Below are positions 1 to 64,000 of a DNA stretch of 64,000 nucleotides, in pieces (the first letter of the stretch is position 1; the number at the start of each line of letters is the position of its first letter). The position numbers and the translations under genes were made by a program. The notes beneath the pieces were generated by a model, which had not been told where the DNA came from, made no database searches, and saw only the letters and a list, made by a program, of their open reading frames with translations. This DNA comes from Sorangium aterium (GTDB taxonomy: Bacteria > Myxococcota_A > Polyangia > Polyangiales > Polyangiaceae): the NCBI RefSeq assembly GCF_028368935.1, contig NZ_JAQNDK010000001.1:496001-560000 (forward strand), written 5' to 3'.

Positions 1-763
1 CCATGGTTTTCCGTGTCGTTCCCCGGGTGTCCACACCGACGAGGTGCCACGATTCAGCAGAGGGGGCGAAAAAACGGCAACCCGACGGCCAGCGGCCCCG
101 CGGCCCGCGCCGGACTCACGAGGGATCGTCGCCGCACGCTGAACGTGGGGTCCGGGGCGCAGCCATCTCGAGGTTCCGAGATTTCATCAGGGAATTCCTG
201 ATGTATGGCAGCACCGCGTCGCGGCGTGCCAACGCTCCGGTGGGAGCCCACGTCCGCGAGGGGCCTCGCGGCGCTCCGGGTCAGTGCTTCGGACGGGACC
301 GACGCGGACCGTTGGTCGACTCGCCCTCTGGCGTCGTACCGAAGCTGGTGATCGCGCTGTCTTCGATCATCAGGATGAGCAGGCCCCCGCTCGCGCCTCG
401 TGCCGTCTTCGCCCGGGATCCCTGGCTTGTCTCCCGCGACGAGTGGTCCGAGCTCTCCGCTGCGATCCGCTTCATCTCCAACTCCTTCAAGACTTCAGTC
501 CTGCTGTTCACGCCCCGGCCGGCTGACCTGCGTGGACTTCCGTGCACCGCGTCTGGGGCGAAAACCGAACCGGGCGCGAGAACGCCAATATTCGCAGAAT
601 AGTCACGGACTCGACTGAAAATCACCTGGAAAGCGCCACGCCCGGCGGATTCGTTCCGGCAGAGGCTCGAGCGTCGGTTTCCACTTCCACTTCTACTTTC
701 ACCTGGATCTATCGAGATTTCATCGAGATTTCAGCGGAGGTCGCGAGGTGGCGCGACAGGGAT
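1..763. other. Left-end stretch without a supportable gene
   Basis: Several open frames cross this stretch on both strands, but none has a recognisable domain, signal peptide or convincing ribosome-binding site. An imperfect palindrome, CATCAG-GGAATTC-CTGATG, lies at 185-203. A pyrimidine-rich run of TTCCAC/TTTCAC-type triplets lies around 678-700, and the phrase ATCGAGATTTCA occurs twice just before 735. The left part could be the edge of a gene outside the window; I cannot show it. Confidence 0.5.
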
Positions 764-997
764 TCAGCGGCGGCCGAAGCCGGGCAGCTGGCGGGTCGCG
801 GCCACCACCTCGTCGCAATCGATACAGCGCATGAGCCCGTCGACCAGCTCCATGCTACCGAGGCTGCCGCACTCCGGGCAGCGGTTGGCGAGCTGGTGCT
901 TGCTCTCCTCGCAGAGCCGGCTCTGCTCCGCCTCGGCCTCCGCCTCGACACGGAAGATCTCGGCCGGCGTGCGCGCCTCTCGCTTTCGGTCATCCAT
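764..997 (-). CDS. Small zinc-ribbon protein (77 aa)
   Basis: A 77-residue protein of unknown function. The N-terminal half is charged and probably helical (Glu/Ala-rich, about residues 15-32). The C-terminal half has a zinc-ribbon pattern, CPEC at 40-43 and CIDC at 58-61, that should bind one zinc. I chose the internal ATG reading MDDRKREA because the longer frame adds only Ala/Arg-rich sequence lying in a hairpin region. The arrangement resembles DksA/TraR-like or zinc-ribbon regulatory peptides, but the DksA signature is not evident, so no family is claimed. It lies downstream of the lipoprotein gene on the same strand. Confidence 0.6.
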   Translation of the reverse strand: MDDRKREARTPAEIFRVEAEAEAEQSRLCEESKHQLANRCPECGSLGSMELVDGLMRCIDCDEVVAATRQLPGFGRR

Positions 998-1023
998 GGC
1001 GCGCAACGTATCATGTGCTCGGC

Positions 1024-1061
1024 GCGCGCTGCGAGCGCAGCGCGCCGCGCTCGCAGCGCGC
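1024..1061 (-). terminator. Perfect 15-bp hairpin between two minus-strand genes
   Basis: Two perfect 15-base arms (1024-1038 and 1047-1061) read GCGCGCTGCGAGCGC and its reverse complement, with an 8-base loop. It sits between the lipoprotein stop (1094) and the zinc-ribbon start (997). There is no T tract on either side, so it is a terminator-like or RNA-processing hairpin, not a textbook intrinsic terminator. Confidence 0.5.
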
Positions 1062-1093
1062 ACGGCCGCGCGGCCTCTGGGCCTCTCGATCGC

Positions 1094-1687
1094 TCACCGC
1101 GCGGACTCGATCATGCTCCGGAACGCCGACCGCGCCGACTGCACGGTCTCGTCGGGGCCGACGATCCTGAAGAACCAGTTTCCGCCATCCGGCGCCCTCA
1201 CCGCCGCGCCGATGAGCCGGTAGTCGTCCTTCACCATCTCCACGGGCGATCGCTTGCGGGCGCCGGACTGCGGCCCGAGCGCGATCTTGTAGGTGCCGGC
1301 CACCTCGACCAGCTCGACCGGCATGCCGCGCACCTCGAACGACGCGCGTTTGGCCTTCGCCCCGACGTCGCCATCGAACTGCGCGAACCACTCGTCGAAG
1401 CGCGCGTCGACGTCTCCTTTGCTCCCCAGACCGAACGAGAGGACCTGCACCTCGGCGTCCTCCTTGTCGTTCGCCGCCCTCGGCACCTTGTAGAGGGCCT
1501 TGCGCGAGCCGTCGCGCGGCACGTCGAGCGCGGCCCAGCTCCCCGGAACGTCCCACGCGAGCCGCGCGGCGGCGGGCGCGCTGGAGACGGCCGGCGGCGG
1601 CTCCGGCTCCGCCGGGGTCCTCGAGCAGGCCGAGACCGCGAGCGCCATCATCGCCGCTCGAGCGAACGACACCCGGCGTCGGAGCAT
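1094..1687 (-). CDS. Putative lipoprotein (197 aa)
   Basis: An exported lipoprotein of unknown function. An Arg-rich N-terminus, a hydrophobic stretch and a lipobox ending SAC put the lipidated Cys at residue 21, followed by a short Pro/Ala linker. The remaining ~150 residues look like one compact alpha/beta domain, with phrases such as WDVPGSW, VRGMPVELVEVAGTYK and NWFFRIVGPDETV. This pattern recalls lipoproteins that evaluate the effect of a small protein or metabolite, but I recognise no family. The gene is divergent from the kinase at 1909 with a 221-bp gap that should hold both promoters. Confidence 0.7.
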   Translation of the reverse strand: MLRRRVSFARAAMMALAVSACSRTPAEPEPPPAVSSAPAAARLAWDVPGSWAALDVPRDGSRKALYKVPRAANDKEDAEVQVLSFGLGSKGDVDARFDEWFAQFDGDVGAKAKRASFEVRGMPVELVEVAGTYKIALGPQSGARKRSPVEMVKDDYRLIGAAVRAPDGGNWFFRIVGPDETVQSARSAFRSMIESAR

Positions 1688-1908
1688 GGAGGCGGTTCTA
1701 CCACCGTGCCCTCCGTCGAGGCGCAGGATTTCGATACCCCGCGCGGCCGGGAACCGCGATCCTCTCCTCGGGCGACGAGCCGCCCGAACGGGGGACGTTG
1801 CGCTCGCAGGAGGGACCCGGCGCGATCCGAGCCCAGGCTCAGGTGTAAGCCCTCGGCCTTGCTCGCACGTAGAAGAGACGCCCCGGCCAGGGAGAGGAGA
1901 CGGCGCGC

Positions 1909-3171
1909 ATGGATCAGATCGGCGAGTACCTCGTTCGACGCCTCGTCGGCGAGGGCGGGATGGGCAAGGTCTACGAGGGCGAGGAGCGCCTGTCGCGCCG
2001 GCGCGTCGCGCTGAAGGTGCTCCGTCCCGAGCTCGCCCGGAGCGAGCAGGGGCGCCGGCTCTTCCTGAACGAGATGCAGATCCTCGCCCACCTCGAGCAC
2101 CCGAACATCGTCCGGAGCCTCGCCAGCATCGAGGCCTCCGGCGAGCTCGTGATGGTGCTCGAGTACCTGGACGGCCAGACGCTGCGGTCCGTCCTTGGCG
2201 CCGCCGGCCGCCTCCCCTGGCCGGAAGCTGTGCGGATCACCGCCAGCGTGGCGAGCGCCCTCGCGGCGGCCCACGGGCAGCAGCCGCCCGTGATCCACCG
2301 CGATCTCAAGCCCGAGAACATCATGGTGCAGCGGGACGGCGGCGTGAAGGTGATGGACTTCGGCATCGCCAAGGTCGTGGAGGCGATGAACCAGACCAAC
2401 ACGCAGAGCGTCGGCACCCTCCAGTACATGAGCCCGGAGCAGATCGACGCGCGATCCATCGATCACCGCTCGGATCTCTACTGCCTCGGGCTCATCCTGT
2501 ACGAGGCGCTCTCCGGCAGCCCGCCGTTCCAGTCGGCCTCGCCGCGGGAGCTGCTCAACCTGCAGTGCACGGCAGAGCCGCCGCCGCTCAGCGACGAGGT
2601 GCGGAGCGGGCTGCCCCGCGGCGTCGAGCAGCTGCTCTTCCAGCTGCTCGAGAAGGCGCCCGAGGATCGGCCGTACCTCGCTCAGGACATCGTGGATCGG
2701 CTGGAGCCGTTCCAGACCGCGGTGAGCGCGCCGCACCGCGCCGGAGATCGCGTCCGCACGAGCGCGCCGCACCACGCCGGCGACCATGACCGCGAGATCG
2801 CCCCGCACCGCGCTGGCGACCGCGACCGCGCGAGCTCGCCGCATCGCACCGGAGATCGCGACCGCGCGAGCTCGACGCATCGCGCCGGCGACCGCGCGAG
2901 CTCGCCGCACCGCGCCGAGGACCACGACCGCGCGAGCTCACCGATCGCCGCGCGCGTCACCGGCGGAGCGGACGCGCCTCGCGCCGATACGATCGCGCTC
3001 GTCGAGCAGATCGACAGGCCGCGCGACGTCCCGATCAGGCTCGCGATCGCGATCATCGTGACGCTGTCGGCGCTCGCGGGCCTCGGGACCTGCGCGCTGC
3101 GCTCGACGAACGGCGCGCCGGAGCCGCCCGCCAGCACCGCGACCCCGGCCTCCCCGGAGGGGGCGCGGTGA
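1909..3171 (+). CDS. Ser/Thr protein kinase with repeat linker and C-terminal membrane helix
   Basis: A Hanks-type Ser/Thr kinase of the PknB class (420 aa). Visible motifs are the glycine loop GEGGMGKVYEG, the lysine in VALKVL, the catalytic HRDLKPEN (Asp132), DFGIA (Asp150) and the activation-segment GTLQYMSPEQ. It should therefore be active. After the domain (to about residue 270) come six tandem 12-residue repeats rich in His, Arg and Asp. A single membrane helix follows near residues 375-398 and a short Pro/Ala tail lies outside. The stop overlaps the next GTG by four bases (GTGA), so translation is probably coupled to the pseudokinase-cytochrome downstream. That pairing suggests the kinase signals with, or phosphorylates, its neighbour; this is inference. 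Confidence 0.92.
   Translation: MDQIGEYLVRRLVGEGGMGKVYEGEERLSRRRVALKVLRPELARSEQGRRLFLNEMQILAHLEHPNIVRSLASIEASGELVMVLEYLDGQTLRSVLGAAGRLPWPEAVRITASVASALAAAHGQQPPVIHRDLKPENIMVQRDGGVKVMDFGIAKVVEAMNQTNTQSVGTLQYMSPEQIDARSIDHRSDLYCLGLILYEALSGSPPFQSASPRELLNLQCTAEPPPLSDEVRSGLPRGVEQLLFQLLEKAPEDRPYLAQDIVDRLEPFQTAVSAPHRAGDRVRTSAPHHAGDHDREIAPHRAGDRDRASSPHRTGDRDRASSTHRAGDRASSPHRAEDHDRASSPIAARVTGGADAPRADTIALVEQIDRPRDVPIRLAIAIIVTLSALAGLGTCALRSTNGAPEPPASTATPASPEGAR
2725..2934 (+). repeat. Six tandem ~36-bp repeats coding for HRAGDRDRA-type units
   Basis: In-frame repeats inside the kinase linker. Units read like SAPHRAGDRVRT, IAPHRAGDRDRA and SSPHRTGDRDRA; five are 12 residues and one is 10. The charged, His-rich, juxtamembrane array is likely disordered and prone to copy-number change. 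Confidence 0.85.
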
Positions 3172-6100
3172 GGCGGGCGTCGCCGGAGCAAGCGGGCTAC
3201 ACGGAAGGCGCGCCCCTCCCGGCCGTGGGCTGCGCCGCGCGATGGCGCTGCGGCGCAGGCGCAGTCGAAGAGCTGTGGCGGCTCGGCGGGGCGGACCAGG
3301 ACGCTCCCGCTCCGGCAGGGCCCGAGCCCCAGGCCGTCGCGGCGCGCCTCCTGTCGCTCGGGAGCGCCGGCGTCGGGGGCTTCATCGACGGCGGCGTCGC
3401 CTCGCCGGCCGAGGGCGAGCGCGCCGCCGCGGCGAGCCCGGACGGCGCGCGCGTCTGGCTCGTGCGGCGGCTCGCGGGCGCGCCCTTCTCGGATTGGATG
3501 CGCGCGCGGCGCGGGCCCGTTCCCTTCCAGGAGGCGCTCGGGCTCGCCATCCAGGTCGCCCGCGCGCTCGCCGCGTGCGAGCGGGCCAGCCTGTTCCCCG
3601 GTCCGCTCTCGCCCGACGCGGTCCTCGTGGACGACGGAGGCCGCGTCACGCTGCCCGCGAGCGCGCTCGTCGCCGCCCTCGTCGGCGCGTCGCCGAGCCG
3701 CGGCGCCGCCACGGCGCCCCGCGGCGAGGGCGCGCGGGTGTCCTCGGAGATCCCGCCGCTCTGGACGCCGCCCGCGCAGGCCGACGGCGCGATCTGGGAC
3801 AGCGCCGCGAACCGGTACGCGCTCGGGCTCGTGCTCTACCGCCTGCTCGCGGGAGAGCACCCGTTCGCTGGCGCTGGCCTGCGGCACGCGCTCGGCGAGG
3901 CCGCTCGCGCGGAGCCGCCGCCGTTCATCGAGGGCGTCGCGACCTCGCTCCCCGCGGGCCTGCAGGGCTACGTGCTGCGGCTGCTCCATCCGGACCCGTC
4001 GGAGCGGCCGCCGCGCGCCGAGGAGATCGCCGATGCGCTGAGCGGGTTTCTCGACGAGCGCCCGCCGGCGCTTCCCGTGCACGCCGGCCGGACCTCCCGC
4101 CGCGCTGGCGCGGCCACCCCGGCGAGGACCGGCCCCGCGCCGCGCGAGCGCGCGCGCCCGGGCGACGCGGGCGACGCGGGCGACCACCACCCGCCGCGCA
4201 GCCCAGCCGGCGCCGCGGCTCGGCTGTGGCGGATCGCCCCCCTCGGCGCCGGCGCGCTGATCGCGTCGGCCGCGCTGGCGCTCTCGCAGGGCGAGCCCGG
4301 TCCAGCGGCGCCGCGCGCGATCGCCGTCGCGCCGGTCGTGCCGCTCGCGCAGGCGCGGACGGCGGCGGAGGACTGCGCGGCGTGCCACGGCCGCCAGGCC
4401 GCGGAGTGGCGCCGCTCGGTGATGGCGCACTCGGTGAAGAGCCCGCTCTTCAACGCGCTCGAGAGCCTCATCGAGGAGCAGGTGGGCCGCACCGTCGACT
4501 GCCCGAACGGCGCGGGCATCCTGCGCAAGGCCGATCCCGCGCGCGCCTGCCGCGACGGGCGGAGCGGCGTCGCGGTGACCGGCTCGGGCGGCGAGCACTG
4601 GTGCGTGAACTGCCACAGCCCGGCGGAGAACCTCGACGCCGCCATGCCCGCGTGGGATGGCCGCGCCGGCGGCGATCCCCGCGCGCGCCTCCCCGTGCGC
4701 GACCTGCTCACCCGGCGTGGCCTGGAGGGGATCTCCTGCAGCTTCTGCCATCAGGTGCACGGCCCGGTCGGCCCGCGCGGGCGCGCCGGGTACCAGGGCA
4801 ACCCGACGTGGACGTCCTTCGTGACGGGCGCCGTCTTCGCTGCGCGCCCCGAGGACGGCCGCGGCCTGTTCGGGATCGCCAACAGCGGCTACGACCTCCG
4901 CCCCGAGGAGCTGCTGCTCCCCTCGGGTCAGGGCGCGGCCCCGCGCGCCGCGCTCCAGCCGACGGGATCGGCGGGCGCCATCGAGCCCGTGGTGCACGGT
5001 CGACCGTCGGCGAGCGCGAGGGCGTACCTGCGCTCCAGCGAGTTCTGCGGGGCGTGCCACGACGTGCGCCTCTTCGGCAGCGACAGCCTCGCCGCGGCGC
5101 GGGGCGAGCACTTCAAGCGGCTGCGCAACGCCTATACCGAGTGGTCGGACTGGGCGAGGTCCGAGGAGCGCGCGGGCCGCCCGGCAGCGACCTGCCAGGA
5201 CTGCCACATGAGCACCTACCCGGGCGTCTGCGAGGCGGCCCCGGCGGCGGGCGCCGCGCAGGCGTCGCCGGCAGATCCCGAGTGCCCGCCCGGCACGCGC
5301 TTCGCCCCGCGAAGGCCTGGCGCGCGCCCGCGGGGCCGGATCGCGGATCACTCGACCGCTCCGGCGGACGTCGCGACCCATTACTTCTCCGGCGTGGATG
5401 TACCGCTGTCGGACGAGTTCCCCGACGCGCTGATCGATGAGCCGTCCCTCGACGTACACGGCATTCCGGCGGGCGCGCGCCGCCGCCGCGATCTCTTGCT
5501 CCGCCACACGTTCCGCTTCGAGCTCGGCGCCGCGCGCCGCGCCGGCGCGGCCGGGGATCGCGTCGAGATCCCGGTCGAGATCGAGAACACCGGCGCCGGG
5601 CACAAGGTGCCGGCCGGCTTCAGCCAGGAGCGCGAGTTCTGGGTTCACCTCGTGGTGAGGGATGGAGAGGGGCGCGTGGTCTACGAGGTCGGCCGGATCG
5701 ACCGCGCCGGCGAGGATCTGAGAGACAAGGTGTTCGCCCGGGTGACCACCGATCCGGACGCGAACAGCCCCTTCGCGCCGGCGGGCACTCCAGGCGGGTT
5801 GTTCGGCGCGGACGTGCGCGACGGGCCTGATGTCCCCCTCTGGACCCCATCCCCACGGCTCGGCGGCACCTCGTTCCGGGGGCTGGGGCTCATCAACTTT
5901 CAGAACGGCTTTCTGCGCTGTGTCCGATGCATCGGCATCGTGGCCGCGGACGGCACCTGCCAGGCCGGGCCCGGCCAGGGGCTGCACCACGCCGATCGGT
6001 TCGCGGACGGCGATTACGACCTGGACACGGGCGCTTGCGGCTCGAACCTGTCGGGGCAGAACGCCTTTCTCGAGACCTATTTTCCGGTCGGCGCGCTGGA

Positions 6101-6398
6101 CGCGAGCCGCGGCGTCGTGAAAGGGCCGGACGCGATCATCGATACGCGCTCCGTGCCCCCCGGCGTGCCGATCCGGTACACCTACGATCTCGGCACCGGC
6201 CAGCGGCGCGGCCCGCTCCGGGCCGAGGCGAGGCTGCTCTTCCGGGCGTTTCCCCCGTTCCTGATCCGCGCCTTCGCCGCGTACGAGCGGGAGCAGGCGC
6301 GGCGCGGCCTGCGGCCGACCGGCCCGCTGGTCACCGATGCGATGCTCGAACGCCTCGAGATCGTCGAGCTCGCGCGGGCCGAGGTCGAGATCCCCTGA
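3168..6398 (+). CDS. Pseudokinase-transmembrane-pentahaem cytochrome c fusion
   Basis: One 1076-residue chain with three parts. Residues ~20-300 have a kinase-like layout (WLVRRLAGAPFSDWM near the N-lobe/C-lobe junction; YALGLVLYRLLAGEHPF and PSERPPRAEEI typical of the C-lobe). The catalytic HRD is replaced by PGPLSPDAVLVDD, DFG is absent, and I see no VAxK lysine, so it should not phosphorylate. A Pro/Arg-rich linker leads to a membrane helix at ~354-374. The rest is a c-type cytochrome with five CxxCH sites (Cys403, 479, 524, 627, 676) and a beta-rich tail containing ENTGAGHKVPAGF, a phrase seen in multihaem cytochromes. Haem attachment requires the C-terminal part to be periplasmic and the kinase-like part cytoplasmic. 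The start is GTG, overlapping the kinase stop. It is probably a redox protein tethered to a kinase-signalling scaffold. Confidence 0.85.
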   Translation: MRRASPEQAGYTEGAPLPAVGCAARWRCGAGAVEELWRLGGADQDAPAPAGPEPQAVAARLLSLGSAGVGGFIDGGVASPAEGERAAAASPDGARVWLVRRLAGAPFSDWMRARRGPVPFQEALGLAIQVARALAACERASLFPGPLSPDAVLVDDGGRVTLPASALVAALVGASPSRGAATAPRGEGARVSSEIPPLWTPPAQADGAIWDSAANRYALGLVLYRLLAGEHPFAGAGLRHALGEAARAEPPPFIEGVATSLPAGLQGYVLRLLHPDPSERPPRAEEIADALSGFLDERPPALPVHAGRTSRRAGAATPARTGPAPRERARPGDAGDAGDHHPPRSPAGAAARLWRIAPLGAGALIASAALALSQGEPGPAAPRAIAVAPVVPLAQARTAAEDCAACHGRQAAEWRRSVMAHSVKSPLFNALESLIEEQVGRTVDCPNGAGILRKADPARACRDGRSGVAVTGSGGEHWCVNCHSPAENLDAAMPAWDGRAGGDPRARLPVRDLLTRRGLEGISCSFCHQVHGPVGPRGRAGYQGNPTWTSFVTGAVFAARPEDGRGLFGIANSGYDLRPEELLLPSGQGAAPRAALQPTGSAGAIEPVVHGRPSASARAYLRSSEFCGACHDVRLFGSDSLAAARGEHFKRLRNAYTEWSDWARSEERAGRPAATCQDCHMSTYPGVCEAAPAAGAAQASPADPECPPGTRFAPRRPGARPRGRIADHSTAPADVATHYFSGVDVPLSDEFPDALIDEPSLDVHGIPAGARRRRDLLLRHTFRFELGAARRAGAAGDRVEIPVEIENTGAGHKVPAGFSQEREFWVHLVVRDGEGRVVYEVGRIDRAGEDLRDKVFARVTTDPDANSPFAPAGTPGGLFGADVRDGPDVPLWTPSPRLGGTSFRGLGLINFQNGFLRCVRCIGIVAADGTCQAGPGQGLHHADRFADGDYDLDTGACGSNLSGQNAFLETYFPVGALDASRGVVKGPDAIIDTRSVPPGVPIRYTYDLGTGQRRGPLRAEARLLFRAFPPFLIRAFAAYEREQARRGLRPTGPLVTDAMLERLEIVELARAEVEIP

Positions 6399-6496
6399 GC
6401 CGAGGTCGCCGCGATGGATCAACGGACGCAACAGACGCAACGGACGCAAACGATGCGACGGACGAGGCCGACACCTCGACGCGCCGGCCGACAGAA

Positions 6497-6527
6497 AGGG
6501 GCAAGCCCCTACCCCGGCCTGCGGGGT
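6497..6527. terminator. Two adjacent short hairpins between convergent genes
   Basis: AGGGGC/GCCCCT (6497-6510, 2-base spacer) is followed at once by ACCCCG/CGGGGT (6511-6527, 5-base loop). They lie in the 195-bp gap between the convergent cytochrome and secreted-protein genes. No T tract is present. Just upstream (6421-6470) is a degenerate CGGACGCAA microrepeat. Confidence 0.4.
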
Positions 6528-6593
6528 AAGGGCTTCGCTGGTCAGGCGCTGACGAGCTCAGCGCGCCGTGGTCATGAAAAGCGTCGCCGCCGA

Positions 6594-7430
6594 TCAGGGA
6601 GGGGGCGGGGGCGGATCGGTCGGGATCGGATCCGGCAGCTTGAACAGCCTGCCGATCCGGTAGGGGCGCGTGGAGGGCGAGTAGTAGCTCGTCTGCGACG
6701 ACGTGACGCTCCACGTGTAGCCGAGCAGGACGCCCGAGAGCGAGTCGGTGTACACACGCACGTAGCCCGTCCCGGCGCCCGGCTCCATGTAGCCACCGGT
6801 GCACGGACCGCTCCACCGGCTGTCCCTGTACTGGCCCTCGGAGCACCCGTGCGACGAGCTGGTCGAGTCCGCGATCGGCACGGCGTACTGCTTCGTCCCC
6901 GAGTAGCGGGGGTTGATCTGCGGGAGGATCTCCTGCGGCGCGCCGGTGATGATCATCGTGTGGCCGGCGTAGGTGATGCCCGTTTCGCCGCGCACCTCGC
7001 CGATGGTGAAGACATCGCCCTTCTGGATGTCGACCGCCCGTTCGACACGGCGGAAGAACGTCTCGAACCCGGAAGGGGTCGCGCCGACCTTCGGGCTCGT
7101 CTTGACGAGCTGGAAATAGTAATCGGACGTCGGGCTGTTCTTGCCCCACATCGCATAGATGTCCTGCTGGGTGTACCCCATCGCCTTCTGCAGCGACAAC
7201 GTGAAGAAGCACGCGGCCTTGGTCGAGCCGGTCCACGCCTTCGACTGGTCAGGGTCGTCCCAGTTCACGAAGCAATCGGGGTCATTGCCCCACTCGTTGA
7301 CGACAGCGTTGTCGATGAACTCGACCGCCCAGTCCTCGGGGCCCTTCGCGCTCGCGGAAGCCGAAGCGAGCGAGATGAAAGACGCGGCAGCCAGGGAAGC
7401 AACAGCCAAACTCGTCGTGCGCCTACTCAT
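6594..7430 (-). CDS. Secreted protein, possibly papain-like (Cys/His) fold
   Basis: A 278-residue exported protein. A Sec signal peptide covers about residues 1-28 (MSRRTTSLAVASLAAAS..., Ala-rich cleavage region). The mature part has a Cys in a predicted helix (KAACFFTLSLQKAMGY) followed by GDVFTIGEVRGETGITYAGHTMIITG. A helix-borne Cys followed by Gly-Asp then His-x-x-x-Ile in strands is how NlpC/P60 or CHAP peptidase folds look, so a peptidase or amidase role is possible. I cannot assign a third catalytic residue, and the C-terminus ends in Pro repeats. A GAGGT ribosome-binding site stands 7-11 bases before the ATG. It is convergent with the cytochrome gene and not obviously part of that system. 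Confidence 0.65.
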   Translation of the reverse strand: MSRRTTSLAVASLAAASFISLASASASAKGPEDWAVEFIDNAVVNEWGNDPDCFVNWDDPDQSKAWTGSTKAACFFTLSLQKAMGYTQQDIYAMWGKNSPTSDYYFQLVKTSPKVGATPSGFETFFRRVERAVDIQKGDVFTIGEVRGETGITYAGHTMIITGAPQEILPQINPRYSGTKQYAVPIADSTSSSHGCSEGQYRDSRWSGPCTGGYMEPGAGTGYVRVYTDSLSGVLLGYTWSVTSSQTSYYSPSTRPYRIGRLFKLPDPIPTDPPPPPP

Positions 7431-7918
7431 ACTTCTACCTCGTTGATTTTGAATGACATTGCATGTGCACTCAAGAACAGATGCTAGTCATTTCATGCCG
7501 AACCCTCAAACGAACCCTGGCGCCGAAGATGCCGAGTCTAGCAGGATGGATATTCACTGTAATCGGCTTGGGTGTCAAGGCATTTTCGGGACGCTCGTCC
7601 TTTTTCTCCACCTTCTCGAACGTGAAGTAAGACCATGTCGTCCCTTAAGACAGCGGATGCGCGACGGTGTGGAGCGACGGTATCCGACGCCATGACACGC
7701 CGGCCTCGTCTGCTCCTCCGCGTCGGCACCCGCGCCCGCGTTCTTCGCGCCGGTTGTGTTCCTTGCGCCGCTTGCACGCCTTGCGCCGCTTGCACGCCTT
7801 GCGCCCCTTGCTGGGTTCCCGTCGACCTCGCTCCGCGGGGCGGCACGGGCCGTGATCGCACGGCGAGGGCGGGTCGGGAGGAGCGGCGGCCTGCGTGCTT
7901 CGACCAGGAGACCTGCTG
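7431..7918. other. 488-bp intergenic region, AT-richer at its left end
   Basis: This separates two divergent genes. The left ~140 bases are clearly AT-richer than the surroundings, as expected for a promoter of the minus-strand secreted-protein gene, but I cannot fix -35 and -10 boxes. The right part contains an 18-bp tandem repeat (annotated separately) and GC-rich sequence running into the AGGAG that precedes the next ATG. No credible gene is visible. Confidence 0.5.
7761..7814. repeat. 18-bp tandem repeat, two perfect copies plus one degenerate
   Basis: CCTTGCGCCGCTTGCACG occurs at 7761-7778 and 7779-7796, with a decayed third copy at 7797-7814. It is non-coding and lies about 110 bp upstream of the cyclic-nucleotide/Fe-S gene. 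Confidence 0.8.
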
Positions 7919-10276
7919 ATGCCCTCATCGGACCACACCCGCGGCGGCGCGCGCGACGCCGGGTCTGACCGCCCCCAGCCGTGGCCGCCGGCGGTGTTCG
8001 ACGCCCCCTTGCTGCGAGGGCTCGACGAGCGCGCCCGGCGCGAGATCTCCGGAGCGGGGCGGCTCCGCTCCCTGTCGCCGGACGAGGTCGCCTATCGCGC
8101 GGGCGACGCCGGCGACGCCTTCTTCGTGGTCGCGTCCGGGCGCGTCGCCCTGCGCGCGACACGCCGCGGAGACGATCGCGATACCGAGGTGCGCACCGCG
8201 GCCGCGGGCGACGTCGTCGGCGAGGAGGCGGTCGTGGGGATGTCGCGCAGGACCACCGCAGTCGCGCTCGCCACCAGCGTGCTCGCCGAGATCCCGGTCC
8301 ACCTGTTCCGCCGCGCCGCCGGCCGCTCCGGCAAGGCCGAGATCGCCGAGAGGCTCGAGCGCGCGCTGCGGAGGAGCGCGACACGCGACCTCCTCAGCAC
8401 CCTCGCCTTCACGCGTGACCTGGACTCGGAGGACGTCGAAATTCTGCTTGACGCAACGAGTCATCGGCGCTTCGAGCGGGGTCAGGCCATCTATCGCACA
8501 GGCGATCCGGCCGCCGAGCTGTGGCTCATCGCCGAGGGGATGGTGCAAATTCAGACCGAGGACGGAGATCGGATTCATGTGCGCGCGTACCTCACCCGAG
8601 GTGATTTCTTTGGTGACGTCGAGCTCGACGAGAACCGCTGCCGGGCGGCGAGCGCCGTGGCCAGCGGCGCCACGGCGCTCCTGTCCGTGCCGTCGAAGAC
8701 GTTCGCCGCGCTCGCGCGGAAGCACCCTGATCTGATCCCCCGACTCCGGCGCATCACCGGCGAGCACCACGAAAGGCAGGAGGCGGTCATCGCCGGCCAT
8801 GCGCGCAATCACACGGCGCACATCTTCAGGGACCTCTATCGCCTTCAGGTCGCGCGGTCGCTCCTGGTCATCGATCTCGAGACGTGCGCCCGCTGCGGAC
8901 ACTGCGCGTGGTCGTGCGCCGACGTGCACGGGGTCTCACGGCTCGTGCGCCGCGGAGACAAGGTGCGCGCGCGGGTGGACGACGCGGAACCGGCCGCGCG
9001 GAAGGAGGCGCCGCGCAGCCTCCTCCTGCCGAACTCGTGCCAGCACTGCGAGAGCCCCGCCTGCATGATCGAGTGTCCCACCGGCGCGATCGGCAAGGAC
9101 ACCGGGGGAGAGGTGTTCATCCGGGACGCGCTCTGCACCGGCTGCGGCGCCTGCGCAAAGGCGTGCCCGTGGGAGAACATCGCGATGGCGCCGCGCCCCG
9201 CGGCCGCGCCGCGCCCGCGAGGCGCAGACTTCACGGAAATCGCCGTGAAGTGCGATCTCTGCCGCGACTACGATGGCCCCGCGTGCGTGAAGGCCTGTCC
9301 CACAGGCTCGATTTTCCGCGTCAACCCTGCGGAGGAGATCGCCGACGTGCGCGACCTGCTCGGCGGGGCACGGCGCGAACAGGAGCGCTCCGCCGCGCCA
9401 CGGAGCGGCGCGGCGGTCGTCGCTGGCAGCGCGCTCGCGGCGGCCGGGCTCGGGGCGGCGGGGCTGTCGGCGCACGCGCGCGGCGGCGCGCGCCCGGGCG
9501 AGGGCGCCGCCTTCTCGGCGGGCGTCGCGGCCGCGGTGGGCATGGCGCTGCTCCTGCTCTACGCGGTCCCCAAGCGCGCCGGGCGATGGGCGTGGATGCG
9601 GCCCAGGCGGCGCGGCGGCGCGGCCGAGGAGGGCGGCGATGCCGCGCTGGTGAAGAGCCGCCTCCGCCCGCAGCTGACCGGGCACCTCGCCATCGGCCTC
9701 GTCACGGCCGGCCTCGCGCTCGCGCACGCGCCGTGGCCCCGGTCCGGCCGCCCGACGCTGGGCGCGGCGCTGCACCTCGTGTTCTGGGCCACTGCGGCGG
9801 CCGGCGCCTTCACGGCGATCGCGTACCGGCTCGCGCCTCGGCGCCTCGCCCGGATCGAGCGCACCGCCGCGCTGCCCGAGGATTTCAGCGCCGCCAGGCG
9901 CGAGCTGCTCGACCGCTTCTACCGCGAAGTGAGCGGGCGCAGCGACCTGGTCAAGAAGATCGTCGAGAAGATCCTCGTGCCCTACCTGCAGAGCCCCCTC
10001 GGCCCGCTCGTGCTGCTCGCCTCGGGGCGCGGCCTGCGCGAGGAGGAGCGCGCGCTGCGCGCCCGCGTCGACGCGGTCCTCGAAGGGCGCGGCGCGGAGC
10101 GGCTCGCCGGCCTGGCGGAGCTCATCCGCCTCGCCGTGGAGCTGCGCGCGCTCCCGGCCCAGCGCGCGCTCCTCGCCGCGCTCCGCGGAGGGCTGCCGGC
10201 GCACATCATCACCTTCGGCGTCGCCGCGGCGCTGCTCGTGCTCCACGCGATCACGGCGCTGAGCGTGCCTCGATGA
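7919..10276 (+). CDS. Dual cyclic-nucleotide-binding, four-cluster Fe-S membrane protein
   Basis: A 785-residue fusion. Two Crp/Fnr-type cyclic-nucleotide domains come first (about residues 20-130 and 165-280; phrases GDAFFVVASGRVAL and AELWLIAEGMVQI). Then comes a ferredoxin-like block with four Cys motifs: CARCGHCAWSC (from Cys323), CQHCESPACMIECP, CTGCGACAKACP and CDLCRDYDGPACVKACP, the pattern of the electron-transfer subunits of membrane oxidoreductases (HycB/NrfC/DmsB type). Several hydrophobic segments follow (~500-545, ~590-640, and a last helix ~760-780). The ATG at 7919 is chosen over an in-frame GTG at 7895 because AGGAG lies 8 bases before it. It probably moves electrons to or from the quinone pool under control of a nucleotide second messenger; partners are likely the haem proteins nearby. 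Substrate unknown. Confidence 0.85.
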   Translation: MPSSDHTRGGARDAGSDRPQPWPPAVFDAPLLRGLDERARREISGAGRLRSLSPDEVAYRAGDAGDAFFVVASGRVALRATRRGDDRDTEVRTAAAGDVVGEEAVVGMSRRTTAVALATSVLAEIPVHLFRRAAGRSGKAEIAERLERALRRSATRDLLSTLAFTRDLDSEDVEILLDATSHRRFERGQAIYRTGDPAAELWLIAEGMVQIQTEDGDRIHVRAYLTRGDFFGDVELDENRCRAASAVASGATALLSVPSKTFAALARKHPDLIPRLRRITGEHHERQEAVIAGHARNHTAHIFRDLYRLQVARSLLVIDLETCARCGHCAWSCADVHGVSRLVRRGDKVRARVDDAEPAARKEAPRSLLLPNSCQHCESPACMIECPTGAIGKDTGGEVFIRDALCTGCGACAKACPWENIAMAPRPAAAPRPRGADFTEIAVKCDLCRDYDGPACVKACPTGSIFRVNPAEEIADVRDLLGGARREQERSAAPRSGAAVVAGSALAAAGLGAAGLSAHARGGARPGEGAAFSAGVAAAVGMALLLLYAVPKRAGRWAWMRPRRRGGAAEEGGDAALVKSRLRPQLTGHLAIGLVTAGLALAHAPWPRSGRPTLGAALHLVFWATAAAGAFTAIAYRLAPRRLARIERTAALPEDFSAARRELLDRFYREVSGRSDLVKKIVEKILVPYLQSPLGPLVLLASGRGLREEERALRARVDAVLEGRGAERLAGLAELIRLAVELRALPAQRALLAALRGGLPAHIITFGVAAALLVLHAITALSVPR

Positions 10277-10498
10277 GCGCGCACCGGACCGGGAGCTCGC
10301 GCACGCCGCCCCACACCGCCGCCGCGGCGTGCGACGGAGCGCCGAGATATCCCGGACTCGCTATGAAATGGTTGCGAGGCATGGCATTTCTTTGTGCGCC
10401 GCGCGCGTCTCTGCCGGCGCGGGGATGCCGGCGGCGACGCGCGCACGTGTGCGCCGCGACCGCTTTTCGCGCATCACGCAACGCGCAGGCGAGAGGCC

Positions 10499-10528
10499 TG
10501 GACTTTGCCTTCTGCGCCCAGGTACAAT
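10499..10528 (+). promoter_or_regulatory. Candidate sigma70-type promoter
   Basis: TGGACT and TACAAT are separated by 18 bases, about 38 bp before the ATG of the Cys-rich VWA gene. The -10 box is one base from consensus and sits in a locally AT-richer patch. It would drive the overlapping genes that follow. Confidence 0.4.
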
Positions 10529-10565
10529 TTTCCCGACAGCACCCTAGTGGAAGGTAGAGAAGCCG

Positions 10566-13500
10566 ATGGCTGGTCCTTCGACCAAGTGGATGGGAGCGCT
10601 CTCCCGATCAGGCTCCGCCAGCGCGTGGGCGCCGAGAGCGCTGCTGCTCGTGACGTTGCTTACCGCGTCGGCCCTCATCGCCGGTTCGTGCCATGGAGGC
10701 AACAACGCCGGTGAGCCGCCGCAAGGGGGGACGGACTGGCCCGACGGTGGGCCAGGAACGGGCGACCCGTGCGTCGACGGCGAAGAGATCGAGTGTCACG
10801 TCACCGTCGGCGAGCACGAAGGCGTGCTGACGTGCCTCGACGGGATCCGGCGCTGCGAGAACGGGCGTTACGGCAGCTGTGACGGGACGATGACGATGCG
10901 GAGATCGCCGTCCGGCTCGGCGCCGCAAGGGGGCGGTGAGAGCGGGTATCCCCACCCGCTCGCCAACTCCGATGCCTCCGACGGCGGCCTGTGCGCGACC
11001 AACCCGTGCGATCCGACGTGCCAGTCGTTCGAGGAGACGCCGGACGGGGGGCCCATCAGCCTCGGGGGGACCGGCCCGACGTACACGTGGTCGGTCGGCG
11101 ACATCAACGAGCTGCCCGATAACGTGGCGCGGCAGGGCACGCGCCAGCCGTGCACGACCAGCGAAGACTGCCAGTTCGACCAGCACTGCGACGACCCCGC
11201 GCGGGGCGCGTGCGTTCACGATCCGTGCGGGACCGGCGTGTCGCTGCTGGAGAACTGCAGCGGGTGCGCCAAGAAGGTCTGCGCCGCGAACCCGAACTGC
11301 TGCACCTATACGACCATACCGGCCGACTGCGGACACGACGCCTGCGTGGACACCCCCGGCGTCGCGAGCAACATGACCACGACCTGCGGCGACGCGTGCG
11401 TCCAGACCATCTGCGCGAACCATCCGCGCTGCTGCGATATCACGTGCGCTACGACGATGGACTGCACGAACGCCATCGGGCCGTACAGCAATTGCGTCGC
11501 CCCAGGCCGCTGCACCTGGCCCACCATGGGGCCCTCCGCCATGATGTGTCCCACTGGAACCATCGTGTTGGGGACCGGCCGCTGCACCGGGACGTGGAGC
11601 GCGACCTGCGCGGGCTATGTCGCCACGGAGTGCGGTGGCAAGACGTGCAGCACGATCGCGCCGAAATGGGACGCGAGCTGCGTTGCCCTGGCCGGGTCGC
11701 TGTGCGGCTCCACCTGCGACACCGATCCCGGCTGCGCGCACGACAAGTGTTACACCGGCGAACGGCTCGTTGCGTCGTGCAATCCGTGCGTGCAGAGCAT
11801 CTGCGCGACGGTGCAGGGCGCGAGCTGCTGCTCGCCGACGGGCGAGTGGACACAGAGCTGCGTCGACCTCGTGGAGAGCGTCTGCGGCGAGACCTGCCCT
11901 CAAAAAGGCCTCTGCAAGTCGTACATGCCGAACGAGACGGACCCCACGTGCGCCCTCCCGGACCTCACGATCGGCGTGCCCTGCGGCGGGACGGTCCCGG
12001 TCTGCAACCGTGGCACCACGGCGGCCCCCGCAGGCATCAACATCCACCGTTATCCTGCGGGCGCAAACCAGATTCCGTCCTCCGCCCCGAACCGGATCCT
12101 GAACGCGTGCAGCCCGAGCGGCGGCACCCCCGCCTGCACGACGACGCAGCCGATCGCCCCTGGCGAGTGCATCAGCGTGGCCGGCTGCACCGGCCTCACC
12201 GCGGGGATGGAGCTCGTCGTCAATCCCCCTGGCGCTGGGCATATCGCCGAGTGCCGGTGCGGCAACAACGGGAGCATCTATCAATCGGCCATGTGCGAGT
12301 CCCCCGCCTGCATCGCCACGGCCAGCGTGTCGCTGGTCAGGCCGGTCACCCTGTTCGTGGCGCTCGATCGCTCCAACTCGATGCGGCAAACGCTGGCGGG
12401 GGCGGACGTCAGCGCCCTGCGGTGGGACCCGGCGAGGAACGCGCTCAAGGCTTTCTTCCAGGATCCGGCGTCGGCCGGGCTCGGCGTCGCCTTGCGGTTC
12501 TGGCCGCACAACAATCCGGGCAACTGCGACGGCTCCTCCTGCGGCGTCCCCCTCGGAGACGGCTGCAGGAATGCGCTCATCCCGTTCGACGGCACAGCGG
12601 CCCGGCGGCTGACCGAGGACCCCGCGCCGTGGGATCAGCAAGAGAACGCGCTCGTCAACGCGCTCTTCCCCGGCCCCAGCACCAACGGCGATACGCCCAT
12701 GTACCCGGCGCTGCAAGGCGCCACGACCTGGGCGATCAACTACAAGAACGCCCATCCCGAGGAGGAGGTCGCGGTCGTGCTCGTGACCGACGGCATCCCG
12801 TCGGACTGCGACACCGTCCCCAACCACATCGGGGCCCTGGCGCGAAACGCGTTCGCAAATTACGGCGTCCGCGTGCACGCGGTGGGCTTCGGCAACTCGA
12901 ACACGGAGATCATCAACTCCATCGCGGATCAAGGCGGTGGACAGGCGTTCAACCTCAACGCCGGCGCGGGCTTGCAGACCACCCTCCTCAATGCGCTCGT
13001 CTCGATCCGCGGAGAGGCGCTGCCCTGCGACGTCACCGTCCCGACCGCGGGCGTCTCGGATCCCGCGTCGGTGTCCGTCGTCTACGAGACCGCCGCCGGC
13101 GTGGAGACGACGCTCACGCCCCGGGCCGGGATCGGCAGCTGCGGTACGGGCTGGTACTTCGAGTCCGGGAACACGAACGTGAAGCTCTGCCCGCAGACCT
13201 GCACCAACATCCGCGCGAACCCGGGCGGGAAGGTCCGGGCCATCGTGCCGTGCACGACGACGAGCGTCACGGCCATCACCACGAACTGGGAGCAGTACCA
13301 CGGCGTCTGTCCGCCCGGGACCAAGACCCAGTGGGGATACCTCAGGTACAGGACGACGACCCCGGGCGACTCGAGCGTCGAGTTCTTCGTGAGAGCGGCG
13401 GATGACCCCGCCGACCTCGCCTCGGCGACCGTCAGGCTCGCCGCGACCGCCCACGCTGCGCCGACCGACACCCGGATCTGCGATGAGACCTCGGCGCCGC

Positions 13501-13658
13501 CGTGCGCGGTCGATCTCTTCGACGTGCTGCAAGAGTTGCCGGACGCTCGAACGGAGTACCTCGATGTCCGGATGAGGCTCAATCCGACGAGCAGCGGAGG
13601 GGGCGGCGTTCAGGTGCAGGACTGGGAGATCACCTATTCATGTCCGGATACAGAATGA
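10566..13658 (+). CDS. Cys-rich VWA-domain lipoprotein (1030 aa)
   Basis: A large exported protein. The N-terminus has a hydrophobic segment ending AGSC (Cys ~42), a likely lipobox. Residues ~55-570 are packed with Cys in repeated modules that read roughly C-x2-CV-x2-IC-x5-CC ... W-x4-CV-x4-C-x2-C, for example around CNPCVQSICATVQGASCC. Residues ~590-780 form a von Willebrand A domain with the metal site DRSNSM (Asp601) and later VTDG. A C-terminal region with further Cys follows. VWA domains bind proteins through a divalent metal; the Cys modules are probably disulfide-knotted and surface exposed. The stop overlaps the next ATG (ATGA). It may form a cell-surface partner of the redox protein two genes downstream; function otherwise unknown. 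Confidence 0.85.
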   Translation: MAGPSTKWMGALSRSGSASAWAPRALLLVTLLTASALIAGSCHGGNNAGEPPQGGTDWPDGGPGTGDPCVDGEEIECHVTVGEHEGVLTCLDGIRRCENGRYGSCDGTMTMRRSPSGSAPQGGGESGYPHPLANSDASDGGLCATNPCDPTCQSFEETPDGGPISLGGTGPTYTWSVGDINELPDNVARQGTRQPCTTSEDCQFDQHCDDPARGACVHDPCGTGVSLLENCSGCAKKVCAANPNCCTYTTIPADCGHDACVDTPGVASNMTTTCGDACVQTICANHPRCCDITCATTMDCTNAIGPYSNCVAPGRCTWPTMGPSAMMCPTGTIVLGTGRCTGTWSATCAGYVATECGGKTCSTIAPKWDASCVALAGSLCGSTCDTDPGCAHDKCYTGERLVASCNPCVQSICATVQGASCCSPTGEWTQSCVDLVESVCGETCPQKGLCKSYMPNETDPTCALPDLTIGVPCGGTVPVCNRGTTAAPAGINIHRYPAGANQIPSSAPNRILNACSPSGGTPACTTTQPIAPGECISVAGCTGLTAGMELVVNPPGAGHIAECRCGNNGSIYQSAMCESPACIATASVSLVRPVTLFVALDRSNSMRQTLAGADVSALRWDPARNALKAFFQDPASAGLGVALRFWPHNNPGNCDGSSCGVPLGDGCRNALIPFDGTAARRLTEDPAPWDQQENALVNALFPGPSTNGDTPMYPALQGATTWAINYKNAHPEEEVAVVLVTDGIPSDCDTVPNHIGALARNAFANYGVRVHAVGFGNSNTEIINSIADQGGGQAFNLNAGAGLQTTLLNALVSIRGEALPCDVTVPTAGVSDPASVSVVYETAAGVETTLTPRAGIGSCGTGWYFESGNTNVKLCPQTCTNIRANPGGKVRAIVPCTTTSVTAITTNWEQYHGVCPPGTKTQWGYLRYRTTTPGDSSVEFFVRAADDPADLASATVRLAATAHAAPTDTRICDETSAPPCAVDLFDVLQELPDARTEYLDVRMRLNPTSSGGGGVQVQDWEITYSCPDTE

Positions 13659-15370
13659 GCCGAAGCACCATGGCAGCCGCGCTCTTGTGCGCGGCAGGGG
13701 TGGTCGCGGCGTGCGGCGGCGATGACGAGGCCGGGCGGCCGAGGCCCCCGGGGCTCTCGAGCGGGGCCGGCACGGCTGGAGGCGGCGACGGCGGCGGGGG
13801 CAGCGGGGGCGCCCCGCCGGGCGACTGCGGGAACGGCGTCGCCGAGCAGGGCGAGGCGTGCGACGGACCCGACCTCGGGGGCACGACCTGCCAGAGCCTC
13901 GGCTTCGATGCCGGCGAGGTCCGGTGCAGCCCCGAGTGCATCCCCGACGCCTCGGGCTGCTCGGGCGTCGAGGTGTGCCAGGACGGGCGGGACAACGACG
14001 GCGACGGCGCCGTCGACTGCGACGATCCGGAGTGCGACGAGGCCTGCGCGGACATGTGCGCCGCGCCCGTGGCGCTCGCGGATCCCGGGGCCGCGACCGG
14101 CAACACCAGCGGCCACGCGGCCGTCCAGAGCAGCTGCTCGCTGGAGAGCCCGGGCGTCGCCTACACGTTCACCGCGACGACAACCGGGTTCCTCGACGTG
14201 GTGCTGACCCCGCACACGGACGCGCCGCTCGTCGCCGAGCTGCGCAGCGCCTGCGACGATCCCGCGACCCGGGTCGAATGCGGCATGCCCAGCATAGGCG
14301 CGGGGATCGACAACCGGCTGACCGTGCCGGTTCGCGAGGGCGATGCGTTCTATGTGATCGTCACGGGAGCCGACGCGGACCAGGCAGGGGCGTTCGAGCT
14401 CGGCGTGCGGAGCCGACAGACCGCCTGCGGGGACGGGATCCAGGATCCGACGGAGCAGTGCGACAACGCCCTCGGTCAACCGGACGACGGCTGCAGCGAT
14501 AGCTGCCAGCTCGAGGCGACCGAGGTGGAGCCCAACGACACCATCGCCACCGCCAACACCTACACCGTTCCGTTCTTCGCCGCGATTCATGCCCCGACCG
14601 ATGACGATGTGGACGTCGATGTCGTGCGCGTCACCGTGCCGAGCGGGCCGACGGACCTGATCGCGGAGACCGCGGCCGTCACGAGCTCCGACTGCCTGAC
14701 CGGCCGGATCGACAGCGTCATCGAGATCCTCGATGAGAGCGGCGGGCTGATCGTGCGGCGCGACCGCGGGGACAACGGCCTTTGCGCCCGCGCCGTCGCG
14801 CCGTCGCTCGCCGCGGGCGATTACTATGTTCGCGTCTCCTCCGTGCTCGGCTCCGGGGCGGCGACGTTCCCGTACCGCCTCGACGTGACGCTCGTCCACG
14901 AGGTGTGCGGGGATGGCACGATCAGCGCCGGAGAGCAGTGCGACGACGGCAACACGGACGCTCTCGACGGGTGCAGCGCCGGCTGCCGCTTCGAGTTCGA
15001 CGAGACGGAGCCCAACGGCACCCCCGCGCAGGCCGACGCGTACGCCGCCTCGTGGCTCGCGGAGATCTCGCCCGCAGGCGACGTCGACGTGATCGCCGTG
15101 AGCGTGCCGGGGCCTCGCTCGACGCTGCACGTGAACGTCGGCGATAACAATACCGAGGCTTGCCTGAGGGGGCAGATCGACAGCTACATCGAGATTCTCG
15201 GCAATGACGGGACCACCGTGCTCGCGTCCGACGACGATTCGGGGGTCGGCTATTGCTCCTACGCCTCGCTCACCGACCTCGCCGCGGGCACTTACTATGT
15301 GAGGCTCCGCGCCGCGCCGCTCGTCCCCGATGCGACCTTCTTCTATCGATTGAATGTCACGCTCCTCTAG
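13655..15370 (+). CDS. Lipoprotein with myxobacterial Cys-rich (DUF4215-type) repeats
   Basis: A 571-residue lipoprotein. The signal peptide ends VVAAC with lipidated Cys near residue 21, followed by a Gly-rich linker. The body has Cys-rich repeats of the type CGDGTISAGEQCDDGN...DGCS..C, at least twice complete and once partial (CGNGVAEQGEACDG), each alternating with beta-sandwich domains containing EVEPNDT/ETEPNGT and GDYYVRV/GTYYVRL. The latter look like bacterial pre-peptidase C-terminal domains. VCQDGRDNDGDGAVDCDDPEC is a further Asp/Cys motif likely to bind calcium. The ATG at 13655 is chosen because it forms an ATGA overlap with the upstream stop. Extracellular adhesion or binding is the likely role; there is no catalytic domain. 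Confidence 0.85.
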   Translation: MSRSTMAAALLCAAGVVAACGGDDEAGRPRPPGLSSGAGTAGGGDGGGGSGGAPPGDCGNGVAEQGEACDGPDLGGTTCQSLGFDAGEVRCSPECIPDASGCSGVEVCQDGRDNDGDGAVDCDDPECDEACADMCAAPVALADPGAATGNTSGHAAVQSSCSLESPGVAYTFTATTTGFLDVVLTPHTDAPLVAELRSACDDPATRVECGMPSIGAGIDNRLTVPVREGDAFYVIVTGADADQAGAFELGVRSRQTACGDGIQDPTEQCDNALGQPDDGCSDSCQLEATEVEPNDTIATANTYTVPFFAAIHAPTDDDVDVDVVRVTVPSGPTDLIAETAAVTSSDCLTGRIDSVIEILDESGGLIVRRDRGDNGLCARAVAPSLAAGDYYVRVSSVLGSGAATFPYRLDVTLVHEVCGDGTISAGEQCDDGNTDALDGCSAGCRFEFDETEPNGTPAQADAYAASWLAEISPAGDVDVIAVSVPGPRSTLHVNVGDNNTEACLRGQIDSYIEILGNDGTTVLASDDDSGVGYCSYASLTDLAAGTYYVRLRAAPLVPDATFFYRLNVTLL

Positions 15371-17876
15371 CCCGACCGGCGGAGGCCGCCGGGCGGCGGC
15401 GCCGCCATCCGGCGGCGCGGACGACGCGGCGCGCCCTCACGATCCCACGAGGACGCTCTACCGCGCCGATCTCTCCGATCCGCGCCAGCGCGCCGCCCAG
15501 CCACGGGAAGTCATGCGGGGGCGCGCCGCGCGCCGCGCCGAGGCGACCTCCGACGTCACCCGCTTCCGGGGCGTGCTGCCGGCCACGCTCGCGGGCGCCG
15601 TCGCGACCGGCGCGGCGGCGCTGCTCTTCCCGCCGCCGGGGGGACATGCGGCGCCGGGGCCGCTCTCGCTGCCCCACGCGCGCGCGCAGCTCGCGTGCGC
15701 GTCCTGCCACGCCGAGCAGGCGCCCTCCGCGCCGCAGGAGGCCGCCGCGGCGCGGGAAGCCGCGGCCTCGCGCGGAGCCGCTGCAGGCGCCCGCGTCGAT
15801 CAAGCCTGCGTGGGGTGCCACGGCGCCCACGGCTCCACCCGCAGGAGCCACAGGCAGCTGCTCGCGAGCGGCGCGCTGAGCTGCGCCACCTGCCACCCCA
15901 TCCACCGCGGCGATCAGGGCGTCGTGTTCGATCCAGCGAGGCCGCCGGTGCGCTTCGCGCCGGGCGCCGAGGTCGAGCTCCCGAGGTCGGCCTTCCGCCC
16001 GGGCCAGCCGGCCACCGTCGCGATCGTCACGGCCGGGAGCTGCGCGCCGTGCCACGACCTCGCCGCGCCGCGGGATCCCATCGCGCGCTGCCTCGTCGCG
16101 GCGCAGGCGCCGCTCGGCGACGCGCGTCCGATCACCTGCTTCGACGAGCACCGCCCTGCCCTCCCCGAGGACGCCGCGACTGGCCGCGCAGGCGGCGACA
16201 CACGCCCCGCCGGCCGCAACGCCGGTCGCGCAGGCGGCGACACCAGCCCCGCCGGCCGCAACGCCGGTCGCGCAGGCGGCGGCACCAGTCCCGCCGGCGT
16301 CTGCAGCGGGCAGCACACCGAGGACCGCGCCCTCGCCTGGGATGCGGCGCGCGACGCCGCCACGGCCTTGCCCCTCGTGAAGGCCGGCGCCACGCCCGGC
16401 GCGCCCGCCCTGCTCTGGATGGGCGCAGGCCTCGCCGCCGCCGCCCTCGCGTTCGCGGGCGCCCGCGGCGGCCACGCGCTGCGCGCGCGCCGCGCGCGGC
16501 GATCGGCGCGCGACGCCGGGGGCGAGGACGCGATGCTCCGCCCCGCGGCGCGCGTGCGCCTGCCCCGGATCGACACGACCACCTGCCTCGGCTGCTACGC
16601 GTGCGTCGACGCGTGCCCGTACGACGTGCTCGCCGTCGAGAAGTACGTCGCGGTCGTGGCCCGCCCCGAGGCGTGCTGCGGCCTCACCCTGTGCGAGCAG
16701 CGCTGCCCCAACGGGTCGCTCACCATCGAGGGCGGCGCGCCGATCGCCGATCGCCCGCGCCTCGGCGACGACCTCGGCAGCCTCGATGTGCCAGGCCTGC
16801 ACCTCGCCGGCGACGTCACCGGGCTCCCGCTCATCAAGAACGCCATCCACCAGGGCGCGCACGCCGCGACGCGCATCGCGGAGGACCTGCGGCAGGCCGG
16901 CCCGCGCGGCGCGAGCGGTCAGGAGCTCGACCTGATCATCGTGGGCGCAGGGCCCGCCGGGATCAGCGCCGCGCTGCGCGCCAAGGAGCTCGGCCTCTCG
17001 TTCGAGGTGATCGAGCAGGGCAGCGTGGCGCAGAGCATCCAGAGCTTCCCGCGCGGCAAGCTGGTCTTCGATCAGCCGCTCGACCTGCCGATGACCGGGA
17101 AGCTGTGGCTGAAGGAGTCGACCAAGGAAGAGCTGCTCTCCCACTGGCTCCGCATCGTGCGCAAGGAGCGGCTCCCGATCCTGCAGGACACCCGCATGGT
17201 GTCGGTCGCCCGCGCGGCCGGCGCCGGCGCGCCCGCCGTCGACGCGACGGCCGGCAGAGGCGCGCCCGCCGAGGCGAAGGCCACGGCCGGCTTCGTCGTC
17301 GTCACCGAGCCGCGCGAGGGCGGACCGCGCACCGAGCGCCACGCGCGGCGCGTGCTGCTCGCCATCGGCCAGCGCGGCTCGCCACGCCGGCTTCCGTTCG
17401 AGCTCTCCGCCGAGGTGGAAGGTCGGGTGTACTACCACCTCGCCGACGCCCGGAGCCTCGCCGGCAGCCGCGTGCTGATCGTCGGCCTCGGCGACGTCGC
17501 CATGGAAGCCGCGATCGCGCTGTCGCGCCAGCCGGCCACCGACGTCACCGTCGTCTACCGTGGCGCCGGGTTCCGCCGCGGGAAGACGCGAAATATCGAG
17601 GAGTTACGAAGGCTTGCAGCGGCGTCCCGCCTCTCGCTCCTGTTCGAGACCGACGTCTCCGCCCTCGCCCTAGATCCGGGCGGCGCGCTCGTGGCGACCC
17701 TCGCTTCGCCCTCGGGGGCCCGGGCGCATCCCTGCGACGCCGTGCTGGTCCTGATCGGGAGCATCCCGCCATGGAGCGCCCTCCGCGCCGCCGGCGTCCG
17801 GCCGACCGCAGAGCCGTCAGATCGTTCCGCGCTCGGCGACGTACAAGGGACCACGCCCGCGGTCCCCGCGCCGTGA
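15354..17876 (+). CDS. Tetrahaem - membrane - 2[4Fe-4S] - FAD/NAD(P) oxidoreductase fusion
   Basis: An 840-residue chain that links a pyridine-nucleotide oxidoreductase to c-type haems. After an N-terminal membrane anchor (~72-92) come four CxxCH sites (Cys115, 152, 177, 230), then a linker with 14-residue repeats and a second helix (~352-375). Next is a ferredoxin motif CLGCYACVDACP (from Cys411) with a second set CCGLTLCEQRCPNG, then a flavoprotein domain with the dinucleotide motif VGAGPAGISAA (~528) and a second, VGLGDVAMEAA, like thioredoxin reductase but with no CxxC redox pair seen. Haem ligation puts the middle segment in the periplasm and both ends in the cytoplasm. It could carry electrons from NAD(P)H across the membrane or the reverse. 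It overlaps the previous gene by 17 bases; an in-frame ATG at 15513 is the alternative start. Confidence 0.85.
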   Translation: MSRSSSPTGGGRRAAAPPSGGADDAARPHDPTRTLYRADLSDPRQRAAQPREVMRGRAARRAEATSDVTRFRGVLPATLAGAVATGAAALLFPPPGGHAAPGPLSLPHARAQLACASCHAEQAPSAPQEAAAAREAAASRGAAAGARVDQACVGCHGAHGSTRRSHRQLLASGALSCATCHPIHRGDQGVVFDPARPPVRFAPGAEVELPRSAFRPGQPATVAIVTAGSCAPCHDLAAPRDPIARCLVAAQAPLGDARPITCFDEHRPALPEDAATGRAGGDTRPAGRNAGRAGGDTSPAGRNAGRAGGGTSPAGVCSGQHTEDRALAWDAARDAATALPLVKAGATPGAPALLWMGAGLAAAALAFAGARGGHALRARRARRSARDAGGEDAMLRPAARVRLPRIDTTTCLGCYACVDACPYDVLAVEKYVAVVARPEACCGLTLCEQRCPNGSLTIEGGAPIADRPRLGDDLGSLDVPGLHLAGDVTGLPLIKNAIHQGAHAATRIAEDLRQAGPRGASGQELDLIIVGAGPAGISAALRAKELGLSFEVIEQGSVAQSIQSFPRGKLVFDQPLDLPMTGKLWLKESTKEELLSHWLRIVRKERLPILQDTRMVSVARAAGAGAPAVDATAGRGAPAEAKATAGFVVVTEPREGGPRTERHARRVLLAIGQRGSPRRLPFELSAEVEGRVYYHLADARSLAGSRVLIVGLGDVAMEAAIALSRQPATDVTVVYRGAGFRRGKTRNIEELRRLAAASRLSLLFETDVSALALDPGGALVATLASPSGARAHPCDAVLVLIGSIPPWSALRAAGVRPTAEPSDRSALGDVQGTTPAVPAP
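16185..16298 (+). repeat. 42-bp coding repeat, two copies and a partial third
   Basis: The unit encodes RAGGDTSPAGRNAG (first copy has RP for SP) at 16185-16226 and 16227-16268, with a diverged partial at 16269-16298. It lengthens the linker between the haem domain and the second membrane helix. Confidence 0.85.
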
Positions 17877-17921
17877 GTCCGTCGTAAGCTCGGGGGGCCC
17901 AGGCCGTTCTCTGGAGGAGCC

Positions 17922-19493
17922 ATGAAGCCGACCCACGTCGCCCTGTTCTCCGCCCTCGGCATGATGTTCACGAGCCTCTCCGTCTACTCCCTGGCGCCGT
18001 CCGGGGGCGGGAGCTCCGTCACGGCGGTCCGCGAGGTGATCACCGAGCCGCCCCGCCAGGTCCCCGAGGCGACGGGCGGCGCCGTGGCGGCGGTCGATCC
18101 GAGCCGCTTCACCACCGGATCGCGGCTGATGCTGGAGGGGCGCGTCGGTCACGCCCGCCTGCCTCGCTCGGCGCAGGAGACGTTCCTGATGTTCGAGGTC
18201 CGCGGCGACGGGGCGCCCGCGAGGTCGCAGGCGCAGGCGAACCTCTCGCTGGTCATCGATCGCTCCGGATCGATGAAGGGCACCCGCCTCACGAACGCCG
18301 TGCAGGCGGCGACGACGGCCGTGAGCCGCCTGAACGACGGCGACGTCGTGTCGGTGGTCACCTTCGACACGAGGACCAGCGTGGTCGTGCCGCCCACCAC
18401 CGTCGGGCCGGACACGCGCGGCCGCATCCTCGCGAGCGTGCGCGGCATCTCGCTCGGCGGCGACACGTGCATCTCGTGCGGCATCGAGGAGGGCCTCTCG
18501 CTGCTCGGCCAGACGAGCGGCGGCGTGAGCCGGATGCTCGTCCTCAGCGACGGCGACGCCAACCACGGGGTCCGCGACGTCCCCGGCTTCCGCGCGATGG
18601 CGCAGCGGGCGCGCGATCGCGGCGTCGCCATCACGACCATCGGGGTCGACGTCGATTACAACGAGAAGATCCTGTCGGCGATCGCGCTCGACTCGAACGG
18701 CCGGCACTACTTCGTCGAGAACGACGCCGCGCTCGCGCGCATCTTCGAGGCGGAGGCCGAGCAGCTCACGGCGTCCGTCGCGAGCGGCGCGGAGCTCGCG
18801 ATCGACCTCGCGCCCGGCGTGGAGCTCGACCGGGTCTTCGATCGCTCGTTCCGGCGGGCCGGCGGTCAGGTCATCGTGCCGCTCGGCGCGTTCGCGGCGG
18901 GGGAGGTGAAGACGGTCCTGCTCAAGGTGCGCCTCGGCGGCCTCGCCGGCGACGCGCGCGGCGACTCCCCCGTCGCCGACGTGGGCCTCACCTACCGGGA
19001 CCTCGTCGCCAGGACCGACGCCCGGTGCGTGGGCAGGCTCGGCGTCGCGATCGCGGACCGCGACGCCGACGCGAGCGAGCTCGACGCGCTCGTCGCGGGG
19101 CGCGTGCAGCGCAGCGAGACGGCGGCGGCGCTGAAGCAGGCCAACTTCCTGTTCGAGCAGGGGCGGCTCGACGAGGCGCGCAGCAAGCTCGGCGCGCAGC
19201 AGGAGTCGCTCAAGAAGGCGGCCGACAAGGCGAAGGCCAGCGCCCCGGCGAACCGCGCGAAGGACGTGGCGTCCGATTTCGAGGGCCAGCTCGCCGCGCT
19301 GGAGCGGGCGGGCACGGACTTCGCCACGCCGCCGACGTTCGCCACGCCGCCGCCCGCCGCCGCCGCCGCGGAGCCGGGTGGCTTCGCGCAGGCCCCGGCG
19401 GCAGCGGCGCCGCGGCCCGCCCCGGCGCAGTCCCGCCAGGGCAAGAGCGCCGTCCGCCGCAACGAGGCGGAGGCCTTCGATCTCGCGCGCTGA
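17922..19493 (+). CDS. VWA-domain exported protein (523 aa)
   Basis: A VWA protein with an N-terminal hydrophobic signal or anchor (~1-25). The MIDAS metal site DRSGSM begins at Asp113, and VLSDGDANHG marks the later Asp. After the VWA fold is a beta-rich segment, then a helical region (~390-470; ALKQANFLFEQGRLDEARSKL) resembling one or two TPR helices. The Ala/Pro-rich tail ends QSRQGKSAVRRNEAEAFDLAR. The architecture resembles YfbK/TerF-like or inter-alpha-inhibitor VWA proteins. A GGAGGAG ribosome-binding site precedes the ATG, 45 bp after the haem/FAD gene, so it may be the last gene of that operon. Its last ~105 coding bases are duplicated at 21411. Confidence 0.85.
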   Translation: MKPTHVALFSALGMMFTSLSVYSLAPSGGGSSVTAVREVITEPPRQVPEATGGAVAAVDPSRFTTGSRLMLEGRVGHARLPRSAQETFLMFEVRGDGAPARSQAQANLSLVIDRSGSMKGTRLTNAVQAATTAVSRLNDGDVVSVVTFDTRTSVVVPPTTVGPDTRGRILASVRGISLGGDTCISCGIEEGLSLLGQTSGGVSRMLVLSDGDANHGVRDVPGFRAMAQRARDRGVAITTIGVDVDYNEKILSAIALDSNGRHYFVENDAALARIFEAEAEQLTASVASGAELAIDLAPGVELDRVFDRSFRRAGGQVIVPLGAFAAGEVKTVLLKVRLGGLAGDARGDSPVADVGLTYRDLVARTDARCVGRLGVAIADRDADASELDALVAGRVQRSETAAALKQANFLFEQGRLDEARSKLGAQQESLKKAADKAKASAPANRAKDVASDFEGQLAALERAGTDFATPPTFATPPPAAAAAEPGGFAQAPAAAAPRPAPAQSRQGKSAVRRNEAEAFDLAR

Positions 19494-19532
19494 CGCGCCG
19501 CTCGGGACGAACGGCGCATGCCGCGCACGCCC

Positions 19533-20918
19533 TCAGGGAGTGAGCTGGGCGAGGAAGACGTCTCCGCTCCCCGCATCGATCAATGTCGTGCCACCGAAGT
19601 TCACTGACCCGAAGAACAACCCCGCAACGACAGCGTTCCCGTTGCTGTCGATCTTGAGGGACGAGACGCCCTGCACGTCCGTATCGCCGTACCTTTCACT
19701 CCAGATGTGGGTGCCGCTGTCATCGAACTGGGCCACGAACGCGTCGTTGTTGCCTGCGCTGGTCAGCGTACCGCCGCCGAAGTCCACCGCGCCCACGATG
19801 TCGCCGGCGACGAAGACGTCCCCCGAGCCGTTGATCGACACCGAGCTGGCCGCGTCCGAGTTCGTGTCGCCGAACGTGTGGTTCCAGAGATGCGTGCCGC
19901 TGTCGTCGAGCTGCGCCACGAAGATGTCGGAGTTCCCTGCGCTGGTCAGCGTGCTGCCGCCGATATCGATGTCGCCGTCGAAAGAACCGACGACGACCAC
20001 GTTCCCGAGGCTGTCGGTCGCCACGTCCGTGGCTAGTACAGTTCCGGAATTGCCGAACTCGCTTTCCCACAGGTACGTCCCGGAGCTGTCGAAACTGGCC
20101 ACGTAGCCATTGTAAAGAGCCGGGAAGGTGGTAGCAGCGGTCGGCCCGCCGCCGAAGTCCATCTTGCCGGCATACCACCCCGAGATGATGATGTTGTCGT
20201 TGCCGTCAACCGCGAGAGCGTAAGCCCCCCCGTCGTGAACGGCCGAGGGGGTGCCGAAGAACCGCCCGAAGATGGGACTCCCGGAGCTGTCGAGCTTCGC
20301 CAGGAAGACTTCATTGGAGGAGCTAGTCCCGGTGTCGCTGCCGAACGTGAGGGTACCCCAATAGTTCCCCGCGATGATCACGTTGTCCGAGGAGTCCACC
20401 GCGATCGCCGTTCCCTCGGCGTATTGGTTGGAGGTGAAGCCAGTACTCCACACCAGGTTGCCCGAGGCGTCGAATTGCTTGATGAAGATGTCGGCCAAGG
20501 TGAAGGTCGGGTCGTAGGCGGAGCCGATGACGTTGACGTTGCCCGCGCTGTCCGTAGCGACGTCCCTCACGACCATAGCCGGCATTATATGGCTCCAGAG
20601 ATAGCCGCCGCTGTCATCGAGCTTCGCAATCATGCACTCGGATCCTGTCGGGACGAGCGGCCCACCGCCGAAGTCCATGGCCCCATCCGAGCACGCGGTG
20701 ATGATGATGTTATCGGACCCGTCCACAGCGATCTTGCTGGCGTACTGAAAGGAGGTGTCGCCGTAGCGCTTGCTCCACCCGTGAACCAGCGGCTGCCGGG
20801 AGGTGGTGACAGGCTCCGAGGTGCGAGGCTCATCGCCATCGGGTAGCGTGCCGCAACCGGCATTCAAACAAACCACGGACGCCACACTGACCAGCTCAGC
20901 AAACCACGATTTTCGCAT
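19533..20918 (-). CDS. SBBP-repeat beta-propeller lipoprotein
   Basis: A 461-residue lipoprotein. The ATG at 20918 follows AAGGAG at a good distance and starts a signal peptide with lipobox LNAGC. The rest is a series of about eight ~45-residue beta-propeller blades typified by IAVDGSDNIIITA, FGGGTLTSAGNNDAFVAQFDDSGTHIWS and GNVVVVGSFDGDIDIGG, the SBBP/YCF48-like pattern common in myxobacteria. Propellers of this kind bind proteins or polysaccharide at the surface; no enzyme function is implied. The region uses more A/T at third positions than its neighbours, which could mean recent acquisition or simply relaxed codon use. It is convergent with the VWA gene, with only 39 bp between them. Confidence 0.85.
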   Translation of the reverse strand: MRKSWFAELVSVASVVCLNAGCGTLPDGDEPRTSEPVTTSRQPLVHGWSKRYGDTSFQYASKIAVDGSDNIIITACSDGAMDFGGGPLVPTGSECMIAKLDDSGGYLWSHIMPAMVVRDVATDSAGNVNVIGSAYDPTFTLADIFIKQFDASGNLVWSTGFTSNQYAEGTAIAVDSSDNVIIAGNYWGTLTFGSDTGTSSSNEVFLAKLDSSGSPIFGRFFGTPSAVHDGGAYALAVDGNDNIIISGWYAGKMDFGGGPTAATTFPALYNGYVASFDSSGTYLWESEFGNSGTVLATDVATDSLGNVVVVGSFDGDIDIGGSTLTSAGNSDIFVAQLDDSGTHLWNHTFGDTNSDAASSVSINGSGDVFVAGDIVGAVDFGGGTLTSAGNNDAFVAQFDDSGTHIWSERYGDTDVQGVSSLKIDSNGNAVVAGLFFGSVNFGGTTLIDAGSGDVFLAQLTP

Positions 20919-21299
20919 GATAATACGCTGCTCCTTCTCGGGTGAACCCGGGACATCACCGCCACACCGGCGACACGATCGACGCAACACCCCTGCACCG
21001 CAGATAGACCGCTAGGCACACGACTGGACGTCAACAGTTTGTATCCTTGGTCACATACATACAACTTGTCAAGCAATTTTGATTCTTGCGCATCCGGCAG
21101 ATCCGGCGGTGATCTCCGCAGGCTGAGACCAGGCATCAGCCTGCGGGGCGCTGGCCCCACATTTCATCGCAAGGCCATATGACCGGCACTGCCATGCGGA
21201 CATGACGATCGTGCGCCAGCGCCGGCGGAGAAGTCGCGTGCTTCGTAACCTGTGGGAGCTCACGGTGGTGTTCCGCAGATGCAGCCGTGACATGTCACG
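20919..21299. other. Intergenic, AT-richer region upstream of the SBBP gene
   Basis: The stretch at 21020-21090 is the most AT-rich of the vicinity. On the minus strand it contains TTGACA (21072-21067) followed 20 bases later by GGATAC, a poorly spaced promoter candidate for the SBBP gene. An inverted pair CAGGCTGA (21119-21126) and TCAGCCTG (21136-21143) is also present. No gene is visible. Confidence 0.4.
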
Positions 21300-21410
21300 G
21301 TGGAGCGTGTTCATCACGGGAGCTTCGCGGGCACCTTGAGCTTCGGTGGCACGTCGCTGACCAGCCTGAGGACGAGCGACGGCTTCGTGATCCGGTACGG
21401 CAACGCAGGC
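21300..21410 (+). pseudogene. Remnant of an SBBP propeller gene
   Basis: In one plus-strand frame this stretch reads GSFAGTLSFGGTSLTSL followed by RTSDGFVIRYGN. That is one recognisable SBBP blade, closely like GDIVGAVDFGGGTLTS and NNDAFVAQFD in the intact gene at 19533-20918, but on the opposite strand. The frame has no signal peptide or other blades and runs directly into the copied end of the VWA gene. Confidence 0.65.
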
Positions 21411-21519
21411 CAGGCCCCAGCGGCAGCGGCGCCGCGGCCTGCCCCTGCGCAGTCCCGCCAGGGCAAGAGCGCCGTCCGCCGCAACGAGGCGGGGGCCTTC
21501 GATCTCGCGCGCCGACGCG
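21411..21519 (+). repeat. 109-bp duplicate of the VWA gene 3' end
   Basis: It matches 19389-19497 at the same register with about five differences in 109 bases. One difference changes the TGA stop to CGA. The original encodes the tail of the VWA protein (QAPAAAAPRPAPAQSRQG...); the copy is a non-functional fragment 2.0 kb away in direct orientation, flanking the SBBP gene. Confidence 0.9.
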
Positions 21520-21533
21520 GGTCGAGGCAGACG

Positions 21534-21591
21534 GCGCGCTCCAGCCCCAACCCTGAGCGCGCTCCAGCCCCAACCCTGAGCGCGCGCTCCA
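21534..21591. repeat. 23-bp tandem repeat, two copies plus a partial
   Basis: GCGCGCTCCAGCCCCAACCC followed by TGA is present at 21534-21556 and 21557-21579, and a shortened third copy begins at 21580. It lies just after the duplicated VWA tail. Confidence 0.85.
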
Positions 21592-21665
21592 GCCGCTGCC
21601 CCGCAGCGACGCGGGGCGTTGACGGCGTTGACACGCGTCGGGCTTTCGGGTTTTGACTCCCGGCG

Positions 21666-22934
21666 GTGGGCGTTCGACCTAGGGCGAGTCGGCCGGGAAA
21701 CCGCCGGACGGGTGGCGACGGCGCGCAAGGCTCGCCGCCGCGCGACCCGTCGTCCACGCGGAAGACAACCCCCGCGCGGCGCGCGCGGGGCGCGGGGCAG
21801 CGCTCGCCGGCGTCGCGGCGCCCCGCCCAGCCCCGGGCCGGGCGCGGGCGCGCGCTGCTCCTCGGGCTCGCGGGCGTGGTCGCGGCGGCGTGCGCCGCGC
21901 TCCTCGCGCTGGTGTTCGGCTTCGGGCGCGCGAGGGCGCCGGACCGGGGGCGCGTCGTGGAGATCAACTGGCCGGACGGGCTCGACGCGGGCGAGGCGGC
22001 CGCGCTCCTCGCGGCCGAGGGGCTCGTCGAGAGCGAGCGCGCCATGGCGCTCTACCTCGGCGCGACGGGCGGCACCGAGGCGTTCGTGCCGGGCCCTCAC
22101 CTGCTCTTCGAGGGCGCGACGCCGCGGGAGCTCCGGCAGCTGCTCACGCGTGCGGAGGGGCGCCCCACGGCGAAGCTCACGATCCCCGAGGGATTTAGCC
22201 GCTTCGACATCGCCGCCCGGCTGGAGAAGCTGCGCATCGCCGGCCGGAAGACGTTCCTCGCGGCCACCGCCGACGGCGCGCTCCTCGACGCGCTCGGCAT
22301 CGAGCGCGGCGGCGCCGTGGGCGCGGAGAGCGCGGAGGGGTACCTCTTCCCGGCGACGTACGAGCTCGCGCTGGACTCCGACGCGCGCGACGTGGCGCGG
22401 CGCCTCGTCGCCGAGTCCGACCGGCGGTGGAGCGCGCTCGCGGCGCAGGGCAAGGACGGGCTGGCGGCGCTCCAGGCGACGCTCGGCTGGGGTCGCCGCG
22501 AGGTGCTCACGCTGGCCTCCATCATCGAGAAGGAGGCCGTCGTCGAGGAGGAGCGGCCGCTCATCGCGAGCGTGTTCCTGAACCGGCTCCTCGATCCGAG
22601 CTTCCGCTCTCGCAAGCTGCAGTCCGACGCGACGGCGCTCTACGGCTGCGTCGCCTGGCCCGAGGAGGCGCCGTCGTGCGCAGAGTGGAGCGGCAAGCCC
22701 ACGCCCGCCGTGGTGCGGGATCCGAAGAACCGCTACAGCACCTACGCGCACCCGGGGCTGCCGCCCGGGCCGATCGCCAACCCTGGTGCGCCGTCGATCG
22801 CGGCCGTGCTGGCGCCCGCGGCGACGAAGTACCTCTATTTCGTGGCCGCGGGCGGCGGTCGCCATCGGTTCAGCGAGAGCCTGGACGACCACAACGACGC
22901 CGTGCAGAAGCGCAGGGACGCGACGGCGCCCTAG
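21666..22934 (+). CDS. mltG: Endolytic murein transglycosylase MltG
   Basis: A YceG/MltG-family lytic transglycosylase that cuts nascent peptidoglycan strands in the periplasm and limits glycan length. A basic cytoplasmic tail is followed by a membrane helix at ~65-90, a LysM-like subdomain (INWPDGLDAGEAAALLA; KLTIPEGFSRFDIAARL), and the catalytic part with LASIIEKEA (conserved Glu at ~288), KLQSDATALYG and NRYSTYAHPGLPPGPIANPG, all MltG hallmarks. At 422 residues it is slightly longer than the E. coli protein owing to the N-terminal tail. GTG at 21666 is the only start before the helix because a stop lies at 21654; the ribosome-binding site is weak. A TTGACA lies at 21628, but no good -10 follows at the right place. 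Confidence 0.93.
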   Translation: MGVRPRASRPGNRRTGGDGAQGSPPRDPSSTRKTTPARRARGAGQRSPASRRPAQPRAGRGRALLLGLAGVVAAACAALLALVFGFGRARAPDRGRVVEINWPDGLDAGEAAALLAAEGLVESERAMALYLGATGGTEAFVPGPHLLFEGATPRELRQLLTRAEGRPTAKLTIPEGFSRFDIAARLEKLRIAGRKTFLAATADGALLDALGIERGGAVGAESAEGYLFPATYELALDSDARDVARRLVAESDRRWSALAAQGKDGLAALQATLGWGRREVLTLASIIEKEAVVEEERPLIASVFLNRLLDPSFRSRKLQSDATALYGCVAWPEEAPSCAEWSGKPTPAVVRDPKNRYSTYAHPGLPPGPIANPGAPSIAAVLAPAATKYLYFVAAGGGRHRFSESLDDHNDAVQKRRDATAP

Positions 22935-23150
22935 GCGCGAGCGGCGCGACACGGGAAAGAGCTCTCCTGCGCGAGGCGCCGCTCTCGGGCACGACACGGG
23001 GCCGCAGAGAGAGAGCCGTCGGGCGAGCCGAGCCGGTCAAAGGGTAGCGCAGCTGCCCCCTCCGCCGTCCTCATCCACGCCGTGCCCTTGCGTTCCGAGC
23101 CGCCGGGGACGAGGGAGAGCGAGCGGCGGCGCGGAATGGGGGGACGTTTC

Positions 23151-24131
23151 ATGGGACAGGCAGTCCGATTCCACGAGACCGGCGGGCCGGAGGTCCTGCG
23201 CTGCGAGGAGGCCATCGCCGGCGGCCCGGGCCCCGGCCAGGCGCGGGTCCGGCACGTCGCGGTGGGGCTCAACTTCGCCGATACCTACTTTCGCACCGGG
23301 ATCTATCCCGTGCCGCTCCCCAGCGGCATCGGGGTCGAGGCCTCCGGCGTGGTGGAGGCGGTCGGCGAGGGCGTCACGAACGTCGCGCCGGGCGACCGGG
23401 TGACATACACCGGCTTCCTGGACACGCTCGGGGCGTACTGCACCGAGCGGATCGTCCTCGCCGCACCGCTGATCCGGCTGCCAGAGGGCATCAGCCACGA
23501 GACGGCCGCTGCGATGACCATGCGGGGCCTCACGGCGGCGTACCTGATGCGCCGCATCTGGCCTTTGAAGGCCGGCGACAGCATCCTGCTGCACGCGGCG
23601 GCGGGCGGCGTGGGCCTGATCGTGTCGCAGTGGGCGAAGCTCCTCGGGCTCACGGTGATCGGCGCGGTGTCGACCGAGGCCAAGGGGGAGATCGCCCGCG
23701 CCCACGGCGCCGATCACATCCTCATTTATGGCCGCGGCGACGTGGCCAGGCGCGTGCGCGATCTGACGGGCGGGGCCGGCGTGTCGGTCGCCTACGACGG
23801 CGTCGGCAAGGACACGTTCGCCGGCTCGCTCGGCTCGCTGAAGCGGCGCGGCCTGCTCGTGTGCCTGGGCGCGGCCTCGGGCCCGGTGCCGCCGCTCGAC
23901 GTGGCGCTGCTGGGGGCCAAAGGATCGGTGTTCGTCACGCGCCCGGCGCTCGCCGACTACATCGCCGATCCCGAGGAGAAGAGAGCGCTCGCGGGCGAGC
24001 TGTTCGACCACGTCGCCGCGGGGCGGATCCGGGTCGAGATCAACCAGCGCTACAGGCTGGAGGACGCGGCGCAGGCGCACCGGGACCTCGAGTCGCGCAA
24101 GACCACGGGCTCGTCGATCTTCGTCGTGTAG
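23151..24131 (+). CDS. NADPH:quinone oxidoreductase (zinc-less MDR family)
   Basis: A medium-chain dehydrogenase/reductase of the QOR (CrtR-like) group, 326 aa, that reduces quinones with NADPH in the cytosol. Visible are the N-terminal GroES-like part (HETGGPEVLRCEE; GLNFADTYFRTGIYPVPLPS; GVEASGVVEAVGEGV) and the cofactor fold with LLHAAAGGVGLIVSQWAKLLG, followed by AHGADHILIY. The zinc ligands of alcohol dehydrogenases are absent, as expected. Two nearby ATGs compete (23136 and 23151); the second has GGGGGA about 6 bases before it and matches family starts. It is followed 56 bp later by a dioxygenase gene on the same strand and the two are probably co-transcribed. Confidence 0.93.
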   Translation: MGQAVRFHETGGPEVLRCEEAIAGGPGPGQARVRHVAVGLNFADTYFRTGIYPVPLPSGIGVEASGVVEAVGEGVTNVAPGDRVTYTGFLDTLGAYCTERIVLAAPLIRLPEGISHETAAAMTMRGLTAAYLMRRIWPLKAGDSILLHAAAGGVGLIVSQWAKLLGLTVIGAVSTEAKGEIARAHGADHILIYGRGDVARRVRDLTGGAGVSVAYDGVGKDTFAGSLGSLKRRGLLVCLGAASGPVPPLDVALLGAKGSVFVTRPALADYIADPEEKRALAGELFDHVAAGRIRVEINQRYRLEDAAQAHRDLESRKTTGSSIFVV

Positions 24132-24187
24132 CGCGTGTCGGGACCGCAGATCGCGCGCCGACGCCAGTGCATCCAGGAGGACCGGAC

Positions 24188-25093
24188 ATGACAAGCACAG
24201 CGACAGCCGGCTCGGGCGCCGCGCGCGCGGTGAGGCGCGGATCCATCGAGGTCGAGCCGCTCACCTGCACCATCGGCGCCGAGCTCCGCGACGTGAGCCT
24301 GGCCGACGCCGCGCGCGACGACGCGCTCTTCGCCGAGATCAAGGCGCTGCTGTTGAAGCACCGGGTCCTCTTCCTGCGCGACCAGGACATCACCCGCGCC
24401 GACCACGTCGCGTTCGCGAGGCGCTTCGGCGAGCTCGAGGACCACCCCGTCGCCGGCAGCGATCCCGATCATCCGGGGCTGGTTCGCATCTACAAGGACC
24501 TGAACAGCCCGCCGGAGCACTACGAGAACTCCTATCATTGCGACGCTACATGGCGCGAAGCGCCGCCGATGGGCTGCGTCCTGCGCTGCGTGGAGACGCC
24601 GGACGTCGGCGGCGACACCATCTGGGTCAACATGGTCGAGGCGTACAGCCGCCTGCCCGAGCACATCAAGCGGCAGATCGCCGGGCTGCGCGCCAGGCAC
24701 AGCATGGAGGCCACCTTCGGCGCCGCCCTGCCGATGACGGAGCGCCACGCGCTCAAGGCGAGGTACCCCGACGCGGAGCACCCGGTGGTGCGCACCCACC
24801 CGGAGACCGGCGAAAAAGTCCTGTTCGTCAGCAGCTTCACGACGCACTTCGTCAACTTCCACACGCCGGACAACGTCCGCGTCGGCCAGGACTTCGCGCC
24901 CGGGGCGAGCCACCTGCTGAGCTACCTGCTCAGCCAGGCGGCGATCCCCGAGGTCCAGGTCCGCTTCCGCTGGAGGAAGAACAGCGTCGCGCTCTGGGAC
25001 AACCGCTGCACCCAGCACTACGCGGTCCAGGATTACTGGCCTGCGGTGCGCAAGATGGAGCGCGCCGGGATCGTCGGCGACCGGCCCTACTGA
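24188..25093 (+). CDS. TauD/TfdA-family Fe(II)/2-oxoglutarate dioxygenase
   Basis: A 301-residue non-haem iron dioxygenase. The metal triad is visible: His117-x-Asp119 (YHCDATWRE) and distal His277 (NRCTQHYAVQDY), with a following Arg near 287 (KMERAG) for 2-oxoglutarate. The family oxidises taurine, alkyl sulfates, 2,4-D and similar small acids; the substrate here cannot be told. Start ATG at 24188 has AGGAGG 7 bases upstream. It follows the quinone oxidoreductase gene closely, which may indicate a shared catabolic role, but no transporter is adjacent. Confidence 0.92.
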   Translation: MTSTATAGSGAARAVRRGSIEVEPLTCTIGAELRDVSLADAARDDALFAEIKALLLKHRVLFLRDQDITRADHVAFARRFGELEDHPVAGSDPDHPGLVRIYKDLNSPPEHYENSYHCDATWREAPPMGCVLRCVETPDVGGDTIWVNMVEAYSRLPEHIKRQIAGLRARHSMEATFGAALPMTERHALKARYPDAEHPVVRTHPETGEKVLFVSSFTTHFVNFHTPDNVRVGQDFAPGASHLLSYLLSQAAIPEVQVRFRWRKNSVALWDNRCTQHYAVQDYWPAVRKMERAGIVGDRPY

Positions 25094-25210
25094 CCACCCC
25101 TCGGCGCCACGAGAGATCAGGGCGCCTTTGCTCTCGTCGCCTCGGGGGTGGCCGCGCAGCGCCCCGCTTCCTGGATCTGCGCGCGCCGCGGTGTAGATTC
25201 GCGCGCCATC

Positions 25211-25861
25211 ATGCGCCGTCCCGCTCCGTTCCTCCTCGCGCTCTCCGCTCCCCTCGCCTTCTCTGCCGCTGTCGCCAGCTGCTCGCCCCGCACCGCGCCC
25301 CCGGCCGAAGTGACGCAGGCCGCCTCCGCGACCGCCGCTCCGGCAACTCCCCCCGACCCCGCCGCTTCGGCCTCGAGCGCTGCGCCCACCGCCAGCGCTG
25401 CCCCCGCCGCCAGCACTGCCCCCGCCGCCAGCGCCGCGCCTGCCACCAGCGCCGCGTCCGCCGCCAGCGCCGAGCCTGCCGCCAGCGCCGCGCCCGATCC
25501 GGCGGCGCCGGCCGACGCCGGGCCGCTCCCGAAGGTCAAGGTCGCCAACATCGGCATGCACATCGGCGGCGGCCCGCACGACGACTTCACCAAGGAGCCG
25601 ATCAAGCGCTCGGTCGCGCCCCACTTCGACGAGTTCCGCCGCTGCTTCGCGCTCGCCGAGGACCCGACCAAGGGCGGCGACTTCGGCATCGATCTCCGGA
25701 TCGAGAGGGACGGCGGCAAGGCCGAGGTGCGCAAGCCCCGGACGGCGCTCAAGGGCAAGGCGTTCACGCAATGCGTGGTCGGCGTCTTCGAGCGGATCGA
25801 CTTCCTCAAGCCGAGGAAAGGCCCCACCGTGGTGAGCTACTCGCTCCGCTTCACCCCGTGA
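25211..25861 (+). CDS. Ala/Pro-rich lipoprotein with AgmX/TonB-like C-terminal domain
   Basis: A 216-residue lipoprotein. The signal peptide ends AVASC (lipidated Cys ~24). Residues ~30-105 are a low-complexity Ala/Ser/Pro linker built on SAAPAAS units. The C-terminal ~110 residues (IKRSVAPHFDEFRRCF; GDFGIDLRIERDGGKAEVRK; FTQCVVGVFERIDFLKP) have the shape of the AgmX/PglI C-terminal domain found in myxobacterial gliding and envelope proteins, with two Cys that could pair. The internal ATG is used because the longer frame lacks a signal peptide. Function is unknown. Confidence 0.75.
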   Translation: MRRPAPFLLALSAPLAFSAAVASCSPRTAPPAEVTQAASATAAPATPPDPAASASSAAPTASAAPAASTAPAASAAPATSAASAASAEPAASAAPDPAAPADAGPLPKVKVANIGMHIGGGPHDDFTKEPIKRSVAPHFDEFRRCFALAEDPTKGGDFGIDLRIERDGGKAEVRKPRTALKGKAFTQCVVGVFERIDFLKPRKGPTVVSYSLRFTP

Positions 25862-25873
25862 CCGGGCCGCGGC

Positions 25874-27355
25874 TCACCCGTGGCGCCCGAGGTTCGGCAG
25901 CGACCCGCGCGAGGCCTCGACCGCCGTCTCGCCGGCGCGGTCGAGCGCGTACTTGAAGAGGATCGGGCCGAACACCTCGTTCAGCGCCACGCACCCGACG
26001 ACGAGCGCGCGGAAGCCGGCGCCGAGGCTCGGGAACGCGCGCTCGATGGTCAGGCTGATCCCGAGCGTCAGCCCGGCCTGCGAGATCAGCCCGCACCACG
26101 ACCACTTCCTCAAGAGCGGCGGATCGTCCGCCAGCCGGTTGCCGATGCGGTTCGCGACCCACGTCACCAGGGCGCGCGACGCGCCGAAGAGCAGCGCGAC
26201 GGGCCACATCTGCCGCAAGAGCGGCAGGTCGAGGTGCGCGCCGGCCGTCGCGAAGAACAGCACGAACACCACGCTCGCCGCGTCCTCGACCGCGTGCACC
26301 AGCTTCTCGCCCTGCTTCGACAGGTTCGCCACGACGAAGCCGGCCACCACGAAGACGAGCAGCGCGTCGAAGCGGAGGTACCGCAGCACCTCCGTCGCGC
26401 CGAAGCCGAGCGCCACGAACACCAGGATGAGCTGGCGGCCGATCAGCCGCATGTAGGCCGCGAGCGCGAGGCCGAGCGTCGTGCCGATCGAGATGCTCCC
26501 CAGGATCTCGCGGCCGAGCAGCTCCATCTCGTGCATCGACATCGTCGTGCCCGGCTCGAGGAGCGGCCGCACCGTGGAGAGCGCGACCGCCGTCACGACG
26601 ATGACGATGATGTCCGACGTCATCACGAACGCGAGCGTGTGCATCGCGACGGGGCCGGTCGCGCGCGTCTGGGAGAGGATCCCGAGCACGGCCGAGGGGC
26701 TGCGGGTCACCGCGATGACGCCCCACAGGACGGCCACGCCGAACGCCGCCGTGGTCGAGAGCTCGGCCGCGAACGGCACCAGCGAGCGCGCCGCGTAGAA
26801 GACGCCCGTCATCGCCACGAAGACGAGCGCCGTCTGGACGACGTTGTGCAAGAGGATGCTCTTCAGGCTCTTCTTGACGACGTCGATCCGAAGCTCGGCG
26901 CCGCCCGCGAGCGCGATGAGCGCCAGCGCCAGCGCGTTGACCCGCGAGATCTCCTCCACCGCGTGGTGGTCGACGAGCCCCAGGACGTGCGGGCCGGCGA
27001 TGATGCCCGCGAGGATGTAGCCCGAGATGTGCGGCAGGCGGAGCGGCTCGACGAGCTCGCTCGCGAGCGTGCCCGCGAGCAGGAGAAAGCCGATCGAAGC
27101 GACGGCCCCTGCAGGCCCGTGTTCGTGAGGGACAGCGCGCGTCGTGGCGTAGAGCAGCCCGAACAGGATCACGAGCGCGACCGCGTGCGTGAGGTGGTTC
27201 AGCGGCCCCTTGGGGGCCGACCCGTGGTGGCGCGCGGCGGGCACGCCGTGCTGCTCGGCGGGCGCAGCCGGATCGGCCGGCGCAGCCGGGCCGGCGGGCG
27301 TGACCGGGCCGGCGGGCGCGGCCGGCTCGACCTCAGGGAGTGCTGCGGCGCTCAC
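25874..27355 (-). CDS. Cation:proton antiporter, CPA2-like (493 aa)
   Basis: A multi-spanning exchanger of the Na+/H+ or K+/H+ type. An Ala/Pro-rich cytoplasmic tail (~1-50) precedes about 12-13 membrane helices. The N-terminal part has LPHISGYILAGIIAGPHVLG, the classic CPA2/KefB-type phrase, and SPSAVLGILSQTRATGP. No KTN/TrkA regulatory domain follows. Start GTG overlaps the upstream stop as GTGA. As the last gene of a three-gene operon with another antiporter and a mechanosensitive-channel-like protein, it likely serves ion or osmotic balance. Ion specificity is not readable. Confidence 0.88.
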   Translation of the reverse strand: MSAAALPEVEPAAPAGPVTPAGPAAPADPAAPAEQHGVPAARHHGSAPKGPLNHLTHAVALVILFGLLYATTRAVPHEHGPAGAVASIGFLLLAGTLASELVEPLRLPHISGYILAGIIAGPHVLGLVDHHAVEEISRVNALALALIALAGGAELRIDVVKKSLKSILLHNVVQTALVFVAMTGVFYAARSLVPFAAELSTTAAFGVAVLWGVIAVTRSPSAVLGILSQTRATGPVAMHTLAFVMTSDIIVIVVTAVALSTVRPLLEPGTTMSMHEMELLGREILGSISIGTTLGLALAAYMRLIGRQLILVFVALGFGATEVLRYLRFDALLVFVVAGFVVANLSKQGEKLVHAVEDAASVVFVLFFATAGAHLDLPLLRQMWPVALLFGASRALVTWVANRIGNRLADDPPLLRKWSWCGLISQAGLTLGISLTIERAFPSLGAGFRALVVGCVALNEVFGPILFKYALDRAGETAVEASRGSLPNLGRHG

Positions 27356-28689
27356 GGTGACACCTCTTCATTCCTCATCCCTCCCCCACGCTGCGCCGCG
27401 GGCGACGGCGGGGCGCCCCTCTCGCCTCCCTCGCCCGGCGCGGCGTCGCGCCCGGCGCGGCCCAGGCCGCGGCCGAAGAAGAGCGACTCCCGCTCGGGCG
27501 CGGCGAGCTCGCCGGCCTTGCGGAGCGTGGCGCGCAGCGCCTGCGGCCCGACGAGCTCGCCGAACACGGCCGCGGCCGCCGCGGCGAAGAGGACGGTGTG
27601 CCCGACCGGGCCCGGGAAGCGCAGCGCGAAGGCGAGCCCGACGCTCATCGCCACCGCGCCGGACGAGAGCAGCCCGAGGCCGAGCCACGGCGACGTCTCG
27701 CGCGCGTCGGGCGACACGACGCGGAAGACGAGCCCGGTCGCGAGCTTGCCCACGAGCCTCGCCCCGAGCGCGATCGCCACGATCCAGGGCAGGAACGGAG
27801 CCGCCTTCATGTTCACGTGCGCGCCCGCGAGCAGGAGCGCCGGCAGGATGACCGGCCGCTCGGTCGGCGCGACCATGGCGACGATCTCGTCGCGGTGCCG
27901 CGAGATGGCGGCGATCGTCACGCCCATCGCGAACGCCGCGAAGAGCGGCGACAGGCCGACCCGGGCGCTCGTGCCCATCGTCAACAGCGAGGTGCCGAGC
28001 AGCACGCCCCAGCTCTGGATCAGGCGGAAATCGCTCCCGAGGAGCACCACCGCGATGAGCCCGAGCACCACGCCGATGAGCGCCGTCACGACCGTCCACC
28101 CCCAGAACGGGATCGGCCACTGGGCCGTCGCCTGCGGGACGAGCGCGAACGCGCCGCCCATCATGAGCAGCGGGCCGAGATCGTCGCAGTCGGCGATGTC
28201 GGCGATGAGATCCGAGAGCTTGCCGCTCGCGCTGTAGCGCTGCGTGACCCACAGCACCGCGTGCCGCGTCGTCTCGGCGGAGACGGCGCCCACGCCCGCC
28301 GCGAGCAGCGCGCGGTCGCCGCGCTCGAGCGAGGGAACGCCGTACGCCGCCGCGAACCAGACCGCGGCGGCCACCGCGCCGCCGGTCAGGAGGCTCATGA
28401 GCACGCAGAGCGCCATGCGGGACGGCCGCACGCGGCGGCTGCCGACGAAGCCGAAGTCGAGGCCGACGACGAGCGCGAGCCAGCCGAGCGCGACGCCCGC
28501 CACGGGCTCGAACGCGGCGAGCGACGAGGGCTCGAGCAGCCCGAGCGCCGAGGGTCCCAGCACGAAGCCGAGCACGACGTACTCGGCGCCGGAGGGGAGG
28601 CCGATGCCCCGGAGCACGCGGCCGCTGACGAGCGAGCTGCCGAGGTACGACAGCACGAGGAGCCCCATCAGGAGCCAGACGGCGTTCAC
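27352..28689 (-). CDS. Cation:proton antiporter, second paralogue (445 aa)
   Basis: A second CPA2-like exchanger, diverged from its neighbour. GLPSGAEYVVLGFVLGPSALGLL marks the first helix pair, and GVGAVSAETTRHAVLW, DIADCDDLGPLL and SARVGLSPLFAAFAMGVTIA follow. The Asp pair in DIADCDDLGP lies where ion-binding acids are expected. The C-terminus is a basic, disordered tail. GTG start at 28689 forms a GTGA overlap with the channel gene upstream, and its own stop overlaps the next gene the same way, so all three are probably translated as one unit, possibly as subunits of one complex. Confidence 0.87.
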   Translation of the reverse strand: MNAVWLLMGLLVLSYLGSSLVSGRVLRGIGLPSGAEYVVLGFVLGPSALGLLEPSSLAAFEPVAGVALGWLALVVGLDFGFVGSRRVRPSRMALCVLMSLLTGGAVAAAVWFAAAYGVPSLERGDRALLAAGVGAVSAETTRHAVLWVTQRYSASGKLSDLIADIADCDDLGPLLMMGGAFALVPQATAQWPIPFWGWTVVTALIGVVLGLIAVVLLGSDFRLIQSWGVLLGTSLLTMGTSARVGLSPLFAAFAMGVTIAAISRHRDEIVAMVAPTERPVILPALLLAGAHVNMKAAPFLPWIVAIALGARLVGKLATGLVFRVVSPDARETSPWLGLGLLSSGAVAMSVGLAFALRFPGPVGHTVLFAAAAAAVFGELVGPQALRATLRKAGELAAPERESLFFGRGLGRAGRDAAPGEGGERGAPPSPAAQRGGGMRNEEVSP

Positions 28690-30782
28690 GAGGCGGCGCC
28701 CCGGTCGACCGGCGCGGGCGCGGCGCGCCGCGCGCCCCCGGAGGACGCCGGCGCGCGCCCGAGCGGGATCTCCGCGGTGACGAGGGCCTGCGCCACCGCG
28801 ATGAGCCAGCGGCTGCGCACGTCGTCGCCGTCGCAGGCCATCGTGGCCCGGAAATGAGCGCCCCCCTCGTCGATCGCGACGAGCGCGGCGCGGGCCCGGC
28901 TGCCGAGGCCCGAGCCCGTCTTCAGGAGCAGCTCGCGCACCCGCTCGAGATCGGCGGCGGGGTCGACGCTGATCTCGACGGCCACGACCGGAGGGCGGCC
29001 GCGGATGCGCGTCGGGTGGAACAGGCTGAGCAGGTGCGGCACGCGAACGACGCAGCCGTCCTCGTCCTCGAGGCGCGCCTCGATCAGCGTCAGCTCGCGG
29101 ACCCGCCCGGCGCGGCCGCCCACGTCGGCGATGTCGCCGACGCGCAGGCGCCGCCCGTAGATGACCGAGAGGCCCACGGCCGCCGACGCGATGAGCGGGG
29201 CGCTGGCGAGCCCGGCCGCCGCGAGCACGACGAAGCCGATCCGCGTGAGCGCCCCCTCGTCGGTGCCGGTGATGAGCGGGGCCGCGAGGAGCAGCGCGGC
29301 CACGAGGATGCCGAAGCGGACGAGGACGCCGGTGGCGACCGCGAGATCGGACGGGAGCCACCCGAGCGACGTCTCGCCCCGGCTCACGCTCCCGAAGAAC
29401 AGCCCCACGAAGCGGATGAGGACGACGACCGCGAGCGTCGCGAGGATCGCGAGCACGAGCACCGGGACGCTCCGCGCGATGCGCCCCATGAGCTCCGACA
29501 TGGGCGCGAGCACGAGGCCGGTCAGCTTCTCGCTGGTGCCGCGCGTGGAGGCGAACAGGGAGAGGGCGAAGAGGATCCAGATGTAGGCGATGCCCAGCCG
29601 GACGAGCACGCCGGCGGCGCCGAGCGCGACCGAGAGCGCGCCCTGCGACGCGGCGGGCCGGAGCATCTCGATGCCGCGGACGTGGAGCGCCGGGAGCCGC
29701 TCCGGGTGCTCGGCGACCCAGGCGTGCCCTCGCTCGACGAGCTCGCCGACCTTGCGGAGCAGGAGCAGCGCGATCAGCCCGGAGAAGACGAGCAGCGAGA
29801 ACGAGAAGACGCTCGTCGCGAGGCGGCTCCGGCTTTGCTCCTTGGCGAGGACGTCGCGCACCGTGCCGGCGACCGCGGCGGCGTGGGCCGCGACCGTGGT
29901 GTGGCCCGCCGCCGCCGCGTCCTCGGGGCCGAGGTGGACGAGCGGGCGGTCGCCGACGTAGACGACCGCCACGCCGTCCTGCTCGTCGACGCGGACCTCG
30001 GGGACCGCCTTCTCCTGGGCGGCGCGCTCCAGCACGCGCGCCGCCTCACGGGCGCGCTCCGGGGGAGAGAGGCTGCCCCGGTGCACGCGGAGGGCGAAGA
30101 CCGTCCTGCCGAGCAGCTCGACGCGCGCCTCGGGCTGCTCGACCACGGGAGGCGAAGGCTGGGGCTCGGGAGCCACCGGCTCGCCCTGGTCAGCGGCCGG
30201 GGCCGGCGGCCCGACCGACGCGGACGCCGGCGCGACCGGCGCAGGCGGCGGCGCGGGAGGCCGCGCGACCGGGGCGGGCGCCAGCACGACCTCCGCGGAC
30301 GCGGGCGTGGCCGGCTCGGGCGATGGCACGACCTGGACGAGCGGAGGCTGCACGGAAGCCGGCGCGGGCGCGAGCTGCGTGGGCTCGAACGCGGCCTGCG
30401 GGGGCGCGAGCTGCGAGGGCGCGGGGGCCACCTGCGACGGCGCGGGCCAAGCCTGCGAGGGCGCGGGGGCCACCTGCGACGGCGCGGGCCAAGCGTGCGA
30501 GGGCGCGGGCCTGGCCTGTGAGGGCGCGGGGGCCACCTGCGACGGCGCGGACGCGGCTTGCGACGGCGCGGGAGCGACCTGCGACGCCACGGGCCTGGCC
30601 TGTGAGGGCGCGGGCGCGGCCTGCGACGCTGCGGGCGCGACCCGCGAGGGCGCGGACGCGGCCTGCGCCGGCCCGGCGAACGCAGCGCCGGCGGGAGCGA
30701 TGAGGCCGGCAAGCGCGACCAGGAGCGCGGGGAACAACCGCTGCACGCTGGCACTCTCGGCCGGAGACAGGCCGCCGGTCAA
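28686..30782 (-). CDS. MscS-like mechanosensitive channel with APSQ-repeat region
   Basis: A 698-residue membrane protein. A signal-like helix (~15-36) is followed by ~95 residues of APSQ(V/A)-type repeats and a Pro-rich zone, an alpha/beta domain (RVELLGRTVFALRV...EVRVDEQDGVAVVYVGDRPLV), about five membrane helices (~330-540), and a soluble part with GLSVIYGRRLRVGDIADVGG, GRVRELTLIEARLEDEDG and VRVPHLLSLFHP, the beta-domain pattern of MscS channels. The family releases solutes on osmotic downshock. The annotated start is a TTG; a GTG at 30746 is an equally plausible start. It is first in the antiporter operon and divergent from glk with 120 bp between. Confidence 0.82.
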   Translation of the reverse strand: MTGGLSPAESASVQRLFPALLVALAGLIAPAGAAFAGPAQAASAPSRVAPAASQAAPAPSQARPVASQVAPAPSQAASAPSQVAPAPSQARPAPSHAWPAPSQVAPAPSQAWPAPSQVAPAPSQLAPPQAAFEPTQLAPAPASVQPPLVQVVPSPEPATPASAEVVLAPAPVARPPAPPPAPVAPASASVGPPAPAADQGEPVAPEPQPSPPVVEQPEARVELLGRTVFALRVHRGSLSPPERAREAARVLERAAQEKAVPEVRVDEQDGVAVVYVGDRPLVHLGPEDAAAAGHTTVAAHAAAVAGTVRDVLAKEQSRSRLATSVFSFSLLVFSGLIALLLLRKVGELVERGHAWVAEHPERLPALHVRGIEMLRPAASQGALSVALGAAGVLVRLGIAYIWILFALSLFASTRGTSEKLTGLVLAPMSELMGRIARSVPVLVLAILATLAVVVLIRFVGLFFGSVSRGETSLGWLPSDLAVATGVLVRFGILVAALLLAAPLITGTDEGALTRIGFVVLAAAGLASAPLIASAAVGLSVIYGRRLRVGDIADVGGRAGRVRELTLIEARLEDEDGCVVRVPHLLSLFHPTRIRGRPPVVAVEISVDPAADLERVRELLLKTGSGLGSRARAALVAIDEGGAHFRATMACDGDDVRSRWLIAVAQALVTAEIPLGRAPASSGGARRAAPAPVDRGAAS
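30392..30665 (-). repeat. Tandem APSQ(A/V)-coding repeats
   Basis: About thirteen 7-residue units such as VAPAPSQ, ARPAPSQ and AWPAPSQ (21 bp each), with a higher-order 42-bp duplication visible at about 30427-30510. They form a Pro/Ala-rich extracytoplasmic spacer in the channel protein. Confidence 0.8.
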
Positions 30783-30902
30783 GCGGCGCAGGACGCGAGA
30801 CGGCCTCGGCCGCCAGCCCGCGACAGGCGACGCGCGATCGCCTCGCGGTGGTCACGCGCGCTCGAGCCCGCCCGGAAACCTCGATCCCTCCGCGCTCGCT
30901 CG

Positions 30903-31994
30903 ATGATGGATCGCCTTGCCGCCGAGGCAGGGCGCTGGCAGGGCGCCCGCGTGGCAACGACCAAGAGATCGGTGGCCCCGTCGCTGCTCGTGGGCGACAT
31001 CGGAGGCACCAACACCCGGCTCGCGCTCTACAGCGCCTCCGGCGGCCGGCCCCTCTCCGAGGCCGTCTTCCGCAGCCGCGAGCACGCGAGCTTCGAGGAG
31101 ATCGCCCTCCCGTTCCTCGTGCGCAGCGACGCCCCCCACCCCGCCGTCGCCGTGCTCGGCGTCGCGGGCCCCATCAAGGACCAGGTCGCCACCGTCACGA
31201 ACCTGCCCTGGCGACTCGCGGAGCGCGAGCTGTCGCGCCGGCTCAAGATCGCGCGCGTGCTCCTGGCGAACGACCTCGTCGTCGGCGCCACGGGCTGCCT
31301 GCACGTCGCCCGCGCGTCCATCGAGCCGCTCACGGAGCGCAGGCCGCGGCCGAAAGGGAACAACGTGGCCGTCATCGCCGCCGGCACGGGGCTCGGCGAG
31401 GCCCGGCTCATCTGGGACGGCGCCCGGCACGTCACGCTCCCGACCGAGGGAGGTCACGCCGACTTTGCCCCGCGCTCCGCGGTCGAGGCCGAGCTGTGGC
31501 GCTTCCTCGCCGAGCGCCACCCGGACCACGTGAGCTACGAGCGCGTCCTCTCCGGCGACGGGCTCGGCGCCCTCTTCGACTTCTTCGCCCGCGCCGCCCG
31601 CGTGCCGCGCGCGATCGAGCGCCGCCTCGCCGAGGGCGACCGCAACGCGGCGATCGCCGAGCTCGGGCTCGCCCGCGCGTTCCGGCCCGCCGCGCGCGCG
31701 GTCGATCTGTTCGTCGAGATCTACGGCGCCGAGGCCGGCAACCTCGCCCTGCGCGAGCTCGCGCTCGGCGGGATCTTCGTCCTCGGGAACATCGCGAGGA
31801 GCCTCGTCACCCAGAGGCGCGAGCTCTTCATGAAGTCCTTCCTGAAGAAGGGCCGCCTCACGCCGCTCCTCGAGGGGGTGCCCGTCGCGGTGGTCACCGA
31901 TCCCCTGGTCGGCGTGCGGGGCGCGCTCGCCTTCGCCAGAGGGCTCTCCGCCGCGGAGCGGCCCCGGGCCCGCGCGGCGTCCCGGCGGTCCTGA
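30903..31994 (+). CDS. glk: Glucokinase (ATP:D-glucose 6-phosphotransferase)
   Basis: It phosphorylates glucose to glucose 6-phosphate in the cytosol. The N-terminal ATP-binding motif LLVGDIGGTNTRLALY, the catalytic segment LLANDLVVGATG, VIAAGTGLGEARLI, LPTEGGHADFAPRS and the C-terminal GGIFVLGNIARSLV all fit the bacterial glucokinase (Glk, non-ROK) family. At 363 aa it is slightly longer than the usual 320-340. The start is uncertain: ATG at 30903 or 30906 adds ~16 residues compared with GTG at 30951, and none has a strong ribosome-binding site. The oxidative pentose phosphate genes, which consume its product, lie 3 kb downstream on the other strand. Confidence 0.93.
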   Translation: MMDRLAAEAGRWQGARVATTKRSVAPSLLVGDIGGTNTRLALYSASGGRPLSEAVFRSREHASFEEIALPFLVRSDAPHPAVAVLGVAGPIKDQVATVTNLPWRLAERELSRRLKIARVLLANDLVVGATGCLHVARASIEPLTERRPRPKGNNVAVIAAGTGLGEARLIWDGARHVTLPTEGGHADFAPRSAVEAELWRFLAERHPDHVSYERVLSGDGLGALFDFFARAARVPRAIERRLAEGDRNAAIAELGLARAFRPAARAVDLFVEIYGAEAGNLALRELALGGIFVLGNIARSLVTQRRELFMKSFLKKGRLTPLLEGVPVAVVTDPLVGVRGALAFARGLSAAERPRARAASRRS

Positions 31995-32019
31995 CGCCCC
32001 GTGTCCTCGCGCCCATGAC

Positions 32020-32055
32020 GGAGGCATGGAGTCGCGCGCGCGACTCCATGCCTCC
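32020..32055. repeat. Perfect 36-bp palindrome downstream of glk
   Basis: Two 18-base arms with no spacer (GGAGGCATGGAGTCGCGC and its exact complement) begin 25 bp after the glk stop. No T tract follows. It could act as a transcript-end hairpin, a cruciform or a dimeric protein site. Confidence 0.9.
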
Positions 32056-32187
32056 TGTCGAATCGGCGCCGTCGGTCCAAGGCGGATGAGCGCGAGTTCG
32101 CCCCGAGGCACCGAGAGGCCATATCGCCCCGCGCCGCCTCGCGCCGGGCGCGCTCCGAACAGGAGCGGACGAGCTCCTCGCGCTCGG

Positions 32188-32259
32188 CCTCACGCGTAAC
32201 CTCACGCGTAGCCTCACGCGTAGCCTCACGCGTAGCCTCACGCGTAGCCTCACGCGTAG
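32188..32259. repeat. Six tandem copies of a 12-bp unit containing ACGCGT
   Basis: CCTCACGCGTAG is repeated six times without spacers (first copy ends AA). Each unit holds the palindrome ACGCGT, so the array presents identical sites every 12 bp. It sits 30 bp before the -35 box of the thrS promoter candidate. It is non-coding in any plausible frame. The remaining sequence of the 376-bp gap (31995-32370) is the palindrome at 32020 and the promoter at 32289. Confidence 0.92.
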
Positions 32260-32288
32260 ATCGAGCGGCCGCGCGCGGCCTCGCGGCG

Positions 32289-32317
32289 TTGACACGTTGG
32301 AGCCACGGTGCTTTAAG
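32289..32317 (+). promoter_or_regulatory. Probable sigma70-type promoter of thrS
   Basis: A perfect TTGACA (32289-32294), a 17-base spacer and TTTAAG (32312-32317). Transcription would start near 32324, giving a leader of about 47 bases, too short for a T-box. GGAAAG/AAAGG purine runs precede the thrS ATG. Confidence 0.6.
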
Positions 32318-32370
32318 ACCGCCCCACCTGACGCTCGTACAGTCGGGTAAAAGGAAAGAAAGGTCACGTC

Positions 32371-34638
32371 ATGGCAACTTCGGTCATTCTACCTGATGGG
32401 AAGGCCCTCGCGCTCCAGGATGGCAACACGGCGTTCGACGCCGCCCGGGCCATCTCGCCGAGGCTCGCCGAGGCCGTCGTCGTCGCGCGCGTCGACGGGG
32501 TGATCCAGGACCTCCGCGTGCCCCTCCGGGACGGCGCGAAGCTGGAGTTGCTGAAGGCCGATACGCCCGAGGGCAGGGACACGATCAACCACTCGGCCGA
32601 GCACCTCCTGGCGACGGCCGTGCTGCGGCTGTTCCCGGGCGCCAAGGTCACGATGGGTCCGAAGAACCATGGTGACGAGTTCTATTACGACTTCGATGTT
32701 GCCGGTCGGACCTTCACCCCTTCCGACCTCGAGCTGATCGAGGCCGAGGTGAAGAAGCTCATCGAGCAGAAGATCAAGTTCGAGTGGCAGCTCGTCCCCA
32801 AGAAGGACGCGCTGGGCGTCTTCGAGGGGCTCGGGCAGAAGAACGAATACAAGACGGAGATCCTGTCCTGGATCCCCGAGGACAGCGTGTCGATCTACCG
32901 CTGCGGCGAGTTCGTGGATTTCTGCCGCGGCCCGCACCTGCCCCACGCGGGGTTCATCAAGGGGCTCAAGATCACGTCGTCCTCGGCGGCCTACTGGCGC
33001 GCCGACGCCACGAAGCAGTCGCTCCAGCGCGTGCGCGGCGTGGCCTTCCCCAACAAGGACGACCTCGACAAGTACGTGCGCCGCCTGGAGGAGGCGAAGA
33101 AGCGCGATCACAGGACGCTCGGGCGGGATCTCGAGCTCTACCTCGTCTCCGAGCGCTACGACACCCACGCGTACTCCGAGAAGGACGAGATCGACCTCTA
33201 CGTCGGCGTGGACGCGGAGGCGCCCCTCGACCGCGCGCTCGTGGAGCACACCCTCGGCGCCGCGGCCTCGGCGTTCCCCGGGCGGACCATCCGGCGAACG
33301 GTGAAGTTCGGCGAGGCGCCGAAGGCGTCGGCGGACGGCGCGGGCGGCAGCAACGAAGAGGCGCGCCCGCGCCTGCACGTCCGGCTCCGCGGCGCGGCGG
33401 CGCAGGAGTCGAAGAGCGCCTTCAGGGCCGCGGTGAGCGCCCGGAAGGACGCCGACGTCGAGGTGCACTTCGAGCCGCACTTCGTCGAGGAGATCGGGGC
33501 CGGCCTCGTCATGTGGCTCCCGAAGGGCGGGCTCCTGCGCACAATCATCGAAGACCAGTGGCGCAAGATGCACCTCGAGGAGGGCTACGACATCGTCTAC
33601 TCGCCGCACATCGCCAAGGCGGACCTGTGGAAGACGTCGGGCCACTGGGACTTCTACCGAGAGGGGATGTTCTCCCCCATGTCGGTCGACGGGCACGACT
33701 ACTGCTGCAAGCCGATGAATTGCCCGTTTCACATCCTCATGGTCAAGAGCCGGACGCGGAGCTACCGCGAGTTCCCGATGCGCCTCGCGGAGCTCGGGAC
33801 CGTGTACCGGTACGAGGCCGCGGGCGTCATGCACGGCCTGATGCGCGTGCGGGGGTTCACCCAGGACGACGCGCACCTGTTCTGCCGCGCGGACCAGGTC
33901 GAGCAGGAGATCCACCGCGTGCTCCGCTTCATCCTGAAGATGCTCCGCACGTTCGGATTCGAGCAGTTCGACATCAACCTCTCGACACGGCCTGAGAAGT
34001 ACGTCGGCGGCCTGGAGGACTGGGCCAAGGCCGAGAGCACCCTCGCGGGGGCCCTAAAGGCCCTCGGCCTCGAGTACACGGTGGACCCGGGCGGCGGCGC
34101 GTTCTACGGGCCGAAGATCGACATCAAGCTGGTCGATGCGCTCGACCGCAGGTGGCAGTGCTCCACGCTCCAGTACGACTTCAACAACCCCGAGCGCTTC
34201 ACGCTCGGGTTCGTGAACGCCAAGGGAGAGCTCGAGCAGCCGATCATGCTCCACCGGGCGCTCCTCGGCTCGATCGAGCGGTTCATCGGCGTGCTCCTGG
34301 AGCACCACGCGGGCGCCCTGCCGGCGTGGCTCTCACCGGAGCAGGCGCGCGTCGTCACGGTGTCGGACAAGCACAACGACCACGCCGAGCAGGTCACCCA
34401 GGCGCTGCGCGCTCACGGCATCCGGGCGAGCTTCGTCCGGAGCTCGGAGAAGCTCGGCGCGAAGATCCGCGAAGCGCAGGTCGAGAAGATCCCCCATATG
34501 CTGGTCATCGGCGACAAGGAGGTGGAGGCGAAGGGCGCCACCGTCCGGCTCCGTGACGGGAGCGACCGCGGCTTCATGAAGACCGAGGCGCTCGCCGAGT
34601 TCTTGCGCGAGCAGTGCGCGATCCCCGTCGTGACGTGA
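32371..34638 (+). CDS. thrS: Threonine-tRNA ligase with an extra ~115-residue insertion
   Basis: It charges tRNA-Thr with threonine. Domains in order are the TGS domain (1-60), the editing domain with HSAEH (His74, His78) and CRGPH (Cys185, His189), the class II core with zinc ligands Cys451 (MNCPFH), His502 (DDAHLFC) and His628 (MLHRALLGS), and the C-terminal anticodon-binding domain. Spacing between the zinc ligands (51 and 126) equals that of E. coli ThrRS (334/385/511), and the editing residues are shifted by only 1-3. The protein is 755 aa against ~642, and the excess lies between LGRDLELYL (~250) and EEIGAGLVMWLPKG (~373), normally only a few residues apart. The insert shows no family I know but keeps the frame and codon style of the gene. 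Confidence 0.97.
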   Translation: MATSVILPDGKALALQDGNTAFDAARAISPRLAEAVVVARVDGVIQDLRVPLRDGAKLELLKADTPEGRDTINHSAEHLLATAVLRLFPGAKVTMGPKNHGDEFYYDFDVAGRTFTPSDLELIEAEVKKLIEQKIKFEWQLVPKKDALGVFEGLGQKNEYKTEILSWIPEDSVSIYRCGEFVDFCRGPHLPHAGFIKGLKITSSSAAYWRADATKQSLQRVRGVAFPNKDDLDKYVRRLEEAKKRDHRTLGRDLELYLVSERYDTHAYSEKDEIDLYVGVDAEAPLDRALVEHTLGAAASAFPGRTIRRTVKFGEAPKASADGAGGSNEEARPRLHVRLRGAAAQESKSAFRAAVSARKDADVEVHFEPHFVEEIGAGLVMWLPKGGLLRTIIEDQWRKMHLEEGYDIVYSPHIAKADLWKTSGHWDFYREGMFSPMSVDGHDYCCKPMNCPFHILMVKSRTRSYREFPMRLAELGTVYRYEAAGVMHGLMRVRGFTQDDAHLFCRADQVEQEIHRVLRFILKMLRTFGFEQFDINLSTRPEKYVGGLEDWAKAESTLAGALKALGLEYTVDPGGGAFYGPKIDIKLVDALDRRWQCSTLQYDFNNPERFTLGFVNAKGELEQPIMLHRALLGSIERFIGVLLEHHAGALPAWLSPEQARVVTVSDKHNDHAEQVTQALRAHGIRASFVRSSEKLGAKIREAQVEKIPHMLVIGDKEVEAKGATVRLRDGSDRGFMKTEALAEFLREQCAIPVVT

Positions 34639-34765
34639 CGTCCCCCGCGGCGCCGTGGGCCCTTCTCCAGGGCCCCCGGCGGCGGCGGTCTCGGCTGCCC
34701 GCTCGAACCGGCGGCGCGGCGCCCCGGACGCGCCGCGCTGCGCCAGCGCGGTCGCCCGCTGCTCG

Positions 34766-35491
34766 CTACCCGGCCTGCGCCGCGGCGGCGTCGAGCAGCC
34801 AGACGAGCCGCCCGGACCCGCCGCGCACGACCCGCGCCGGCACCTCGTCGACCGGACCGGACAGCTTCGCCTGCGCCACGACCCCGCGCTTTCCCGCCCC
34901 GCGGGCCAGGAGCAGCTTCAGCCGCGCCTCCTGGATCACCGGCGCCGTCAGCGTGAGCCGCGGCTCCAGCCCCTTGTCCGGCTGCGCCGGGATCGCGGCG
35001 ACCAGGCGGTCCTCGATGCCCGCCGCCCCCGTCCCGGGGAACAGCGAGGCCGTGTGCGCGTCGTCGCCTATCCCGAGCGTCAGCACGTCGAACGAGACAG
35101 CCGACGCGACCCCGAACCGCGCCCGCAGGAGCCGCTCGTACCCAGCTGCTGCCCCGGCGAGGTCCGGCGACTCGCCCTCCATGCGGAAGAAGCGCTCCTC
35201 CGGGATGGGGGCCGCCGCCAGATCCCGGCGCGCGGCGCCGTAGTTCGAGCGGGGGTGATCGGGCGCGACCGCGCGCTCGTCCACCCAGAACCACTCGGTC
35301 TGGGCCCACGGGAGCGAGAGCGCCGCGAGCCGCTGGTACGCCTCCGACGGCGTGCTCCCGCCCGACAGCGCGACGCGCGCGACGCCGCGCGCGTCGACCG
35401 CCGCCGCGATGGCGCGCGCGATGAGCTCCGCCCCGAGCCGCGCCAGCTCCGCGGCGTCCGCCGCGACGAGGGTCTCCTCACCACCGTTCAT
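34766..35491 (-). CDS. pgl: 6-phosphogluconolactonase
   Basis: It hydrolyses 6-phosphoglucono-lactone to 6-phosphogluconate, the second oxidative pentose phosphate step. A 241-residue protein of the DevB/SOL group: VALSGGSTPSEAYQRLA (phosphate-binding loop), WFWVDERAVAPDHPRSNYG, DVLTLGIGDDAHTASLFPG and the C-terminal LARGAGKRGVV are all family signatures. The ATG at 35491 has AGGAGG 7 bases upstream. It is the last gene of the operon zwf-opcA-pgl, 23 bp after opcA. It is convergent with thrS across 127 bp in which I see no clear terminator. Confidence 0.95.
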   Translation of the reverse strand: MNGGEETLVAADAAELARLGAELIARAIAAAVDARGVARVALSGGSTPSEAYQRLAALSLPWAQTEWFWVDERAVAPDHPRSNYGAARRDLAAAPIPEERFFRMEGESPDLAGAAAGYERLLRARFGVASAVSFDVLTLGIGDDAHTASLFPGTGAAGIEDRLVAAIPAQPDKGLEPRLTLTAPVIQEARLKLLLARGAGKRGVVAQAKLSGPVDEVPARVVRGGSGRLVWLLDAAAAQAG

Positions 35492-35514
35492 CTCGGTCCT
35501 CCTGTCGGCCCTCG

Positions 35515-36582
35515 TCAAAGGGCGCTCCACTTCGCCGCGGCGAGCACCGCCTCGCGCAGCAGCCGATCGCCCTCCAGCGAGTCGATCGTCTTCGCCAGCA
35601 CCCACGTCTCGTCCCGGTAGCCGAGCGGGTGCAGGTGCTCTGCCGACCGCGCCCCCTCCATCGTCCACCGCACCGTGCCGGGCGCCTTGTCGAGCCGCAC
35701 GCAGCCGAGCGTCAGCGGCTCGCCGCGCAGCGACGTCCACAGGCGCACGCCGTCGAGCCGCCGCCACGCCTGCGCGTCCGCCGGCGGCCCGTCGACGAGC
35801 GCGATCTCGATCGGCGCCCCGTCCGCGCCGCGGGCGCGGCCGACCACGCCGCCGCCGGACTGCGCGGGCCCCCGCGACTCGAACGTCCAGCCGAGCCGCG
35901 ACCCCATCCAGCCGAGGAACAGCGCCGCCGGATCCGGCTTCGCCCCCGCGCTGCGCGCGATCTCCACCCGCCGGATCGCCCGGCACGCCTCCGGCATGTC
36001 GTCGAAGAACCGGGCCACGAGCTCGCGGAACGAGAACGTCCGCACGAACGCCCGGTCCGCGAGCGGCGCCCTCGTCCCGCGCGCGACCTCCGCGATGCGC
36101 TCGATGCACGTCTCGGCCGAGTCGAACACCAGCCGATTGCAGATCGGCGCGAGCGCGTCGCCGAGCACGTTCGGCGCGCCAGGCGCGAGCTCGACGATCA
36201 CCGGTACATCGGAGATCGTGAGCGCGCTCACGACCGAAGCGACGCGCTCGGCCGCGGCCACCCCGAACGTGATCTCCACGCGGTCGTAGCAGATCGGCAC
36301 CTCGCCCGCGCGGCGGCACGTGGCCGACCAGTCGGCCTGGACGCTCGCCGGGTCGAGCCGGTCGTCGAGCGTGATGAGCAGGGTGCGGCCCGCGTGCGTC
36401 TCGGCGAGGTCCTCGGCCTGCTCCTTCAGGCGCTCGACCTCGGCGCGGCTCCCCACCGCCACGAAATTGAGGGTCGACGCGCGCGTCTTCGGCGCCGGCT
36501 CCGCCCGCGACTCGTCGGGCGCCGACCAGAACTCGGCGAGCTCCGACTCGACCCGCTTGATGACCTCGGCGACGCGGCTCAC
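35515..36582 (-). CDS. opcA: OpcA-type glucose-6-phosphate dehydrogenase assembly protein
   Basis: A 355-residue protein of the OpcA family, which in cyanobacteria and actinobacteria promotes assembly or redox activation of glucose-6-phosphate dehydrogenase. Phrases such as TRASTLNFVAVG, RTLLITLDDRLDPASV, VPVIVELAPGAPNVLG and FRELVARFFDDMPEACRAI fit the family layout, and the neighbour is zwf itself. GTG start at 36582 overlaps the zwf stop (GTGA), so the two are translationally coupled. Identification rests on recalled family pattern plus context. Confidence 0.82.
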   Translation of the reverse strand: MSRVAEVIKRVESELAEFWSAPDESRAEPAPKTRASTLNFVAVGSRAEVERLKEQAEDLAETHAGRTLLITLDDRLDPASVQADWSATCRRAGEVPICYDRVEITFGVAAAERVASVVSALTISDVPVIVELAPGAPNVLGDALAPICNRLVFDSAETCIERIAEVARGTRAPLADRAFVRTFSFRELVARFFDDMPEACRAIRRVEIARSAGAKPDPAALFLGWMGSRLGWTFESRGPAQSGGGVVGRARGADGAPIEIALVDGPPADAQAWRRLDGVRLWTSLRGEPLTLGCVRLDKAPGTVRWTMEGARSAEHLHPLGYRDETWVLAKTIDSLEGDRLLREAVLAAAKWSAL

Positions 36583-38168
36583 GGCCGCCTCCACGCCCGC
36601 TCCGGGGCCTTCCCCCCGTCGCCCGCCCCGCACACCGCGCGCGCATCCTCCGAGGACGGCTCCACGAGGGCGTCGGCCTCCGTCGGGCCCCAGCTGCCCG
36701 CGGCGTAGCGCGCGATCGGCGCGCTCTGGGTCCGCCACCCCTCGAAGATCGGATCGACGAAGCCCCACTGCGCCTCGACCTCGTCGGCGCGCGTGAACAG
36801 CGTGGCGTCGCCGCGCAGCGCGTCGAGCAGGAGCCGCTCGTACGCCTCGGGCGTGCTGGAGCCGAACGCGGCGCCGTAGCGGAAATCCATCGTGACGCCG
36901 CGGATCGCGATGCCACCGCCCGGGATCTTCGCCGCGAACCGGAGGGAGATGCCCTCGTCGGGCTGGAGGCGCATCACGAGCGCGTTCGGCTCCTCGGTCG
37001 CGCCGGGGGCGCCCTTGAACAGGCCGTGCGGGAGCGGCTTGAAGTGCAGCACCACCTCGGCCACCCGCTTCGCCAGCCGCTTGCCGGCGCGCAGGTAGAA
37101 CGGCACCCCGCCCCAGCGCCAGCTGTCCAGGTGGAGCTTCATCGCGACGTAGGTCTCCGTCGTCGAGTCCTTCGCGACGTCGGGCTCCTCCGTGTAGCCG
37201 GGCACCTTCTCGCCGCGCACCATGCCGGGCCCGTACTGCCCGCGCACCGTCGACGACAGCGCGTCCGGGCCCGCGATCGGCCGGAGCGAGCGGAGCACCT
37301 TCACCTTCTCGTCGCGCACCGCGTCCGCGTCCCACGACGACGGCGGCTCCATCGCGACCAGCGTGAGCAGCTGGAGCGCGTGGTTCTGCACGATGTCCCG
37401 CGTGATGCCGACCTTCTCGTAGAACTTGCCGCGGCCCTCGACGCCGATCTCCTCGGCCACGGTGATCTGCACGTGATCGACGTGCTGGCGCGACCAGAGC
37501 GGCTCGAAGATCGTGTTGCCGAACCGCAGGACGAGGAGGTTCTGGACGGTCTCCTTCCCGAGGTAGTGATCGATCCGGTAGATCTGCGACTCCGCGAGGT
37601 GGGCGAGCAGGTCGCGGTTGAGGGTGCGGGCGCTCTCCAGGTCCTCGCCGAACGGCTTCTCGACGACGACGTGCTGGAACGGCGCGTCCTTCTCGTGCGA
37701 CGGCGGCGCGACCAGGTTCGCCGCGCGCAGGCCGCGCACGATGGGCGCGAACTGGTCGGGCGCGACGGCCAGGTAGAAGACCCGGTTCTTGCGGGTGCCG
37801 CGCTCGGCGTCGAGCCGCTCGAGCTCCGCGGCGAGCCGGGTGTACGTCTCGGCCTCGTCGAACGATCCCTGGACGTAGCTGATGCCCTTCTCGAGCTCGC
37901 TCCAGGTGGCCTCCTCGAGCGGGCGCCGCGAGTGCTTCCCGACGGCCTCGCGCATCTCCTTCGCGAAATCCGGCTTCGGGCGCCGCGCCACGCCGACGAC
38001 GGCGAAGCCGCCGGTGAGCAGCCGGCTGAGCGTCAGGTTGTAGACCGCGGGCAGCAGCTTGCGCCGGGTCAGGTCGCCCGAGGCGCCAAAGATCACGAGC
38101 GCGGCCGGCGAGGCGGTGCGCTCCTCGGGCATCCCTTCGCGAAGCGGGTTCTTCTCTGCTTGGGTCAT
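36579..38168 (-). CDS. zwf: Glucose-6-phosphate 1-dehydrogenase
   Basis: It oxidises glucose 6-phosphate with NADP(+), the entry step of the oxidative pentose phosphate pathway. A 529-residue protein with the Rossmann motif VIFGASGDLTRRKLLPAVYNL, the active-site peptide RIDHYLGKETVQN, EKPFGEDLESARTLN, and the substrate-side FYLRAGKRLAKR and TPEAYERLLLDALRGD. The ATG at 38168 has GGAG at a slightly long spacing. It is first in the operon zwf-opcA-pgl. No gnd gene follows, so the 6-phosphogluconate dehydrogenase is elsewhere. Confidence 0.97.
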   Translation of the reverse strand: MTQAEKNPLREGMPEERTASPAALVIFGASGDLTRRKLLPAVYNLTLSRLLTGGFAVVGVARRPKPDFAKEMREAVGKHSRRPLEEATWSELEKGISYVQGSFDEAETYTRLAAELERLDAERGTRKNRVFYLAVAPDQFAPIVRGLRAANLVAPPSHEKDAPFQHVVVEKPFGEDLESARTLNRDLLAHLAESQIYRIDHYLGKETVQNLLVLRFGNTIFEPLWSRQHVDHVQITVAEEIGVEGRGKFYEKVGITRDIVQNHALQLLTLVAMEPPSSWDADAVRDEKVKVLRSLRPIAGPDALSSTVRGQYGPGMVRGEKVPGYTEEPDVAKDSTTETYVAMKLHLDSWRWGGVPFYLRAGKRLAKRVAEVVLHFKPLPHGLFKGAPGATEEPNALVMRLQPDEGISLRFAAKIPGGGIAIRGVTMDFRYGAAFGSSTPEAYERLLLDALRGDATLFTRADEVEAQWGFVDPIFEGWRTQSAPIARYAAGSWGPTEADALVEPSSEDARAVCGAGDGGKAPERAWRRP

Positions 38169-38453
38169 GGTGGGTGAGCTCCGGTCGGTGACGGCGACGG
38201 GCACGATGCTCGCGCGCCTCCGCGGCGTAGGGTAGTCCGGATCGCGCGCGCGGGCGCGGGCGGAACGATGCGATGACGATGCGAGGACGATGCGATGACG
38301 ATGCCGGAGGTCGCGCCACGCGGGGACGACCGCGGGCGTGCGGGCGGAGCGCCGCGCCCGCGCGCCCGCGCAGCCCGGCGCCGCGCCGAGCGTGCCCGCC
38401 GGCTCGCGGCGCCCTTCCATCCGATCGCGACCGGTACTAGGCTCCTCCGCGCG

Positions 38454-38798
38454 ATGGCCGCGCCGGTGCTCCCGCGAATCCGCGTCCCCCACCCTCACGT
38501 GCGATGCGATAGCCAGGTGCTCGCCGGGAGCCCCCACGTCCTCGGCTCGCGCGTCCCGGTCCGGCGGCTCTGGGCGTGGCACCGCGGCGGCGCGTCGGTG
38601 GAGACGCTGCTCAAGCGCTACCCGAACCTCGGGCCCGCGCGCGTGCTCGACGCGCTCGCGTTCGCGTACGACAACCAGGACCTCGTCGAGGCCGACATCG
38701 CGCGCGAGCAGCTGCTCTTCAAGAAGCAGGGCGGGCCCACGGTCGGCGCGCGCCCGCTCGCCCAGCTGAACCTCCCCTTCGACGAGGACGAGGAGTAA
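38454..38798 (+). CDS. DUF433-domain protein (114 aa)
   Basis: A small DNA-binding-like protein. The core VRCDSQVLAGSPHVLGSRVPVRRLWAWHRGGASVETLLKRYP followed by ARVLDALAFAYDN is the DUF433 pattern (a winged/helix-turn-helix fold). Relatives often act as antitoxins paired with a PIN-like DUF5615 toxin, but no such partner is adjacent here. The ATG at 38454 is chosen over a longer frame because the upstream part is only Arg/Ala-rich. The 285-bp gap before it holds just short ACGATGCGATG microrepeats (38270-38300). Confidence 0.75.
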   Translation: MAAPVLPRIRVPHPHVRCDSQVLAGSPHVLGSRVPVRRLWAWHRGGASVETLLKRYPNLGPARVLDALAFAYDNQDLVEADIAREQLLFKKQGGPTVGARPLAQLNLPFDEDEE

Positions 38799-39177
38799 GC
38801 GACGCCCGAGAGGGCGCGGCGGGCGAGGGACGGCGCGGCGGGCGAGGGACGGCGCGCGCGCCGCGCGTGGAGCGCCGCGGGCGAAATGCCGTGCGCGCCA
38901 AGTGAAACGCCTCGCGCGATTATATATGTGGAACCCCGCGCGCCACCTGCGATGCAGACCGCCATCCCCGCGCGATGAGCTCAGCTTGATTCTTTACAGC
39001 CATCCTGACTTGGGGCAATGAGGGCCGTCCGTCGCTGGAGCCCGCGGTGCGGGGCTGCTCGGCATCGTGAGCGACTGTCGCGCAGGATCGCGGCTGTCCC
39101 AGCTTTCAAGGTCGCGGCTGCTGGTGTAGGGTCCGCGCTCCATGGGGTACCCATCGAGGTGCCGGAGGGTTTCTGAG
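38799..39177. other. 379-bp gap with a 19-bp tandem repeat and AT-rich patch
   Basis: GCGCGGCGGGCGAGGGACG is repeated directly at 38816-38834 and 38835-38853. An unusually AT-rich patch, GATTATATATG, at about 38919-38929 looks like a -10 region, with GTGAAACGC upstream. GGAGGG stands 9 bases before the next ATG. No gene is seen. Confidence 0.5.
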
Positions 39178-40476
39178 ATGAGCGTCAATCGATGGAAGTT
39201 GTTCGCGATGCCCGTGGCCCTTCTCGGCCTGGCCTCGCCTCTCCTCGTGAACTGCGGCGGCAAGGGGTTCCCCGGTGCGGACAGCCTGCCCGGCCCCGCC
39301 GGTGACCTGGCGTCGGCCGCGAGCGGCTGCGACGAGCTGAAGAACGGCGGCATCGCGAACCTCAAGTTCGACGGCGGCGCCGAGGTCGAGGGCAAGATCA
39401 AGGGCTTCCTCGACGCGGCTGCGTCGCTCGACAAGCTCACCGCCAGCATGGAGGCGGACCTCATCGCCTCCTGCGGCAAGCTCGGCAAGGACCTCGGCAT
39501 GAGCGAGGCGGAGCTCAAGGCCGACCCGAGCGGCGGCAAGGGCGCCGAGAAGGTCTGCGGCGCGGTCTCCGCGAAGGTCAGCGCCGCCGTGAAGGCGAAC
39601 GCCGACGCGAAGATCACCGTCCAGATCGACCCCCCGAAGTGCTACGCCGACATCACCGCCATGCAGAAGTGCCTCGGCGAGTGCGGCTCGCCGGTGCAGC
39701 CCGGCAAGCTCGAGGCGAGCTGTGAGGGCGGCGAGATCAGCGGCAAGTGCGACGCCGAGTGCAAGGGCAAGTGCAGCGTCGAGGCCGGCGCGGCGTGCAC
39801 CGGCACGTGCAGCGCGAGCTGCTCGGGCAAGTGCGAGGTGGGCTTCAAGGGCACCTGCGGCGGCAAGTGCGACGGCAAGTGCGACGGCAAGGACTCGAAG
39901 GGCGCGGCGTGCGCCGGCACCTGCGAGGGCAAGTGCGACGCCAAGGCCGAGGGGTCTTGCTCGGGCACCTGCGAGGGCACCTGCTCCGGCTCCTGCGAGG
40001 TCAAGGCCGCGGCGAAGTGCTCCGGCTCGTGCTCCGGCGGCTGCAGCGCCGAGATCAAGGAGCCGAAGTGCTCGGGCGAGTTCAAGCCCCCGAGCGTCGA
40101 CCCGAGCTGCCAGGTGCAGTGCACGGCGAAGACCGCCGGCGAGGCGAAGTGCGATGCGCCGAACGTCCGCATCGTGGCGAACGGCAAGGTGAACGCCGAC
40201 GCGCAGAAGCTCGTCGCCGCGCTCCGGACGTCGCTCCCGGCGATCGCCAAGGTGCAGCTCGGCTCCGGCAAGAAGCTGGCGGCGGCCGTGTCCGGCGTCG
40301 GCAAGGCCGGCGTCGAGGTGAAGGACGTGGCGCTCAAGGCCGGCGGCAAGGCGGTCGCCTGCGTCGCGGCCGCGGTCGACGCGTCGGCCAGCGCGTCGGC
40401 CTCGATCGACATCAACATCAAGGCGAGCGCGAGCGTCAGCGGCTCGGCGAGCGGTTCGGCCAGCGGCGGGACCTGA
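39178..40476 (+). CDS. Cys-rich CxGxC-repeat lipoprotein (432 aa)
   Basis: An exported lipoprotein: LASPLLVNC is the lipobox (Cys ~24). Residues ~35-170 are a helical, Lys/Ala-rich domain with a few Cys. Residues ~180-311 carry a dense run of short Cys repeats of the kind C-(T/S/E)-G-(T/K)-C, for example ACTGTCSASCSGKCEV and TCGGKCDGKCDGK, with well over thirty Cys in total. The rest is again Lys/Ala-rich and ends in Ser/Ala/Gly repeats. Such arrays could be disulfide-laced stalks or metal binders; no CxxCH haem site is present. Start ATG at 39178 follows GGAGGG. Function unknown, but the type recurs in Sorangium-like genomes. Confidence 0.85.
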   Translation: MSVNRWKLFAMPVALLGLASPLLVNCGGKGFPGADSLPGPAGDLASAASGCDELKNGGIANLKFDGGAEVEGKIKGFLDAAASLDKLTASMEADLIASCGKLGKDLGMSEAELKADPSGGKGAEKVCGAVSAKVSAAVKANADAKITVQIDPPKCYADITAMQKCLGECGSPVQPGKLEASCEGGEISGKCDAECKGKCSVEAGAACTGTCSASCSGKCEVGFKGTCGGKCDGKCDGKDSKGAACAGTCEGKCDAKAEGSCSGTCEGTCSGSCEVKAAAKCSGSCSGGCSAEIKEPKCSGEFKPPSVDPSCQVQCTAKTAGEAKCDAPNVRIVANGKVNADAQKLVAALRTSLPAIAKVQLGSGKKLAAAVSGVGKAGVEVKDVALKAGGKAVACVAAAVDASASASASIDINIKASASVSGSASGSASGGT

Positions 40477-40503
40477 TCCCCGACGCGGCCTGAGCGCGGA
40501 CGC

Positions 40504-40533
40504 GGCGGCGGTCCCCTTCTGGGGGTCGCCGCC
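40504..40533 (+). terminator. Strong hairpin after the Cys-rich lipoprotein gene
   Basis: A 13-bp stem (GGCGGCGGTCCCC with GGGGGTCGCCGCC, two G-U pairs in RNA) closes a TTCT loop, 28 bp after the stop. The short run CATTTC follows, so it is a plausible though T-poor intrinsic terminator. The rest of the 334-bp gap up to 40810 shows no gene. Confidence 0.7.
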
Positions 40534-40810
40534 GTCGTCATTTCAGGCGCCGAATCCGGGCCCGCAGCGCAGTTCTGGGTGCGGGCTCACCTTTTCGGGC
40601 GCAGCGCGGCGCGCGATGGTCGAGCTCAGCGCCCGGTTCGCCGCCCGACGTTGCAGGCAGGTTTCTTGGCCAGACAGCCGCGATGCGGCAAGCCGTCGGG
40701 GCGGCGTGCCTCCGGCAGGCAGCCGGGCCATTGCGCGCTGTCGCGGCGCTCGTCCGGAGTATCATGGTGCGTCGGCGAACGATGACGGGGTACTCGGAAG
40801 GGCAGGAGCG

Positions 40811-43800
40811 ATGGTCGGCGATCCCTTGATCGAGCGCGGCGCCAGGATCGGCGAGTACACGATCGCCGAGCGCCTCGGCGAGGGCGGCTTCGGCGCCGTG
40901 TTCCGCGGCCGTGACGGGGCCGGCAACGACGCCGCCATCAAGATCTTCAAGGATGTGAGCGCCCAGAACGCCGGGCAGCTCTTCGCCCAGCAGAACGAGA
41001 TCGAGGCGCTGCTCCGCCTGCGCCACCCCTCGCTCGTCAAGCTCTCCTCGTACGGCGTCCTGGACGGCGTGGGCCTCTACCTCGCGATGGAGCTCGTGCA
41101 GGGCGAGACGCTCGACCGGTACCTCGCACGGATGGGCTCGCTCGACACGATCGAGGCCCTGCGCATCGCGCGCCGCGTGGCCGAGGCGCTCGCGCACTGC
41201 CACGCGCTCAACGTGCTCCACCTCGACCTCAAGCCGAGCAACATCGTCCTCACCGATCCGTACGAGCCCCGGCTCAAGATCCTCGATTTCGGCCTGGCGA
41301 CGCTCACCGTGAGCTTCCAGCCCGAGCACGCCCGCGTCAACGCGGGCACCATCGCGTACCTGGCGCCCGAGTGCCTGAAGCGCGGCGCGCTCGGGCGCCC
41401 GAGCCCGCGGATGGACCTCTACGCGGTCGGCGTCATGCTCTACGAGCTGCTCGCCGGCCGGCTCCCGTTCTCGGACGGCACCGTCAACAGCGTCATCAAC
41501 CAGAAGGTCTACGGCACGCTCGTGCCGCTCGCCCACGCGGCGCCCGAGACGCCGGCGCCCGTCGTCGCGCTGGTCGAGGAGCTCCTGGAGCGCGACCCGG
41601 CGCGGCGCTTCTCCAGCGCGGCCCGGCTCTGCGCGCGGCTCAAGGAGCTCTATTACGTCACGCTCCACGGCACCTCGCCGCCCCCGGCCGGGGCGGAGGC
41701 GGGAGCGCCCGAGCGCGACGCCGCCGCGCCGGAGACCTTCGACGACGCGCACGACGCGCCGTTCGTCGGCCGCGAGCAGGAGCTCGGGCGGCTCATCGAG
41801 CTCCTCCAGGGCGCGGTGCGCGGCGAGCCGCGGCCGGCCGTGGTGGTCGGCGACACGGGCGTCGGCAAGAGCCGCCTCGTCGCCGAGCTGCTCCGGAGCG
41901 CCGAGCAGGCGGGCACGGCGATCGTCGCGTACGGCCGGTGCAGGGAGCTCTCCGGGCTCGTGCCCTACTCCGCGATCCGCGAGGCGCTGACGCAGATCGC
42001 GCTCTGGCTCGAGCGGCACGGCGACAGCCGGGCGGCGCGCATCCGCCGGCTGGTGAGCCTCGTGATCGCCGACGACGCCGCGCTCCTCCAGGGGCTCGTG
42101 CCGGAGCTGACGCGCGCGGTCGGGCTCGCGGAGGAGGGCGGCGCCATCGGCCCGGGCGGCACGCGCTGGATCGCCGATCTGATCCTGCGGCTGCTCGGCG
42201 CGATCTCCGAGGAGATCCCGGTCGTCCTCGCGATCGAGGACGTGCACTGGGCCGACGAGGCGACGCAGGAGGTGCTGCTGCGCCTCTCGGATCAGCTCGG
42301 CGAGATGCCGGTGCTGCTGCTCGGCACGGCGCGGCCGCCCTTCGCTCGCGGCTCATCGATGCCTCCGCCCGGCTCGTCGCTGCCTCCGCCGGGCTCGTCC
42401 GCGCTGCGCGGCCCGCCGGGCTCGTCGCCGATGACGCCGCGCTCGGCGGGCTGGCTCGCGTGGAAGGACGTCGAGCGCCTCGACCTCGGCCCGCTCCGGC
42501 CCGACGCGAACCGGGCGCTCCTCTCCGCGCTCGGCCGCGGCGCGGGGGACGACCTCGTGCAGGAGCTCGTGCGCCGCGTCCCGCTGCTCGCCGCGGGCAA
42601 CCCGCTCTTCAACATCCAGGTCGTCCGCAACATGGAGACCGAGGGCTTCCTGCAGCGCAGCCGGAGCGGCGCGCTCGAGATCTCCCGCGCCGACGCGAGC
42701 TACCTCGCGCCCGCGTCGGTCTCGGACGTCCTCTCGCGCAGCATCGACGCGCTCGATCCCACGACGGTCCAGGTACTCGGCGTCGCCGCGCTCATCGGCC
42801 GCCAGTTCCTGCGCGACGATCTGGTCGAGCTCGGGCTCTTCGATCCGGCGGAGGTCGACAGCGCCCTGCGCGACGCCGCGGCGCACTACGTCTGCCTCGG
42901 CGAGGACGGGGGCCTCGCGTCGTTCTCGCACGACACGGCGCGCGAGCAGCTCGCCGCCCGCGTGCCCGCCGAGGAGCGCCCCGACTACCACGGGCGCATC
43001 GCGCGGCGCATCGAGCTGCGCGGCGGCGATCCGGGGACGCTCGCGCACCACGTCGAGCGCGCCGGCGAGCTCGACCGCGCCGCCTCGACGTACCTGCTCG
43101 CGGCGGGCGAGGCCGATCGGCTCCAGGATCCGCACGGCGCCAGCCGGCGGCTGAAGCAGGCGCTCGCGCTGCTCGAGCGGCTGCCGCTCGACCCGGCGCG
43201 GATCGAGCTCAGGGCCCGCTGCGCGCACGAGTTCGCGCGGGTGGCGTGCCTGCTCGGCAGCACGGCGGAGCCCCTCGATCTGCTGCGCCGCACGCAGGGG
43301 GCGCTGCCGGAGACGCCGCTCGTCACGGCGGCCCTCTCCAGCGCGCTGTCGCGCGTCCACTACGTGCGGGGCGAGTTCGCCGACGCGGTGGCGCACAGCC
43401 GCAAGGCGCTCGAGGCGATCGGCGCGAGCCCGGAGCTGCGCCCGTACCAGTGCCTGCCGGCGAACATCCTCGGGCGCGCGCTGTGCGCGGCCGGCAAGGT
43501 GGGCCCGGCGACCGAGCCGCTCCGCCGCGGCTGTGAGCTCGCGGAGGCGGCCGGCGAGTACGTCGAGCTCTGCCACTCGCGCGGCATCCTCTGCGTCGCG
43601 CTGAGCCAGTCCGGCCTCTACGCCGAGGCCGAGCAGAACGCCGCGGACGCCGCGCGCTTCGCCGAGCGCCTGCGCGACCCGGTGCGGCTGCTCGGCACGT
43701 GGTTCTACCACGCGGTGCTCGCGGAGGGCCGCTTCGACTGGGATCTCGGGGTCCGGTCGACCGCGCAGCTGCTCTCGTACGCCGAGGAGCACGGCCTGAG

Positions 43801-44620
43801 CGGGCTCTACCTGTACATGGGGACGATGTACGCGGGCCGGCACCAGTTCCACATGGGCCAGCTCACGCGGGCCCGCGTGCTGATCGCGAACGCGGTCAAC
43901 CTGAGCGGCGTGCTGGGCATTGGCATGGGGCGCGGCTGGGCGGAGGGGTACCTGGGCGACGTGTACTTCGTGCAGGGCCTGCTGCGGGAGGCGCTCGCCG
44001 CCTACGACCGGGCGATCGAGATCGGCTCGGCGGGGACGGGCGACGCGTACGCCGTGAGCCTCGGCCGGGTCGGCCGGATGCACGCGCGGGCGCTGCTCGC
44101 CGACGACGCCAGCGACGCCGGCCAGGCCGGCGAGCTCGCCGCGTACGGCCGGGAGACGCTCGATCTCATCCGCGCGTCGGGCAACCGGACGCTGCTGGTG
44201 ACGGCGCTCGAGCGGTACGCCGAGGCGCTCGACGCGCTGGGTGACGGGGGGGCTGCGCGCGGCGTCCGCGCCGAGCGCGCGGCGCTCGTCGAGGAGCTCG
44301 GCGTGACGGATCCGACGTTCTGGCCGCGCGTCCCGGCCGAGGCGGCGTTCCAGGGCCCCCCGCGGGCGTACTGGGCCGAGCTGCCGCGCGAGGTCCGGAG
44401 CACGAACCCGAGCAGCGTCGGCACGACGCAGGTCGTGGGCGCGACGGTGGCGGAGCTCGCGGCGGCGGCGACGATCGCGGTCCCGGAGGAGGACCTCGGC
44501 GGGCCGACGATCGTGGCGATCCCGCGCCTCCGCCACGTCACGCTGCTGGAGACGCTGGCCTCGGTGGAGGGCTTCGTCCCGCGCTTCGACGGGCCGGAGG
44601 CCCCGCCGGTCGCCAAGTGA
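40811..44620 (+). CDS. Ser/Thr kinase-AAA ATPase-TPR regulator (1269 aa)
   Basis: A large signalling protein. An N-terminal kinase domain (~15-280) has GEGGFGAVFRG, HLDLKPSN (Asp139 conserved, HRD varied to HLD) and LDFGLA. Then follows a STAND/MalT-like ATPase with Walker A GDTGVGKS (347-354), VVLAIEDVHWADEATQE as Walker B, and a Pro/Ser loop (PPPGSS repeated). The C-terminal ~550 residues are helical with TPR-like units (ADAVAHSRKALEAIG; REALAAYDRAIEIG). This architecture, typical of myxobacteria and of PknK/LuxR-type regulators, integrates kinase and ATP-driven switching. No C-terminal DNA-binding helix-turn-helix is visible. The ATG at 40811 is close to AGGAG (short spacing). Its stop overlaps the PlsC gene start. 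Confidence 0.9.
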   Translation: MVGDPLIERGARIGEYTIAERLGEGGFGAVFRGRDGAGNDAAIKIFKDVSAQNAGQLFAQQNEIEALLRLRHPSLVKLSSYGVLDGVGLYLAMELVQGETLDRYLARMGSLDTIEALRIARRVAEALAHCHALNVLHLDLKPSNIVLTDPYEPRLKILDFGLATLTVSFQPEHARVNAGTIAYLAPECLKRGALGRPSPRMDLYAVGVMLYELLAGRLPFSDGTVNSVINQKVYGTLVPLAHAAPETPAPVVALVEELLERDPARRFSSAARLCARLKELYYVTLHGTSPPPAGAEAGAPERDAAAPETFDDAHDAPFVGREQELGRLIELLQGAVRGEPRPAVVVGDTGVGKSRLVAELLRSAEQAGTAIVAYGRCRELSGLVPYSAIREALTQIALWLERHGDSRAARIRRLVSLVIADDAALLQGLVPELTRAVGLAEEGGAIGPGGTRWIADLILRLLGAISEEIPVVLAIEDVHWADEATQEVLLRLSDQLGEMPVLLLGTARPPFARGSSMPPPGSSLPPPGSSALRGPPGSSPMTPRSAGWLAWKDVERLDLGPLRPDANRALLSALGRGAGDDLVQELVRRVPLLAAGNPLFNIQVVRNMETEGFLQRSRSGALEISRADASYLAPASVSDVLSRSIDALDPTTVQVLGVAALIGRQFLRDDLVELGLFDPAEVDSALRDAAAHYVCLGEDGGLASFSHDTAREQLAARVPAEERPDYHGRIARRIELRGGDPGTLAHHVERAGELDRAASTYLLAAGEADRLQDPHGASRRLKQALALLERLPLDPARIELRARCAHEFARVACLLGSTAEPLDLLRRTQGALPETPLVTAALSSALSRVHYVRGEFADAVAHSRKALEAIGASPELRPYQCLPANILGRALCAAGKVGPATEPLRRGCELAEAAGEYVELCHSRGILCVALSQSGLYAEAEQNAADAARFAERLRDPVRLLGTWFYHAVLAEGRFDWDLGVRSTAQLLSYAEEHGLSGLYLYMGTMYAGRHQFHMGQLTRARVLIANAVNLSGVLGIGMGRGWAEGYLGDVYFVQGLLREALAAYDRAIEIGSAGTGDAYAVSLGRVGRMHARALLADDASDAGQAGELAAYGRETLDLIRASGNRTLLVTALERYAEALDALGDGGAARGVRAERAALVEELGVTDPTFWPRVPAEAAFQGPPRAYWAELPREVRSTNPSSVGTTQVVGATVAELAAAATIAVPEEDLGGPTIVAIPRLRHVTLLETLASVEGFVPRFDGPEAPPVAK

Positions 44621-45426
44621 CGGCGGAGGCTGCGCGGCCGGCGCCGGCCGGCCCTGTCGAGGTCGTCCGCACGGCGCTCGCCCACGCCTGGGCGATGCTG
44701 TTCCTGGTCGTGCTGCTCCCCGTCGGGCTGCTCTGCTTCCCCTTCGATCCCCGGCAGCGGATGCACGATCGGCTCTCGGTCGTGTGGGCGCGCGGGGCGC
44801 TCTGGCTGGTCGGCGTGCGCGTCGAGGCCGAGGGCGTCGAGCACGCCCGGCCGGGCGAGCGGTACGTGATCGCGGCGAACCACCAGAGCACGCTCGACAT
44901 CCTCGCATTGCTCGTGGTGCTCCAGGGGCGAACGCCGCTCCGGTTCCTGGCGAAGCGCGCGCTGTTCCGCGTGCCGGTGCTGGGCTGGGGCATGCGCCTG
45001 TACGGCCACACCCCCGTCGACCGGCGGCGCGCCCGCGGCGCGCTCGCCGATCTCGGCGAGGCGCGGCGCAACGTGATGCAGCGGTGGTCGACGGTGTTCT
45101 TCCCCGAGGGCACGCGGAGCGCGACGGGCCGGCTCCTGCCCTTCCGGCTGGGCGCGTTCCGGACCGCCTCGGCCGCGGGCGCGCGCGTCCTGCCGGTGAC
45201 CATCGACGGCGCGGGTGCGCTGCAGCCGAAGGGGCGTTATGCCGCCGCGCCCGGCGTCGTGCGGGTCGTGGTGCACCCGCCGCTCGATCCGCCGGGGGCG
45301 TCGGCCGAGGCGCTGCACGCCTCGATGGAGGCGTGCAGGTCCGCCGTGGCGTCGGCGCTGCCGGAGGCGCTCCGGGAGGGGGTCGAGAGGGCCGCTCTCC
45401 CGGAACACTCCGAGCAGCGTCGCTGA
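44617..45426 (+). CDS. 1-acylglycerol-3-phosphate O-acyltransferase (PlsC family)
   Basis: It transfers an acyl chain to lysophosphatidate in phospholipid synthesis, at the inner membrane. A 269-residue protein with an N-terminal membrane helix (~22-45), the catalytic NHQSTLDILALL (His89, Asp94 of the HX4D motif), FPEGTRSATGRLLPFRLGAF as the glycerophosphate-binding motif, and VLPVTIDGAGAL. GTG start at 44617 forms GTGA with the stop of the kinase/ATPase, implying coupled expression. Whether the two proteins work together is not known. Confidence 0.9.
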   Translation: MTAEAARPAPAGPVEVVRTALAHAWAMLFLVVLLPVGLLCFPFDPRQRMHDRLSVVWARGALWLVGVRVEAEGVEHARPGERYVIAANHQSTLDILALLVVLQGRTPLRFLAKRALFRVPVLGWGMRLYGHTPVDRRRARGALADLGEARRNVMQRWSTVFFPEGTRSATGRLLPFRLGAFRTASAAGARVLPVTIDGAGALQPKGRYAAAPGVVRVVVHPPLDPPGASAEALHASMEACRSAVASALPEALREGVERAALPEHSEQRR

Positions 45427-45505
45427 GGCGGGCATCACGGCAGTCCAGAGCCTCCGGGTCGAGCTTCAGCTCTCCCGGGAGGCTCCCGGCAGCTTCCGAC
45501 CAGAG

Positions 45506-46240
45506 CTAGCCGCCGCCGGGCAGCTTGCCGAACCGCTGCTCGTACTCGGCCAGCCGCGCTGCGAGGAGCGTCGCCTCGTGCTGCGCCGCGCGTGCCCGCT
45601 CGTCGGCGGCCCGCGCCTGCTCCTCGCCCGTGGGCACCACGCGCCCTTCTGGGTCGAGCCAGCGCAGCCAGTCGGCCTCGAGGCCGTGGTAGGTGCCGCG
45701 GCGAACGCCGAGCCCGAGGTGCAGCCGCGGGCTCGCCACGTCGCCGCCCGCTCCGGGCGCGACGGGCGCGTACGCCATCGTGGCGAGATCGAGCGCGTAG
45801 GCCTCGAGGACGCCCGTGAACGGATCGAACAGGTAGTACTCGGGCACGCGCAGGAGCTTCGCGTAGATCCGCATCTTGTCGGTCCGATCGACCGTCTCGG
45901 TGCTCTCGGAGAGCAGCTCGATCACCACGTCGGGCGTCCTTCCGTCCTCCTGCCAGACGACCCAGGACTTGCGCTCGCGCCTCACCGTGTCGAGCACCAC
46001 GAAGACGTCCGGCCCGCGAAAGTCGTTCTTCTTCGCCTGGAGATCGCTGAAGTAGACGGCCATGTTGCCGCCGACGTACACGTCGTCGCGCTCCTTCCAC
46101 AGCAGATCCAGCGCCTCGATGAGGAGGTCCATCTGCTTGGGATGCCGCTCGGACTCCATCGGCTCCCCGTCGTCGTACGGCAGCTCGTCCTCGCCGGGCG
46201 GCGGGATCGGGACGAACGAGGTGTCGCTCTGAAAGGCCAT
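45506..46240 (-). CDS. Uma2-family (DUF820) endonuclease-fold protein
   Basis: A 244-residue member of a restriction-endonuclease-like family abundant in cyanobacteria and myxobacteria. The core is FRGPDVFVVLD, RTPDVVIELLSEST, DKMRIYAKLLRVPEYYLFDPFTG: the D...E-x...K pattern of the PD-(D/E)xK fold. A C-terminal coiled coil rich in Ala/Glu/Arg (ARAADERARAAQHEATLLAARL) follows. No recognised biological role exists for most relatives. ATG at 46240 has AGGAGGAG upstream. Convergent with the PlsC gene. Confidence 0.88.
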   Translation of the reverse strand: MAFQSDTSFVPIPPPGEDELPYDDGEPMESERHPKQMDLLIEALDLLWKERDDVYVGGNMAVYFSDLQAKKNDFRGPDVFVVLDTVRRERKSWVVWQEDGRTPDVVIELLSESTETVDRTDKMRIYAKLLRVPEYYLFDPFTGVLEAYALDLATMAYAPVAPGAGGDVASPRLHLGLGVRRGTYHGLEADWLRWLDPEGRVVPTGEEQARAADERARAAQHEATLLAARLAEYEQRFGKLPGGG

Positions 46241-46559
46241 GCGTCGCTCCTCCTGGAGAGAGTACCGCTCGTCGCCCTCGCGGTCGAACGCATCGCGGAT
46301 CGCCCCCGTAGCACGGCTCCCCACCGGTCGTGACAGCGCTCCGCGACGATGCCAAGGCCGCCGACGGCCCGCCGCCCCCGGCGCGGTCTGCGCCTCTCGC
46401 GCCCGCGCCGCGCCGACAGGCGCCCCCCGGAAGAACTCTGCATGACAAAATTCTGGACGAGCGCGCAATGGCCCACGAGGGCGCCCCGCGAGTCGCGAGC
46501 TCTTGGAGCGAATCGCGAGCTCTTCCAGCGAATCACCAGCTCTTCACTCCATCCTCTTG
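46241..46559. other. 319-bp gap containing a 20-bp tandem repeat
   Basis: TCGCGAGCTCTTGGAGCGAA (46493-46512) is followed by a near copy with CC for GG (46513-46532) and a decayed third (46533-46552). Each contains the palindrome GAGCTC or a variant. Elsewhere I see only low-complexity GC-rich sequence. The repeats lead straight into the chemotaxis-kinase relic. Confidence 0.6.
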
Positions 46560-47275
46560 CGGCTGTCAGTGAAGCCCGTCCGCAGCGTCGCCACGGTCTC
46601 CCCGCTCGAAGACGGCGTCGTTTATGTCGTGCCATCGGGGCGCGACGTGGAGATCAGCGACCATGAGCTCCGGCTCCGGCCCGACAACACCGATCGACCC
46701 AAGCCGTCCGTCGACATGCTCTTCCGCACTCGAGCCCCCTGCGGACGACGAGAAGCGGCTCCAGGAGCTCCTCGATCTCGTGCGCGAGCGGAGCGGGATC
46801 GATTTCAGGAAGTACAAGCAGGCGGCCATCCTGCGTCGGCTCCGGCGATCCGCGACATCACGGACCGGAGCCTCCGCAAGCTGCAGGATCGCTTCATCGC
46901 GATGGCGAGCCACGAGCTCCGCACGCCGCTCGTGCCCCTCCACGGCTACCTCGACATGCTGCTCGGCCTGCTCCCCAGGGACGGCGACCCACGCCTTCAC
47001 CGCTTCGCATCGCTCGCCCGCACCCAGAGCGACCGCCTCGCGCGGCTGGTCGACGATCTCGTGAGCGCGAGGCCAACCTGCCTCATCTGTTCTCGAGCTT
47101 TTACCAGGTGGAGAGAGCTGGCCAATCCGCCGGCGGAGGCATGGGCCTCGGGCTCTTCATTTGCAGGGAGATCGTCAGGGCGCACGGCGGCCAGAGCTTC
47201 GTGCGCAGCACGGAAGGCAAGGAGGCGACCTTCACGGTCAGGTTGCCTCTGATAGAGGACGGACAAGCACACGAC
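46560..47275 (+). pseudogene. Decayed CheB-CheR-PAS-histidine kinase fusion gene
   Basis: Four recognisable pieces appear in order but in different frames. First (frame of 46503), a CheB-like end: GVVYVVPSGRDVEISDHELR and RPKPSVDMLFR. Second (frame +1), a CheR N-terminus: LDLVRERSGIDFRKYKQAAI. Third (back in the first frame), the PAS-kinase junction and dimerisation helix: IRDITDRSLRKLQDRFIAM, ASHELRTPLVPLHGYLDMLL. Fourth (third frame), the tail of the ATPase domain: FSSFYQVERAGQ, GGGMGLGLFICREIV. Most of CheB and CheR, the PAS domain, and the ATPase N and G1 boxes are missing. A protein of over 1000 residues has thus shrunk to ~700 bp by deletions and frameshifts. Confidence 0.8.
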
Positions 47276-47352
47276 GGATGCGCTGAATCGACCCCGCTCT
47301 CCTGCGCTCACGCGCGGCCGGTCGAGCGGCGCTGCGGGGAGGGACCAGGCCC

Positions 47353-47721
47353 ATGAAGGCGACGATCTTGGTGGTCGAAGACGACCTGGATTCGAGCAAC
47401 ATGCTCCGGGAGCTGCTGGGGATGGCCGACTATGCCGTCGAGTCGGCCGAGACCGCCGACGAGGCGATCGCCGCGATGACGGAGCGGCGCTACGACGCCG
47501 CGTTGGTCGACCTGACCGTGGCCGGCGCGACGACAGAGGAGCTGATCCAGCGGCTGCAGGGCGTGTCGGATCGACCGCCCATCGTGCTCTTCTCGGCGCG
47601 GACGCCCGATGATCTCCGGGCAGCGGCCGAGCAGCTCTCGGCGGCGGCCGTGATCCAGAAGCCGGCGAGCATGGGCGTGCTCCTCTCCACCGTGGCGCGG
47701 GTGATCCGCCCGCCTTCGTAG
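47353..47721 (+). CDS. Single-domain response regulator
   Basis: A 122-residue CheY-like receiver. [10 protein letters not shown] holds the acidic pair, [11 protein letters not shown] the phosphoacceptor Asp53, [11 protein letters not shown] the conserved Ser/Thr, and IQKPAS the Lys. There is no output domain. It lies 78 bp after the kinase relic and just before a CheB relic, so it probably once worked with that kinase and is now an orphan, or serves another kinase. The ATG lies shortly downstream of GGGGAGGGACC. Its reading frame is intact, in contrast to its neighbours. Confidence 0.88.
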
Positions 47722-47810
47722 GCGGCGCCTGCGCGCGGGCCGCGTCGTTCCTCCCTCCTCTTCTCCTCCTCCCCGGCGAGGCGCACTTGTGCCGGAACAC
47801 GACATCATCG

Positions 47811-47973
47811 CGGGTCTACGTCACGCCGATGGACAACCACCTCCTGCTCGAGGACGGCCTGGTGCGCGTGGTGCACAGCGCGCGCGAGAACGGGCACAGG
47901 CCGGCCGTGGACCCGCTGTTCAGGACCGCGGCGGCGGCGTACGGCGACCGCGTGGTCGGCGTGGTCCTTACGA
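47811..47973 (+). pseudogene. CheB methylesterase fragment
   Basis: The translation reads [20 protein letters not shown], then [20 protein letters not shown] and DRVVGVVLT. This matches the C-terminal half of a CheB methylesterase domain (the usual continuation after VVLS is GxLDDGT, missing here). The active-site Ser and His regions upstream are gone, and the frame after 47973 is unrelated; a short stretch in another frame ([14 protein letters not shown]) may be the domain's C-terminal helix. The rest of 47722-48205 holds nothing else I can support. Confidence 0.75.
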
Positions 47974-48205
47974 GGAGCGAGCCCGGGTGGCCGAGGAGCG
48001 GGGCACCCTGGTGCGCCGGGCGCTGCTGGGCACCGGTACGGGCAACGGATCGACGAGGAGCGCCCGCCCGCCGCGCCCCGGGGGGCGGCTGCCGCCGACG
48101 GGGTGAGCGGTCGCTCGCGGAGCGGACCGAGCCGAGGCGCCATGGCGGGCGCGGCCGGGCGAGCGCGCAATGGCGCACGATGGACAGAAGGGCTAGGTGT
48201 GGCCC

Positions 48206-49036
48206 ATGGATGTCACCGAGGTGATGGGCGAGCTGGAGCGGCTCGGCACCGAGCAGAACCGCAAGGTGTACCGGCGCCACGGGATGACCGATCCGCTCTT
48301 CGGCGTGAGCTTCGCCCACATGAACGCGCTGGAGAAGCGGATCAAGCGCGACCACGAGCTCGCCGAGGCGCTCTGGGCGACGGGCAACGCCGACGCGAGG
48401 ACGCTGGCGGTGACGATCGCCGATCCGGAGCGCTTCACCTGGGACAAGCTCGAGGCGTGGCTCGACGGTCTGCGCTCTCCGGTGCTCATCGACCTGCTCA
48501 TGAAGCGGATCGCGCTGAAGACGCCGTTCGCCCGGGACGCGATGGCGCGCTGGACCGCGTCGAACGACGAGTGGATCGGCCGCGCGGGCTGGACGCTCCT
48601 CGGCCTGCTCGCGACCGAGGACCCTTCGCTGCCCGACAGCCTGTTCGAGGAGCGGCTCTCGGTGATCGAGGCGTCGATCCACAGGGCCAGGAACCGCGCC
48701 CGCGAGGGGATGAACAGCGCGCTCATCAGCATCGGCGCGCGGAACGAGCCGCTGCGCGGCAAGGCGCTCACGGCCGCGCGGCGCATCGGCAAGGTCGAGA
48801 TCGACCACGGCGAGACGAACTGCAAGACGCCCGACGCGACCGCCTACATCGAGAAGATCTGGGCCAGGAAGCCGGCCGCCGCGCCTGCCGCGAAGCCGGC
48901 CAGGGGCGCCGCTGCGAAGCCCGCCAAGGCCGCTGCGAAGCCCGCCAAGGCCGCTGCGAAGCCCGCCAAGGCCGCTGCGAAGCCCGCCAAGGCCGCTGCG
49001 AAGCCCGCCAAGGCCGCCGCCGCGAAGCGGGCCTAG
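48206..49036 (+). CDS. HEAT-like DNA alkylation repair-family protein with Lys/Ala/Pro tail
   Basis: A 276-residue protein. Residues ~1-215 have the helical repeat layout of the DNA alkylation repair (AlkD-like) family: [76 protein letters not shown]. AlkD relatives bind damaged or unusual DNA; the essential acidic residue cannot be confirmed here. The tail is five repeats of AAKPAKA (Ala/Lys/Pro), like the C-terminus of histone H1 or HU-like proteins, and would add non-specific DNA affinity. The ATG at 48206 or a GTG at 48197 could be the start. Confidence 0.85.
48908..49012 (+). repeat. Five perfect 21-bp coding repeats
   Basis: GCCGCTGCGAAGCCCGCCAA plus G, repeated five times head to tail, encodes the AAKPAKA tail. 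Perfect identity at third positions suggests recent expansion by slippage. Confidence 0.92.
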
Positions 49037-49073
49037 CACGCTGGTTCCGCCATACGCGCCGCCCGGCGCCGGA

Positions 49074-49622
49074 TCACGCCGGGTGCGCCGTCGTGAACAG
49101 CTCGCCTGGCGGCCCGAGCAGCTCCTTGCGGGTGAGCCGCTCGACGACCTTGCGCGTGAAGATCAGGTGATCTTCTTCCTCGTGCAGGCGGCGCCGGAAC
49201 GCCTGCCTCGCCTCGCTGTCGTCCGCCTCGTCGGCGAGCTCGAGCAGCAGCTGCCAGCCGGAGTTGTCGACGAGCTCCGCGGTCAGCAGCGCGTGGAAGA
49301 GGTGGGTCGGGTTCATGTCCCCGTCGAGCACGATCTGCTCGATGCCTCGCGACTCGACCGTGATGAGCCGCGACATGTCCGTCTCGGCGTGCGCGTCCCC
49401 GCCCAGCGCGCGGATCTGCGCCTCGAGCCACTCCTCGTGCTCCTTCTCCTGGTCCCGGTGCTCCTTGAGCTCGCCGAGCCGGGCCATCAGGAAGGGATCG
49501 GCCGCGCGGCCGATCTTCTCCACGATGGAGTCGTACAGCTTGACGCCTGCGCGCTCGAAGGTCAGCCGCTCGCTGAGCAGGTCGATGGCCTTGTCTCTGT
49601 TCGTCTGTGCAAGCTTCTTCAT
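49074..49622 (-). CDS. Ferritin-like four-helix protein
   Basis: A 182-residue, all-helical protein. FERAGVKLYDSIVEK, KEHRDQEKEHEEWLEAQI, LFHALLTAELVDNSGWQLLLEL and FRRRLHEEEDHLIF give the four-helix bundle pattern of ferritin-like/DUF892-type proteins, with Glu and ExxH residues at plausible di-iron positions (FERAG, EKEHEEW, TAELVDN, HEEEDH). A role in iron or oxidative stress is usual for the fold but not shown. ATG at 49622 has GGAGGG upstream. Convergent with the alkylation-repair-like gene. Confidence 0.7.
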   Translation of the reverse strand: MKKLAQTNRDKAIDLLSERLTFERAGVKLYDSIVEKIGRAADPFLMARLGELKEHRDQEKEHEEWLEAQIRALGGDAHAETDMSRLITVESRGIEQIVLDGDMNPTHLFHALLTAELVDNSGWQLLLELADEADDSEARQAFRRRLHEEEDHLIFTRKVVERLTRKELLGPPGELFTTAHPA

Positions 49623-49716
49623 ACATCCCTCCGACCGGGGCGCATGCGATTCGCAGGCCGCCGCGCGCCACGCCGACGAGGCGGGCAGCGCGCCGGCCGG
49701 GCGCGGCGCGCGGCGA

Positions 49717-52044
49717 TCAGAGGTGCTCTGTCAGGTACTCGACGATGGCGCGGTTCGCGTAATGGCTCGCGGCCGGCGACCGGTAACCGTGCCGCTCGCC
49801 CGGGAACACCAGGGTGTCGAACCGCTTGTCCGCGGCCATCAGCGCCTCGATCATCTTCGCCGTGTGCGCAAAGTGCACGTTCTCATCCATGAGCCCGTGC
49901 ATGAGGAGCAGCTTGCCGCGCAGGTTGCCCGCGCGCTTCGTGAGATCGGTCGCCTCGTACCGCGCGGCGTCCTTGTCGAGGAGGCCCATGTAGCGCTCCG
50001 TGTAGCCCGTGTCGTACAGCCGATCGTCGGTCACCGGTGATCCCGCGACGCCCACGTGGAAGCGGTCCGGCGCCATGAGGAGCGCGTCCAGCGCCATCCT
50101 GCCGCCGTAGCTGTGGCCGTAGATCCCGACGCGGCCCGCGTCGACGTAAGGCAGCGTCTTCAGGAAATCGAGGCCCGCGATCTGATCGGCGAGCTCGACC
50201 TCGCCGAGGCGCCCGTAGATGGCCGACTCGAACGCGCGCCCGCGGTTCGCCGAGCCGCGGTTGTCGAGCTGAAAGACCACCACCCCGCGATCCGCGAGGT
50301 GATTCCACAGGAGCCACGGAGACCACGAGTTGAAGACCGTCTGGACGCCGGGCCCCCCGTACACGCTCACAACGACCGGATAGCGGCGGCCGGGCTCGAT
50401 CCTCCGCGGCGCGAGCAGCGCGCCGTAGAGCGTGTCGCCGCTCGCGGCGCGCACCTCGACGATCTCGGGGGCGCGCAGCTCGAGTTCCGCGAGCTCGCGG
50501 TCCACGGGCGCCGGCAGCGCGCCGACCTCGGCGTTGTCCGCGCCCCTCACCGCCCCCTTCCACGGGCGATCCAGGGCCGCGTGGAGCTCGACGTACCCCG
50601 GCCCCCTCGGATCCACGGTGATCTGGTGCATCCCCGGGTCGGACGTGAGCCGCTTCACCTCGCCGCCCGCGAGCGGCACGGTGTAGAGATGGCGCTCGGT
50701 CGGGCGCTCCTTGGTCGCCACGAAGCGCGCGAGGCCGCGCTCCTCGTCCGGCGGAAGGAGCGAGGTGACGTCCCAGTCGCCCTCGGTGAGCCTGGCGATC
50801 TCGGCGCCCGAGTCGGCGTCCCGCAGCGCGAGGTGGCGATGGCCGCTCTCGGCGGTCGACCAGACGAACCTCGGCGAGCGCTCGAGGAGCCGCATGTCGG
50901 CGAAGTCCACCCAGGTCGGCGAGGTCTCGACGACGACCTCGGCGGCCTCGCCCGAGCGCGGCCTCGCGCGGAGGAGCGAGAGGCGCTTCTGGTCCCGCGA
51001 GAGCGTCTGGAACCAGAGCGCCTTGCCGTCTTCCGCCCAGGCGAACCGGCCGAGGTAGCGCTCGCCTTCGCCGTCGCCCCCCTTCCACGTGAGCCATGTC
51101 GTCTTTCTGGTGGCGAGATCGAGGATGCCCGCCCTGACGCGGGGGTTCTTGCCGCCGACGCGCGGGTAACGCGCCATCATGAGATCTTCCTTGCCGCCGC
51201 GGAAGCCGAGGACTGGCACCTTCTCGACCTGCCGCTCGTCGACCTCCAGGTACGCCACCCGGTCGCAGCCGGGGGAGATCCAGAAGCCGCTCGGCTCATC
51301 GAACTCCTCCTGACCGTTGAAGTCGCTCAGGCCGCGCGAGACCCCCTCGGGCGCCCCCCGGGTCAGCGCCGTCTCGCGGCGCGAGGCGACGTCGATCATG
51401 AAGAGCTCGCGCCCGCGCACGAACACGACGCGCTCGCCGCCGTCGCACACCTTCGGATCGATCTCCGGCTCGGGCGTGTCGGTGAGCCGCGCGATCGCGC
51501 CTTTCGGATCGCGCGAGTCGCGCAAGAAGACGTCGCCGCCGAAGGGGATGAGGGCGACCTCCGCCCGCTTCGCCCACGAATAGGCCGTGATCCCCTTGGA
51601 GAACATGCGCTGTCGCTCGCGGCGGAGCTCCTCCTCGCGCGACAGCGGCTTCGCGTCCTTCAGCAGATCGCCCGAGGCGACGAGCTGCCGAATCTCGCGC
51701 GACGTTGTGTCGAAGGCGAAGAGCGCCTGCTCCGGCCCGTCCGCCTGCCGCTGGAGGTAGGTGATCAGCTTGCCGCCGGGCGCGTACTGGATCGCCCTGG
51801 GCAGCCGCGCTCCGAGCGGCGGCTGCCGGCCGAGGTGGGCATACGTGATCCGGCTCGCCTCCGGCCCGGCGATGCGCGTCCTCTCCGGCAGGGCGGCCTG
51901 CTTCACCGCCGCGGCGGCCCCGGCCGGGGCGGCCTTGGCGGGCGGGGCGGCCCTCGGCGGGGACGAGCCGGTGGGCGGGGCGCACGCGGCGACCGAGAGG
52001 ACGGAGAGCAACCCAAAGCGCGCGGGGAGCAGCGGACGTCGCAT
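49717..52044 (-). CDS. S9 prolyl oligopeptidase (dipeptidyl peptidase IV-like), lipoprotein
   Basis: A 775-residue exported serine peptidase that trims peptides, typically after Pro or Ala. The signal ends SVAAC (lipidated Cys ~21). Residues ~60-510 form the DPP4-type propeller (LSDFNGQEEFDEPSGFWISPG; YPRVGGKNPRV). The catalytic domain has Ser645 in GHSYGGRMA, Asp720 in GLMDENVHF and His752 in ERHGYRS; the 75- and 32-residue spacing matches DPP4. Start ATG at 52044 is the one that gives a lipoprotein signal. It is divergent from the kdp operon with 212 bp between. Confidence 0.95.
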   Translation of the reverse strand: MRRPLLPARFGLLSVLSVAACAPPTGSSPPRAAPPAKAAPAGAAAAVKQAALPERTRIAGPEASRITYAHLGRQPPLGARLPRAIQYAPGGKLITYLQRQADGPEQALFAFDTTSREIRQLVASGDLLKDAKPLSREEELRRERQRMFSKGITAYSWAKRAEVALIPFGGDVFLRDSRDPKGAIARLTDTPEPEIDPKVCDGGERVVFVRGRELFMIDVASRRETALTRGAPEGVSRGLSDFNGQEEFDEPSGFWISPGCDRVAYLEVDERQVEKVPVLGFRGGKEDLMMARYPRVGGKNPRVRAGILDLATRKTTWLTWKGGDGEGERYLGRFAWAEDGKALWFQTLSRDQKRLSLLRARPRSGEAAEVVVETSPTWVDFADMRLLERSPRFVWSTAESGHRHLALRDADSGAEIARLTEGDWDVTSLLPPDEERGLARFVATKERPTERHLYTVPLAGGEVKRLTSDPGMHQITVDPRGPGYVELHAALDRPWKGAVRGADNAEVGALPAPVDRELAELELRAPEIVEVRAASGDTLYGALLAPRRIEPGRRYPVVVSVYGGPGVQTVFNSWSPWLLWNHLADRGVVVFQLDNRGSANRGRAFESAIYGRLGEVELADQIAGLDFLKTLPYVDAGRVGIYGHSYGGRMALDALLMAPDRFHVGVAGSPVTDDRLYDTGYTERYMGLLDKDAARYEATDLTKRAGNLRGKLLLMHGLMDENVHFAHTAKMIEALMAADKRFDTLVFPGERHGYRSPAASHYANRAIVEYLTEHL

Positions 52045-52133
52045 GGCCGCTATCTCTCCCGTCGCCACGGAGATGTCAAACAGCGCTGCGCGCCGCGGGC
52101 GAGCCGGGCGGGGCGCGCGAGCTCACCTTCGTC

Positions 52134-52182
52134 TTGATACTTTCTTGACGGCGCCCCTCCCCCATCTTGACGGCCCTTTGAC
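52134..52182 (+). promoter_or_regulatory. Direct TTGACGGC repeats upstream of the kdp operon
   Basis: TTGACGGC occurs at 52145 and again at 52167, exactly 22 bp apart (two helical turns), flanked by TTGATAC at 52134 and TTTGACC at 52177. They lie 75-120 bp before the first kdp start. They are candidates for a KdpE operator or -35 elements. Confidence 0.45.
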
Positions 52183-52256
52183 CCGCGGAGCACTACGTTC
52201 AGTCCCGCTCGGCCGGCACGGACGAAGGCACGCCCGGTGCGGCCGATGAGGTCGCC

Positions 52257-52337
52257 ATGGATATGGTTTACATGGGGCTGACGCTCCTCCTGTTCTCGCT
52301 GTTCGCAGGGCTCATCAAGCTCTGTGAGAGGGTTTGA
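52257..52337 (+). CDS. 26-residue membrane peptide at the head of the kdp operon
   Basis: A short gene reading [20 protein letters not shown] followed by KLCERV. It is one membrane helix with a basic C-terminus. GAGG stands before the ATG, and kdpF starts 6 bp after its stop. Small single-helix ORFs of this kind are known upstream of kdpF in various proteobacteria, as I recall; the function is unknown. It is too short for standard gene callers. Confidence 0.7.
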
Positions 52338-52342
52338 GCGCC

Positions 52343-52435
52343 ATGATCGCGTTCATCTGTATCTCGGCCATCCTCGCCCTGGGCCTGCTGTTCTATCTGC
52401 TCTTCGCCCTCCTCAAGCCGGAGAGCCTGTCATGA
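52343..52435 (+). CDS. kdpF: K(+)-transporting ATPase subunit KdpF
   Basis: A 30-residue hydrophobic peptide ([20 protein letters not shown] then [10 protein letters not shown]), the single-helix subunit that stabilises the KdpABC complex. The helix ending in KPE is typical of KdpF. Its stop overlaps the kdpA ATG (ATGA). Preceded by a GAGAGGG ribosome-binding region. Confidence 0.88.
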
Positions 52436-54174
52436 CCGCCAGCGCGGCGCTGCAAGCCGCGATCTACCTGGCCGTCCTCATCGGCCTCTCCGTCCCGCTC
52501 GGCCTCTACATGGCGCGGGTCTACCAGGGCGGTCGGGGCCTCATGGCCCGCGTGCTCGGGCCGGTCGAGCGGCTCATCTACCGCGCGGCGGGCGTGCGCG
52601 CGGATCAGGAGATGCGCTGGCAGGACTACGCCTTTGCCGTGCTCGCGTTCAACCTGGCCGGGCTCGTCGCCGTCTATGCCCTCCAGCGGCTCCAGGGCGC
52701 CCTGCCCCTGAACCCGGAGGGGATGGCCGCCGTCCCGCCCGATCTCGCGTTCAACACCGCATCGAGCTTCGCCTCCAACACGAACTGGCAGGCGTACGGC
52801 GGCGAGTCGACGCTCAGCTACCTGACGCAGATGGCCGGGCTCGGCGTGCAGAACTTCGTCTCGGCCGCGACCGGGATGGCCGTGCTCGTCGCGCTGATCC
52901 GCGGGATCACACGGAAGACGGCGGACACCGTCGGGAGCTTCTGGGTCGATCTCGTCCGGAGCACCCTTTACATCCTCCTGCCGCTCTCGCTCCTGCTCAC
53001 CGTCCTCCTCGTGTCCCAGGGGGTCGTGCAGGGCTTCGGGGGCTACCAGAGCGCGTCGCTGCTCCAGGCCGTCAAGGACCAGGGCGGCAGCGCGGTCGTT
53101 CATCAGGTGATCCCGATGGGGCCCGCGGCGTCGCAGATCGCGATCAAGCAGCTCGGGACGAACGGCGGCGGCTTCTTCAACGTGAACTCGGCCCATCCGC
53201 TCGAGAACCCCACGGCCCTCTCGAACTTCCTCGAGATGCTCGCGCTGCTCCTCATCCCCGCCGCGCTCTGCCACACGTTCGGCCGGATGGTGGGCGACAG
53301 GCGCCAGGGCTGGATGGTGCTCGCCGCGATGACGGCCATCTTCGCGGTCCTCCTCGTCGCCTGCATCGCCTCGGAGCAGGCGGGCAACCCTGCCCTCTCC
53401 GGCCTGGGCGTCGATCAGGCGGCGAGCGCGCTCCAGGCCGGCGGCAACATGGAGGGGAAGGAGGCGCGCTTCGGCATCGCGAGCTCCGCCATCTGGGCGA
53501 CCGCCACAACGGCGGCCTCGAACGGCTCGGTCAACGCGATGCACGACTCCTTCACGCCCCTCGGCGGGCTCGTGCCGCTCTGGCTCATGCAGCTCGGCGA
53601 GGTGGTCTTCGGCGGGGTCGGCTCCGGCCTCTACGGCATGCTCATGTTCGTCGTCATCGCCGTCTTCGTGGCCGGCCTGATGGTCGGCCGCACGCCGGAA
53701 TACCTCGGCAAGAAAATCGAGGCGTTCGAGATGAAGATGGCGTCCCTCGTCGTGCTCTTCCCCGCGATCACCGTCCTCCTCGGCACCGCCGTCGCGGTGA
53801 TGACCGAGGAGGGGCGGAAGGGCGTCTTCAACCCCGGGCCGCACGGGTTCAGCGAGGTGCTCTATGCGTTCTCGTCCGGCGCGAACAACAACGGCAGCGC
53901 CTTCGGCGGCCTCGGCGCGAACAGCCCGTTCTACAACACCGCCCTCGGCGTCGCGATGCTCGTCGGCCGCTATGCGCTGATCGTCCCCGTGCTCGCGCTC
54001 GCGGGCTCGCTCGCGCGGAAGAAGCTCGTCCCCGCCGGCCCGGGCACGCTGCCCACGCACACACCGCTGTTCGTCGCGCTCCTGACAGGCACCGTCGTGC
54101 TCGTCGGGGCGCTCACGTACGTCCCCGCGCTCGCGCTCGGGCCGATCGTCGAGCACCTGGAGATGACCCGATGA
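52432..54174 (+). CDS. kdpA: K(+)-transporting ATPase subunit A, potassium-binding
   Basis: The channel-like, K(+)-selective subunit of the high-affinity uptake ATPase, 580 aa, about ten membrane helices. Signatures include [51 protein letters not shown] (selectivity-filter region) and [17 protein letters not shown] at 52432 overlaps the kdpF stop and gives the family's usual N-terminus; the longer upstream frame is not used. Its stop overlaps kdpB. Confidence 0.98.
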
Positions 54175-56366
54175 CCATGGACCTTCATCCCATCGGCGAG
54201 TCGAGCCCCAGGCGCGGCGCGCCTGCTCCCGTGCTCCCCGAGCTGTCGCCGCCGCCGAGGTCACGCCACCCGTCCCGCGACGTGGAGGGGAAGAAGACCG
54301 CGGCGAGGCCGCTCCTCGACCCCGCGATCCTGAGGCCGGCGATCGTCGCCGCGTTCCGCAAGCTCGACCCGCGCCACCAGGTCCGCAACCCGGTGATGTT
54401 CGTGGTCCTGGCCGGAAGCGCGCTCACCACGGCCCTGTTCGTGCACGCGCTCTTTCAGCGCGAGCGCCAGGGCAATGCGCCGGCCGGGTTCGTCCTCGCC
54501 ATCTCCCTGTGGCTCTGGTTCACCGTGCTCTTCGCGAACTTCGCGGAGGCCATGGCCGAGGGGCGCGGAAAGGCGCAGGCGGACACGCTCCGCAAGGCGC
54601 GGCGCGACGTCGAGGCCGTGAAGCTCTCCGCCCCGGAGCGCGACGCGGCGCAGACCACCGTGCGGGCGTCGAGCCTCCGGCGAGGAGACCTCGTGCTCGT
54701 GGAGGCAGGCGCGATCATCCCCGGCGACGGCGACATCGTGGTCGGCGTCGCGTCCGTCGACGAGAGCGCCGTCACGGGCGAGAGCGCCCCCGTGGTGCGG
54801 GAGAGCGGCGGCGACAGGAGCGCTGTCACCGGCGGGACGCGCGTCCTGTCCGACTGGCTCATCCTCCGCATCTCCAGAAACCCCGGCGAGGCGTTCCTCG
54901 ACCGCATGATCTCGATGGTGGAGGGCGCGAAGCGGAAGAAGACGCCGAACGAGATCGCGCTCGACATCCTGCTCGCCGCGCTCACCATCGTCTTCCTCCT
55001 CGCGACCGTGACGCTGCTGCCGTTCTCGATCTACGGCGTCCGGGCGGCAGGACAGGGAGCGCCGATCAGCATCGCCGTGCTCGTGGCGCTGCTCGTCTGC
55101 CTGATCCCCACCACCATCGGCGGGCTGCTCTCGGCCATCGGCATCGCCGGGATGGACCGCATGATCCAGGCGAACGTCATCGCCATGTCGGGCCGCGCCG
55201 TCGAGGCCGCGGGGGACGTGGACGTGCTGCTGCTCGACAAGACCGGCACGATCACGCTCGGCAACCGGCAGGCAACGGAGCTCATCCCGGCGGACGGGAT
55301 CGGGGCGCAGGCGCTCGCCGACGCCGCGCAGCTCGCGTCGCTCGCCGACGAGACCCCCGAGGGGCGCAGCGTCGTCGTGCTCGCCAAGGAGAGGTACGGC
55401 CTGCGCGAGCGCGATCTCTCGACCCTCGGCGCCCGCTTCGTCCCCTTCACCGCGCAGACCCGGATGAGCGGCGTCGACAGCGGCGCGCGCGAGATCCGGA
55501 AGGGCGCCGTCGACGCGATCGAGGCCTACGTCAAGGAGAAGGGCGGCGCGGTCCCGCCCGCGGTGCGGGCGGCGACGGAGGCCATCGCCCGGAAGGGCGG
55601 CACGCCGCTCGTCGTCGCCGAGGGCAGCGCCGTGCTCGGCGTCATCCACCTCAAGGACATCGTGAAGGGCGGCATCAAGGAGCGCTTCGGCGACCTCCGG
55701 CGCATGGGCATCAAGACGGTGATGATCACGGGCGACAACCCGCTCACCGCCGCCGCCATCGCCGCCGAGGCCGGCGTCGACGACTTCCTGGCGCACGCCA
55801 CGCCCGAGGCCAAGCTCTCGCTCATCCGCGATTACCAGATGGGCGGACGGCTCGTCGCCATGACCGGCGACGGGACGAACGACGCCCCCGCGCTGGCGCA
55901 GGCGGACGTCGCGGTCGCCATGAACACGGGCACCCAGGCCGCGAAGGAGGCCGGGAACATGGTCGATCTCGACTCGAACCCGACCAAGCTCATCGAGATC
56001 GTCGAGATCGGCAAGCAGCTCCTGATGACGCGGGGCGCGCTCACGACCTTCAGCCTGGCGAACGACGTCGCGAAGTACTTCGCCATCATCCCGGCGGCCT
56101 TCGTCTCGACGTATCCTGCGCTCGGGCGGCTCGACGTGATGGGGCTCGCCACGCCGCGGAGCGCCGTGCTCTCCGCGGTGATCTTCAACGCGCTCGTCAT
56201 CGTCGCGCTCATCCCGCTCGCGCTCCGGGGCATCCGCTACCGGTCCGTCGGCGCGGAGCGGATGCTCCGCAGGAACCTGCTCGTCTACGGCCTCGGCGGG
56301 CTCATCGCGCCGTTCGTGGGCATCAAAGGGATCGATCTCCTCCTCTCCGCCCTCGGCCTCGCCTGA
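54171..56366 (+). CDS. kdpB: K(+)-transporting ATPase subunit B, catalytic P-type ATPase
   Basis: The ATP-hydrolysing subunit of Kdp. The phosphorylated Asp356 lies in [17 protein letters not shown] (actuator), [21 protein letters not shown] (hinge) and [16 protein letters not shown] are visible. At 731 aa it is about 45 residues longer than usual because of a Pro/Arg-rich N-terminal extension before the first conserved segment ([22 protein letters not shown]). The ATG at 54171 overlaps the kdpA stop; a second ATG 6 bp later would hardly change this. Confidence 0.98.
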
Positions 56367-56386
56367 GCTCCCAAGGAAAGAACGCC

Positions 56387-56959
56387 ATGCTCGCGCACCT
56401 GCGACCCGCCCTCGTCCTCCTCCTCGTCCTCACCGGCCTCACGGGGTTCGCCTACCCGCTGCTCTCGACCGCCGTCGCGCAGGCCGCGTTCCCGCACCAG
56501 GCGAACGGCAGCCTCGTGCTCCAGGGCGGCCGCGTGGTCGGATCGAGCCTGCTCGGCCAGCCGTTCAACGATCCGCGCTACTTCTGGGGCCGCCCCTCGG
56601 CGACGAGCCCCGTCCCCTACGCGGGGCAGGCCTCTGCCGGGAGCAACCTCGGGCCCACGAACCCTGCCCTGGCCGAGGCGGTCAAAGCCAGGATCGAGGC
56701 GCTCCGCGCCGCGGATCCGGAGGCCGCCGCGCCGGTGCCCGTCGACCTGGTGACCGCCTCCGGCAGCGGCCTCGATCCGCACATCAGCCCCGCGGCGGCG
56801 GAGTACCAGGTGCGGCGCGTGGCGCGCGCGCGGAGCCTGGGAGACGACGAGGTGCGCCGGCTCGTCGCGCGGCACACCGAGGGGCGCTTTCTCGGCCTCC
56901 TCGGCGAGCCCCACGTGAACGTGCTGCTCCTGAACCTCGCCCTCGACGGCGCCCGCTGA
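56387..56959 (+). CDS. kdpC: K(+)-transporting ATPase subunit C
   Basis: A 190-residue subunit that supports assembly or ATP binding of the Kdp complex. One N-terminal membrane helix ([18 protein letters not shown]) is followed by [39 protein letters not shown] and the C-terminal [14 protein letters not shown], all KdpC hallmarks. AAGGAAAG precedes the ATG, 20 bp after kdpB. Confidence 0.98.
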
Positions 56960-56973
56960 GGAGAGCGCGAGCG

Positions 56974-59697
56974 GTGGCGGACGCACGCGAAGACCGGCCG
57001 GATCCCGAGGCGCTGCTCGCCGCGGCCCGCGAGGAGGAGGAGCGCGAGGGGAAGGGCAAGCTCAAGATCTTCTTCGGCGCTGCGCCCGGCGTCGGCAAGA
57101 CGTACGCGATGCTGGCGGCGGCGCGGTCGCTCCACGCCGAAGACGTCGACGTCGTCGTCGGGTGGGTCGAGACGCACGGGCGCGCCGAGACGGAGGCGCT
57201 CCTCGGCGGGCCTCCGCCGCTGCCGCGCCTGCCGGCGATCGAGGTCGAGCACCGCGGCAGGACGCTGCGCGACTTCGACCTCGAGGCCGCGCTGGAGCGC
57301 CGCCCGAAGCTCCTCCTCGTCGACGAGCTCGCGCACACGAACGCGCCGGGGCTCAGGCACCCGAAGCGCTGGCAGGACGTCATCGACCTCCTCGACGCGG
57401 GGATCGACGTCTACACAACCGTCAACGTCCAGCACATCGAGAGCCTGAACGACGTCGTGGCCCAGGTGACCGGCGTCGTGGTCCGGGAGACGGTGCCCGA
57501 CTCGATGATCGAGCGCGCCGACGAGATCGAGCTCATCGACCTCCCGCCGGACGACCTCCTCGAGCGGCTGCGCGAGGGCAAGGTCTACCTCTCGGAGCAG
57601 ATCGAGCGCGCGGCGAGCAACTTCTTCCGCAAGGGCAACCTGATCGCCCTGCGCGAGCTCGCCCTGCGGCGCACCGCCGAGCGCGTCGACGATCAGATGC
57701 GCGGCTACATGCGCGCCCACGGCATCCAGAAGACGTGGGCCGTCGCCGAGCGGATCGTCGTCTGCGTGGGGCCGAGCCCCATGTCGGCGCGGCTCATCCG
57801 GGCGACGCGGCGGATGGCCGGCAGCCTGAAGGCGGAGTGGCACGCGGTCACCGTGCAGACGCCGGCGCAGGCGCGGCTCTCCCAGGCCGACCGCGGGCGG
57901 GTCGACCGGAACCTCGCGCTCGCCGAGCGCCTCGGCGCCACCACGGTCCAGCTCCACGGCGCTCAGGTCGCCGGGGAGGTCCTGCGGTACGCCAGGCAGC
58001 ACAACGTCAGCAAGATCGTCGTCGGCAAGCCGACCCACCCTCGCTGGAAGGACTTCGTCTACGGCTCGCTGCTCGACGATCTCGTGCGCCAGAGCGGCGA
58101 CATCGACGTCTACGTCATCCAGGGGACGGCGGAGGCGCAGCGGTCCGAGGTCGGGTCGCCGGAGCGGCGCCGCGTCGCGCCGCTGGCCTACGCCCTCAGC
58201 GCGGGCGTCGTGGCGCTCTGCACGCTGGTCTCGTGGGTCATGCACCCGTCCTCCGACCTGGCGAACCTCATCATGGTGTACCTGCTCGGGGTCGTCTTCG
58301 TCGCGAGCCGCTTCGGGCGAGGCCCCTCGGTGCTCGCCTCGGTGCTCGGCGTCGCGGCCTTCGATTTCTTCTTCGTCAAGCCGTACCTGACCTTCGTCGT
58401 CAGCGACCTCCGGTACCTCGTCACGTTCGCGATCATGCTGCTCGTGGCGCTGATCATCGCCGGCCTCACCGTGCGCATCCGCCGCGACGCCGAGAGCGCC
58501 GGCCAGCGGGAGCAGCGCACAGCGGCGCTCTACGCGATGAGCAGGGAGCTGACCGCCCTGCGCGAGACCGACAAGCTCAGCCTCGCGGCGGCGCGCCACG
58601 TGCGCGACGTCTTCGAGGCCGATGCGGTGGTCCTCCTGCCCGGCCCCGACGGCCGCCTCGCCGTCTGCGCGGGGACGGCGGAGGGCGTTGTCGCCGGCGA
58701 GCAGGAGCGGGCTGTCGCGGAGTGGGCGTATGCGCGCGGCAAGGTCGCGGGGGCCGGGACCGACACGCTCCCGAGCGCGGGCGCGATGCACCTGCCGCTC
58801 CAGGGGTCCTCCGGGCCGATCGGCGTCCTCAGCGTCCGGCCGCGCGGGTCGTGGCAGTCCCTCGACCTGGGCCGGCGCGAGCTGCTCGGCGCCTTCGCCA
58901 CGCAGACGTCGCTCGCGCTGGAGCGCGCCCTGCTCGCGCGGCAGGCCCAGCGCGCGCAGCTCCACGCCCAGGCGGAGGAGCTCCGCAACGCCCTCCTGAG
59001 CTCGGTCTCGCACGACCTGCGCACGCCGCTCGCCACGATCACCGGCGTCGCGGGCGCGCTGCTCGACGAGGGGGCCGCGCTCGACCCGGCGGCCCGGCGC
59101 GACCTGACGCAGACCGTGCTGGAGGAGGCGCAGCGGCTCGAGCGCCTCGTGCGCAACCTGCTCGACATGACGCGCCTGGAGTCCGGCGCGCTCGCGGTGA
59201 AGAAGGAGTGGCTGCCGCTCGAGGAGATCGTGGGGGCAGCGCTGAACCGGGTCGAGGAGCGCCTGGAAGGCCGGGAGGTCTCGATCGAGCTCGACCGGGC
59301 CACGGAGCTCGTCCCGATGGATGGCGTGCTGATGGAGCAGGTGCTCATCAACCTGCTCGAGAACGCGCTCAAGTACTCGCCGGCCGGCAGCCCGATCGGG
59401 ATCCGGGGGTTCACCGAGCGGAGCACGGCGATGCTCGAGATCGCGGATCGCGGTCCGGGCCTACCGCCCGGCGAGGAGGAGGCCATCTTCGAGAAATTCC
59501 ACCGAGGCCGCGGCCAGACGCAGCGCGGCCTCGGCCTCGGCCTCACCATCTGCCGCGGCATCGTGGCCGCGCACGGCGGACAGATCACGGCCGAGGATCG
59601 GCCTCATGGGGGCGCGGTCTTCCGCGTGACGTTGCCCATCGAGGGCCGCCCGCCGCACCTCGCCGCCCCGGAGCTGCCGGCGGCCGCGGGCGCTTGA
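56974..59697 (+). CDS. kdpD: Sensor histidine kinase KdpD
   Basis: The turgor/potassium sensor that phosphorylates KdpE. Domains in order are the KdpD N-terminal ATP-binding region with Walker A GAAPGVGKTYAM (from Gly35), the universal-stress-like domain (~250-365), four membrane helices of DUF4118 (~400-505), a GAF domain, and the kinase core with SVSHDLRTPLATITG (His680), NLLENALKYSP and GLGLGLTICRGIV. At 907 residues it is full length. GTG start at 56974 follows GAGGAGAGCG, 14 bp after kdpC. Confidence 0.97.
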   Translation: MADAREDRPDPEALLAAAREEEEREGKGKLKIFFGAAPGVGKTYAMLAAARSLHAEDVDVVVGWVETHGRAETEALLGGPPPLPRLPAIEVEHRGRTLRDFDLEAALERRPKLLLVDELAHTNAPGLRHPKRWQDVIDLLDAGIDVYTTVNVQHIESLNDVVAQVTGVVVRETVPDSMIERADEIELIDLPPDDLLERLREGKVYLSEQIERAASNFFRKGNLIALRELALRRTAERVDDQMRGYMRAHGIQKTWAVAERIVVCVGPSPMSARLIRATRRMAGSLKAEWHAVTVQTPAQARLSQADRGRVDRNLALAERLGATTVQLHGAQVAGEVLRYARQHNVSKIVVGKPTHPRWKDFVYGSLLDDLVRQSGDIDVYVIQGTAEAQRSEVGSPERRRVAPLAYALSAGVVALCTLVSWVMHPSSDLANLIMVYLLGVVFVASRFGRGPSVLASVLGVAAFDFFFVKPYLTFVVSDLRYLVTFAIMLLVALIIAGLTVRIRRDAESAGQREQRTAALYAMSRELTALRETDKLSLAAARHVRDVFEADAVVLLPGPDGRLAVCAGTAEGVVAGEQERAVAEWAYARGKVAGAGTDTLPSAGAMHLPLQGSSGPIGVLSVRPRGSWQSLDLGRRELLGAFATQTSLALERALLARQAQRAQLHAQAEELRNALLSSVSHDLRTPLATITGVAGALLDEGAALDPAARRDLTQTVLEEAQRLERLVRNLLDMTRLESGALAVKKEWLPLEEIVGAALNRVEERLEGREVSIELDRATELVPMDGVLMEQVLINLLENALKYSPAGSPIGIRGFTERSTAMLEIADRGPGLPPGEEEAIFEKFHRGRGQTQRGLGLGLTICRGIVAAHGGQITAEDRPHGGAVFRVTLPIEGRPPHLAAPELPAAAGA

Positions 59698-59712
59698 TAT
59701 CGTGGGTGGGCG

Positions 59713-60420
59713 ATGGCGGAAGCGTCTCCTCTCGTGCTGCTGATCGAGGACGAGCCGCAGATGCGCCGCTTCTTGCGCGCGATGCTGGCGGCCCGCGGCT
59801 ACCGGCTCGTGGAGACGGAGACGGGCGCCGAGGGCATCGCCCAGGCGACGACGCGCAATCCGGATCTCGTGCTCCTCGATCTCGGGCTCCCTGACATGGA
59901 CGGCCTGGAGGTGACCCGGCGGCTCCGGGAGTGGACCGCTGTCCCGATCATCGTGCTGTCGGCCCGCGGCCAGGAGCAGGACAAGATCGACGCGCTGGAC
60001 GGCGGCGCCGACGATTACCTGACCAAGCCGTTCAGCGCGGGTGAGCTCCTGGCGCGGCTGCGCGTGGCCCTGCGCCACGCCGCCCACGCGGCGAAGGCGG
60101 AGAGCTCAACCTTCAAGGTGCAGGACGTCGATGTCGATCTCGCGCGCCGGGTCGTGCTGCGGGGCGGCGAGGAGATCCACCTGACACCGATCGAGTACAA
60201 GCTGCTCACGACGCTGATCCGACACGCCGGAAAGGTGCTGACGCACCGCCAGCTCCTCGGCGAGGTGTGGGGCCCTGCCTACGCGGGGCAGACACACTAT
60301 CTGCGCGTCTACATGGCGCAGCTGCGGCACAAGCTGGAGCGCGACCCGGCGCGACCGCAGATCCTGATCACCGAGCCCGGCGTGGGCTACCGGCTCAAGG
60401 GGACTCGAGTCGAGCCGTAG
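59713..60420 (+). CDS. kdpE: Response regulator KdpE
   Basis: The OmpR-family regulator of the kdp operon, 235 aa. The receiver has LLIEDEPQMRRFLRAML, phosphoacceptor Asp56 in LVLLDLGLPDMDG, and the Lys in LTKPFSAGELLARLR; the winged-helix domain has LTPIEYKLLTTLIRHAGKVL and THYLRVYMAQLRHKLE. It lies 15 bp after kdpD and is convergent with the helicase gene across 17 bp. It would bind the region before the operon, where TTGACGGC repeats occur. Confidence 0.97.
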   Translation: MAEASPLVLLIEDEPQMRRFLRAMLAARGYRLVETETGAEGIAQATTRNPDLVLLDLGLPDMDGLEVTRRLREWTAVPIIVLSARGQEQDKIDALDGGADDYLTKPFSAGELLARLRVALRHAAHAAKAESSTFKVQDVDVDLARRVVLRGGEEIHLTPIEYKLLTTLIRHAGKVLTHRQLLGEVWGPAYAGQTHYLRVYMAQLRHKLERDPARPQILITEPGVGYRLKGTRVEP

Positions 60421-60437
60421 CCAACGCGAGCGCGCTC

Positions 60438-63017
60438 TCAGCTCGCGATGCGCCGGAGCACGATGACCGGCCGCCCCGCGTCGCGCGAGCGATCGATATC
60501 CACCTTGCAGTCGAGCATCCAGTCGTTGTGGTCCTCCGGATCGGCGATGATCTGCTGGACCACCCAGGAGCCGCCGTCCTCGGCGGGGTGGATGATCGTG
60601 TTGCTCGGGCTCCGGGCCGCCGGATCGGTGCGGATCGCGGCGTGCTCCGCGTAATAGCCCCGGAGCGCCTCGTCCAGCCGCTCCGCCGTCCAGGGCGCCT
60701 CCTCCCCCTCCACCATCTCGGAGGCGACCTCGTAGTCGCGGCGGGCCAGCGCGCGCAGGAAGAAGAAGAGCTCGTTCCTCACGAGCACCGTGAAGTCCTT
60801 GACGTTCCGCGTGACGTCGAACGCGGCCGGCTCCCCGGCGCCGCCCGGGGCCGCCGAGCGCGGCTGGAACGACGGGTCGCGCAGCCGCTCCCACTCGTCG
60901 AGCAGGCTCGAGTCCACGCCCCGGATGAGCGCCCGGAAATAGGCGATCATGTCGATGGTGTCGCTGTCCTTCGCGTACTCGGGCACCGTCTGGACGAGCG
61001 CCTTGTACACCTCGGAGACGTACCTGAGGAGCAGCCCCTCCGCCCGCTCCAGGTTGTACTCCCGGATGTACTCGCTGAACGACAGGTATTGCTCGTACAT
61101 CTCGCGCGCCACGCCCTTCGGGCGGATGTTCTCCTGCCCTACCCAGGGGTGCCGCCGCGCGAAGTCGTTGAAGGTCCCGTAGATGAACTCGCGGTTCGGC
61201 CTCGGATAATCGAGCTTCTCGAGCTCCTCCATCCGCTGCTCGTACTCCACGCCCGCCGCCTTCAGCTCCGCGAGCTTCTCTGTCTTCAGCCGATCGAGCT
61301 GCTTTTGCAGGATGAGATCGGGGTTCTCGAGGATCGACTCGACGAGCGTCAAGAGATCGAGCGGATACGTGCCGCTGTCGGGATCCAGCTTGCCCACCGT
61401 CTCGAGCACGTAGAGCGAGAGCGCGTGGTTCAGGGAGAAGTCCTCCTGGAGATCCGCGTTGATGCGGATGCGCTTGCCCGGCCCGTCTTCCCTGGGGACG
61501 AACTCGATGATGCGCGCCTCCACGAGCGAGCGGAAGAGGAGCATCGCCGTCCTCCCGTGCTGGCGCCGGACCGCCGGCCGATCGTGGGTGCTGCGGATGA
61601 GCCGCTTCAGCGCCTGACAGCCGCCCTCCTCGCGCCCGAGCACGTTGACGAGCATGCCGTGCGTGACCTGGAACCGGGACACGAGCGGCTCGGGCGGCGA
61701 CTGGATCAGCTTCTCGAACGTCTGCCGGTCCCAGTGCACATAGCCCTTCTCCGGCGGCTTCTTCCTGACGATCTTCCGCCGCTTGGCCGGGTCGTTCCCC
61801 GCCTTCGCCTCGAGCCTCATGTTCTCGATGACGTGCTCCGGCGCCTGGGCGACGACGCTCCCCTGCGTGTCGAACCCTTTCCGGCCCGCCCGGCCGCTGA
61901 TCTGCTGGAAGTCACGCACGCTCAGGATGGCCGTCTTCTCGCCGTCGAACTTGCAGAGCTTCGTGAACAGCACCGTTCGGATGGGGATGTTGACGCCGAC
62001 GCCGAGCGTGTCCGTGCCACAGATGATCTTGAGGTGCCCCTGCTGGGCCAGCTTCTCGACGAGCAGCCTGTATTTCGGCAAGAGCCCCGCGTGGTGGAGC
62101 CCGATCCCGTGCCTGACGAAGCGCTGCACCTCGCGGCCGTAGGGGCTCGAGAACTTGAAGGGGCCCCCGAACGCGGACCCCGGCCCTGCGCCCGCGAGGG
62201 CGGCGGTGATCGCCCGCTTCTCCTCCTTGGTGCAGTAGTCCTGGCTCATCAGGTTCTGCGCCTCCTCGGCGCAGCCCCGCTGCGTGAAGCTCACGATGTA
62301 GATCGGCGCCTTGCCGCTCTTCACGAGGGTCGCGACGGTCTCGTGGAGCGGCGTCTCGCGGTACTCGAAGTCGAGCGGCACCGGGCGCACGGTCGACTTG
62401 ACCACGGCCGTCTGCTCGCCCGTCAGGCGCGTGATCTCCTCCTGGAAGAACTCGGTGCCTCCGAGCGTGGCGCTCATGAGCAGGAACCTCGCCTGCGGCA
62501 GCGTGAGCAGCGGGATCTGCCAGGCCGCGCCGCGATCGCGATCCGAGTAGTAGTGGAACTCGTCCATGATCACGTAGTCGCAGAGCGCCTTCTCGCCCTC
62601 GCGGAGCGCGATGTTCGCGAGGATCTCCGCCGTGCAGCAGATGATGGGCGCGTCGCGGTTCACGGCCGCGTCGCCCGTCAACATGCCCACGTTCTCGGGG
62701 CCGAAGTCGTTGCAGAGCGAGAAGAACTTCTCGCTGACGAGCGCCTTGATCGGGCACGTGTAGTACGACTTCATCCCCTCCGCGATCGCCTTGAAGTGCA
62801 TGGCGGCCGCGACGAGCGACTTGCCCGAGCCGGTCGGCGTGTTGAGGATCACGTTCTTGCCGCCGAAGATCTCGAGGATGGCCTCCTCCTGCGCCGGGTA
62901 GAGCTCGAGCCCCCGCTCGGCGACGTAGTCGAGGAAGCCGTTCAGCAGGTCGTCGGCCGTGAAGTCGTGAGATGACGGCGGGAGGCGAGCGAGGAGCGGA
63001 GCGGTGGCTTGATCCAT
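60438..63017 (-). CDS. Ski2-like DEAD/DEAH-box RNA helicase with DUF3516-type C-terminus
   Basis: An 859-residue superfamily 2 helicase. Motifs in order are YPAQEEAIL (Q-like), TPTGSGKS (60-67), IMDEFHYY (Asp152-Glu-Phe-His in place of DEAH), [33 protein letters not shown] and [12 protein letters not shown] (motif VI). The QISGRAGR form and the helical C-terminal half ([37 protein letters not shown]) match the Ski2-like group with the DUF3516 domain. It unwinds RNA or RNA/DNA with ATP; the target is unknown. ATG at 63017 starts the conserved part; an ATG at 63059 would add 14 residues. Confidence 0.93.
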
Positions 63018-63340
63018 GGCGGCTGTCGGGCGCGCGCCCGCGGGCGCGGGCGCACCCATGCAGAAGCCTGGTTTCAGCGCGAATGCAAGCAAACTCCTCC
63101 ATGTCCAGGTCGGATCGCCGACGACGCGCTGTCGGAACGGGAGCGACGCAGCGGGCGGAACCGACACCGCTGACGCGCCGGCGCGACAGACACGGCAGAC
63201 GGAAGAGGCGGAGCAGGCGCAGCAGGCTCCGTCCAGGCGATCCGGACGAGCAGAGGACGGAGGCGATCGGGTCGCCATGCCGCCCGCAGCGTCACGCGAT
63301 CGTGATAGCGTGGCCGGACGAAACAGCAGGAGGGAACACC
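63018..63340. other. 323-bp divergent intergenic region
   Basis: It separates the helicase gene from the PAS gene. Sequence is GC-rich with purine-heavy low complexity at 63180-63260. No hairpin or repeat of note and no clear promoter boxes could be fixed. The last bases contain the AGGAGGG ribosome-binding site of the PAS gene (63328-63334). Confidence 0.5.
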
Positions 63341-64000
63341 ATGCACACACGGCCGATCGGGCCGGTGCATGGAGGATCGGGACGGGCGGGGATGGGGGAG
63401 AGGGCCGGACAGCCAGTCTGGGCGACGCGATCGCCCAGCAGGGGGACCGCGCAGATCGACGCGTCGAGCGGGCGGATCCTGCGCGTCAGCAGCTCGCTTT
63501 GCCTGCTGCTGGGGTACTCGGAGGACGAGCTTCGCCAGAAGAAGCTGTCGGATCTCGCCCTGCCGGAAGACCGCACGGGCTCGCTCGCGGCGTGGCGCTC
63601 GCTCCTCGAAGCGGACGAGGAGGACCTCACGTTCGAGATGCGCTGCCGCTGCAAGGACGGCGGCGTCCGCTGGCTCCACGTGACAGGCGTCTTCGTCCGT
63701 GACGTCCGGCAGAGGCCGTATCGCGCGGTGGTGCTCGTCGAGGACATCACCGAGCCAAGGAACGCGGAGGAGCGGGCGCTCGCCGCGGAGCAGGCGCTGG
63801 CGGAGAGCGAGGCCAGGCTGCGGAACATCTTCTACAGCGACATGGCCCCGATGGCCTTCTGGACGCATGACGGACGCATCGTCGAGGCGAACGACGCCTA
63901 TCTGAAGCTCGTGGGCCACACGCGGGAAGAGGTCACGGCCGGCCTGGTCCGCTGGGATGCCGACATGTCGCCGGAGGATCGCGCCGCCGGCGACCGCGCC
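63341..64000 (+). CDS. PAS-domain sensor protein, 5' part (runs off the window)
   Basis: The first 220 codons of a gene with no stop before the window ends. AGGAGGG lies 6 bases before the ATG. After a ~45-residue basic lead comes a PAS domain ([58 protein letters not shown]), a short coiled-coil link ([16 protein letters not shown]), and the start of a second PAS domain ([20 protein letters not shown], then VGHTREE). Serial PAS domains with this link are usual in sensor histidine kinases, or in guanylate cyclases and anti-sigma regulators. The effector domain is outside the window. Confidence 0.85.

Follow-up and report, generated by a model that had tools for sequence, protein, structure and literature searches.

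Bacterial Hanks-type kinases read cell-wall fragments and small ligands. HER3, in turn, is a receptor pseudokinase that works through an active partner. Haem has also been described on the sensing side of signal transduction, since bacterial chemoreceptors can have sensor domains with c-type haem, as in GSU0582 and GSU0935 (PMC3460858). Among multihaem proteins, the pentahaem cytochrome (PHC) family is described as including ExtKL and Gsu2801, both of Geobacter, and sPHC/lPHC of cable bacteria, all structurally similar to the cytochrome c552 of Thermochromatium tepidum (PMC11976967). According to the same source, its members carry an Ig-like domain, a globin is fused to them in some cases (a truncated haemoglobin in cable bacteria), and some of them are counted as potentially catalytic given their pentacoordinated haems (PMC11976967). 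In that account, c552 itself has no clear role, and the functions of pentahaem cytochromes are largely open (PMC11976967).

In the present work we analysed a stretch of 64,000 nucleotides from the 13.5 Mb genome of Sorangium aterium (the window), in which a single gene appears to join a degenerate kinase domain to a pentahaem cytochrome. Among the entries listed in a literature search on kinome, architecture, and redox-sensing topics, there was no described kinase–multihaem cytochrome fusion; within that search, the claim of an earlier note on this DNA that no described family has such a cytochrome as the outer part of a kinase still stands. Both halves have known folds, and it is their union, conserved over several families of one class, that appears to be new.

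The fusion gene

The frame at positions 3168–6398 of the forward strand is open throughout, from a GTG start to its stop, and encodes 1076 residues with neither stop nor frameshift, as the earlier note had stated (Table 1). From the N- to the C-terminus, the product consists of a PknB-like kinase fold, a linker, one short membrane helix, and five CxxCH motifs. Modelled at full length with AlphaFold2 (mean pLDDT 75.7, pTM 0.64), the protein shows a kinase-like N-terminal domain, with N-lobe strands and C-lobe helices, followed by the linker (disordered at about residues 303–355), the helix, and the cytochrome.

The high GC content and the weak Pfam scores obtained with single sequences might suggest that two genes were joined by a sequencing or assembly error, and the earlier note had pointed to about 4100–4350 as the place where such a join could lie. 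The same unbroken fusion recurs in independent genomes and MAGs, which rules out a merging of two genes by frameshift or misassembly; we regard this explanation as vanishingly improbable.

As to the Pfam scores, those of both halves are under threshold with single sequences: Pkinase gives 10.9 bits for the window protein, against a threshold of 31.7, and reaches an E value of 0.01 in 22 of 37 relatives. Single-sequence Pfam is too weak to classify either half, and profiles and structure models are needed for the full picture. The fusion may have been overlooked so far because of these sub-threshold scores.

A promoter scan of positions 1500–8000 retrieved no promoter-like site. As to a role in anti-phage defence, the PADLOC matches are to models of a generic kind, for kinases and cNMP. 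Of the relatives with a name, the closest is in Sorangium cellulosum So0157-2, its cytochrome half being 88% identical.

Table 1. Features of the fusion gene and of its surroundings, in positions of the window.
Feature	Position	Strand	Basis
Active PknB-like Ser/Thr kinase: domain at residues 9–258, repeat-rich linker, membrane helix 378–396, short tail	1909..3171	+	Pkinase E 4.4e-55
Pseudokinase–pentahaem cytochrome fusion, 1076 aa	3168..6398	+	Uninterrupted frame, same fusion in relatives
Pseudokinase domain, probably cytoplasmic, residues ~1–298	3168..4061	+	Profile, structure model, catalytic residues lost
Single membrane helix, residues ~357–374	4236..4289	+	Hydrophobicity, helix in model
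CxxCH haem site 1, residues 403–407	4374..4388	+	Kept in 32/32 aligned sequences
CxxCH haem site 2, residues 479–483	4602..4616	+	Kept in 32/32
CxxCH haem site 3, residues 524–528	4737..4751	+	Kept in 32/32
CxxCH haem site 4, residues 627–631	5046..5060	+	Kept in 32/32
CxxCH haem site 5, residues 676–680	5193..5207	+	Kept in 32/32
C-terminal beta-sandwich region, residues ~779–1076, possibly Ig-like	5502..6395	+	VIA-align Z up to 9.8
Gene on the other strand between operon members	6594-7430	-	
Operon partner in the membrane: two cNMP-binding domains, 4Fe-4S ferredoxin domains	7895..10276	+	Pfam, hydrophobic helices
Two extra genes between operon members	10566-13658, 13502-15370		
Membrane fusion: helix 74–92, CxxCH at 115, 152, 177, 230, helix 352–370, 4Fe-4S, FAD/NAD(P) oxidoreductase	15354..17876	+	
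Exported VWA-domain protein, less constant operon member	17922..19493	+	Pfam VWA E 7.9e-21

The N-terminal pseudokinase domain

Two NCBIfam kinase models match the fusion protein at E values of 1.6e-12 and 3.7e-10, both under their cut-offs. Probing the PDB with a profile of 28 full-length relatives retrieved PknB of Staphylococcus aureus (E 1.9e-20) and PknB of Mycobacterium tuberculosis (E 7.4e-18), and the PknB/StkP profile alignment begins part-way into the N-lobe and reaches the C-lobe end (chain residues 63–281 of 294). The predicted structure, compared by Foldseek, placed the PknB and PknA kinase domains on top, with a best E value of 2.7e-11 and a TM-score of 0.60 by target length. Profile and model both show a two-lobed fold of the Hanks type in the N-terminal part; these were the searches that the earlier note had proposed, and a part without such a fold would have contradicted it.

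The 46 pseudokinases of the family were aligned with 43 neighbouring kinases, among them the one encoded in the window. In the columns of the VAIK Lys, the HRD Asp, the catalytic Asn, and the DFG Asp, which characterize an active Hanks-type kinase, the window protein has Gly, Pro, Ala, and Ala, respectively, and it is therefore predicted to be inactive. The HRD Asp is found in none of the 46 pseudokinases, the DFG column has an Asp in two of them and the catalytic Asn is retained in three, whereas each of these residues is present in all 43 neighbouring kinases. At the VAIK position, the seven commonest letters of the pseudokinases (41/46, gaps counted) do not include Lys. The earlier reading of a kinase-like domain devoid of HRD and DFG is thus borne out.

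The residues maintaining the structure are retained: the APE Pro and the RP Arg in 46/46 pseudokinases and the alpha-F Gly in 44/46; the APE Glu is found in 28/46 and is an Ala in the window protein. Conservation is highest from APE to alpha-G (mean top-residue frequency 0.73 and 0.66) and weak elsewhere (the N-lobe has 0.53, the surroundings of the former catalytic loop 0.44); in the active kinases it is above that of the pseudokinases throughout. The pseudokinases also have their own signature in alpha-G, i.e., Gly237 (46/46), Gly235 (41/46), and Leu238 (40/46), where the active kinases have Ser, Ser, and Pro; the following Arg239 is common to both groups.

As to the origin of this domain, with 150 of the 598 candidates in the window's genome scored, the pseudokinase profile ranks the adjacent kinase far ahead (120.5 bits, the next one 85.5) and matches at least 145 other places. 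A quick tree without the row KL176 groups the pseudokinases with the adjacent kinases (unstarred support 92.6). The pseudokinase has perhaps descended from the adjacent kinase gene by duplication. Against such a descent stands the careful tree, in which the pseudokinases are found next to KL176, the longest row, and away from the adjacent kinases (starred support 95/93, with a long-branch warning).

The membrane helix and the cytochrome half

The two halves are separated by a single hydrophobic helix, as proposed on first inspection; it spans residues ~357–373 and is a helix in the structure model as well. Its best 17-mer has a Kyte-Doolittle value of 1.98, the helix falling below the stricter 19-residue cut of 1.6, and a 17-mer of at least 1.4 occurs at this position in 45/46 family members. 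Lys and Arg are commoner before the helix than after it in 33/46 members, the other 13 breaking the positive-inside count. The most probable topology has the pseudokinase in the cytoplasm and the cytochrome in the periplasm.

The five CxxCH motifs reported in the earlier note were found again in the same frame, starting at residues 403, 479, 524, 627, and 676. Chance was rejected as their source, since 20,000 shuffles of the protein gave at most one motif (mean 0.009), against the five observed. Besides the motifs, the cytochrome half harbors five conserved histidines as candidate ligands (421, 610, 648, 738, and 812; three invariant and two present in 29/32 sequences), which would be enough for five bis-His haems.

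The model of the cytochrome half (pLDDT 83.9, pTM 0.87) gave one significant Foldseek match, the pentahaem c552 of T. tepidum (5ze8), with an E value of 2.7e-12, a TM-score of 0.58 by target, and an rmsd of 10.0 for the superposition. VIA-align superposes 355 of the 385 residues on it with a Z of 18.0 and an rmsd of 3.6, followed at Z 9.8 by a beta-sandwich of a GH2 enzyme. It was the structure alone that found this fold, the sequence profile of the cytochrome half giving no significant link to 5ze8 in the PDB (E 0.84). Residues 390–687 of the half-model match, over about 100 residues, the Ig-like beta-sandwich domains of GH2 enzymes and transglutaminases (VIA-align Z up to 9.8, values of 7–8 being common with this program), and this region may correspond to the Ig-like domain of the PHC family.

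The occurrence of five CxxCH motifs in one domain, together with the predicted c552 fold, would place this half in the PHC family, and its model fits the PHC architecture, with the haem loading being predicted; on the ExtKL model of NCBIfam (NF040886) it scores 22.7 bits, below the cut-off of 250. In the pentahaem nitrite reductase NrfA, the active-site haem is attached via CxxCK, although CxxCH variants exist. All five motifs of the window protein are CxxCH, and no NrfA model or chain is among the matches listed (Pfam, NCBIfam, and Foldseek), which leaves room for a CxxCH form of NrfA.

Phylogenetic distribution and loss of the pseudokinase

The cytochrome half was found in 45 of the 183 genomes of the window's order (E ≤ 1e-10), all of them within the window's family. 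Of the 377 genomes sampled across the phylum, 36 match it at an E value of 1e-15: 23 strongly (>900 bits), all from three families of the window's class, and 13 only weakly and in part (<150 bits). The scan of named genomes gave 80 candidate stretches and 63 loci, that is, 57 close and 6 remote cytochromes. The close loci include Sorangium, Polyangium, Minicystis, MAGs of Byssovorax and Labilithrix, Plesiocystis, Enhygromyxa, Paraliomyxa, and a Kofleriaceae MAG, among others. The six remote cytochromes, two of which are cut by the contig start, have no match to a fused pseudokinase.

Eight of the 57 close loci begin too near the gene to be judged; the pseudokinase is present in 46 of the remaining 49 (45 passing the filter plus L117, added by hand because its long linker falls outside it). 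L129, which is counted among these 46, has an interrupted frame.

The three loci without the pseudokinase are L087 (S. cellulosum So ceGT47), L125, and L135. In the cytochrome tree, rooted on five remote and long-branched rows and with L113 and L116 (cut by contig ends) labelled as fused, they branch in three different places within the fused group, with three changes required by well-supported branches. The simplest reading is that the pseudokinase was lost three times, the kinase and the cytochrome being kept. The reverse polarity, with the form lacking the pseudokinase as the ancestral one, is not supported, since the three loci are nested in three places. At the N-terminus, the membrane helix is still present in L087, a lipoprotein-type signal (LLACG) is found in L125, and L135 has a weaker hydrophobic stretch.

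Within Sorangium, dN/dS for the pseudokinase plus linker is 0.41–0.47 in three full pairs, compared to 0.11–0.17 for the kinase and 0.25–0.32 for the cytochrome; in a fourth pair, with So ceGT47, which lacks the pseudokinase, the kinase and the cytochrome give 0.21 and 0.24, respectively. The pseudokinase is therefore under constraint, but a loose one, and it is the fastest evolving of the three parts compared.

These data bear on the possibility that the domain is an anchor or a relic, i.e., that a kinase gene was fused in the past and that only the membrane helix matters, holding the cytochrome at the inner membrane, with the pseudokinase having little or no signalling role. The fast evolution, the weakly conserved N-lobe, and the three losses, one replaced by a lipoprotein-type signal and two leaving a short N-terminal hydrophobic stretch, are in agreement with it. 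On the other hand, the pseudokinase has been kept in 46/49 loci from three families of one class, its dN/dS is well below 1, its C-lobe has invariant residues, and a folded domain of 300 residues would be superfluous for a bare anchor; hence, we consider this explanation unlikely.

The adjacent kinase and the organization of the operon

The kinase at 1909–3171 is intact as judged from its residues and overlaps the fusion gene by 4 nt; the overlap with an active Ser/Thr kinase gene, already recognized in the earlier note, thus holds (Pkinase E 4.4e-55). In all 43 neighbouring kinases the catalytic residues checked are present, and the tail following the membrane helix has a median length of 26 residues, with a single outlier of 316 from L133, a locus whose matched kinase is on the other side. 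Among the 43 loci with room upstream, the kinase is directly upstream on the same strand in 38, is divergently transcribed in three (Enhygromyxa twice and Plesiocystis), and has no match in two. In the 40 same-strand loci, the distance between the kinase stop and the fusion start ranges from −14 to +19 nt and is a 4-nt overlap in 25, the start codon nearest the kinase stop having been chosen, which favours small gaps.

Downstream of the fusion, the gene for the cNMP/4Fe-4S membrane protein lies on the same strand in 47 of the 48 loci with room, the match beginning within ~1.7 kb; in the exception, Minicystis, it is ~12 kb away on the other strand. In 108 genomes of the family, the cytochrome and the cNMP protein are both present in 43, either one alone in two each, and neither in 61 (Fisher 3.5e-25, uncorrected for relatedness; thresholds 1e-10 and 1e-60), and the four odd genomes have only partial matches. 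Of the 39 loci with room, 34 have the tetrahaem/4Fe-4S/FAD fusion downstream, the five misses being four Sorangium loci that end before its window position and one Minicystis; this fusion has four CxxCH motifs in 29 of 35 complete frames and five in the other six. The VWA protein occurs at some place in 25 of the 38 loci with room, the Sorangium loci ending before its position.

Thus, the kinase, the pseudokinase–cytochrome, the cNMP/4Fe-4S membrane protein, and the tetrahaem/4Fe-4S/FAD fusion form a conserved operon. This redox operon had been missed in the earlier note. From the domains encoded, it would comprise the components of an electron path linking pyridine nucleotide, FAD, and 4Fe-4S centres in the cytoplasm to the periplasmic tetra- and pentahaem proteins, with the kinase, the pseudokinase, and the cNMP domains probably serving for control.

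Such an organization would also be compatible with a signal running in the opposite direction: the active kinase, receiving its own signal from elsewhere, would dock on the pseudokinase and phosphorylate its linker, the cNMP/4Fe-4S protein, or the FAD fusion, gating electron flow or catalysis at the haems. For the most part the operon is a chain for electron transfer, and its two cNMP-binding domains suggest a regulation of its own, and the kinase gene stays beside the chain where the pseudokinase has been lost, as expected if the kinase acts on the other members. This output role is rather unlikely in our opinion, given that the input of a kinase lacking a sensor domain would be unexplained and that there are no known phosphosites.

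Possible function of the fusion protein

The reading that we tentatively favour, and that we regard as a real possibility, is that the pseudokinase–cytochrome is an inner-membrane adaptor linking the adjacent kinase to the redox module, most likely as its sensor subunit acting in trans, because the active kinase lacks a sensor domain of its own. The cytoplasmic pseudokinase, by way of its conserved C-lobe, would dock on the membrane-anchored kinase encoded next to it, and the periplasmic pentahaem cytochrome would exchange electrons with the tetrahaem/4Fe-4S/FAD fusion and the cNMP-binding 4Fe-4S protein; the redox state or the assembly of the haem chain might then alter the contact between pseudokinase and kinase and, hence, kinase activity. 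A more specific form of the idea, a transmembrane relay in which the multihaem chain senses for a Hanks-type kinase, the pseudokinase couples the two, and electron flow is read out as phosphorylation, appears somewhat doubtful.

A link between the kinase and redox, already suspected in the earlier note, is now more plausible than before, because the kinase tail beyond the helix is short and the cytochrome belongs to a conserved electron-transfer operon, genome neighbourhood being in itself no demonstration of physical contact. The pseudokinase has been lost three times and evolves faster than the kinase and the cytochrome, and it is therefore not indispensable; the sensor reading is rated no higher because these losses and the fast evolution count against an essential role.

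Sorangium has very many kinases whose signals are unknown, and the adjacent one comes with a candidate partner and an operon. The fusion, in turn, offers a testable role for pentahaem cytochromes, as well as an example of a bacterial pseudokinase conserved over several families of one class. A physical coupling of kinase signalling to electron flow is possible in Sorangium and in its soil and marine relatives among the myxobacteria.

Comparison with known systems

With the PHC family, as far as it is described in the source cited above, the window protein shares five c-type haem motifs, a 5ze8-like fold, a C-terminal beta-sandwich region, and the fusion to another domain; it differs in being probably tied to the membrane, with a pseudokinase on the other side, in having an operon of its own, and in its low score on the ExtKL model. 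GSU0582 and GSU0935, as these are portrayed in the cited work, resemble it in that a signalling protein bears c-type haem in the periplasm, but they have one haem and a PAS fold and belong to chemoreceptors rather than to proteins with a kinase fold.

Like HER3, the window protein would be a membrane protein that combines an outer domain with a dead kinase domain, and an active kinase of the same fold is encoded next to it; unlike HER3, its outer part is multihaem, and the partnership is deduced from genomics alone. Lastly, kinase fold, linker, one membrane helix, and extracytoplasmic domain follow each other as in Hanks kinases of the PknB/StkP type, whereas here the kinase domain is predicted to be dead and the outer part is a multihaem cytochrome instead of PASTA repeats or a propeller. 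A multihaem outer part on a Hanks kinase would represent, if true, a new class of input or output.

Conserved cysteines of the cytochrome half and its relatives

The alignment of 32 cytochrome-half sequences revealed that four cysteines of the beta-sandwich region (residues 918, 921, 931, and 957 of the fusion protein) are invariant in all 32, forming a CxxC...C...C pattern without histidine. This set possibly represents either a metal site or disulphides. Residues 445, 461, 688, and 706 are likewise invariant cysteines.

Remote pentahaem relatives that stand alone, without a pseudokinase, are encoded at five cytochrome loci (L077, L136, L137, L139, and L140). They come from Myxococcota and from two MAGs, one assigned to Bdellovibrionota and the other unclassified, and several of them have lipoprotein-like N-termini.

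Irregular copies at other loci

At locus L078 (G122:C268), a second cytochrome copy has several stops in frame, which may derive from sequencing error; it adjoins a kinase copy and a copy of the cNMP/4Fe-4S protein gene with one stop. Another cytochrome copy in this genome has an open frame but is truncated by its contig. At L042 (G149) and L043 (G148), the cNMP/4Fe-4S protein was retrieved as two adjoining matches with a break near residue 485-502, perhaps due to a split gene, a frameshift, or an insertion.

Organization of the operon and other features of the window

Two repeats fall within coding regions: one in the linker of the active kinase, whose 12-aa unit has many Ser, His, and charged residues, and one in the segment separating the two membrane helices of the tetrahaem/FAD fusion. 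A further kinase domain lies inside a long open frame.

Features of the window
Feature	Position	Strand	Remarks
36-nt tandem repeat, active kinase	2715-2943		about 6.5 copies
Invariant Cys 918-957	5919-6038
Extra gene in operon	6594-7430	other strand
Extra gene in operon, VWA protein	10566-13658
Extra gene in operon, PPC/DUF4215 protein	13502-15370
42-nt repeat, tetrahaem/FAD fusion	16185-16298		2.7 copies
Further kinase domain	about 41060-41884		G000:C1:537060-537884 (window's own contig)

In Sorangium, the operon is interrupted by additional genes (6594-15370), whereas in most other genera its core genes lie close together.
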